DNA from: Anaerolineae bacterium
Lineage (GTDB): Bacteria; Chloroflexota; Anaerolineae; Aggregatilineales; J027
DNA: 32,076 nt
Reading direction: 5' to 3'
Assembly (NCBI GenBank): GCA_021463865.1
Contig: JAJTXY010000043.1
Span: forward strand, 1 to 32,076
The notes below the pieces were generated by a model. That model was not told where the DNA came from. It did not search any database and saw nothing but the letters and a program-made list of their open reading frames with translations. Both the position numbers and the translations under genes were made by a program. This document shows, in pieces, positions 1 through 32,076 of this stretch. How positions within the stretch are numbered: the first letter of the stretch is position 1; each line of letters begins with the position of its first letter.

Positions 1-1
1 G

Positions 2-838
2 GCGGATCGACTGCCGCCGCGGCAGCAATTCTGGAACCGCATCCCCGACAGTGTGCGCGAGCAGGTAGTGGAAGTCGCCTTGGCGCAAACCGAGCTGTCC
101 CCGCGCCAGTTAGCTTGGCAACTGACGGACACGCAGGGTTATTTCATCAGCGAGTCGAGCGTGTATCGCATCCTGAAAGGCTATGATCTGATCACCAGTC
201 CTGTGTTTCAGATCGTCAGCGCCAAAGACCAGTTCGAGCATCCCACCCAACGCATCCATGAGCTGTGGCAGACCGACTTTACCCAGTTCAAGGTGGTGGA
301 CTGGGGCTACTACTATCTGTGCACCGTGCTGGACGACTATTCGCGCTACATCCTAGCTTGGCGACTGGCGACCACCATGGGCAGCACCGATGTCGAGGCA
401 ACCCTCAATGTCGCCGTGGAAAAAACCGGGGTGCTGTCCATTCAAGTCCGGCATCGTCCGCGACTGCTCTCGGATAATGGTCCGGCTTTTGTCTCAGATG
501 CGCTGAAAAAGTACCTCAAGCACTACCACATCCAGCATGTTCGTGGTGCACCCTACCATCCCCAGACCCAAGGCAAGATTGAGCGCTACCATCGCTCCAT
601 GAAGTCGCTCATCAAGTTGGACCTGTATTATTCACCGTCCGAGCTGGAGCAGGCCATCGCCAGTTTTGTGCGCTACTACAACGAGCAGCGTTACCACGAA
701 GCGCTGGACAATGTGACCCCAGCCGATATGTACTTTGGTCGCTATACCCACGTGATCACCCAGCGCGAAAGGATTAAGCAGCAGACCCTTCAACACCGTC
801 GTGAACAGTATTTGCAAGCCGCCCTCTTTTCAGGGTAA
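2..838 (+). CDS. IS3-family transposase (OrfB-like), 5' end outside window
   Basis: This is a DDE transposase that cuts and joins insertion-sequence ends. The frame is open from base 2, so the N-terminus lies outside the window; a GTG at 53 is only an internal candidate start. Counting from that GTG, residues 1-50 form a helix-turn-helix region of the IS3 OrfB type (LSPRQLAWQLTD, SESSVYRILK). An rve integrase core follows with the catalytic triad visible as D75 (QTDFTQF), D141 (LSDNGPAF) and E177 (GKIERYH). The 35-residue D-E spacing is that of IS3. The C-terminus (YYNEQRYHEAL, TPADMYFGR) is intact and ends in TAA. In IS3 elements this part is often made by frameshift from an upstream OrfA, which cannot be seen here. 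It lies immediately upstream of a serine recombinase, so it may have inserted into, or travelled with, an integrative element. Confidence 0.9.
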   Translation, partial: ADRLPPRQQFWNRIPDSVREQVVEVALAQTELSPRQLAWQLTDTQGYFISESSVYRILKGYDLITSPVFQIVSAKDQFEHPTQRIHELWQTDFTQFKVVDWGYYYLCTVLDDYSRYILAWRLATTMGSTDVEATLNVAVEKTGVLSIQVRHRPRLLSDNGPAFVSDALKKYLKHYHIQHVRGAPYHPQTQGKIERYHRSMKSLIKLDLYYSPSELEQAIASFVRYYNEQRYHEALDNVTPADMYFGRYTHVITQRERIKQQTLQHRREQYLQAALFSG

Positions 839-846
839 AAACATTC

Positions 847-880
847 GACAGGTCTCCCTTATTTTCCAGCCTCGCCTGTC
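847..880. repeat. Short inverted repeat between transposase and recombinase
   Basis: GACAGG at 847-852 is mirrored by CCTGTC at 875-880, with 22 bases between them, just after the transposase stop. It could be part of the right end of the insertion sequence or a weak transcript hairpin. The left IS end is outside the window, so terminal inverted repeats cannot be compared and the IS boundary is not established. Confidence 0.25.
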
Positions 881-955
881 CGATTTGTTTTGAAGATTTA
901 CAGGTGCATAATCACATCGGAAGAACCCAAGAGGCAAGTGAAAGGTCCAGATGAA

Positions 956-2527
956 ATGCGTTACGCAGCATATGTTCGTATCAGTTCAGAGGAACAAGTT
1001 GGCAATTTCAGTATTGATGCTCAAAAACGAGCAATCGAGGCATGGGTAAAGGCCCAGTCTGGTAAGTTAGTGAAGGTCTACATTGACGAAGCCCAATCAG
1101 GCCGTTCTGTAGACCGCCCTCAATTTCAAGCATTGCGCCGCGATGCTAAAAAACATCTATTTGATGCAATCGTGGTTCACAAATTTGACCGCTTCGCTCG
1201 AAATCGCACTGATGCTCTAGCGGTTAAATCCTTACTTCGCCATGACTACGGAATTAAAGTATTCTCAGTAACCGAGCCATCAGAAGATAGCGATGGAGCT
1301 ATTGGTGCTTTGATTGAGGGCATTATGGAAAGTGTTGCGGATTGGTATAGCCGCAATCTATCCAACGAAACCACAAAAGGCAAGCGAGAAAGAGCCTTGC
1401 AAGGCTATCACAATAACCGTCCCCCTTTTGGCTATGACAAATCGGAAGATGGCATTTTGATTGCTAATGCCCATGAACTTGTAGGGTTACAACTGGCCTT
1501 CGAGCTTTACTCAACGAGCGGTTACAGCGACAGAGACATTGCCCGTGAGCTAAATGAAAGTGGCTTTAACTCCAAGACAGGCCATCCTTTTGATGCAGAT
1601 TGCGTGCGTGCGATTCTGCAAAATCGCACCTATCTAGGATATGTCAAATACCAGCAGTATGATCAGCATTCAGATGGGCGACGGTCATGGAAAAATCCTA
1701 TCGAATGGATCAAGGGCAAACATGATTCAATCATTGACGAAGAACTCTTTAATCGCTGTCAAGAAATTCGCTACGCCAAAACACAACATCATGAGTATTA
1801 CCCTAAATATCGGTTCTATTTACTTCGAGACATCATCTACTGTGCCGAGTGTGTTGCCAATATGCCAGAAAACGTAGATGGTGATACTTGGGGCAAGATG
1901 CGTTGTCAATCCACTAGCGAAGGACGCAGCCTTTACTATCGGTGTCGCGCCCGTGATTTTGGTCGAAACTGTAGTCAAAGCTATGTCCGTGCCGAAGAAG
2001 CTGAAGCACAGGTGATAAACATCCTAAAGAGCCTCAAGCCGCCTGTGAACTGGCGAGACCGTATGATAGAAGCGATGGGGGAATTATTAGGGGACAAAAA
2101 CCTCAATGATCGCCTTTCTGAAATCAAAGAAGTGATAGAGCGCATGGATTTTCGATGGGATAACGGCTTTATCACGGAAAAAGATGAGTACCTTGAGCAG
2201 CGTGTGAAACTCCAACAGGAATTGGAAAAGTTAACCCCAATTCCCAAAGATGAGCTACGAATTGCCGCAGATGTTTTAGAGAATTTCGAGGCTCATTGGG
2301 ACGCAACAAAAGGCGACCGCAAAGCACAGCAAGATTTAATTAATCTGATTGTGGCAAGAGTGTGGGTGAAAGATGGGGATGTGGTAGCAATGTCACTGAG
2401 ACCCAATTACCACATCACGGTGGGGCTAGAAAACACAAAATCCACCGAACTCAGCTTGGATATGGTGGATTCTCCGTTGTTACACAGGCGGAAGCGACGG
2501 GATTCGAACCCGCGGTCTCTGCCTTGA
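956..2527 (+). CDS. Large serine site-specific recombinase
   Basis: This is a recombinase that should cut and rejoin attachment sites through a phosphoserine link. I chose the ATG at 956, preceded by AAAGG at about 10 bases; a TTG at 890 would add 22 residues with no family match. The N-terminal resolvase domain starts MRYAAYVRISSEEQ, with S10 as the expected nucleophile. Next come the recombinase domain (about residues 150-270, with a GYVKYQ-type strand), a cysteine zinc ribbon (IIYCAEC at about 300, then further Cys to GRNC at about 345) and a charged coiled-coil stretch (about 380-460). The length of 523 aa is normal for this class. Base composition is visibly more AT-rich than in the rha and hyp genes, which fits horizontal transfer. 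The last residues (RRDSNPRSLP) are translated from the opposite-strand tRNA-Asp gene, so the natural C-terminus was probably altered on integration. Confidence 0.93.
   Translation: MRYAAYVRISSEEQVGNFSIDAQKRAIEAWVKAQSGKLVKVYIDEAQSGRSVDRPQFQALRRDAKKHLFDAIVVHKFDRFARNRTDALAVKSLLRHDYGIKVFSVTEPSEDSDGAIGALIEGIMESVADWYSRNLSNETTKGKRERALQGYHNNRPPFGYDKSEDGILIANAHELVGLQLAFELYSTSGYSDRDIARELNESGFNSKTGHPFDADCVRAILQNRTYLGYVKYQQYDQHSDGRRSWKNPIEWIKGKHDSIIDEELFNRCQEIRYAKTQHHEYYPKYRFYLLRDIIYCAECVANMPENVDGDTWGKMRCQSTSEGRSLYYRCRARDFGRNCSQSYVRAEEAEAQVINILKSLKPPVNWRDRMIEAMGELLGDKNLNDRLSEIKEVIERMDFRWDNGFITEKDEYLEQRVKLQQELEKLTPIPKDELRIAADVLENFEAHWDATKGDRKAQQDLINLIVARVWVKDGDVVAMSLRPNYHITVGLENTKSTELSLDMVDSPLLHRRKRRDSNPRSLP
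2489..2527. mobile_element. Likely attachment-site boundary: recombinase frame overlapping tRNA 3' half
   Basis: The recombinase frame continues into the 3' half of tRNA-Asp and stops at a TGA inside the anticodon arm. A recombinase beside the 3' end of a tRNA gene is the usual arrangement of elements integrated at tRNA genes. The second copy of the tRNA 3' end, expected at the other end of the element, is not in this window. The exact crossover site cannot be read from sequence alone. Confidence 0.4.
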
Positions 2528-2561
2528 CAGGGCAGCATGTTAACCGCTACACCACGCCTCC
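2489..2561 (-). tRNA. tRNA-Asp (anticodon GTC)
   Basis: This is a 73-base tRNA on the minus strand. The acceptor stem GGAGGCG pairs with CGCTTCC (one G-U pair). The D arm is GTGT/ACAT, the anticodon stem CTGCC/GGCAG encloses the loop CTGTCAA with anticodon GTC, and the T arm GCGGG/CCCGT has the loop TTCGAAT. The discriminator base is G, as expected for tRNA-Asp. The encoded 3' end continues CCT, so the CCA tail is not fully encoded and must be added enzymatically. Its 3' half overlaps the end of the recombinase frame on the other strand. Confidence 0.96.
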
Positions 2562-2581
2562 TAATTGTTAAAGCGAATATC

Positions 2582-2610
2582 AGTATAGCAACAGCCAGTC
2601 CTCATGTCAA
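2582..2610 (-). promoter_or_regulatory. Sigma70-type promoter of tRNA-Asp
   Basis: On the minus strand a perfect -35 TTGACA (2605-2610) is followed by a 17-base spacer and a -10 TATACT (2582-2587). The -10 box ends 20 bases before the tRNA 5' end, which gives a leader of about 14 bases. This is the best promoter match in the window and fits a strongly expressed housekeeping tRNA. Confidence 0.85.
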
Positions 2611-2678
2611 TACAATTTTTGGGCAGAGACGCATGGAATTATTCGCATAACAAAGAAGGGGACGTTCATAAACTGTGA

Positions 2679-4868
2679 TTATCGCAAAAAGGCTTCGTGC
2701 AACCCACCATCCACGCTGAACACCTGCCCAGTTGTCTTGCTAAAGGCCGCACTAATTAACAAATAGGCGATCTCGGCTTGATCTTCAGGTGTGATGGCTT
2801 GTTTGGTTAGAGTGCGTTGGGCGTAGAAATTGGCGAGTTTAGAGCGCAATGCTTCCGTACTTTCACTTTCATCATGGTCTATATTATATTTGACTAATGA
2901 GCTAATCACTCGGTCGCGTGGGAACATCGTACTACCCTCCACCACCGTCGCTGGGGCAAGGCCATTGACCCGAATCAGAGGGGACAATTCCATTGCCAAT
3001 TCCCGCACCAAATGGTTAGCGGCGGCCTTGCTGGTGTCATAGGCCAACGAGCCTTTCTTAGAAACAGCGGCATTAACACTGGTCGTCAATACCAAGCCAC
3101 CCCGCAACCCCTGTGCCTTCCAAATAGGCCATGCTTCATCTGCCACGATATAACCACCCATAACATTAACATCAAACGTAAAACGCCATTTCTCATCCGG
3201 AATATGCCCTTCTTTGTCCGGCGGCACGAATACCCCGGCAGTGACAATCACATCATCCAGCCCGCCATAGGCCTGTAAAACGGTTTGGTAGAATTGACGT
3301 ACACTCTCACGTTTGGTAATGTCTACAGCTAGCCCAATCGCTGGCCCACATCCTGAAATACCTGTTCCTGCAACTCCAATGCCCATCCCATATTTGACGG
3401 TTAGCTCATTGGCAGTGGTTTCGGCTGAGGCCAAATCCAAATCGGCACACACCACATGCGCACCCTCTTTGCCAACTCGCTGGGCAACCGCCTTACCAAT
3501 GCCACTGCCTGCACCAATCACCACCACCACCCGCCGCGCTAAGGTGGCTTCGGGGGGCATCCGGCGCAGTTTAGCTTCTTCTAACAGCCAGTATTCAATA
3601 TCAAAGGCTTCTTGGCGGGGCAAAGCCACATAGTGACCAACGGCCTCTGCACCACACATAACATTGACCGCATTGCTATAGAATTCCGCCGTCACCCGCG
3701 ATTCACTCTTGTTTTTGCCCCATGCCACCGCGCCGATCCCCGGTATCAAAATTACACTGGGGTTGGGGTCACGCATGGCAGGCGAATCAGGTCGTTTGCA
3801 CGCTTCATAGTATGCGGCGTAATCCAGACGATATTGTTCAATCCCTACCGTCAATTTTTGTATCAAGGCGGCGGCATCTTCGGCTTGTGGATTCCATTCC
3901 ACATACAAGGGCTTGATCTTCGTCCGTAAGAAATGGTCGGGGCACGAAGTCCCTAATTCTGCTAACCGTGCGGCATCGTGGCTGTTGACGAAGCGCAGCA
4001 TAGCATCAGTGGCCTGAATCGTGCCGATAAACCGATTCTTCTGCGAGACCAAGCCGCGCAATTGAGGCAGAATTTCGCCAAGTACCTTATTACGCTGTTC
4101 CTCGGTAAGGGACTGATATTTAACCCCGCCAAAGACGGCCTTATCATGTTCAGCCAGATAACGGGCCGCTTTTTCGATGAGGGTCAGGGAGAGTTCATAA
4201 CATTCCTTATCATCATTAGCCCAATTAATCAGGCCGTGTCCCCCCAAAATGATGCCTTTGATGCCGGGGTGCTGCGCGATGGTCGCCTGCAATTTCAGCC
4301 CGAGATCGAAGCCGGGGCGCTGCCAGTCCACCCAAACGACCTCATCCCCATAGATGGCTTTGGTCAGGGCCTTGCCCTCGCTGCACGCTGCAATCGCAAT
4401 CACGGCGTCGGGGTGGGTATGATCGACATGCTTGTAGGGGACAAAGGCATGAAGCGGAGTATCAATCGAAGTCGCCGCCGGGTTGAGATTAAACGTGGTA
4501 TGTGGATACATACCAACCATTTGATCTTCAATCGGCGTCTTGACCCCTTTCACTTCCGCCGCGCCATAGATGCCTTGCAGGGCCATCAACTTCGACATAT
4601 ACAGCGAGGCGAAATTGGTGCGTTTGGCGGTGCGAAGATCACCCCCCGATCCCTTGACCCACATCACCTCAACCTGTTCCCCAGTTAACGGGTCGGTCAT
4701 CATAATTTTGGAGGACGTATTGCCTCCGCCTGTGTTGGTGATGCGCTGGTCACTGCCCAAGATATTGGAGCGATAGACCAGCCGATCAACCGAGTCAAGT
4801 GTGGCGGCGTGGGCATCATCCCACAGATAATTCACATGACGGTATTCGTTAGGGCGATAAACAGACAT
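2679..4868 (-). CDS. Bifunctional rhamnulose-1-phosphate aldolase / short-chain dehydrogenase
   Basis: This is a fused enzyme of the RhaEW (YuxG-like) type. The N-terminal half (about residues 1-430) is a class II metal-dependent aldolase that splits L-rhamnulose 1-phosphate into dihydroxyacetone phosphate and L-lactaldehyde. His ligands are visible in HVDHTHPD (near 149) and GGHGLIN (near 211). The C-terminal half (about 440-729) is an SDR dehydrogenase with the NAD motif GAGSGIGKA (near 448) and the catalytic Tyr610/Lys614 pair in YDTSKAA; it is expected to oxidise lactaldehyde. The length of 729 aa is normal for the fusion. A glycine-rich stretch (GMGIGVAGTGISGCG) sits between the Rossmann strands. 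The start is supported by AAGGGA six bases upstream. It is the last gene of the rhamnose operon, 12 bases after the tandem aldolase. I see no clear terminator after it before the tRNA promoter. Confidence 0.93.
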   Translation of the reverse strand: MSVYRPNEYRHVNYLWDDAHAATLDSVDRLVYRSNILGSDQRITNTGGGNTSSKIMMTDPLTGEQVEVMWVKGSGGDLRTAKRTNFASLYMSKLMALQGIYGAAEVKGVKTPIEDQMVGMYPHTTFNLNPAATSIDTPLHAFVPYKHVDHTHPDAVIAIAACSEGKALTKAIYGDEVVWVDWQRPGFDLGLKLQATIAQHPGIKGIILGGHGLINWANDDKECYELSLTLIEKAARYLAEHDKAVFGGVKYQSLTEEQRNKVLGEILPQLRGLVSQKNRFIGTIQATDAMLRFVNSHDAARLAELGTSCPDHFLRTKIKPLYVEWNPQAEDAAALIQKLTVGIEQYRLDYAAYYEACKRPDSPAMRDPNPSVILIPGIGAVAWGKNKSESRVTAEFYSNAVNVMCGAEAVGHYVALPRQEAFDIEYWLLEEAKLRRMPPEATLARRVVVVIGAGSGIGKAVAQRVGKEGAHVVCADLDLASAETTANELTVKYGMGIGVAGTGISGCGPAIGLAVDITKRESVRQFYQTVLQAYGGLDDVIVTAGVFVPPDKEGHIPDEKWRFTFDVNVMGGYIVADEAWPIWKAQGLRGGLVLTTSVNAAVSKKGSLAYDTSKAAANHLVRELAMELSPLIRVNGLAPATVVEGSTMFPRDRVISSLVKYNIDHDESESTEALRSKLANFYAQRTLTKQAITPEDQAEIAYLLISAAFSKTTGQVFSVDGGLHEAFLR

Positions 4869-4880
4869 AAGATTCCCTTT

Positions 4881-6167
4881 TTAGCGTTGCAGAAACTTCT
4901 TTTCTAAGGCTTGGATATCGCGTTCCCCAATCGGCACTACGCTGCCAATCGGCACGGCATAAATCAGCGAACGGGCGGTAAATTCAACCACTTCGAGTCG
5001 GTCAAAGGCTTGCAGGATATTTCTGCCCACCGTCAGCACACAGTCATTTTGCAGCAGCAACACCGGATGTTGTTCAGATATGGCCTCCGCGATGACCTGC
5101 CGATCTGTAAACTGCACTCCATAAGGCAATTTGGGGACATCTTGCAGCAAGATATAACTTTCAGGGATGGTCTTCGTATCAAATGGATGCAGCCCAATGG
5201 CATAGGCGGTAGCATAGGGCGATTGGGCGGTAACGATACAGTTTACATCGGGGTGGCACTGATAAATTTTCGTATGCAGTTCAACCGCCCGACTCGGATT
5301 TTTGCCCTGCTCACGCTGCCCATTTTGAATCAGGACAATATCTTCATAGCCGATACTGCGCCGATCCATGCCCGTCGGGGTAATCAAGAAGGTATCACCA
5401 TCCACCCGTGCTGACATGACCCCTTCGGTGCTAATCATTAGATGCCGTTCGCAAGCCCGCCCAACTAAATCCGACATCTGATGACGCAATTCCCGTTCGT
5501 GGCTGCTGTGATAGGTCGGTGTAAATTCGGGCAAATGGTCGGCCCAATTATCAAATAAGGCAATCTGATCATCGGTCAGGGTGGAAATATCGCCTATCGT
5601 CTGGGCATATAGCTGAGTACGAGCACAAAAATCGAGCGTTTCAAGTCGCTGAAAGGCGTCTAAGAGAGTGTTGCCAGAGGTCGCCACGCCATGATTTTCC
5701 AGAAGCACCACATCAAACCCCTGTGCGAATGTGCCCGCGATATTCGCCCCCAAAATTTCGCTCCCCGGCAAGGCATAGGGCGCATACCCGACATGCCCAC
5801 ACACACGGCGGGCCTGCGGAATCAAACGAGTATCGGGAATTTGGCGCACGATGCTAAATGCCACCAATGCCGGGGCATGGGCATGAACCACCGCCCGGAC
5901 ATCAGGCCGTTGGGCATAGATGGCGCGATGGAAAGGCAGTTCGGATGAGGGGGGATGTAATCCAATCGCCGTACCATCAGACTGCACACAGACCATGTCG
6001 GCAGGAGTTAGATTGCCTTTATCAATGCCAGCGGGCGTAATCCAAATATTGCCCTCGTCATCTAAGGTCGAGAGATTGCCACCGGAGAGGGTCGTCAATC
6101 CGCCATAATAGATGCGGTTGATGATTTGCACCAACTGTTGGCGCGGATGTTGAAGCGTGAAGGTCAT
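4881..6167 (-). CDS. Tandem class II aldolase/adducin protein with degenerate second domain
   Basis: This protein has 428 aa and two class II aldolase/adducin domains in a row. Domain 1 (about 5-195) has the full fuculose-phosphate aldolase signature: SGGNLS phosphate loop, catalytic E76 (PSSELPFH), zinc ligands H95 and H97 (VHAHAP) and H159 (LENHGV). Domain 2 (about 225-425) keeps the fold signs (TPTGMDRR, HPDVNCIV, ILQAFDRLEVVEF) but has lost every metal ligand: H-x-H is T313-x-Q315 and ENHG is QNDC (D375). The second half is therefore probably structural or regulatory. The substrate is uncertain. The setting suggests a sugar 1-phosphate such as rhamnulose or fuculose 1-phosphate, which would duplicate the next gene's aldolase activity. 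The start is supported by AGGA upstream of the ATG. The upstream spacer carries a palindromic hairpin. Confidence 0.88.
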   Translation of the reverse strand: MTFTLQHPRQQLVQIINRIYYGGLTTLSGGNLSTLDDEGNIWITPAGIDKGNLTPADMVCVQSDGTAIGLHPPSSELPFHRAIYAQRPDVRAVVHAHAPALVAFSIVRQIPDTRLIPQARRVCGHVGYAPYALPGSEILGANIAGTFAQGFDVVLLENHGVATSGNTLLDAFQRLETLDFCARTQLYAQTIGDISTLTDDQIALFDNWADHLPEFTPTYHSSHERELRHQMSDLVGRACERHLMISTEGVMSARVDGDTFLITPTGMDRRSIGYEDIVLIQNGQREQGKNPSRAVELHTKIYQCHPDVNCIVTAQSPYATAYAIGLHPFDTKTIPESYILLQDVPKLPYGVQFTDRQVIAEAISEQHPVLLLQNDCVLTVGRNILQAFDRLEVVEFTARSLIYAVPIGSVVPIGERDIQALEKKFLQR

Positions 6168-6189
6168 GTAAATCCTATTCTCCTAAAGA

Positions 6190-6210
6190 CCTCTCCATGT
6201 AATGGGGAGG
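6190..6210. repeat. Intercistronic palindromic hairpin, copy 1
   Basis: CCTCTCCAT (6190-6198) pairs with ATGGGGAGG (6202-6210), with one G-T mismatch, around a three-base loop, and is followed by GGTTTGGGG. It lies between rhaB and the tandem aldolase gene. Its sequence resembles the hairpin at 9288-9314 read on the other strand (CCTCTC, short spacer, GGGAGGGGTTTG), so both look like copies of a small REP-like dispersed palindrome. Confidence 0.6.
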
Positions 6211-6229
6211 GGTTTGGGGTGGGGACAAT

Positions 6230-7639
6230 TTAGTCATTCCAATCGTCTGTATTTTGCGGCACATAAGTCTTAGTGAGACCCATATTCGCTAATAATTGAC
6301 GGGCCTCGCGCAGGCTACCGATTTCACCTTGCGCCATCAATTGCACTACTGCATTGCCTAACACGGTTGCTTCAATTGGCCCGGTCACCACTGGTTTTCC
6401 TGTGGCATCGGCGGTCAATTGATTAAGCAGTTCGTTTTGTGTACCCCCACCTACAATATGAATCACTTCGACAACCTGCCCTGAAATGGCTTGCAAGCGT
6501 TCAATCACGGTGCGATATTTAAGGGCCAAACTTTCCAATACGCACCGCACCACCGCACCAATCGAATCCGGTATGGGTTGTTGATGCTCGGCACACCAAT
6601 CCCGAATATGTTGTGGATGGTCGCCGGGAGCTAAAAAGCGTCCATCGTCCACATCCAATATGGAACGCAGTGGTGCGGCTTGTTTCGCCATTTCGACCAA
6701 CTTGGCATAGCTGTACTCTTGACCCTGTGCTGCCCATGTTGCCCGACACTGTTGGATAATCCACAGACCCATCACGTTTTTCAGCAAGCGATACGTCCCT
6801 GCTACCCCGCCTTCATTCGTGACGTTGGCCTCAAACGATTCATCCGTAATAACTGCGTGCTCAACTTCTAATCCGACCAAACTCCATGTGCCACTGCTGA
6901 TATAGGCATAGTTCGCTTTTTGCGTCGGGACAGCCGCCACCGCGCTGCCGGTATCATGGGTGGCAGGGGCGATCACAGGAATTCCTTCATAAGTCCCCAT
7001 TTTTGTCCCCGGTGGCACAATTTCGGGCAGTATCTTGGTTGGAATACCCAAGCGACTGAGCATGTCATTGGCCCACTGACCGCTGCGGGGATTCAGCATC
7101 TGCGTGGTAGTGGCATTGGTAAATTCGCAGACCTTGACCCCCGTCAGCCAATAATTCAGCAGGTCGGGGATGGTCAAAAACGTCTGGGCAATCTCCAGCA
7201 ATGGCAATTGCGATTCGACCAAACTGAGCAATTGATAGAGCGTGTTAATCGGCATAAATTGGATGCCCGTCTGCTCAAATATCTCACGTTGGGGGACTTT
7301 GGCAAAAGCGACTTCCATCATGCCATTGGTACGGCTGTCGCGGTAACATACCGGATTGGAAATGAGGCTGCCCCGTGCATCTAACAAGCCAAAATCAATG
7401 GCCCATGTATCCACACCGAGACTGGCGGGGTGATGCTTTTTACCTAGCTCAATACCCTGCTGAATACTTCGCCACAGATGTAAAATATCCCAGTGCATCG
7501 TGCCACGCACAAGTATTACGGGATTGGTGAAGCGATGTAATTCCTCTAAATCAAGCCGTGTTCCATCAAAATGTGCCGCCATTATACGGCCCGATTCTGC
7601 CCCCAAATCCACTGCCAGCACCGTTTTTCGTGCGGTCAT
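6230..7639 (-). CDS. rhaB: L-rhamnulokinase
   Basis: RhaB phosphorylates L-rhamnulose to L-rhamnulose 1-phosphate with ATP in the cytoplasm. It is an FGGY-family sugar kinase of 469 aa, close to the usual length of about 480. The N-terminal phosphate motif AVDLGAESGR (9-18), the MHWDILHLW segment, GVDTWAIDFGLLD, the THDTGSAVAAVP motif and the C-terminal ADATGKPVVTGPIEATVLGNA are characteristic of rhamnulokinases rather than of general FGGY kinases. It starts 11 bases after the rhaA stop, with GAGGA lying within the end of rhaA, which suggests translational coupling. Its neighbours supply the substrate (rhaA) and use the product (the aldolases). Nothing is truncated. Confidence 0.96.
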   Translation of the reverse strand: MTARKTVLAVDLGAESGRIMAAHFDGTRLDLEELHRFTNPVILVRGTMHWDILHLWRSIQQGIELGKKHHPASLGVDTWAIDFGLLDARGSLISNPVCYRDSRTNGMMEVAFAKVPQREIFEQTGIQFMPINTLYQLLSLVESQLPLLEIAQTFLTIPDLLNYWLTGVKVCEFTNATTTQMLNPRSGQWANDMLSRLGIPTKILPEIVPPGTKMGTYEGIPVIAPATHDTGSAVAAVPTQKANYAYISSGTWSLVGLEVEHAVITDESFEANVTNEGGVAGTYRLLKNVMGLWIIQQCRATWAAQGQEYSYAKLVEMAKQAAPLRSILDVDDGRFLAPGDHPQHIRDWCAEHQQPIPDSIGAVVRCVLESLALKYRTVIERLQAISGQVVEVIHIVGGGTQNELLNQLTADATGKPVVTGPIEATVLGNAVVQLMAQGEIGSLREARQLLANMGLTKTYVPQNTDDWND

Positions 7640-7650
7640 GGTTGCTTGCT

Positions 7651-8925
7651 CTATCCTCGCTGTGTCAAAACATTTTTCTCATACGCAGCGATTTTATCCA
7701 TAAAGGCCATTCCAACAAGCACATTCTGTTGATAGCAGTAGTAATCCCACACTGCACCAAAAGGCAGTCCTTTCAGTTCTTCCATCAATGCCAAGCGTGC
7801 CGCGAAATTACCCTCTTGTTCATATTGGCGGAGAAGGGGTCGAGGTTCTAATAGCGCCGATAAAAGGGCACGCAGCGCATTCCGTGTCCCAATCACCCAC
7901 GCCGCAATACGATTGATGCTGGCATCAAAAAAATCGAGACCAATATGCACCCGTTTCAAAAAGTCACCCCGCACGATTTCTTGCATAATGGCAGCAAGGT
8001 CGTCGTTCCAGATGACCACATGATCGCTATCCCAACGTACACCGCGACTGACATGCAGCAGGATTTCATCCAAATAGAGCAGGGTTGAAGAAATCTTATC
8101 CGCGATGCTTTCGGTGGGATGAAAATGGCCCGAATCTAAACAGAGCAGCGTCCGATTGGTGACCGCATAGCCTAAATAAAATTCGTGTGAGCCAACCACA
8201 TAACTTTCCGACCCGATGCCAAATAATTTGCTTTCGACGGCATCAAGGTTATGCTGTGGATTTAATTTCTCAGTGAATACCGCATCTAGGGCATTTTTGA
8301 GCCGTTCACGTGGGCCAAGTCGGTCAGCCGGCAAATCTTTATAGCCGTCTGGTATCCAGACATTGGTGACACACGGCGTCCCTAGTTCTCGGCCAAAATA
8401 TGCTCCAATACGACGGGTGGCAATACAGTGGTCAATCCAAAATTGACGAATGGCCGGGTCTGGATGTGAGAGGGTCAAGCCATCATCTGCCAACGGGTGC
8501 GAAAATAGGGTAGGGTTGAAATCAATTCCGTGACCATTGGTTTTGGCCCAATCCATCCACCCAGCAAAATGTTCTGGTCGAATATCAGTGCGCTCAACTT
8601 TTTGGGTTGTTTCCAAATAGATTGCGTGCAGGTTCAGGCGATGCTGACCGGGGATTAAGCTGTAAGCCATGTCCAAATCACGGCGGAGTTCATCGGCGGT
8701 GCGGGCTTTGCCGAGATAATTGCCTGTCGTCATCAGGCCGCCCCCCAAGCCACGATCCGGGTCTTCAAAACCGCCAACATCATCGCCTTGCCAGCAGTGC
8801 AGGCTAATGGGGATGGTCTTCAATTGAGCCAGTGCCGTGTCGGTATCTACCCCAAGTGCGGCATAGCGTTCCTTCGCCAAGTGATAGGCCTGTTCCAGTT
8901 GAGAATCGCTAGGAGTCATTATCAT
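7651..8925 (-). CDS. rhaA: L-rhamnose isomerase (RhaA type)
   Basis: RhaA converts L-rhamnose to L-rhamnulose, using a TIM barrel and divalent metal ions. At 424 aa it matches the enteric RhaA family along its length: [15 protein letters not shown] near the N-terminus, [66 protein letters not shown] (metal Asp pair) and [22 protein letters not shown]. This is the E. coli-type enzyme, not the RhaI type often paired with aldolase/dehydrogenase fusions. The start codon overlaps the rhaM stop as TAATG, implying coupled translation; a second in-frame ATG two codons later is an alternative start. Confidence 0.96.
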
Positions 8926-9248
8926 TAATCCAGATGGAAGACTTCTTCCAGTTCAATAAAGAGTTGATCGGGATGGGCGCCTTCGGGAATTTCAAAATAG
9001 GGACTCATCATATCCTGCCAGCGTTGGTTGACCTCGGTCTGGGCCATCCCCGCCTGTGCTGCTTGTAAGGAAATTGGCGTCTCAAAATAACCAAATAAGA
9101 GGCCATCCGAGCGCATGAACAAAGAATAATTGTGCCAACCTGTTGCCCGTAAGGCCGCTTGCATTTCCTCCCAAACATGTTGATGGTGTTTTTTATAGTC
9201 TTCAATAAGTTCTTGTCGTACTTTTAAGACAAAGCCAACCCGTTTCAT
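8925..9248 (-). CDS. rhaM: L-rhamnose mutarotase
   Basis: RhaM interconverts the alpha and beta anomers of L-rhamnose so that the isomerase receives its preferred form. The protein is 107 aa (E. coli enzyme about 104) with the family marks [19 protein letters not shown] containing the expected active-site His, [18 protein letters not shown] and the C-terminal [15 protein letters not shown] precedes the ATG at a good distance. It is separated from rhaS by 121 bases with two hairpins and overlaps rhaA by one base. Confidence 0.95.
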
Positions 9249-9287
9249 CAGAAACCCCTTTGGTGATGTGGCATGTCCCTGATTTCA

Positions 9288-9314
9288 AACCCCTCCCAAT
9301 ACACGAGAGGGGTT
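9288..9314. repeat. Intercistronic palindromic hairpin, copy 2
   Basis: AACCCCTC (9288-9295) and GAGGGGTT (9307-9314) form a perfect 8-bp stem with an 11-base loop. The stem extends by TTC/GAA past a one-base bulge. It lies in the rhaS-rhaM spacer and resembles the palindrome at 6190-6210 in inverted orientation. Confidence 0.65.
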
Positions 9315-9323
9315 GAAGCTAGA

Positions 9324-9357
9324 TTTACCACTCTCCTTTGAAACAAAGAATGGTAAA
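9324..9357 (-). other. Hairpin after rhaS (mRNA stabiliser or attenuator candidate)
   Basis: TTTACCA (9324-9330) pairs with TGGTAAA (9351-9357), and inside it CTTTG (9336-9340) pairs with CAAAG (9344-9348) around an AAA loop. It sits 12 bases after the rhaS stop in the direction of transcription. Such structures after binding-protein genes commonly protect the upstream mRNA and lower downstream expression; that role is inferred here. There is no T-run, so it is not a strong terminator. Confidence 0.55.
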
Positions 9358-9369
9358 AAGGATAGTCTG

Positions 9370-10473
9370 TTAGTTCGCTTCTTCGGTGGCTTCGACTTCT
9401 GGTTCGCCCTCTTCATCGCCACCCGCTGCCCATTCTTCAAGGTTGTCAGCATTGTAAACGCTGAATGGCCCCATCAGAACACGCAGTCCATCTTCACGGT
9501 TCGGGTCGGCTTCGATGGTATACGTTCCCATCCGGCCCGCCTCAAACACAACCCCTTCTTCGGCTTCCATTGCGCCGGAGGCCAACAGATAGGACACATA
9601 GTAGGTCAGATAACCCAAATCTTTGAAGCTCCACAGCGCAAATTCTTGGGAGCAGCCATTTTCAACGAATTCTTGCATTTCAGAGGGCAGGCCAAGACCT
9701 GATACCGCAACTTCACCGCACAGTTCTTCGTCTTGCATGGCTTTAGCCGCTGCCGCAATACCAACGGTAGTGGGGGCCATAATCAGTTCAAGATCAGGAT
9801 AGCTGTCTACCAAACCGAGGGCTTCGTTGTAGCTGTCATCGGGGTCGTCATTGCCATACACAATGTCTACCAACTCGAGGTTGGCATACTGCTCGTCTTC
9901 TTCCAACAGGGTCTGCATGGCTTCAATCCACGCATTTTGGTTGGAGGCATCGGGTGTGGCGGAGAGGATAGCAAATTGACCACCATCTTCGCCGAGAATA
10001 CTGAGGGCCATATTTGCCATAACGGACCCAACTTCGGTGAAGTCTACCTGAGCGATGAACAGGTCTTCACCCTCAGGTGAAACAGGTGAGTCCCATGTCA
10101 CAACCGTGATGTCCTCTTCCATCGCTTTGGTGGTGGAGGGCAGCAGTTGTTCATAGTCGTTGGCAGAAATCATAATTGCATCCACTTCTTGGGTAATGGA
10201 GGCTTCAATGATTTCGATTTGACCGGGGATGGCATTATCGGGCGTCGGGGCGTTGAAAATCAATTCGCCGGGATTTTCCAATTCCTCATGAGCTTCGATT
10301 GCGCCTTCATGAGCCTCATCAAACACGGCATTTCCCAGCGTTTTGGGCAGCAGCACCATATTGAGTTCAACACCGGGTTCTGCTTTGATGGGTTCGGGGT
10401 CTTGTGCCCGCACCAATCCACCCGTCAGGGTCAACAGTACGAGGGCAACCAGCAACAATTGTAATTTTCGCAT
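9370..10473 (-). CDS. rhaS: Rhamnose ABC transporter substrate-binding protein
   Basis: This is the extracytoplasmic sugar-binding protein of the importer (Peripla_BP_4 type, 367 aa). A Sec signal peptide is visible: KL at the start, a hydrophobic core [11 protein letters not shown] and a V-R-A/Q cleavage site after A23. There is no lipobox Cys, so it is not an obvious lipoprotein. The mature part has the fold signs of sugar-binding proteins ([47 protein letters not shown]). It is very acidic and ends in a Glu-rich tail ([14 protein letters not shown]). AGGAG eight bases before the ATG supports the start. It follows the permeases after 29 bases. Rhamnose specificity comes from the rhaM-rhaA-rhaB context; the name follows the rhizobial system and is not the E. 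coli AraC-type RhaS. Confidence 0.9.
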
Positions 10474-10502
10474 TCGCTCTACTCCTGTGATTTATGATGT
10501 AT

Positions 10503-11543
10503 TTATTGGTGAACACTGACCTGCGATTTTGGCTCTGTCGCACCTCCTTTATTTAAGATTCTGGATATTGCCGTAAACAGACGAGGTACTAATCGTTGGA
10601 GTATTTGAATTAGATTGGGTACCAATACCGATAGGATCAACAACAAGCCAATCACGCTTGTCTGAGTGTTGCCGTCTACATTGGAAAGTGACATGCCATT
10701 GCGTAAATTCAGCACCACCAGCAGGGACAGACCCACACCAATCATCGTGCCTGTGCCACCAAAAATGCTGACGCCACCCAACAGCACAATCGTGATGATG
10801 TCGAGTTCAAACCCTTCCGCAGCATTGGCCCGAACATTGCCCAAACGGGCTGCATAAAACGCGCCAGCAAGGGCTGCTATGAGGCCAGATGCCATAAAGA
10901 TGGTGACTTTGACCTGCTTGGCATTAATCCCGGCATATTCCGCCGCTGCTCGATTGTTGCCGATGGCATAGACATAGCGCCCAAATACGCTGTACTGCAA
11001 AATCACAAACCCCAAAATGAATAGGGCGATAAACACAAATATCGTGATATGGAACGGCCCGATAATGCCATCTTGCCCTAGTGATGTGAACCAACTTGGG
11101 AAATCACCGACTGAACGATCTTCCAACAAGATACGTGCCACACCGCGATACCCAATCGAGCCTGCTAGGGTCACAATTAGGGAGGGAATGCCCATATAGG
11201 CCGCAAAAAGGCCATTCAGCAACCCACAAACCACACCGACAAAAAGAGCCAGCACAAAACCCGCTGCAATCGGCCATCCAGCATCATACCGTTCTGCCAA
11301 GACCGTTGCTGAAAGACCCATGACTGAAGCCACCGAAAGGTCAATTTCGCCATTGATAATCACAAAGGCCATAATCAGAACGACCAGCGACTTCTCAATC
11401 GAAAGGTGAAAGATATTGGCAAGGTTATTCAGGTCAAGGTAATGCTCGGATAGGCGCAGATTAGCAACCACAACCGCGCATAGTATGATGAACATGAGGG
11501 CTTCCCAGCTTTTCAGCCATGCCCATCGTTTAGACTGCTGCAT
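10503..11543 (-). CDS. rhaQ: Rhamnose ABC transporter permease (second)
   Basis: This is an inner-membrane permease of the BPD_transp_2 (ribose/rhamnose importer) family, 346 aa, with a hydrophobic profile of about nine or ten segments. The family stretches INGEIDLSVASVMGLSA, GIPSLIVTLAGSIGYRG, YAIGNNRAAAEYAGIN and IVLLGGVSIFGGTGT are present. It overlaps the end of the first permease by 14 bases and pairs with it to form the channel. I use the rhizobial order T-P-Q to name it; which permease is P and which is Q cannot be proved from sequence alone. Confidence 0.9.
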   Translation of the reverse strand: MQQSKRWAWLKSWEALMFIILCAVVVANLRLSEHYLDLNNLANIFHLSIEKSLVVLIMAFVIINGEIDLSVASVMGLSATVLAERYDAGWPIAAGFVLALFVGVVCGLLNGLFAAYMGIPSLIVTLAGSIGYRGVARILLEDRSVGDFPSWFTSLGQDGIIGPFHITIFVFIALFILGFVILQYSVFGRYVYAIGNNRAAAEYAGINAKQVKVTIFMASGLIAALAGAFYAARLGNVRANAAEGFELDIITIVLLGGVSIFGGTGTMIGVGLSLLVVLNLRNGMSLSNVDGNTQTSVIGLLLILSVLVPNLIQILQRLVPRLFTAISRILNKGGATEPKSQVSVHQ

Positions 11544-12567
11544 GGGGTTCCTCCGGCATCCGTTGAAGCTCCGTTCTTGACCACCACGGCGTCAGTTGAT
11601 TAATCAAGATGCGATCTACCGTCACCGCGATAATAATGCACAAGCCCAACAAGGCATCTTTCCAAAATTCGTTGATATTCATGCGAATCAGGCTTTGCTC
11701 AATCGTGCCGATCAGGATCGCGCCGAGCATCGCGCCGATCACTGTACCAGAGCCGCCGAGGATATTGACCCCTCCAACGACTACGGCTGCGACCACCTGT
11801 AACTCCATTCCACGTGCCGCATCTACTGTAATCGTGCCAAAACGCGCCAGATAGAGCATTCCACCTAGACCCGCCATCGCACCACACATGGTGAAGGCCA
11901 GTGTCACCATGCGTGGCGCACGAATACCCGCTAGGTTCGCGGCCTCTGGGCTTGACCCGATGGCATAGAGACGGCGGCCAAGCGAGGTATAGAGCAGCAA
12001 AAAGAAAAACACAATGACCGCCACCAATGCGATGGCTGGCAGTGCCCGTAGTTCGTATTCGCCGAATTTGAGTATGCTTTCTTGGGGGAGTTCCTTAATC
12101 CAGTCAGGAAGTTGGCGTGTGGCAACCGATTTAGAGTCGGAATATTCAACTAGTACCCCACGATAAATTGCCATTGTGCCGAGTGTCACGACAATCGCTG
12201 GGATACGTCCATAGGCCACCAAAAGGCCGTTAATCAAACCCATGCCCGCCCCGATACCCATTGCCAGCACCGCCAGCATTAAGGGGGCCATGTCTTCATT
12301 TTTGCTGACATACCGCCCCACATAATAGGCGGTGAATCCGACAATTGACCCTACCGACAAATCCACATTGCGCGTCAGCACAACCATCGTTTGCCCCACA
12401 GCGACAAGAGTAATCAGGGCCACCGTCGAAGAAATACGATTAAACGTGCGCGGGGTATAGTAATTGTCTATTTGATTCCCAAAAATCAACACCACAATAA
12501 TCAGAATAATCACAAGGCTGAATTCACGCAGCCGTTGTAAGGGCACCCATCGTCGTATTCTATGCAT
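11530..12567 (-). CDS. rhaP: Rhamnose ABC transporter permease (first)
   Basis: This is an inner-membrane permease of the same family as its neighbour, 345 aa, with about ten hydrophobic segments. Family stretches include [47 protein letters not shown] and [17 protein letters not shown]. It overlaps the ATPase gene by 8 bases and the second permease by 14 bases, so the importer genes are tightly coupled. Two different permeases imply a heterodimeric channel, as in rhizobial RhaPQ. Confidence 0.9.
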
Positions 12568-14083
12568 GTGCCACCGCGCTTTCTGCCATATTCAGTGTCT
12601 GCCCAATTGCAGCCGCCATAATGATTTCCTGCGTGGCTTCGCGCCGTTCAAAAATGCCCATTTGCTGGCCCTCACGCATCACCAAAATCCGGTCACTCAT
12701 CGCTAAGACTTCGGGCAAATCTGATGAAATCATCAAAATCGCCATGCCCTGTTGCGCCAGTTGGTTAATGAGGCGATGTACTTCCTGCTTCGCCCCAACA
12801 TCAATCCCGCGTGTGGGTTCATCGAGAATGAGTAGGTGCGGCTTAGTATTCAGCCACTTACTCAGCACGACTTTTTGTTGATTGCCTCCCGACAATTTGC
12901 CCGCTGGCATAGATAGAGAGGAGGTACGAATCGAAAGCTGCTGGCGATACTGTTCGGCAGTTGTCACTTCTTTGCCACGCTGTACCATACCCAATTGATT
13001 ACGATAATTTTTTACACTTGGCAGCGAAATATTTGCCATCAGCGACATCGGCAGCACCAAGCCATGCTGACGCCGATCTTCCGGCACATACACCATGCCC
13101 ATGCGCGTTGCTTGTTTAGGAGAATGCAGATGAACTTCTTTGCCGAGATAGGTAATGTGTCCATGCTGGGCCGGGGCGATGCCAAAGAGAGCGAGGGCCA
13201 CATCGGTGCGACCCGCCCCAACGAGACCTGCCAATCCCAACACTTCACCCGCGTGCAATTCAAAATTGATATGGTGGAAACGGGGTTCGCGTGTCAAATC
13301 CTTGACGGACAGCACCACACCGCCGCGTGGACTGGGTTCTTTCACAAAAATATCACCGATTTCGCGCCCGACCATATCTCGAATGGCCTGCTCTGGCGTA
13401 ACCTCAGCTACCGGAGCGGTTGAGATAAATTGACCGTCGCGGAACACAGTCACGCGATCCGCGATTTCAAACACCTCATCCAATCGGTGACTGATAAACA
13501 AAATCGCCACACCTGCTTTTCGCAGATTTCGGACGAGGCCAAATAGCTGCTTGACCTCATGGATAGACAGCGAGGCGGTAGGTTCATCCATAATCAGCAC
13601 CCGCACATCCATTGAAATCGCTTTAGCAATCTCGACGGTTTGTTGGGCCGCCAAAGGCAAACCGCGTGCTAATGCCCGAACATCCAGTGCCACACCCAAC
13701 TGCGCCAGCACTTTCTCGGCATCACGATAGAGTTTGCCCCATCGCACCAGCGGGTTACGCCGCTGATGGCTGATAAAGATATTTTCGGCGATGTTTAAAT
13801 CAGGAAAGACCAGCGGTTCTTGATAGATGGCGGCAATGCCATGTTTTTGGGCTTGGGCGGAATTGTGCAGGGAAATCAGGCGGCCTTGCAGCAAAATTTC
13901 GCCACTGTCGGGTTGATAGATGCCCGTCATGATTTTGATGAGGGTGGATTTGCCCGCCCCATTTTCGCCGAGCAGGGCATGAACTTCACCCGGATAGAGG
14001 CTCAATGAAACGGAACTGAGCGCCTTTGTTGCGCCGAACTGCTTGGAGACATCCCGAATTTCTAATAACGGATCAGCAGTCAT
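12560..14083 (-). CDS. rhaT: Rhamnose ABC transporter ATP-binding protein (double ABC domain)
   Basis: This ATPase drives rhamnose import. At 507 aa it has the two fused ABC domains of the CUT2 class. Domain 1 has Walker [10 protein letters not shown] (about 38-46), a Q-rich signature in [11 protein letters not shown] and Walker [11 protein letters not shown]. Domain 2 has the degenerate Walker [10 protein letters not shown] typical of this class, the signature [15 protein letters not shown] and Walker [13 protein letters not shown]. The asymmetry implies one main catalytic site. It is the first gene of the operon, 205 bases from the divergent regulator. The Shine-Dalgarno (AAGAG close to the ATG) is weak. 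The symbol follows R. leguminosarum; E. coli RhaT is an unrelated symporter. Confidence 0.92.
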
Positions 14084-14125
14084 CTCTTAAAAATCCAAAG
14101 TGTTTTTTTCCTAAACTCATTTCAC

Positions 14126-14154
14126 ATTCTAATAGTGATTCTCGAAAATTGCAA
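14126..14154 (-). promoter_or_regulatory. Promoter of the rhamnose operon
   Basis: On the minus strand TTGCAA (14149-14154, four of six matches) and TAGAAT (14126-14131, five of six) are separated by exactly 17 bases. One operator half-site (14138-14145) lies in the spacer, so a bound repressor would block polymerase. The -10 box is 43 bases from the first start codon. Confidence 0.65.
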
Positions 14155-14228
14155 CTTTTTTCGAGAATTTTCCGCAAAATTCGAGAATAATTGAGAATTA
14201 TCGAGAATAATTTGACCCCAATTCTCGA
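14138..14228. promoter_or_regulatory. Operator array of the divergent rha region
   Basis: The half-site ATTCTCGA or its complement TCGAGAAT occurs at 14138-14145 (ATTCTCGA), 14161-14168, 14181-14188, 14201-14208 (TCGAGAAT) and 14221-14228 (ATTCTCGA); an imperfect copy TTGAGAAT is at 14191-14198. The same-direction copies start at 14161, 14181, 14191 and 14201, an exact 10-bp phase that puts them on one face of the helix. The two outer copies are inverted relative to the inner four, and each falls in or beside a candidate promoter. The adjacent DeoR-type regulator is the natural candidate to bind here. Confidence 0.75.
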
Positions 14229-14244
14229 AATCTCGGTGTATACT
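14212..14244 (+). promoter_or_regulatory. Candidate promoter of the DeoR-fusion regulator
   Basis: TATACT at 14239-14244 is a good -10 box, 44 bases before the regulator ATG. The only -35-like box, TTGACC at 14212-14217, is 21 bases away, which is long. The half-site at 14221-14228 lies between the two boxes, consistent with autorepression if this promoter is used. Confidence 0.35.
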
Positions 14245-14288
14245 AAAAGAAATTGCGATTCCAAAATGTAGAATATTGATGGGCAGAT

Positions 14289-16013
14289 ATGGAAAAATCG
14301 GCAAGTGCATACGAACGTCATCAAACGATTTTGCGCTTGGTGCAAGAATATTCGAGTGTGCGCGTGGCGCAGTTGGCTGAGTATTTGGATGTCTCAGAAA
14401 GCACCATCCGTAATGATTTGGAGGCATTGGGTGAGCAGGGTCAATTGGTGCGCATACGCGGTGGGGCAGTTGCCAAAGTTGGTCAACCTCAGACTGGTCT
14501 AGTCTCCTCCTACCTTGCCCAGAAAGTGCTTGAAAAAGCCGAAGAAAAAAAGTGGATTGCGCGATGGGCCGCCGGGATGATCGAAGACGGCGACGTGATT
14601 ATGTTTGATGCCAGTTCCACCGTTTTCCATATCGCCTCATTCCTCGCTGACCGCCGTAATTTGACCGTCTTCACCAATGGCATTGATGTTGCCAGACTGT
14701 TGGCAAAAGAACCCTCTAACACGATTATCATTTTAGGGGGGATTCTGCGCCCGAATGGGAATTCCATCACAGGCTCGATTAGTGAGCAGGTGCTACAGGA
14801 TTACCGCATCCAGACGGCCTTTGTGTCATGCAGCGGCTTCACCCCCGAAATGGGCTTTTTTGAAATGGACTTGCAAGAGGCCAAAATGAAAAGCCTCATG
14901 CTGCAAGCCGCCCAAAAACGCATCGCTCTGCTAGATTCCAGCAAAATCGGGCAGGTGGGTCTGACGCGCTTTGCCTCACTCGATGAAATGCACTACTTCA
15001 TCACCGACGAACAAATCAGCCGCGAGACGATTGACTTCATCCGCTCGACCAACACCCACGTCGTGATTTGCAGTGAACAAACCACCCGTTCCTATATGTC
15101 CACCAATGGCGAACGGCGTTATTTTCGGGTGGGGTTCGGCAATCTTTCGGAAAACACCCCCTTCAGCCGCGATGTGCGCCGCAGTCTACAAAAAGCCGCC
15201 GAGGAAAGTAAACAGATTGAACTCATCGTCGCCGATAATCAGCTTGACCCACAGATAGCCCTTCAAGTTGCCGACGAACTATTGTCCCAAGACCTCGATT
15301 TGGTCATTGAATACCAGATTGATGAGAGCATCGGCAACCTAATTGCCCACAAATTTCAGCAGGCCCATATCCCCGTGATTGCAGTAGATATTCCGATGGT
15401 GGGGGCACGTTATTTTGGTGTCAACAATTATGTAGCAGGGCAAATCGCGGGTGTAGAACTGGCTAAGGCGATTGAAACCCGCTGGCAGGGTCAATTCGAT
15501 TTTGTGATTGTGGTCGAACAAAAACGGGCAGGCCAGCTTCCAGCCCTACGGATTAAGGGGCAGATGGATGGTTTGCAGCAGCGATTGAATACCATCCCAG
15601 CGGAAAAAATCATCTGGGTGGATTCCGACAATACCAGCGAGGGTCTGTATCCTATTATGGAAAAAACCCTAAACGCTCTACCGCCTCATTCACGGTGCGC
15701 GGTGATTTGTTTTAATGATGACGCCGCCATCGGGACCTTGCGTGTCGCCAGCGATATTGGCTGCGAGGAGAATTTATTGATTGTCGGGCAAGGCGCTGAT
15801 CGTCGTATTCGTGCCGAGATGCGAAAGGAACAGTCCAGTATCGTGGGGTCAACCGCCTTCCGCCCCGAAGATTATGGGCCAGCCCTGACTCGTTTGGCGC
15901 TGGATATTTTGGAAGGGATTGAAGCTCCTCTTGCCACCTATACCGAACATTTTTTTGTCAGCCCTGCCAATGTAGATGAATATTACCCAGAGGCGCTTGA
16001 AGATAGCGTTTAA
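14289..16013 (+). CDS. DeoR-type repressor fused to a periplasmic-binding-protein-like sugar domain
   Basis: This is a 574-aa transcription regulator, about twice the usual DeoR length of around 250. Residues 5-60 form a DeoR helix-turn-helix (VAQLAEYLDVSESTIRNDLEAL). Residues about 75-240 form the DeoRC sensor domain, which normally binds a phosphorylated sugar (FDASSTVFHIA, LTVFTNGIDVA, ILGGILRPNGNSITG, LDSSKIG). From about residue 278 to the end is a RhaS/RbsB-like sugar-binding fold (FRVGFGNLSENTPFSRDV, IPVIAVDIPMVGARYFGVNNY, CAVICFNDDAAIG, GQGADRRIRAE). No signal peptide or membrane segment is visible, so it acts in the cytoplasm. It diverges from the rhamnose operon and probably represses it and itself through the operator array. 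Ligand identity is inferred: free rhamnose for the second sensor, a phosphorylated intermediate for the first. Confidence 0.9.
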   Translation: MEKSASAYERHQTILRLVQEYSSVRVAQLAEYLDVSESTIRNDLEALGEQGQLVRIRGGAVAKVGQPQTGLVSSYLAQKVLEKAEEKKWIARWAAGMIEDGDVIMFDASSTVFHIASFLADRRNLTVFTNGIDVARLLAKEPSNTIIILGGILRPNGNSITGSISEQVLQDYRIQTAFVSCSGFTPEMGFFEMDLQEAKMKSLMLQAAQKRIALLDSSKIGQVGLTRFASLDEMHYFITDEQISRETIDFIRSTNTHVVICSEQTTRSYMSTNGERRYFRVGFGNLSENTPFSRDVRRSLQKAAEESKQIELIVADNQLDPQIALQVADELLSQDLDLVIEYQIDESIGNLIAHKFQQAHIPVIAVDIPMVGARYFGVNNYVAGQIAGVELAKAIETRWQGQFDFVIVVEQKRAGQLPALRIKGQMDGLQQRLNTIPAEKIIWVDSDNTSEGLYPIMEKTLNALPPHSRCAVICFNDDAAIGTLRVASDIGCEENLLIVGQGADRRIRAEMRKEQSSIVGSTAFRPEDYGPALTRLALDILEGIEAPLATYTEHFFVSPANVDEYYPEALEDSV

Positions 16014-16016
16014 TCC

Positions 16017-16064
16017 TCTCGAAAATTGATGCTAGGTGACAATCACTTATATATCATTTGTCAC
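16017..16064. promoter_or_regulatory. Putative control region upstream of hypA
   Basis: TCTCGAAAATTG at 16017-16028 is identical to 14140-14151 in the rha operator region. It is followed by a perfect 7-bp inverted repeat, GTGACAA (16036-16042) and TTGTCAC (16058-16064), across 15 AT-rich bases. A weak promoter match (TTGATG at 16026, 16-base spacer, TATATA at 16048) overlaps both. It may be the hyp operon promoter with an operator. The protein that would bind is unknown. Confidence 0.35.
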
Positions 16065-16120
16065 TGGTTGCCGCCCCTTCGGAGCACTATACTGGTTTCC
16101 ATCTGAACCAATTTCAACAG

Positions 16121-16136
16121 AGGGGAATTGTCCCCT
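16121..16136 (+). promoter_or_regulatory. Hairpin covering the hypA ribosome-binding site
   Basis: AGGGGA (16121-16126) pairs perfectly with TCCCCT (16131-16136) around the loop ATTG, ending one base before the hypA ATG. The left arm is the only Shine-Dalgarno-like sequence for hypA. When folded it would hide the ribosome site; a translational switch is inferred, not shown. Confidence 0.55.
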
Positions 16137-16137
16137 A

Positions 16138-16512
16138 ATGCACGAACTTTCGATTGCCCAAAATCTTGTCGAGATTGCCAACACCGCCGCCCAACGAGCT
16201 AATGTGCAGCGGGTGACAGCGGTACGATTGCAATTAGGAGCGCTGTCGGGGGTGGTTAAAGATTCACTCCTTTTTTGTTATGACATCGCCAGTGCAGGTA
16301 CGCTCCTTGAAGGCGCTAAACTCCTGATTGAAGAACTGCCCGTCATCATTTATTGTCCACAATGTCAGCAAACCGTTGCCTTAGAGACGGTACAAGCCTT
16401 TTGCTGCCCGGTCTGTGGCACATTCAGCAGTGATATTCGACAAGGCCGCGAATTGGAAATCCTATCATTGGAGGCCGAAGAAGACGAAAATGAGCACCCC
16501 TCGCATCCTTGA
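16138..16512 (+). CDS. hypA: Hydrogenase nickel-insertion protein HypA
   Basis: HypA delivers nickel, with HypB, to the large subunit of NiFe hydrogenases. The correct start is the ATG at 16138, because the protein must begin MHE, with His2 as nickel ligand; upstream codons add a non-family extension. The 124-aa protein has the MHELSIAQNLVEIA N-terminus, the KDSLLFCYDIASAGTLLEGA segment and a zinc site of C73/C76 (CPQC) and C90/C93 (CPVC). Its last 23 bases overlap hypB. It is first in the six-gene hyp operon, preceded by a hairpin over its ribosome site. The C-terminal tail is acidic. Confidence 0.95.
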   Translation: MHELSIAQNLVEIANTAAQRANVQRVTAVRLQLGALSGVVKDSLLFCYDIASAGTLLEGAKLLIEELPVIIYCPQCQQTVALETVQAFCCPVCGTFSSDIRQGRELEILSLEAEEDENEHPSHP

Positions 16513-17179
16513 AATTCGACGTGGTGTGTTGGAAAAAAACGATATTCTCGCCCATAACTTACGCGATCAGTTTAATGCAGCCCATGCCTTGGTCATCAAT
16601 CTAGTTTCCAGCCCCGGTGCAGGCAAAACCGCCCTTTTGGAAGATACCCTGCGTCGTCTCATCCAAGCAGGGCACCATCCTGCCGCGCTGGTGGGTGATC
16701 TTGCCACTGATAATGACGCCAATCGGCTGGCCCGCAGTGGTGCGCCCGTTCGCCAAATCCAGACAGGCGGCAACTGCCATCTCGAAGCCGATATGATTAG
16801 CACTCACCTGACCGATTGGGGCTTGGATTTAAGCCAAATCGAATTTCTGTTTATCGAAAACGTGGGCAATCTTGTTTGTCCTGCCAGTTATGATTTAGGG
16901 GAACATGTACGAGCAGTGGTGCTGTCCGTCACCGAGGGCGAGGACAAACCCCTCAAATATCCGACCATGTTTCATTCGGCGGATATAGCCGTCTTGACCA
17001 AAATGGACATTGCGGTGGCGGTTGAGTTTGATAAGCCAGCCGCCCTTGCCAATATCCAGTCGGTGCATCCCGGCATGATGGTGTTGGAAACCTCCGCCAA
17101 GACGGGCGCGGGGATGGATAACTGGGTTCAACATCTCATCACTTGTCGGGAAAACGCATTTGCCCTAGTCACCAAATAG
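16490..17179 (+). CDS. hypB: Hydrogenase nickel-incorporation GTPase HypB
   Basis: HypB is a SIMIBI-class GTPase that powers nickel transfer from HypA into the hydrogenase large subunit. I use the ATG at 16490 (229 aa), since the longer frame starting at 16415 only translates hypA out of frame. The P-loop is SSPGAGKT (40-47). The G-domain metal site is C96-H97 (GGNCHLEADM) with C130 (NLVCPASYDLGE), and TKMDIA (about 170-175) is the guanine-specificity motif. There is no His-rich or CxxCGC N-terminus, so this version lacks the nickel-storage tail of some HypB proteins. Confidence 0.95.
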   Translation: MSTPRILEIRRGVLEKNDILAHNLRDQFNAAHALVINLVSSPGAGKTALLEDTLRRLIQAGHHPAALVGDLATDNDANRLARSGAPVRQIQTGGNCHLEADMISTHLTDWGLDLSQIEFLFIENVGNLVCPASYDLGEHVRAVVLSVTEGEDKPLKYPTMFHSADIAVLTKMDIAVAVEFDKPAALANIQSVHPGMMVLETSAKTGAGMDNWVQHLITCRENAFALVTK

Positions 17180-17213
17180 ATTTTTGTCGAAAAACCGAGC
17201 AGCAAGGCTCATC

Positions 17214-19520
17214 ATGTCCACAACATCGTCCGAACGCCAACGTTTACGTCTGACCATTCAAGGTATTGTACAGGGGGTCGGCTTTCGGCCCTTTGTGTAT
17301 GGCCTAGCCGAACAATATTGCCTTGCGGGGCATGTCGGTAACAATGGCGAAGGTGTGTTTATCGAGGTTGAAGGCACGACCGAAAATCTAGCCCAATTTC
17401 AATCCGTCCTGCTGAATTCGCCCCCACCGTTGGCCCGTCTCGATGCCGTGCAGGTCGAATCTATCGCCCCTGCCAATGACCACGATTTTGTAATTGTCGC
17501 CAGCCAAGCCAGCGATCAACTAACAGCCCTCTTGCCACCCGACATTGCCATTTGCGACGACTGCCTGCGGGAACTGCTCGATCCCACCAATCGCCGCTAT
17601 CACTATCCGTTTATCAACTGCACCAACTGTGGCCCGCGTTTCACCATCATTCAGGGTATTCCGTATGACCGCCCTAAGACCACAATGGCAAGTTTCGAGA
17701 TGTGCCCCGATTGCGCCGCCGAATATCATGACCCGCTGAATCGGCGTTTTCATGCCCAGCCGAATGCCTGCCCCGTCTGCGGCCCGCATTTGTGGTTTCA
17801 ATATCATTCGGGTGAGATCATCAACGGGGACGACGCCATCACCCTAACCAAACAAGCCTTTGCCAATGACCAGATTATCGCCGTCAAAGGGATTGGTGGG
17901 TTTCATCTGGCGTGTGATGCCCGCTCCGACAACGCCCTCCAAATTTTACGCGAACGCAAGGGACGGGTGGATAAGCCGTTTGCCATCATGGTGCGTGATC
18001 TGGAAATGGCGCATCATCTTGCCGAGATTAATCCTGCCGAGGCCGCCCTGTTGCAGAGTCTCCAGCGTCCAATTGTCCTGTTGAAAAAACGCTCGCCCAA
18101 CACCCTTTCGGAACTGGTCGCGCCGGGAAATCAGACGGTGGGGGTAATGCTGGCCTATGCCCCCCTGCATTATTTGCTGCTGGATGATTACCCCCTTGTC
18201 ATGACCTCTGGCAATTTCAGCGGCGAACCAATCTGCAAAGATAATGAGGACGCCCTGCACTATCTCGCCCCGCTGGTAAATGGCTTTTTGCTGCATAACC
18301 GTCCCATTCATATTACCTGTGATGATTCGGTGCTGCGGATTCATGACCAACACGAACTGCCCATCCGTCGTTCGCGCGGCTATACCCCCTTTCCGGTCAA
18401 ACTCCCCTTTGATGCGGCGACGGTCTTGGCGACAGGCGGGGAACTCAAAAACACCTTTTGCCTGACCCATCATCGGCACGCCTTTCTAAGCCAGCATATC
18501 GGCGATATGGAAAATATCGAAACCTTGAATGCCTTCACCGCCTCAGTAAGTCATTTTTCGACGCTATATGGCTTGCAACCGGAAGCCCTCATTTGTGACC
18601 GGCATCCCAATTATCTGACGACCACTTGGGCCAATGAATATGCCAGCGCCCATCATCTCCCATTGATTCAAGTGCAGCACCACCACGCCCATATCGCTGC
18701 CGTCCTAGCCGAACATGCCGACGCGGGACAATCCCCCATCATTGGCGTTTGTTTGGATGGCACGGGGTATGGCACCGATGGCGCGATTTGGGGTGGTGAA
18801 TTTTTGCTGGCGGATTATGCCCATTTTGAACGGGTGGCCCATCTTAAATACGTTCCGTTGGCGGGGGGTGATACGGCGGTCAAAAAACCCTATCGCGTCG
18901 CATTGGCCCATCTATGGTCAGCCGGTATTGCGTGGGATGATGGGCTACCTCCAGTTGCGGCTTGCCCCGCCGTCGAACAGCGCATTTTGGCACGTCAATT
19001 TGAGAGCGGCTTACACACCGTCCCCGCCAGCAGCATGGGTCGCCTATTTGATGCTGCCGCTGCCCTGATCGGGGTGCGACAGGCCGTCTCGTATGAAGCT
19101 CAAGCCGCGATTGAACTAGAAAGCATGGCTGCTCTGACGGATGAGAGCTACCCCTTTGCTTTCCAATCCACCCCCGATGCTCCCATCCAAATTGATGCCA
19201 GTCCGGTGTTTCGGGCAATGGTAGATGATTTGCGGCGGGGGGCGGCGCAAAATCTCATGGCGGGCAAATTCCATCGCGGAGTGGCCGATATGATTTTGAA
19301 AATTTGTGACTTGTTACGTCAAAAAACAGGCATTCATCGAGTTGCCTTGAGTGGGGGGGTGTTTCAAAATGTATTGCTACTCGGCCTGACCAGCCACGCC
19401 CTTACCCAAAGTGGTTTTGAGGTGCTGGTACATCGGGCTGTGCCGCCGAATGATGGTGGGTTGGCTTTAGGGCAGGCCGTCATCGGGGCTAAACAAATTC
19501 AAATGAACCGCAAGGAGTAG
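17214..19520 (+). CDS. hypF: Carbamoyltransferase HypF
   Basis: HypF converts carbamoyl phosphate to carbamoyl-adenylate and transfers the carbamoyl group to the C-terminal Cys of HypE, the first step in making the cyanide ligands. The start is the ATG at 17214 (AAGG upstream, 768 aa); a TTG at 17184 adds ten residues without family support. Domains in order: acylphosphatase (10-95, IQGIVQGVGFRPFVYG), two zinc fingers (C114/C117/C136/C139 and C164/C167/C186/C189), a YrdC-like domain (about 205-390, IIAVKGIGGFHLACDA, MTSGNFSGEPIC) and a Kae1-like domain (about 400-768, QVQHHHAHIAAVLAEH, GVCLDGTGYGTDG, ALSGGVFQN). All parts are intact. Confidence 0.96.
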   Translation: MSTTSSERQRLRLTIQGIVQGVGFRPFVYGLAEQYCLAGHVGNNGEGVFIEVEGTTENLAQFQSVLLNSPPPLARLDAVQVESIAPANDHDFVIVASQASDQLTALLPPDIAICDDCLRELLDPTNRRYHYPFINCTNCGPRFTIIQGIPYDRPKTTMASFEMCPDCAAEYHDPLNRRFHAQPNACPVCGPHLWFQYHSGEIINGDDAITLTKQAFANDQIIAVKGIGGFHLACDARSDNALQILRERKGRVDKPFAIMVRDLEMAHHLAEINPAEAALLQSLQRPIVLLKKRSPNTLSELVAPGNQTVGVMLAYAPLHYLLLDDYPLVMTSGNFSGEPICKDNEDALHYLAPLVNGFLLHNRPIHITCDDSVLRIHDQHELPIRRSRGYTPFPVKLPFDAATVLATGGELKNTFCLTHHRHAFLSQHIGDMENIETLNAFTASVSHFSTLYGLQPEALICDRHPNYLTTTWANEYASAHHLPLIQVQHHHAHIAAVLAEHADAGQSPIIGVCLDGTGYGTDGAIWGGEFLLADYAHFERVAHLKYVPLAGGDTAVKKPYRVALAHLWSAGIAWDDGLPPVAACPAVEQRILARQFESGLHTVPASSMGRLFDAAAALIGVRQAVSYEAQAAIELESMAALTDESYPFAFQSTPDAPIQIDASPVFRAMVDDLRRGAAQNLMAGKFHRGVADMILKICDLLRQKTGIHRVALSGGVFQNVLLLGLTSHALTQSGFEVLVHRAVPPNDGGLALGQAVIGAKQIQMNRKE

Positions 19521-19525
19521 TAACC

Positions 19526-19783
19526 ATGTGCTTAGGGGTTCCCGGTCAAATCAAAGAAGTGTATGAGCTAGAGGGTGTTCGCATGGGCAAGGTCAATTTC
19601 GGTGGCATCGTCAAAGAGGTCTGCCTTGAATATGTCCCCGAAGCTGTTGTGGGTGATTACACCATCGTACATGTCGGCTTTGCCATCACTCGCCTTGATG
19701 AAGCATCCGCACTCGAAACACTGAAAATGTTCGAGGAGCTAGGCGTTCTGGATGAAGAACTCAACCCGGAACACCTAGAGTGA
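19526..19783 (+). CDS. hypC: Hydrogenase assembly chaperone HypC
   Basis: HypC is a small chaperone that, with HypD, carries the Fe(CN)2CO unit to the hydrogenase large subunit. The 85-aa protein starts MCLGVPGQI, whose Cys2 is essential after Met removal. [19 protein letters not shown] and [17 protein letters not shown] are the usual beta-barrel stretches. The perfect AAGGAG and short spacing to hypF and hypD support the start and an operon. HybG-type paralogues look alike; the position between hypF and hypD favours HypC. Confidence 0.96.
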
Positions 19784-19805
19784 ATTTTTTGAAGGAACAT
19801 CCCCA

Positions 19806-20915
19806 ATGAAGTATCTCACTGAATTCCGCAACAATGACCTCGTGCAAAAGCTATTCCATGAGATTCACCAAATTACGACCAGACCTTGGGCAATGATGGA
19901 AGTCTGCGGCGGGCAGACCCACTCGATTATTCGCAATGGCATAGACCAACTGCTGCCGCCTGAAATTGAACTGATTCACGGCCCCGGCTGTCCGGTCTGT
20001 GTCACCCCACTGGAAACGATTGACAAAGCCCTTGCCATTGCCGCCCAACCGAATGTCATTTTTTGTTCTTTTGGCGATATGCTGCGTGTCCCCGGCAGTG
20101 ACCATGACCTTTTTGCCGTCAAAAGTCAGGGCGGGGACATCCGTATCGTCTATTCACCCCTCGATGCGCTCAAAGTGGCTCGTGATAATCCCGATAAGCA
20201 GGTGGTCTTTTTCGGCATTGGCTTTGAAACCACCGCCCCCGCCAATGCCCAAGCGCTAGTGGTAGCCAAAAAGCAGGGACTCAAAAATTTCTCGATGTTG
20301 GTTTCACATGTGCTTGTGCCACCAGCCATCGAAGCTCTAATGCAGTCCCCTACCTGTCGTGTGCAGGCATTTTTGGCAGCGGGGCATGTATGCAGTGTCA
20401 TGGGTTACTGGCAGTACGAACCCCTTGCTGAAAAATATCACGTCCCGATTGTGGTCACGGGCTTCGAACCGCTGGATGTGTTGAACGGCATTTACCATGC
20501 GGTTCTGCAATTAGAAGCGAGTCGGCACGAAGTTGAAAATGCCTATTCACGGGCCGTGCAGCGCGAAGGCAATCTCCCCGCCCAAAAGGTTATGCAAGAA
20601 GTGTTTGAAGTGTGTGACCGGAAGTGGCGTGGCATTGGCATGATCCCGCAAAGTGGATGGCAGTTAAACGCGGCTTATCGGGACATGGACGCCGCCATCC
20701 GTTTCCAAGTCGGTGATATTCGCACACAGGAATCCAGCATTTGCCGCAGTGGGGATGTGTTGCAGGGTCTTATTAAACCCCATCAATGCCCCGCCTTTGG
20801 CAAAGAATGCACCCCATCCAAACCACTTGGCGCGACGATGGTCTCTAGCGAAGGGGCGTGCGCGGCTTATTATAATTATGGTCGTTTCATTGAACATGAA
20901 CAGGTAGCCCCATGA
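19806..20915 (+). CDS. hypD: Hydrogenase formation protein HypD
   Basis: HypD is the iron-sulfur scaffold on which the Fe(CN)2CO group is assembled together with HypC. The 369-aa protein has C34 in [11 protein letters not shown] and C62/C65 in [11 protein letters not shown], plus [11 protein letters not shown]. The C-terminal cysteines ([29 protein letters not shown]) bind the [4Fe-4S] cluster. GAAGGA precedes the ATG. Its stop overlaps the hypE start as ATGA, a sign of coupled translation. Confidence 0.97.
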
Positions 20916-21961
20916 TAGATTTCGATAACTGGGTTTGCCCTCTCCCATTACGCGATTACCCCCACATTGTGATGGGGCACGGTGGCGGCGGCAAACTTTC
21001 CAACGATTTGGTGGAGCATCTTTTTGTGCCCGCTTTTCATAACGCCACACTCAGTTCGCTGGCGGATGGAGCAACCATGACTGTCGGTGGACAGCAGTTG
21101 GCATTTTCCACCGACTCCTACGTGGTGCGGCCTCTATTTTTCCCCGGTGGCAGCATCGCCGACCTAGCCATTAACGGCACGGTGAATGATCTTGCCATGT
21201 TGGGGGCGACTCCGCTGTTTCTGAGTGTTGGCATGATTTTGGAAGAGGGCCTGCCGATGAATACATTGGGAAATCTGGTGGATATACTGGCGGCAGCGGC
21301 CCGTAATGCTCATGTGCAGGTCGTCACGGGTGATACCAAAGTCGTTGATAAGGGGCATGGCGATCAAATTTATATTAATACCAGCGGGGTTGGCCTGATT
21401 CCGACTGGCGTTGACATCGCCCCCCAGAATGCTCGCCCCGGTGATAGGATTTTAATTAGCGGCACGATTGGCGATCACGGCATGGCGATTATGAGCGTGC
21501 GGGAAGGTCTAGAGTTTGATAGTCCGATCCGCAGCGATTCCGCGCCGTTAAATGGCCTCGTTGCCGATATGCTGCAATGCTCAACAAATATCCACGTTCT
21601 GCGTGACCCCACACGCGGCGGAGTCGCCTCATCGCTGAATGAAATTGCGAAATCGGCGGGGGTCGGCATTGCATTAGATGAGCGCCAATTCCCCGTTCGG
21701 CCCGAAGTCGCGGCGGCCTGTGAATTATTGGGCATGGATCCGCTGTATGTCGCCAATGAGGGCAAGTTACTGGCGATTGTTCCCCCCGAAGATGCTGACG
21801 CCATTTTGGAGACCATGCGCCAACATCCATTGGGCCAAGATGCCGCAATCATTGGCGAGGTGGTGAGTGAACATCGGGGCAAAGTCACGTCGCGTACAGG
21901 CATTGGCGGCACTCGCGTCGTTGCTATGCAAATTGGGGAACAATTACCCCGTATCTGTTAG
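20912..21961 (+). CDS. hypE: Hydrogenase maturation protein HypE (thiocyanate-forming)
   Basis: HypE receives a carbamoyl group from HypF on its C-terminal Cys and dehydrates it with ATP to a thiocyanate, the cyanide donor. The 349-aa protein is a PurM/ThiL-like ATPase: [16 protein letters not shown] near the N-terminus, [27 protein letters not shown] and [16 protein letters not shown]. It ends in the required PRIC tail with the acceptor Cys as last residue. It is the last gene of the operon and is followed by a hairpin at 21971-21992. Confidence 0.97.
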
Positions 21962-21970
21962 ATAAAATTT

Positions 21971-21992
21971 GGGCAGATTTTCAGTCCTGCCC
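21971..21992. terminator. Possible bidirectional terminator between hypE and the ROK kinase
   Basis: GGGCAG (21971-21976) and CTGCCC (21987-21992) form a 6-bp stem with a 10-base loop between two convergent genes. On the minus strand the stem is followed by AAATTTTATC, a short T-run; on the plus strand the T-rich part is weak. The function is inferred from position. Confidence 0.5.
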
Positions 21993-22003
21993 TACATCAA
22001 AAT

Positions 22004-22870
22004 TTATTGTTGGGCCAGCGCAATCGCCCCCAACACCCCAGCATGATCGCCCAGCGCTGGTGGCACAATGTAATGATCTACATCCCGTAAAATGGCGGGA
22101 TGCTGCAAATAGCCATTGAGCAATTCTTGGAATCGGCGTCGAATCATTGGGAAAAGCTGGATTTGGCGCATGACCCCACCCCCCAAAATAATCCGCTTGG
22201 GTGAGAGGGTGCAGGCAAAACTCACCAGCGCGATAGCGATGTACTCCGCCTCCAATTCCCATGCCGGATGGTCAATAGGCAGGGTCTTGGGGGAAACCTT
22301 CCAGCGTTTTTGCAGGGCTGGCCCAGTGGTCAACCCCTCCAAACAGTCCTTATGAAAGGGGCAGTTACCTTCAAACGGGTCTTTGAGGGGGTCACGCGGC
22401 AGCAGAATATGACCCAATTCGGGGTGAATCAGGCCATGTACCAAACGACCATTGACCATCACACCACCGCCCACCCCCGTCCCAATGGTCAAATAGAGAA
22501 AATCATCCAACCCGACGGCTGCGCCCCATTTGTGTTCCCCCAATGCCGCCGTGTTCACATCGGTATCAAATTCGACAGCCACTCCCAATTCGCGGCTAAT
22601 CACTCCGGCGAAATCGGTATTGGCCCAACCGGGTTTAGGGGTCGTGGTGATATACCCAAAGGTAGGGGAATCGCGGTGAATATCCACCGGGCCAAACGAC
22701 CCAATGCCAATCTTTTTCACCGGGGGGTGTTGACGAAAAAACGCAATGACTTTCTGAAATGTTTCGGCAGGGGTTGTCGTAGACATCGGGTCGCTAACGA
22801 CAATATTTTGAGGGTTAGTCCCAACCGCGCAGACAAATTCGGTTCCACCTGCTTCAATTCCACCAAACAT
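22004..22870 (-). CDS. ROK-family sugar kinase (fructokinase-like)
   Basis: This is a cytoplasmic ATP-dependent hexokinase of the ROK family. I use the ATG at 22870, with GAGG six bases upstream; the TTG at 22876 would lack spacing from that site. The 288-aa protein starts MFGGIEAGGTEFVCAVG (phosphate loop), has FDTDVNTAALGEH, TIGTGVGGGVMVNG and the ROK metal region HPELGH followed by a C-P-F-H-x2-C-L-E-G zinc motif. These features match the fructokinase/GmuE branch (fructose or mannose) better than glucokinase or the NagC-type regulators. It has no DNA-binding domain. It is transcribed alone, away from the cupin gene, so the substrate is not fixed by context. Confidence 0.88.
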   Translation of the reverse strand: MFGGIEAGGTEFVCAVGTNPQNIVVSDPMSTTTPAETFQKVIAFFRQHPPVKKIGIGSFGPVDIHRDSPTFGYITTTPKPGWANTDFAGVISRELGVAVEFDTDVNTAALGEHKWGAAVGLDDFLYLTIGTGVGGGVMVNGRLVHGLIHPELGHILLPRDPLKDPFEGNCPFHKDCLEGLTTGPALQKRWKVSPKTLPIDHPAWELEAEYIAIALVSFACTLSPKRIILGGGVMRQIQLFPMIRRRFQELLNGYLQHPAILRDVDHYIVPPALGDHAGVLGAIALAQQ

Positions 22871-22984
22871 AGTCAACCTCGATATAAAATTTAGATAACC
22901 GCTTGTTTTCGTAGGGATGATGAGACAATAGTGCAGCCCAATTTATAGCACATTTTCGCGGACTTATTATAGGAGTTTTTCACC

Positions 22985-23365
22985 ATGCGTATACCCGAAA
23001 TCATCTATTTACAGCAGTTGGCATGGATGCCCAGCCCAGTGGTAGTCGGGGTCGAGGTCAAATATTTCGCCAACCGCCCCAACCAGACACCCGACGATAT
23101 GATGATCCTCAAAATCGAGGTGGGCAATAACATCCGCTGGCATGTACATGAAGCAGCGACAGAAGTCAATTATGTGCTACAGGGTCACTCGCGGTTGCGT
23201 TATGCCGAAAATGAAAACTCGTCATCGGTCTATGAACATGACCTTGAACCCGGTATGGCGTTTATCATTCCGGCGGAGTTATGGCACTCGGTTATCAATC
23301 TAGGCGACGAAATAGCCCTTTTCTTTTCCTTACACATTTCTAAAGAGGCGCAAGGTGGAGATTAA
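22985..23365 (+). CDS. Small single-domain cupin protein
   Basis: This 126-aa beta-barrel protein of the cupin superfamily has the first motif around WHVHEAATEVNYVLQG (two His and a Glu) and the second around PGMAFIIPAELWHSV (third His), so a bound metal ion is likely. The enzyme or sensor function is unknown. No signal peptide is present. AGGAG precedes the ATG at a good distance. The next gene, a GNAT acetyltransferase, overlaps its end by 11 bases, so the two are probably made together. Similar small cupins act as sugar isomerases, dioxygenases or binding proteins; sequence alone does not choose among these. Confidence 0.8.
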   Translation: MRIPEIIYLQQLAWMPSPVVVGVEVKYFANRPNQTPDDMMILKIEVGNNIRWHVHEAATEVNYVLQGHSRLRYAENENSSSVYEHDLEPGMAFIIPAELWHSVINLGDEIALFFSLHISKEAQGGD

Positions 23366-23738
23366 AATTAGCCCTGCCGTCACCAATGATGAACTAAATA
23401 CCTTATTTGCCGCTGCATGGAACAATCATTCATCCCGAGATTTTGGCCCGATTCTGACCCGCCGCTTGGTCTATATCTGCGCTTATATAGACGATCAACT
23501 GGTAGGCTTCGTAAATTTTGCGTGGGATGGCGGAGTCCATGCCTTTTTGTTAGATACTACCATGCATCCGAATTTGCAGCACCGGGGAATTGGCCTACAA
23601 ATGGTTCAGGCTGGAATTCATGCGGCGCGTAGTTATGGCATTGAATGGATTCATGTGGATTACGAACTACGTCTGCATGAGTTTTATACGCGGTGTGGTT
23701 TCATCCCCACCCTAGCCGGGTTAATCAATCTCAAGTGA
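23355..23738 (+). CDS. GNAT-family N-acetyltransferase
   Basis: This 127-aa acyl-CoA-dependent transferase starts at GTG 23355 inside the end of the cupin gene, with AGAGG upstream. The acetyl-CoA site is seen in LDTTMHPNLQHRGIGLQMVQ, where Q/RxxGxG/A reads QHRGIG, followed by IHAARSYGIEWIHVDYELRLHEFYTRCGF, the usual second half of the fold (split here only by description). The acceptor substrate is unknown. The overlap with the cupin gene points to a shared task. Confidence 0.85.
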   Translation: MEIKISPAVTNDELNTLFAAAWNNHSSRDFGPILTRRLVYICAYIDDQLVGFVNFAWDGGVHAFLLDTTMHPNLQHRGIGLQMVQAGIHAARSYGIEWIHVDYELRLHEFYTRCGFIPTLAGLINLK

Positions 23739-23766
23739 GCCTTTACTAAAAAACCTAAATGTTTCC

Positions 23767-23795
23767 TTGACGAGGTTTTGGTTATCCGATATGCT
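23767..23795 (+). promoter_or_regulatory. Promoter of the lacI-type gene and sugar operon
   Basis: TTGACG (23767-23772, five of six) and TATGCT (23790-23795, four of six) are spaced by 17 bases. The operator palindrome follows the -10 box directly, covering the expected transcription start. The start codon at 23832 gives a leader of about 30 bases. Confidence 0.7.
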
Positions 23796-23811
23796 ATGTA
23801 AGCGCTTACAT
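23796..23811. promoter_or_regulatory. LacI-family operator palindrome
   Basis: ATGTAAGCGCTTACAT is a perfect 16-bp palindrome with the central CG typical of LacI/GalR operators. It abuts the -10 box of the repressor's own promoter, which strongly suggests negative autoregulation of the whole operon. Imperfect outer arms (GGTTATCCG upstream, CAGATAATC downstream) extend the symmetry. Confidence 0.85.
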
Positions 23812-23831
23812 CAGATAATCGAGAGTAGTTC

Positions 23832-24848
23832 ATGCTGTTGGATGATTCAAGCCGCATTACGATTGTTGAAGTTGCTCAATATGCCGGGGTTTCGACAGCG
23901 ACGGTCAGTCGAGTTATCAATAAAACTGGTCCTGTCTTACCGGAAACAGCCGCAAAAGTCTATGCAGCGATAGAAGCCCTCAATTACAAACCCAATGCAG
24001 CAGCACGCGGTCTTGCCAGCCGTCGCACCAACACAATTGGTCTGCTCGTTGATGAAATCAGCGGCGAATTTTTCCAGCCGATGCTGCGGGGGATTGAAGT
24101 GACCGCACGGGCAAGCGGCATGGATTTATTGATTAGCTCGACTGGCGGCATGAGCCAATCCTCTCCGCCCTATCCATTGGGTGAAAACAATACCGACGGC
24201 CTTATCGTCTTTGCAGACAGCTTGCCCCAAGAGGAACTTGTCCGGCTGCATAAGATTGGCTTTCCACTGGTGCTGCTGCATCGCTCCTCACCCTCTGGTC
24301 TAAATATTCCCTGCGTCACCGTCGAAAACAAAGAAGGCGCACGACGTATGGTGGATTATTTGGTTGAAGAACGCGGCTATCGGAAAATCGCGTTTTTGGA
24401 AGGGCCAGACAGTCACGAAGATGCCTATTGGCGCAAATTGGGTTATGAAGAGAGCCTTGCCGTACATGACATTCCCTTTAACCCCAAGTTGGTATCTTTG
24501 GGAGAATTTGATGAGACCCAAGCCCGTGTTTCGGTATCGCAGTGGATCAAAAATGGCCTCAACGCGGAAGCGATTTTTGCCGCCGATGATGATTCGGCGA
24601 TTGGGGCGATGGCGGCACTTAAGGAATCCGGATTACGCATTCCGGAGGATATAGCAGTCGTGGGATTTGATGATATTCGACTGGCGGCCTATCTCGACCC
24701 GCCATTGACCACTGTGCGTGCGCCGATTGAACAAGCGGCCCGAATCGCGGTGGAGCAATTGGTGAAGGTCATACGCGGTGAGGAGGTGGAAGCGATGACC
24801 CTTCTGCCAACTGAATTAGTGATTCGGCGCTCGTGTGGGTGCTGTTGA
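23832..24848 (+). CDS. LacI-family transcriptional repressor
   Basis: This 338-aa repressor has an N-terminal LacI helix-turn-helix (residues 8-56: ITIVEVAQYAGVSTATVSRV, hinge NYKPNAAARGLASRRT) and a periplasmic-binding-like effector domain (about 66-330; EISGEFFQPMLRGIE, AIFAADDDSAIGAMAAL, VVGFDDIRLAAYLDPPLTTV). The C-terminus RRSCGCC is the usual LacI RxSC ending with extra cysteines. It is the first gene of the operon with GH4, kinase and GH20, and its operator lies on its own promoter. The effector is probably a sugar handled by those enzymes; it cannot be named from sequence. The Shine-Dalgarno is weak. Confidence 0.93.
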   Translation: MLLDDSSRITIVEVAQYAGVSTATVSRVINKTGPVLPETAAKVYAAIEALNYKPNAAARGLASRRTNTIGLLVDEISGEFFQPMLRGIEVTARASGMDLLISSTGGMSQSSPPYPLGENNTDGLIVFADSLPQEELVRLHKIGFPLVLLHRSSPSGLNIPCVTVENKEGARRMVDYLVEERGYRKIAFLEGPDSHEDAYWRKLGYEESLAVHDIPFNPKLVSLGEFDETQARVSVSQWIKNGLNAEAIFAADDDSAIGAMAALKESGLRIPEDIAVVGFDDIRLAAYLDPPLTTVRAPIEQAARIAVEQLVKVIRGEEVEAMTLLPTELVIRRSCGCC

Positions 24849-24892
24849 CATGCGGTCTATAACAAGCCGCTATATTGAAAGGTATTGGAATA

Positions 24893-26182
24893 ATGAAAGT
24901 TGCGGTCATTGGTGGGGGGTCATCGTACACTCCAGAATTGATTAATGGGTTTTTGGATCGCGTGGGAAGTTTCCCAATCAAAGAACTTTGGTTGATGGAT
25001 ATTTTGCCGGAGCGATTGGAGATTGTCGGCAAGTTCGCTCAACGCATGGTCAAGGCTGCCGGGGCGCCATTTGAAGTACATCTGACCACCGACCAGCGAG
25101 AAGCAGTACGCGGCGCAAATTACGTCACGACTCAGTTGCGCGTGGGTTGGATGCAGGCTCGCCGCGAGGATGAATACTTGGGTCGGCGGCATGGCCTTAT
25201 TGGTCAAGAAACCACTGGTATTGGCGGCATGGCAAAAGCATTACGCACGATTCCCGTCATCCTAAAAATCACCTCTGATATGCGAGAACTCGCCGCACCG
25301 GGGGCATTGCTGGTCAACTTCACAAATCCTGCCGGACTCGTCACCGAAGCCCTTTGGCGTTATGCCGCCGATATACCAGCAGTAGGTGTTTGTAATGGGC
25401 CGATCACAACCAAGATGTCCATTTTGGAGCAATTGGAAAAGGCAGGCTTAAAGGTCGAGTCAGATCGTGCCGAACTCGATACACTCGGTCTCAATCATTT
25501 GACATGGCATCGCGGCTTTCGCATTGATGGCGAGGACGTGTGGCCTCAAGTCATGCAGGGCTATATCGAATCCCTGCGAAATGGTGAAAATGATGCTTGG
25601 GACATTGGCACAATTGAAACACTGCAAATGATTCCTAACGGTTATTTGCAATATTTCTACTACACCGACAAAAAATTAGCCGCGCAGGATAAATGGCCTC
25701 CCTCACGAGCCGAGCGGGTCATGGAGATTGAAAAAGGGCTGTTCGCGCAATATGCCGAGCCGGATCGGAGTGTCCCACCAGAAGGGTTGATGCAGCGCGG
25801 CGGAGCCTATTATTCGACGGTGGCGACGCAACTGCTGAATGCCCACTATAACGATTTAGGCGAGACGCATATCGTCAACACTCCCCATCGCGGCGCGGTT
25901 GAAGGCTGGCCTAGTGATTGGGTACTCGAAATTCCGTGCAAGGTCAATAAATCCGGCATCACGCCCCTGCCTGCCAAACCGCTGCCAATGGCTTGTTTTG
26001 GCTTGATGGCGCAAATCAAAGCCTATGAGTTACTGACAGTGGAAGCGGCGGTACATGGGGATCGCAAAGCGGCCTATGAAGCATTGCTGGTGCATCCATT
26101 GGGGCCAACGGCTGATCGAGTGCAGGCGGTATTGGATGACTTGCTTGCCACCCATCACGCCTATCTACCTCAATTTAACTAA
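24893..26182 (+). CDS. GH4 NAD- and metal-dependent glycosidase (6-phospho-beta-glycosidase type)
   Basis: GH4 enzymes split glycosides by an oxidation-elimination route using NAD and Mn2+. I use the ATG at 24893 (AAAGG ten bases upstream, 429 aa), which gives the canonical [16 protein letters not shown]; an earlier start at 24875 adds six non-family residues. Metal ligands fit C167 (VCNGP) and H202 (GLNHLTWH), and [13 protein letters not shown] is typical. The CN-x-P form of the first motif is that of the 6-phospho-beta group; the alpha group carries a CH motif there. E. coli ChbF, which splits chitobiose 6-phosphate, is a GH4 relative. No PTS gene is nearby, so a phosphorylated substrate would have to come from a kinase, perhaps the next gene. 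A TTGACA at 24845, over the lacI stop, has no well-spaced -10 box. Confidence 0.9.
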
Positions 26183-26197
26183 ACGGGACAAGTCACC

Positions 26198-27175
26198 ATG
26201 CGCTATTTTTTAGGGGTAGATGTCGGCAACACCAAATGCCATGCCCTGATTATTGATGAATCCGGTACAGCGGTTGGTTTTGGGGCGGGTGGGCCGGGGA
26301 ATCACGAAGTATTAGGGCCAGATGGCTTTCGAGATGCTCTGCATGTGGTGGTCAACGCGGCCCTGAGCCATGCAGCTTTAAAACCTGAACATATCAGCGG
26401 GGCGGGCTTTGGCATCGCAGGTTATGACTGGCCCTCCGATAGTCTTCTGATGCATCAAGTGATTGATACGCTCGGCATGAATGCCCCCTATCAGTTTGTC
26501 AATGACGCCATGATTGGCCTCATCGCTGGGGCAAAGCAGGGTTGGGGGGTAGCGGTTTCGGCTGGGACAAGTTGCAACTGTCGGGGACGCAATCGGGCCG
26601 GCAAAGAAGGCCGGGTAACGGGTAATGGGCAGTGGTTTGGCGAATATGGCGGCGGTATTGAACTGGTCTATAAAGCCTACGACGCGATGGCCCGTGAATG
26701 GTCGTTGCGGGGGCCAAAAACGCTGATTACCCAGATTTTTGTGGAACATTATCAGGTCAACGGCGTGTTGGATTTATTGGAAGGCATAGCGCGGGAACGC
26801 CTTCGGATGAGGGCCACTGACGCCGAACTGGTGTTTAAAGCCTTTCATCAAGGCGATGCCGTCGCCGAAAGTATTATTCGCTGGATGAGTCAAGAGTTGG
26901 CGGGATTAGCGATCGGGGTCATCCATCAGATCGAGATAGAATCGCTCGATTTTGAGGTCGTGTTGGCAGGCAGTTTTTATAAAGGCACACCCTTGATTGA
27001 AGAGGTAATGCGCGAAACCATACACACTGTTGCCCCCGGCGCGACGCTGGTGCGGTTGAATGCCCCGCCTGTCGTAGGTGCGGCGATGCTCGGTATGGAG
27101 CAGATCGGGATTACTTTTACACAGTACCGCGACCAGATTATCGAAACGACCAACCGTCAGCTTTATTCGGTTTAG
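26198..27175 (+). CDS. BadF/BadG-type sugar kinase (N-acetylglucosamine kinase-like)
   Basis: This 325-aa ASKHA-fold kinase has the phosphate-1 loop GVDVGNTKCHALI (6-18), the catalytic region GAGFGIAGYDWPSD, NDAMIGLIAGA, VSAGTSCNCRGRN (phosphate 2) and VVLAGSFYKGTPLIEEV (adenosine site). The BadF/BadG/BcrA/BcrD ATPase family includes the eukaryotic-type GlcNAc kinase, and the pairing with GH20 favours an amino-sugar substrate. It starts 15 bases after the GH4 gene and ends 21 bases before GH20. It may phosphorylate free GlcNAc or a disaccharide for GH4; the sequence does not decide. It lacks the Cys-rich signs of the 2-hydroxyacyl-CoA activases in the same family. Confidence 0.88.
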   Translation: MRYFLGVDVGNTKCHALIIDESGTAVGFGAGGPGNHEVLGPDGFRDALHVVVNAALSHAALKPEHISGAGFGIAGYDWPSDSLLMHQVIDTLGMNAPYQFVNDAMIGLIAGAKQGWGVAVSAGTSCNCRGRNRAGKEGRVTGNGQWFGEYGGGIELVYKAYDAMAREWSLRGPKTLITQIFVEHYQVNGVLDLLEGIARERLRMRATDAELVFKAFHQGDAVAESIIRWMSQELAGLAIGVIHQIEIESLDFEVVLAGSFYKGTPLIEEVMRETIHTVAPGATLVRLNAPPVVGAAMLGMEQIGITFTQYRDQIIETTNRQLYSV

Positions 27176-27196
27176 ATTGCACAGTAGGACACTCAT

Positions 27197-29047
27197 ATGC
27201 CTGAAAAATTCTTGATCTTGCTCCCCATGCCGCGCCAGTTGAATTATTTGGGTGGCACGTTCCAATTACCGACGGACGGGCTGATTGCCATTACATCACC
27301 AGACCTACTATTTGAGGCCAAAACCGCTCAGAAAGCTCTTGCTGCTGTGGGATTCAATTGGCCTATTGTCGCAGGGGCACATTATGAAAATATGGGTCTG
27401 CAATTGGCAATTGATGACACTGTGCCGATTGCGGAAGGGTATGCGTTACGGGTCGAAAATGGGCGAATCATGATTCATGGTGCGGACGCGGCTGGGGTCT
27501 ATTATGGCGTCTGTACCTTATGCCAACTGCTGGAACAATATGGCGGCGACCTCCCCGCCCTTGCCATCGAAGATTTCCCCGATTTTTCGGCACGGGGGGT
27601 GATGTTGGATGTCAGCCGAGATCGTGTGCCGACAATGGAGACGCTTTATGCCTTGATTGACAAGCTGGCAAGTTGGAAGGTCAATCAACTGCAATTGTAT
27701 ATGGAACACACCTTTGCCTATCAACATCACCGCGAGGTATGGGCCGAGGCATCCCCCTTTACTGGACAAGAAATTTTAGAATTGGATGCTTATTGCCGTC
27801 AGCGGCATATCCAGCTCGTACCCAATCAAAACAGCCTCGGTCATATGGAACGCTGGCTTAAATTTCCGCGTTATTTGCCATTGGCGGAAAAACCAGAAGG
27901 TTTCAGCGTATCGTGGGATTTACCCGGCAAAATTCGCCCTCCCAGCACGCTCAATCCACTTGACCCCGGCAGTCTCGAATTAATCTATGGCCTGTATGAT
28001 GAACTGCTGCCCCATTTCACCAGCCGCCTGTTTAATGTTGGCGGGGATGAGCCGTGGGAATTGGGTAAGGGTAAGAGCCAAGCGGCGGTGGAGGCACGCG
28101 GCGGACAGGTCTATTTGGAATATTTGCTGAAATTGCACGAAAAGGTGGCGTCGAGCGGGCATCAAATGCAGTTTTGGGGTGACATCATTGTGAAATATCC
28201 TGATCTCGTACCCGAACTGCCAGCAGATGCCATTCCGATGTTATGGGGCTATGAGGCCAACGACCCAGCCGAAGTCGAATGTGAGATGATGGCAGCGGCA
28301 GGGCTGGAATTTTATGTTTGCCCCGGCACTTCGACATGGAACAGCTTGGCGGGCCGCACGGACAACGCGATGAGTAATTTGCGCACCGCCGCGACCAATG
28401 GACGCAAATATGGGGCGACAGGGTATCTCAATACCGAATGGGGCGATGGTGGGCATTGGCAACCGCTTTCACCTGCATACTTAGGGTTTGCCTATGGAGC
28501 GGCAATGTCGTGGTGCGTGGCCTCCAATACCAACCTCAATGTTGCAACGGCATTGGATTTATATGCCTTCCGCGACAAAGCCGGGGTCATGGGCAAACTG
28601 GCCTATGATTTAGGCAATGTTTATCAGTTGATTGATCCGCATCGGCATAATGGCAATACACTGGTATACAGTTTGCAAATGCCACGCCAATTTATTTTGG
28701 CTGCGATAGATAAACCCGATCAGACCATCCCAGTTGAAAATTTGCGAACTTTCATTCAGCAAGTAGATACAATTATTGGACAGTTACCCAAAACACGATT
28801 CGAGACCGAGGAAGGCCGACTCATCATTTTGGAATTTCAACAGATAGCCGATTTACTGCGCCATTCAGCCAAACGTCTATTATGGCTGATGGGTGAACCT
28901 GTCTTGTCGGCTAAGGAATTGGCAGCGGAATTAGAGCGGCTGGTGGATCAGCAAAAAATCAACTGGCTCACACGGCACCGAATCGGCGGATTGAGTGATA
29001 GCATCCAGCGCTTCGATTTCCTATTTGAGGAATATCAGCAGGATTAA
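27197..29047 (+). CDS. GH20 beta-N-acetylhexosaminidase-like protein, cytoplasmic
   Basis: This 616-aa protein has an N-terminal GH20b-type alpha/beta domain (about 1-125; EGYALRVENGRIMIHGADAAGVYYG) and a GH20 TIM barrel (about 130-480; DFSARGVMLDVSRDRVP, QLQLYMEHTFAY, NQNSLGHMERW). The catalytic Asp284-Glu285 pair lies in NVGGDEPWELG, as needed for substrate-assisted cleavage of terminal GlcNAc or GalNAc. The C-terminal about 130 residues are helical and less conserved. No signal peptide is visible, so it works on imported oligosaccharides. It closes the lacI-GH4-kinase operon; AGGA precedes its ATG. Exact linkage and sugar are not determined. Confidence 0.88.
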   Translation: MPEKFLILLPMPRQLNYLGGTFQLPTDGLIAITSPDLLFEAKTAQKALAAVGFNWPIVAGAHYENMGLQLAIDDTVPIAEGYALRVENGRIMIHGADAAGVYYGVCTLCQLLEQYGGDLPALAIEDFPDFSARGVMLDVSRDRVPTMETLYALIDKLASWKVNQLQLYMEHTFAYQHHREVWAEASPFTGQEILELDAYCRQRHIQLVPNQNSLGHMERWLKFPRYLPLAEKPEGFSVSWDLPGKIRPPSTLNPLDPGSLELIYGLYDELLPHFTSRLFNVGGDEPWELGKGKSQAAVEARGGQVYLEYLLKLHEKVASSGHQMQFWGDIIVKYPDLVPELPADAIPMLWGYEANDPAEVECEMMAAAGLEFYVCPGTSTWNSLAGRTDNAMSNLRTAATNGRKYGATGYLNTEWGDGGHWQPLSPAYLGFAYGAAMSWCVASNTNLNVATALDLYAFRDKAGVMGKLAYDLGNVYQLIDPHRHNGNTLVYSLQMPRQFILAAIDKPDQTIPVENLRTFIQQVDTIIGQLPKTRFETEEGRLIILEFQQIADLLRHSAKRLLWLMGEPVLSAKELAAELERLVDQQKINWLTRHRIGGLSDSIQRFDFLFEEYQQD

Positions 29048-29060
29048 AGCAGGTACAAAA

Positions 29061-29087
29061 AGGGGCGATTCTTGAAAGGTCGCCCCT
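29061..29087 (-). terminator. Rho-independent terminator of the GH42-GH31 unit
   Basis: AGGGGCGA (29061-29068) and TCGCCCCT (29080-29087) form a perfect 8-bp GC-rich stem with an 11-base loop. On the minus strand it is followed at once by a run of five T, six bases after the GH31 stop. It lies between convergent genes and may also act, less well, for GH20 on the plus strand. Confidence 0.85.
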
Positions 29088-29092
29088 CTAAA

Positions 29093-30796
29093 TTAGGTCA
29101 CTCGCACAAACAGCGGCAGTACATCCAGTGGGGCAGGATAATCACGCAACCATTGACCACCTGTGTGCTGTTCAGAATCATTCCAATAGCTGGCCCATTT
29201 CCCCGGTGGCAAATAGATGTCGCGCTGACGTGCGCCTTCTTGCATAACCGGGGCAACCAACAACTCCTCGCCAATCAAGTATTCATCGTCACAAATCAAG
29301 GCGGTTTCATCTTGGGGGGCTAACCACCAAATTGGGCGGACAATCGGCACTTGCTGACGGGCCAGCGACTTATTTAACCCCGCCAAGTCGCCATGCAATT
29401 GGGCATAGTGGGCACATATCTGGGCACATTCATCGCCATGTTCCCATGGAGGGATGCTAAATTGAATTATGGGCATAGGTGCGACGGCCTGTGTCCAGCG
29501 AATCAGCAGTTCGGCAGTCGGCTTATCCTCGCCATACTGATTGCCACCAATCATATCGGGAAAGCTGTAGGGATAGCCCAATAAATGGATGGTCATCGCT
29601 TGGGTAATTACGCTGGCAAGGCCATTGGCATGTCCCCATTGAGTTGCCTTATCCCACTGACGAAATAACATCGGCTGGGATTGGCTAAACCATGCCGAAC
29701 GGCTGTCTGACCATGCGAAACGTCGGGCGGCATTTTCAATGTAGTGGCGGGTAGCATAGTTTGGTGTGCCAGGATGATGTCGCATGGTATTGGGAATGTC
29801 ATAAAACATCGCCTCGCCTGCATCGAACTTAAAGCCGTCCAAGTTGATTTCTTTGGCAAGCCGTTCCAAATTATCCAAGTGCCAGCGCATGGCATCGGGA
29901 TTGGTGACATCCAAAAAAGCCGCTTTGCCTTCCCACCACGTTCCAATGTACGGTGTGCCATCGGGGTTTTTGATAACATAGCCCAACTCAATTGCAGGCT
30001 TAAAATGCACCGACGCCTCCATAAAAAACGGTACACACCATAATGTGACGTGTAACCCCATTTCATGCAAAGCCGCGATGGTCTGGGCTGGATTGGGGAA
30101 TTTCTGCAAATCGAAGCGGGTGTTACCAAATTCATCCTGCCATTTGGCGTCAATGCCGAGAATGCTGCACGTAAAACCGTGCTCCCTCATCTTATGGGCA
30201 AAATCCAGTACCTTGTCATGCGAAATCTGGTTTTTGAAATGTGCCCAAGTTGTCCACAGGGGTTTCTCGATGACATAATCTGGCGGCGGTGGGGCAATAT
30301 TTAGTAACTTCCAATAGGCTTCGACGACTTGGCGGGGATGATCACATTCAAAAAACCGCAGCGTCAAATTTTTGCCTTTGATGCGTAATTGTTGCGTTGT
30401 TTCGATCCCAGCGGCGAGTTGAGGGCGGATGTCAAAGGGGGCTGCTGCTAAAAAGCTATGCTGGGGCGGCTCACCATGCACCGGAGCATTAAAACCAACT
30501 TCGACCTCATCCCCTTCGACCAGTACCCCACCACCTTTGGAATTCCACCAAAAAGGATGGAGAATACCGAGTAGCCCCGTCCGTCCGTTGTCGCTAGTGA
30601 TAAAGGGCGCTGGATACATGGCGATTTTTTCCAGCGGCCAATGTTGGTGAAGTAAACCACCTCCACCATACCAATGGTCGCTACCAAGTTCGATGAATAT
30701 CTCGTCTACTCCACGCCAAATAGAGCCATGCTCCCATGCTTCCTTTTGCATGTCATAAGGGAAGTGATAATCTATTTCGATCTTTGTGTCTTTCAT
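29093..30796 (-). CDS. GH31 family glycosidase (alpha-galactosidase/MYORG-like subgroup possible)
   Basis: This 567-aa retaining alpha-glycosidase has an N-terminal beta-sandwich (about 1-175), a TIM barrel (about 180-500) and a C-terminal beta domain (LLVAPVMQEGARQRDIYLPPG reflects the GH31 end, described in part). The nucleophile is D325 in DGFKFDAGEAMFY. The KFDAGE form and the SFPDMIGGN acid/base segment resemble the MYORG and alpha-galactosidase branch more than alpha-glucosidases or the alpha-xylosidase YicI. It is shorter than typical 700-800-aa GH31 enzymes and has no signal peptide, so it is probably cytoplasmic. Its ATG overlaps the GH42 stop as TGATG, so the two are made together. 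Confidence 0.88.
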   Translation of the reverse strand: MKDTKIEIDYHFPYDMQKEAWEHGSIWRGVDEIFIELGSDHWYGGGGLLHQHWPLEKIAMYPAPFITSDNGRTGLLGILHPFWWNSKGGGVLVEGDEVEVGFNAPVHGEPPQHSFLAAAPFDIRPQLAAGIETTQQLRIKGKNLTLRFFECDHPRQVVEAYWKLLNIAPPPPDYVIEKPLWTTWAHFKNQISHDKVLDFAHKMREHGFTCSILGIDAKWQDEFGNTRFDLQKFPNPAQTIAALHEMGLHVTLWCVPFFMEASVHFKPAIELGYVIKNPDGTPYIGTWWEGKAAFLDVTNPDAMRWHLDNLERLAKEINLDGFKFDAGEAMFYDIPNTMRHHPGTPNYATRHYIENAARRFAWSDSRSAWFSQSQPMLFRQWDKATQWGHANGLASVITQAMTIHLLGYPYSFPDMIGGNQYGEDKPTAELLIRWTQAVAPMPIIQFSIPPWEHGDECAQICAHYAQLHGDLAGLNKSLARQQVPIVRPIWWLAPQDETALICDDEYLIGEELLVAPVMQEGARQRDIYLPPGKWASYWNDSEQHTGGQWLRDYPAPLDVLPLFVRVT

Positions 30797-32076
30797 CAGC
30801 CATCTATCCTTGTATAACGCACATCATATGCTGATAAGCCATCCGTCGGGGCGTCGGTATGATTCATCTCAATTTGCCATCTTGAACCATCATCCCCCAG
30901 TAAAGTCCCTAATTTTATGGACTGGCTGGTAATTTGGAGGGCCTCCAGCAAAGCCGCAAAATTTTCGGGCCAGCAGCCGATATAAAACGCTTCACCCGAC
31001 CCCATAGTATTCACCGTCGCGGCGATTTGATTGGCGAGCTGACCATCGGAATACATAAGCAAGGGTCGAGCGGTGCTGGGTTCAAGTGCCTCTGCCCAAA
31101 TTTTATAGGCAAATTGAGTTTTTGCACCACCGATTTGTTGAACGTGTTTGCCGGGGCGATGACCGGGCCATTCCGTATAAGTTTCGGGTGGCACGCTGTA
31201 ATAATCGCGCACCCGTGCCCCAATCAAATCAGCAAGGCCAACAGGCAGGGTACACGAAGTAGCGATATTGCTGGCGTGCCGCACATAGGATCGAAACGTA
31301 TAGATTAGGCGGCCTCCTTGCTCGACCCATTTTTGCCATTTTTCGACCTCGCCGGGGTGAATCAAAATCGGGGCAGGGACAATCACTGTCTCATAACCCG
31401 TTAAATCCGCGCCACGTGGTAAAAAATCTACCGCGATATTGTGTTTCCAAAAACCCGCATATATTTCATTGACGAGGGTGTAATAGCTGAAATCGCGGTT
31501 ATAGGGTTCAAGTTCGATTGCCCACAAATCGCTGTAATCGTAGATAATGCCGACTTTGGCTTGGGGGCGAGTGAAACTCGGCAGGGGCGAAACTTCGCGG
31601 CTGACTTGTTGACTTTCATAATAGCTTTGGTCGGGGCTGTTGTCCCATTTCAAAAGGCCACGATGATATTGTTCTTGGCCTGTACGTCCGGCCCGAAAAC
31701 GGAAATAAATAATCGCCGACGCCCCATGTGCCACTGCCTGATGACTCCACAAACGCACCTGACCTTCAGGCACGGGTGGGTTATAAGGATGCCAATTGAC
31801 TGGCCCCGGCTGCTGTTCCATGACCCAAAATGTCTGACGTTTGAAACTGTGCATTAAATCCAGATTGAGAGCCGTCTCAATTGGTCCCAACATGCCATGC
31901 GGATAATTATCGTAAGAAACAAAGTCCAAATCTTCAGCGAGTTTCCAATAATCCAATGACCAGTGCCGAATCATGAAATTATGGGTAATCCAACGTCCGG
32001 GGGACAAGGGGCGCAGAATTTCAATTTGCCTACGCTGAAACCGTTCCCATGTATTGGACGAAAAACGACGATAGTC
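30796..32076 (-). CDS. GH42 beta-galactosidase, N-terminus outside window
   Basis: The frame is open to the right edge of the window, so the N-terminal part of the TIM barrel, with the acid/base Glu, is missing; a TTG at 32007 is only an internal codon. The visible part has SPGRWITHNFM, DFVSYDNYP and the nucleophile Glu in VMEQQPGPVNW. A trimerisation domain follows (about the middle, VGIIYDYSDLWAIELEP to LIYTFRSYVRHASNIA), then a C-terminal beta domain. These are strong GH42 signs. GH42 enzymes release galactose, or sometimes arabinose, from short beta-linked oligosaccharides. Paired with GH31 in one transcript, it may help strip mixed alpha- and beta-galactosides. The presence of a signal peptide cannot be judged. 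Confidence 0.88.
   Translation of the reverse strand, partial: DYRRFSSNTWERFQRRQIEILRPLSPGRWITHNFMIRHWSLDYWKLAEDLDFVSYDNYPHGMLGPIETALNLDLMHSFKRQTFWVMEQQPGPVNWHPYNPPVPEGQVRLWSHQAVAHGASAIIYFRFRAGRTGQEQYHRGLLKWDNSPDQSYYESQQVSREVSPLPSFTRPQAKVGIIYDYSDLWAIELEPYNRDFSYYTLVNEIYAGFWKHNIAVDFLPRGADLTGYETVIVPAPILIHPGEVEKWQKWVEQGGRLIYTFRSYVRHASNIATSCTLPVGLADLIGARVRDYYSVPPETYTEWPGHRPGKHVQQIGGAKTQFAYKIWAEALEPSTARPLLMYSDGQLANQIAATVNTMGSGEAFYIGCWPENFAALLEALQITSQSIKLGTLLGDDGSRWQIEMNHTDAPTDGLSAYDVRYTRIDG

Follow-up and report, generated by a model that had tools for sequence, protein, structure and literature searches.

A DeoR-family regulator with an added sugar-binding-protein domain at a rhamnose locus in Chloroflexota

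The window analysed here is a stretch of 32,076 nt from an Anaerolineae bacterium (Chloroflexota; order Aggregatilineales) and corresponds to one whole contig of a 4.9-Mb genome assembled in 59 contigs. It carries a regulator gene that is divergent from a rha operon running from position 14083 down to 2679, with a probable operator region in the interval between them (Table 1). The tandem class II aldolase-type protein encoded between RhaB and the RhaEW-type enzyme is also found in four loci of the same genus (L022-L025). Beside the operon, positions 53-2527 (plus strand) hold an rve integrase-core gene and a large serine recombinase, the latter CcrB-like by NCBIfam although far under the cut-off, and may represent a mobile element. 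Close behind the regulator and on its strand, positions 16036-21961 encode HypA, a CobW/HypB-type GTPase, HypF, HypD and an AIRS-type protein (as HypE), genes of hydrogenase maturation; the HypA match starts at residue 35 of the first ORF. Further on, a LacI regulator, a GH4 enzyme, a BadF-type ATPase and a GH20 enzyme (23832-29047, plus strand) look like a separate amino-sugar locus.

Table 1. Coordinates of features in the window and, where a locus label is given, in other loci
Feature	Position	Strand	Basis or remark
Fused regulator gene, DeoR + DeoRC + sugar-binding-protein domain	14289..16013	+	574 aa, ATG start; full-length homologues
HTH_DeoR winged helix, residues 10-62	14316..14474	+	PF08220 E 6.7e-16, 58.2 bits vs cut-off 21
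DeoRC sensor, residues 83-241	14535..15011	+	PF00455 E 2.2e-49, 167.9 bits, profile 2-160 of 160
Peripla_BP_4 sugar-binding domain, residues 286-543	15144..15917	+	E 1.1e-23, 84.5 bits vs cut-off 35.1
Probable operator region	14138..14229		TTCGAGAAT at 14138 (-), 14160 (+), 14180 (+), 14221 (-)
Sugar ABC ATPase (RhaT-type), first gene of divergent rha operon	12560..14083	-	Profile match
ABC permease (RhaQ by position)	10503..11543	-	Profile match
ABC permease (RhaP by position)	11530..12567	-	Profile match
Exported rhamnose-type binding protein RhaS	9370..10473	-	TIGR02637 313 bits, under cut-off 342
L-rhamnose mutarotase RhaM	8925..9248	-	PF05336 107.5 bits; TIGR02625 68 bits, under cut-off 99.6
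L-rhamnose isomerase RhaA	7651..8925	-	Over NCBIfam cut-off
Rhamnulokinase RhaB	6230..7639	-	TIGR02627, over cut-off
Double class II aldolase-type protein, 428 aa	4881..6167	-	Two PF00596 stretches
Bifunctional rhamnulose-1-phosphate aldolase/dehydrogenase (RhaEW type)	2679..4868	-	Over cut-off
Permuted regulator	L033:6573-8351	-
Permuted regulator	L034:5761-8172	-
Permuted regulators	L085-L092, L122
Permuted regulator of G530	L143:7427-9148	+
ABC binding-protein gene of G530	L143:12147-13247	+	~3 kb downstream of the permuted regulator

The first-pass annotation had read the regulator as a DeoR winged helix followed by a full DeoRC sensor and a complete sugar-binding-protein domain. This three-domain architecture is confirmed by Pfam matches to HTH_DeoR, DeoRC and Peripla_BP_4, the last of which spans positions 6-256 of the 258 in its profile. 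With HTH_DeoR present, and DeoRC present with its motif positions kept, the protein is a member of the DeoR family, and its third domain departs from the family norm of about 250 aa ending after DeoRC. Its DeoRC is the sole match to that profile across its own genome (E 0.001), and a search of the regulator for a LacI-type HTH (PF00356) by Pfam gave no match at E 0.001. The best NCBIfam match is to AgaR (175 bits versus a cut-off of 260), and the protein falls below the cut-off of every equivalog among the NCBIfam matches listed. Because an AlphaFold2 model built from the regulator and four close relatives (five sequences) reached a mean pLDDT of 40.6 and could not be used, the fold of the third domain is taken from profile matches only. 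A profile made from 12 relatives of the binding part aligns with solved structures of sugar-binding proteins over almost the whole length (2ioy, E 1.1e-19), as expected from the earlier proposal of a binding-protein fold in the C-terminal half, and the best single-sequence matches in the PDB are to ribose-type and related sugar-binding proteins. The annotation had also recognised no characterised example of this architecture; our literature search, mainly of open-access papers, likewise found no description of a regulator with DeoRC and a binding-protein domain, although automatic domain-database listings may exist. The fused architecture is thus a variant of the DeoR family that is absent from the papers found.

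The third domain had initially been described as RhaS-like and as a sensor of external sugar, and neither description holds. By BLASTP, it has no similarity to the RhaS encoded in the window (best E 0.89), and TIGR02637 (RhaS) is absent among the 14 families listed for the fused regulator; an origin of the added sensor from RhaS is therefore ruled out. Its closest relatives belong to another family of exported transporter binding proteins, which are about 40% identical to it. A gene for such a protein adjoins the fused regulator, in divergent orientation, in 14 of 30 loci examined, which suggests that a neighbouring transporter gene was captured. A simple hydropathy scan found neither a signal peptide nor a membrane segment in the regulator, whose peak 19-residue hydrophobicity is 1.24, compared with 2.05 for the N-terminus of RhaS and 2.83 for a permease. 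As the protein begins with its HTH and has no strongly hydrophobic window, the sugar sensed by the added domain is probably cytoplasmic. We infer that the third domain descends from the binding protein of a transporter, made cytoplasmic through fusion behind a repressor. Four stand-alone relatives of the sensor domain, each of about 300 aa, have no evident signal peptide and are perhaps cytoplasmic (L037:3399-4307, minus strand; L038:1257-2147, plus strand; L039:3711-4601, minus strand; L043:6695-7573, minus strand); two of these lie near GAF histidine kinases.

Five positions of the third domain, F292, D367, I368, R421 and N476, are invariant in all 28 fused proteins aligned, and the same letters are invariant in a 12-row alignment that adds the neighbouring binding protein and three stand-alone relatives. 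Through the 2ioy alignment, we take these positions to be equivalent to F15, D89, R90, R141 and N190 in the pocket of ribose-binding protein. The aligned pocket departs from that of RbsB in having Ile at Arg90 and Gln at Asp215, and because its letters differ from those of ribose-binding protein the ligand cannot be read off the pocket.

Homologues of the fused regulator were counted at three taxonomic depths. Within the order, 34 of 154 genomes match at E 1e-80 and at least 28 span both halves; each of these 28 has both halves in one stop-free frame. The class was sampled with 298 genomes, of which 40 match at 1e-90 and at least 37 span both halves, including a genome in a single contig (G737); in the phylum at least 4 of 400 drawn genomes do so, with the source genome among them. 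All of the fused counts are lower bounds, with the best nine (order), four (class) or three (phylum) candidates scored per genome. A scan of genome contigs with the fused regulator gave four loci, three at 98% identity and one at 89%. On plasmids, none of 3292 matching records covers 80% of the regulator in one place. The proposal that a single regulator carries two sensors thus stands in so far as both domains are present with conserved sites, but the protein is one of a family dozens strong in the phylum and not a single oddity.

We also considered the DNA upstream of the fused gene, where the earlier annotation had named the interval 14138-14228 as DNA to be tested for binding. The repeats there are real: of the 32 kb in the window, only 14138-14229 contains TTCGAGAAT, in four copies, against a mean of 0.31 after shuffling. 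The upstream region carries TCGAGAAT direct repeats phased by 10 bp, one turn of the helix, with copies of GAGAAT at 14163, 14183, 14193 and 14203. When a two-repeat pattern taken from the array was searched against the source genome, the two best matches, with one mismatch each, were found here, and other matches have two or three. A scan of 14040-14320 returned two promoter-like sites versus 1.0 expected and no terminators.

To extend this analysis to other members, we applied a motif-free periodicity test to 27 fused genes, taking the 300 bp upstream of each, with first-order resampling of each sequence as the null. The mean z is highest at period 10 (3.14), followed by period 20 (2.25), compared with 0.71 or less at other periods from 5 to 19, and period 10 is the best in 15 of the 27 genes. 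No period-10 repeats were found within these 300 bp at G033 (z -1.6), G059, G324, G342 and G492, among others. At G033 a repeat array lies beyond the 300 bp, and only 2 of 200 resamples were as high, in a test for which the motif was chosen after viewing the sequences and the null was a first-order resampling of the sequence rather than an exact shuffle. The motif-free test also detects period-10 repeats upstream of the plain RhaR gene of Chloroflexus. The fused regulator therefore shares a trait of RhaR of Chloroflexales, in that it stands at rha genes and has direct repeats of 10-11 bp period upstream as a predicted operator.

As the neighbours of a regulator gene can point to the sugar that is sensed, we surveyed 30 fused loci from 28 genomes, namely the window and 29 others, in which gene types were assigned by BLASTP against the genes of the window; the further fused genomes of the class search lie outside this survey, and the regulator of one locus (G005) is cut by a contig end. 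Genes of rha type occur in 20 of the 30 loci, by isomerase, kinase or aldolase genes in six, by a RhaM-like mutarotase in 10 and by a RhaSTPQ-type transporter alone in four. In the 10 mutarotase loci this gene stands beside an isomerase of fucose/arabinose type, and six further loci have only such an isomerase, with or without transporter genes. The remaining four have neither gene type, and three of these reach a contig end beside transporter genes. The isomerases beside two more distant members (L031 and L077) are L-rhamnose isomerases that score over the NCBIfam cut-off, and the one mutarotase checked from the second locus type (L028) is RhaM by Pfam and, like that of the window, under the NCBIfam cut-off.

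Homologues of the third domain outside the phylum have varied neighbours. In Acidisoma, the gene cluster around a 32%-identical binding protein also encodes L-rhamnonate dehydratase, a short-chain dehydrogenase and an amidohydrolase; the homologue in R. leguminosarum adjoins an 'arabinose isomerase', and that of Bradyrhizobium has no sugar genes beside it. Because of this R. leguminosarum neighbour and of the loci with only an isomerase or with neither gene type, some members of the family may have a different sugar as their ligand. L-rhamnose is nevertheless the commonest denominator across the loci, and from these gene contexts it is the most likely ligand of the added sensor. Nothing in the analysis points to DHAP, which the first-pass annotation had listed among the ligands to try.

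Taken together, the adjoining rha operon and the phased repeats make the regulator a likely repressor of the rha locus, the role that had been proposed for it on first reading. Our preferred interpretation, to which we give a probability of roughly 0.6, is that it is a local repressor of the rha operon, and probably of its own gene, with two cytoplasmic sensors, of which the added one is most likely for L-rhamnose. Without sugar, an oligomer of the regulator would occupy the repeat array and block both promoters. L-rhamnose would enter through RhaSTPQ; as in Chloroflexus RhaR, DeoRC would bind what isomerisation makes of it (L-rhamnulose or the phosphate of this), and the incoming sugar, most likely L-rhamnose, would be bound by the added domain. 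Either sensor, or both together, would then bring about release from the DNA.

The ligand proposed for DeoRC is borrowed from Chloroflexus, where a published EMSA had RhaR bound to a 38-bp DNA that contains four repeats of TCGAAA type, and released by L-rhamnulose and not by L-rhamnose or D-glucose (PMC3870299). The RhaR gene that we found in the Chloroflexus genome encodes a plain DeoR in an open frame of 275 aa, without a third domain. In the DeoR tree, RhaR of Chloroflexus and Roseiflexus form a clade of their own (100/100), outside of which the fused regulator is placed, and because the two thus belong to different clades the transfer of this ligand would be indirect.

Conservation within the family bears on which of the two domains senses sugar. 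Mean column conservation over the 28 fused proteins is 0.634 for the HTH, 0.614 for DeoRC and 0.636 for the binding domain, compared with 0.275 and 0.365 for the linkers, and dN/dS against a 90%-identical relative is 0.020, 0.032 and 0.045 for these domains in the same order, compared with 0.239 for the linker of residues 67-82. A sensor in the binding domain alone, with DeoRC kept as an oligomerisation scaffold between HTH and sensor, would agree with a binding domain as conserved as DeoRC and with the five invariant pocket positions. We nevertheless think this unlikely, as the motif positions of DeoRC are strongly conserved (D102 and S109 in 27 of 28 proteins, T129, G150, G151 and G183 in all 28, and K201 in 26), its dN/dS is low, and the plain relative that has been tested answers to L-rhamnulose without a third domain (PMC3870299).

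The opposite arrangement, with DeoRC as the only sensor and a binding domain that is carried as a passenger or has a structural role, is an improbable one. It would fit the function of Chloroflexus RhaR without a binding domain (PMC3870299) and the presence of a plain DeoR (G391) within the fused group, which also counts against the two-sensor repressor because it indicates that the extra domain can be absent. Against it, the dN/dS of the binding domain is 0.029-0.045 over two comparisons, its pocket positions are invariant and the domain is retained in dozens of genomes.

We consider it more doubtful still that the binding domain recognises a protein partner, such as the ABC ATPase or the permeases, and so reports transport activity rather than free sugar. 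The domain is of a kind that serves as a transporter component and lies near transporter genes in many loci, and in the case of MalT and MalK a transporter ATPase is known to control a sugar activator. The transporter of the window, however, has a dissimilar binding protein, so that a shared docking surface is not expected, and residues of the pocket are among the invariant ones. Finally, an assembly or gene-model artefact that joined two genes, conceivable as a misjoin since DeoR and binding-protein genes can adjoin (as in Agrobacterium) although nothing was found in its favour, is ruled out for practical purposes by the single stop-free frame through both halves in 28 genomes of the order, by the fusion in the one-contig genome of the class (G737) and by the low dN/dS across all three domains.

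The history of the fused family may involve more than a single event. A tree of the DeoR parts places the 13 fused rows together (99/95), although the joining of G324 and G202 is flagged as long branches meeting and their places are unsure. This group includes the plain DeoR of G391 (94/81; L080:9985-10779, minus strand), and a tblastn search of the 19.9-kb locus of G391 for the third domain gave no significant match. G391 would represent either loss of the third domain or a remnant of the arrangement that preceded fusion. The tree of the binding domains, in which one row is extremely long, splits the fused domains; those of G342, G324 and G202 group with three exported binding proteins (96/98) and not with the other fused ones. 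The binding domain may therefore have been captured more than once, or exchanged, within the fused family. In Agrobacterium, for instance, a DeoR gene directly precedes a binding-protein gene, although the transporter is of peptide type.

A second lineage of DeoR proteins combines the same elements in another order. In its 11 members the HTH is followed by the body of a binding protein, then by the N-terminal part of that binding protein and finally by DeoRC. Such regulators occur in at least 10 of the 154 genomes of the order and in at least one, of the same class, of 400 drawn from the phylum, counts that are lower bounds with eight and three best candidates, respectively, scored per genome. 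The downstream ABC binding protein of G530 is 33-36% identical to the sensor body in most of the permuted regulators, so that here too the sensor is similar to the binding protein of a transporter close by; close relatives of this protein are encoded on the contig of the regulator, within about 5 kb, in G505, G526, G544 and G546. Compared with the G530 binding protein, each of the 11 permuted regulators has two matching stretches whose order is swapped, first the body (residues ~114-343, E 5.5e-33 to 2.2e-41) and after it the N-terminal segment (~58-101, E 2.8e-8 to 2.7e-5), the E-values being pairwise with composition correction off.

Other searches with the N-terminal segment gave weaker signals. 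Two Pfam binding-protein families each match the segment in three of nine members (best E 0.0021), and a profile of the segment alone has no significant match among solved structures. In a sliding-window control, the profile score rose by 7.6 when the segment was placed at the front, and by the same amount or more, up to 20.9, with some windows of DeoRC. Two of the permuted proteins were included in the DeoR tree, and their DeoR parts group elsewhere, among plain DeoRs. These proteins apparently contain a natural circular permutation inside a repressor that is independent of the fusion in the window, judging from the sequence comparisons, and we found no description of a natural permuted binding protein in a repressor in the literature searched, which was mainly open-access. 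Whether Chloroflexota DeoR repressors have made an ABC binding protein into a second cytoplasmic sensor at least twice independently, once by appending and once by permutation and insertion, is in our judgement an evenly balanced question.

The usual account of DeoR and LacI-type regulators treats them as separate solutions that each have one sensor. If the proposed reading is correct, the fused proteins would be natural single-chain repressors that read both a transported sugar and a catabolic intermediate, and would offer ready-made two-input sugar sensors. The permuted form would likewise represent a natural counterpart to a design from biosensor engineering, and the two lineages together suggest repeated capture of transporter binding proteins as intracellular sensors. 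A conserved two-sensor family also permits a clean test: because the plain relative in Chloroflexus responds to L-rhamnulose but not to L-rhamnose (PMC3870299), the fused form is predicted to gain a response to L-rhamnose itself.

Repressors of the DeoR/GlpR type (AgaR, GlpR, SrlR, UlaR and others) align over their full length with residues ~6-260 of the fused regulator and are without its C-terminal domain of about 300 residues. LacI-family repressors and the GntR-type AraR have a cytoplasmic sugar sensor of Peripla_BP type fused to a DNA-binding domain; the fused regulator differs from these in that it has no LacI HTH and its binding-type sensor follows a second complete sensor, DeoRC. The binding proteins of sugar ABC transporters (RbsB type), among them the neighbour at L028, which is about 40% identical and has the same five pocket letters, differ from the fused regulator in that the latter has no signal peptide and is part of a DNA-binding protein. 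Engineered chimeras of binding proteins and DNA-binding domains likewise use a binding protein to give a repressor its sensor, although these are man-made and, as described in the part of the source at hand, have no DeoRC sensor (PMC6079105). RhaR of Chloroflexus aurantiacus (Caur_2290) resembles the fused regulator in its phylum, its rha target and its DeoR HTH and DeoRC, and its operator of about four repeats (PMC3870299) has a period of 10 in our analysis that is similar to the phased array upstream of the fused gene. Caur_2290 has no binding-protein domain and lies on the strand of its own rha genes, whereas the fused regulator carries the extra domain and is divergent from the rha genes.
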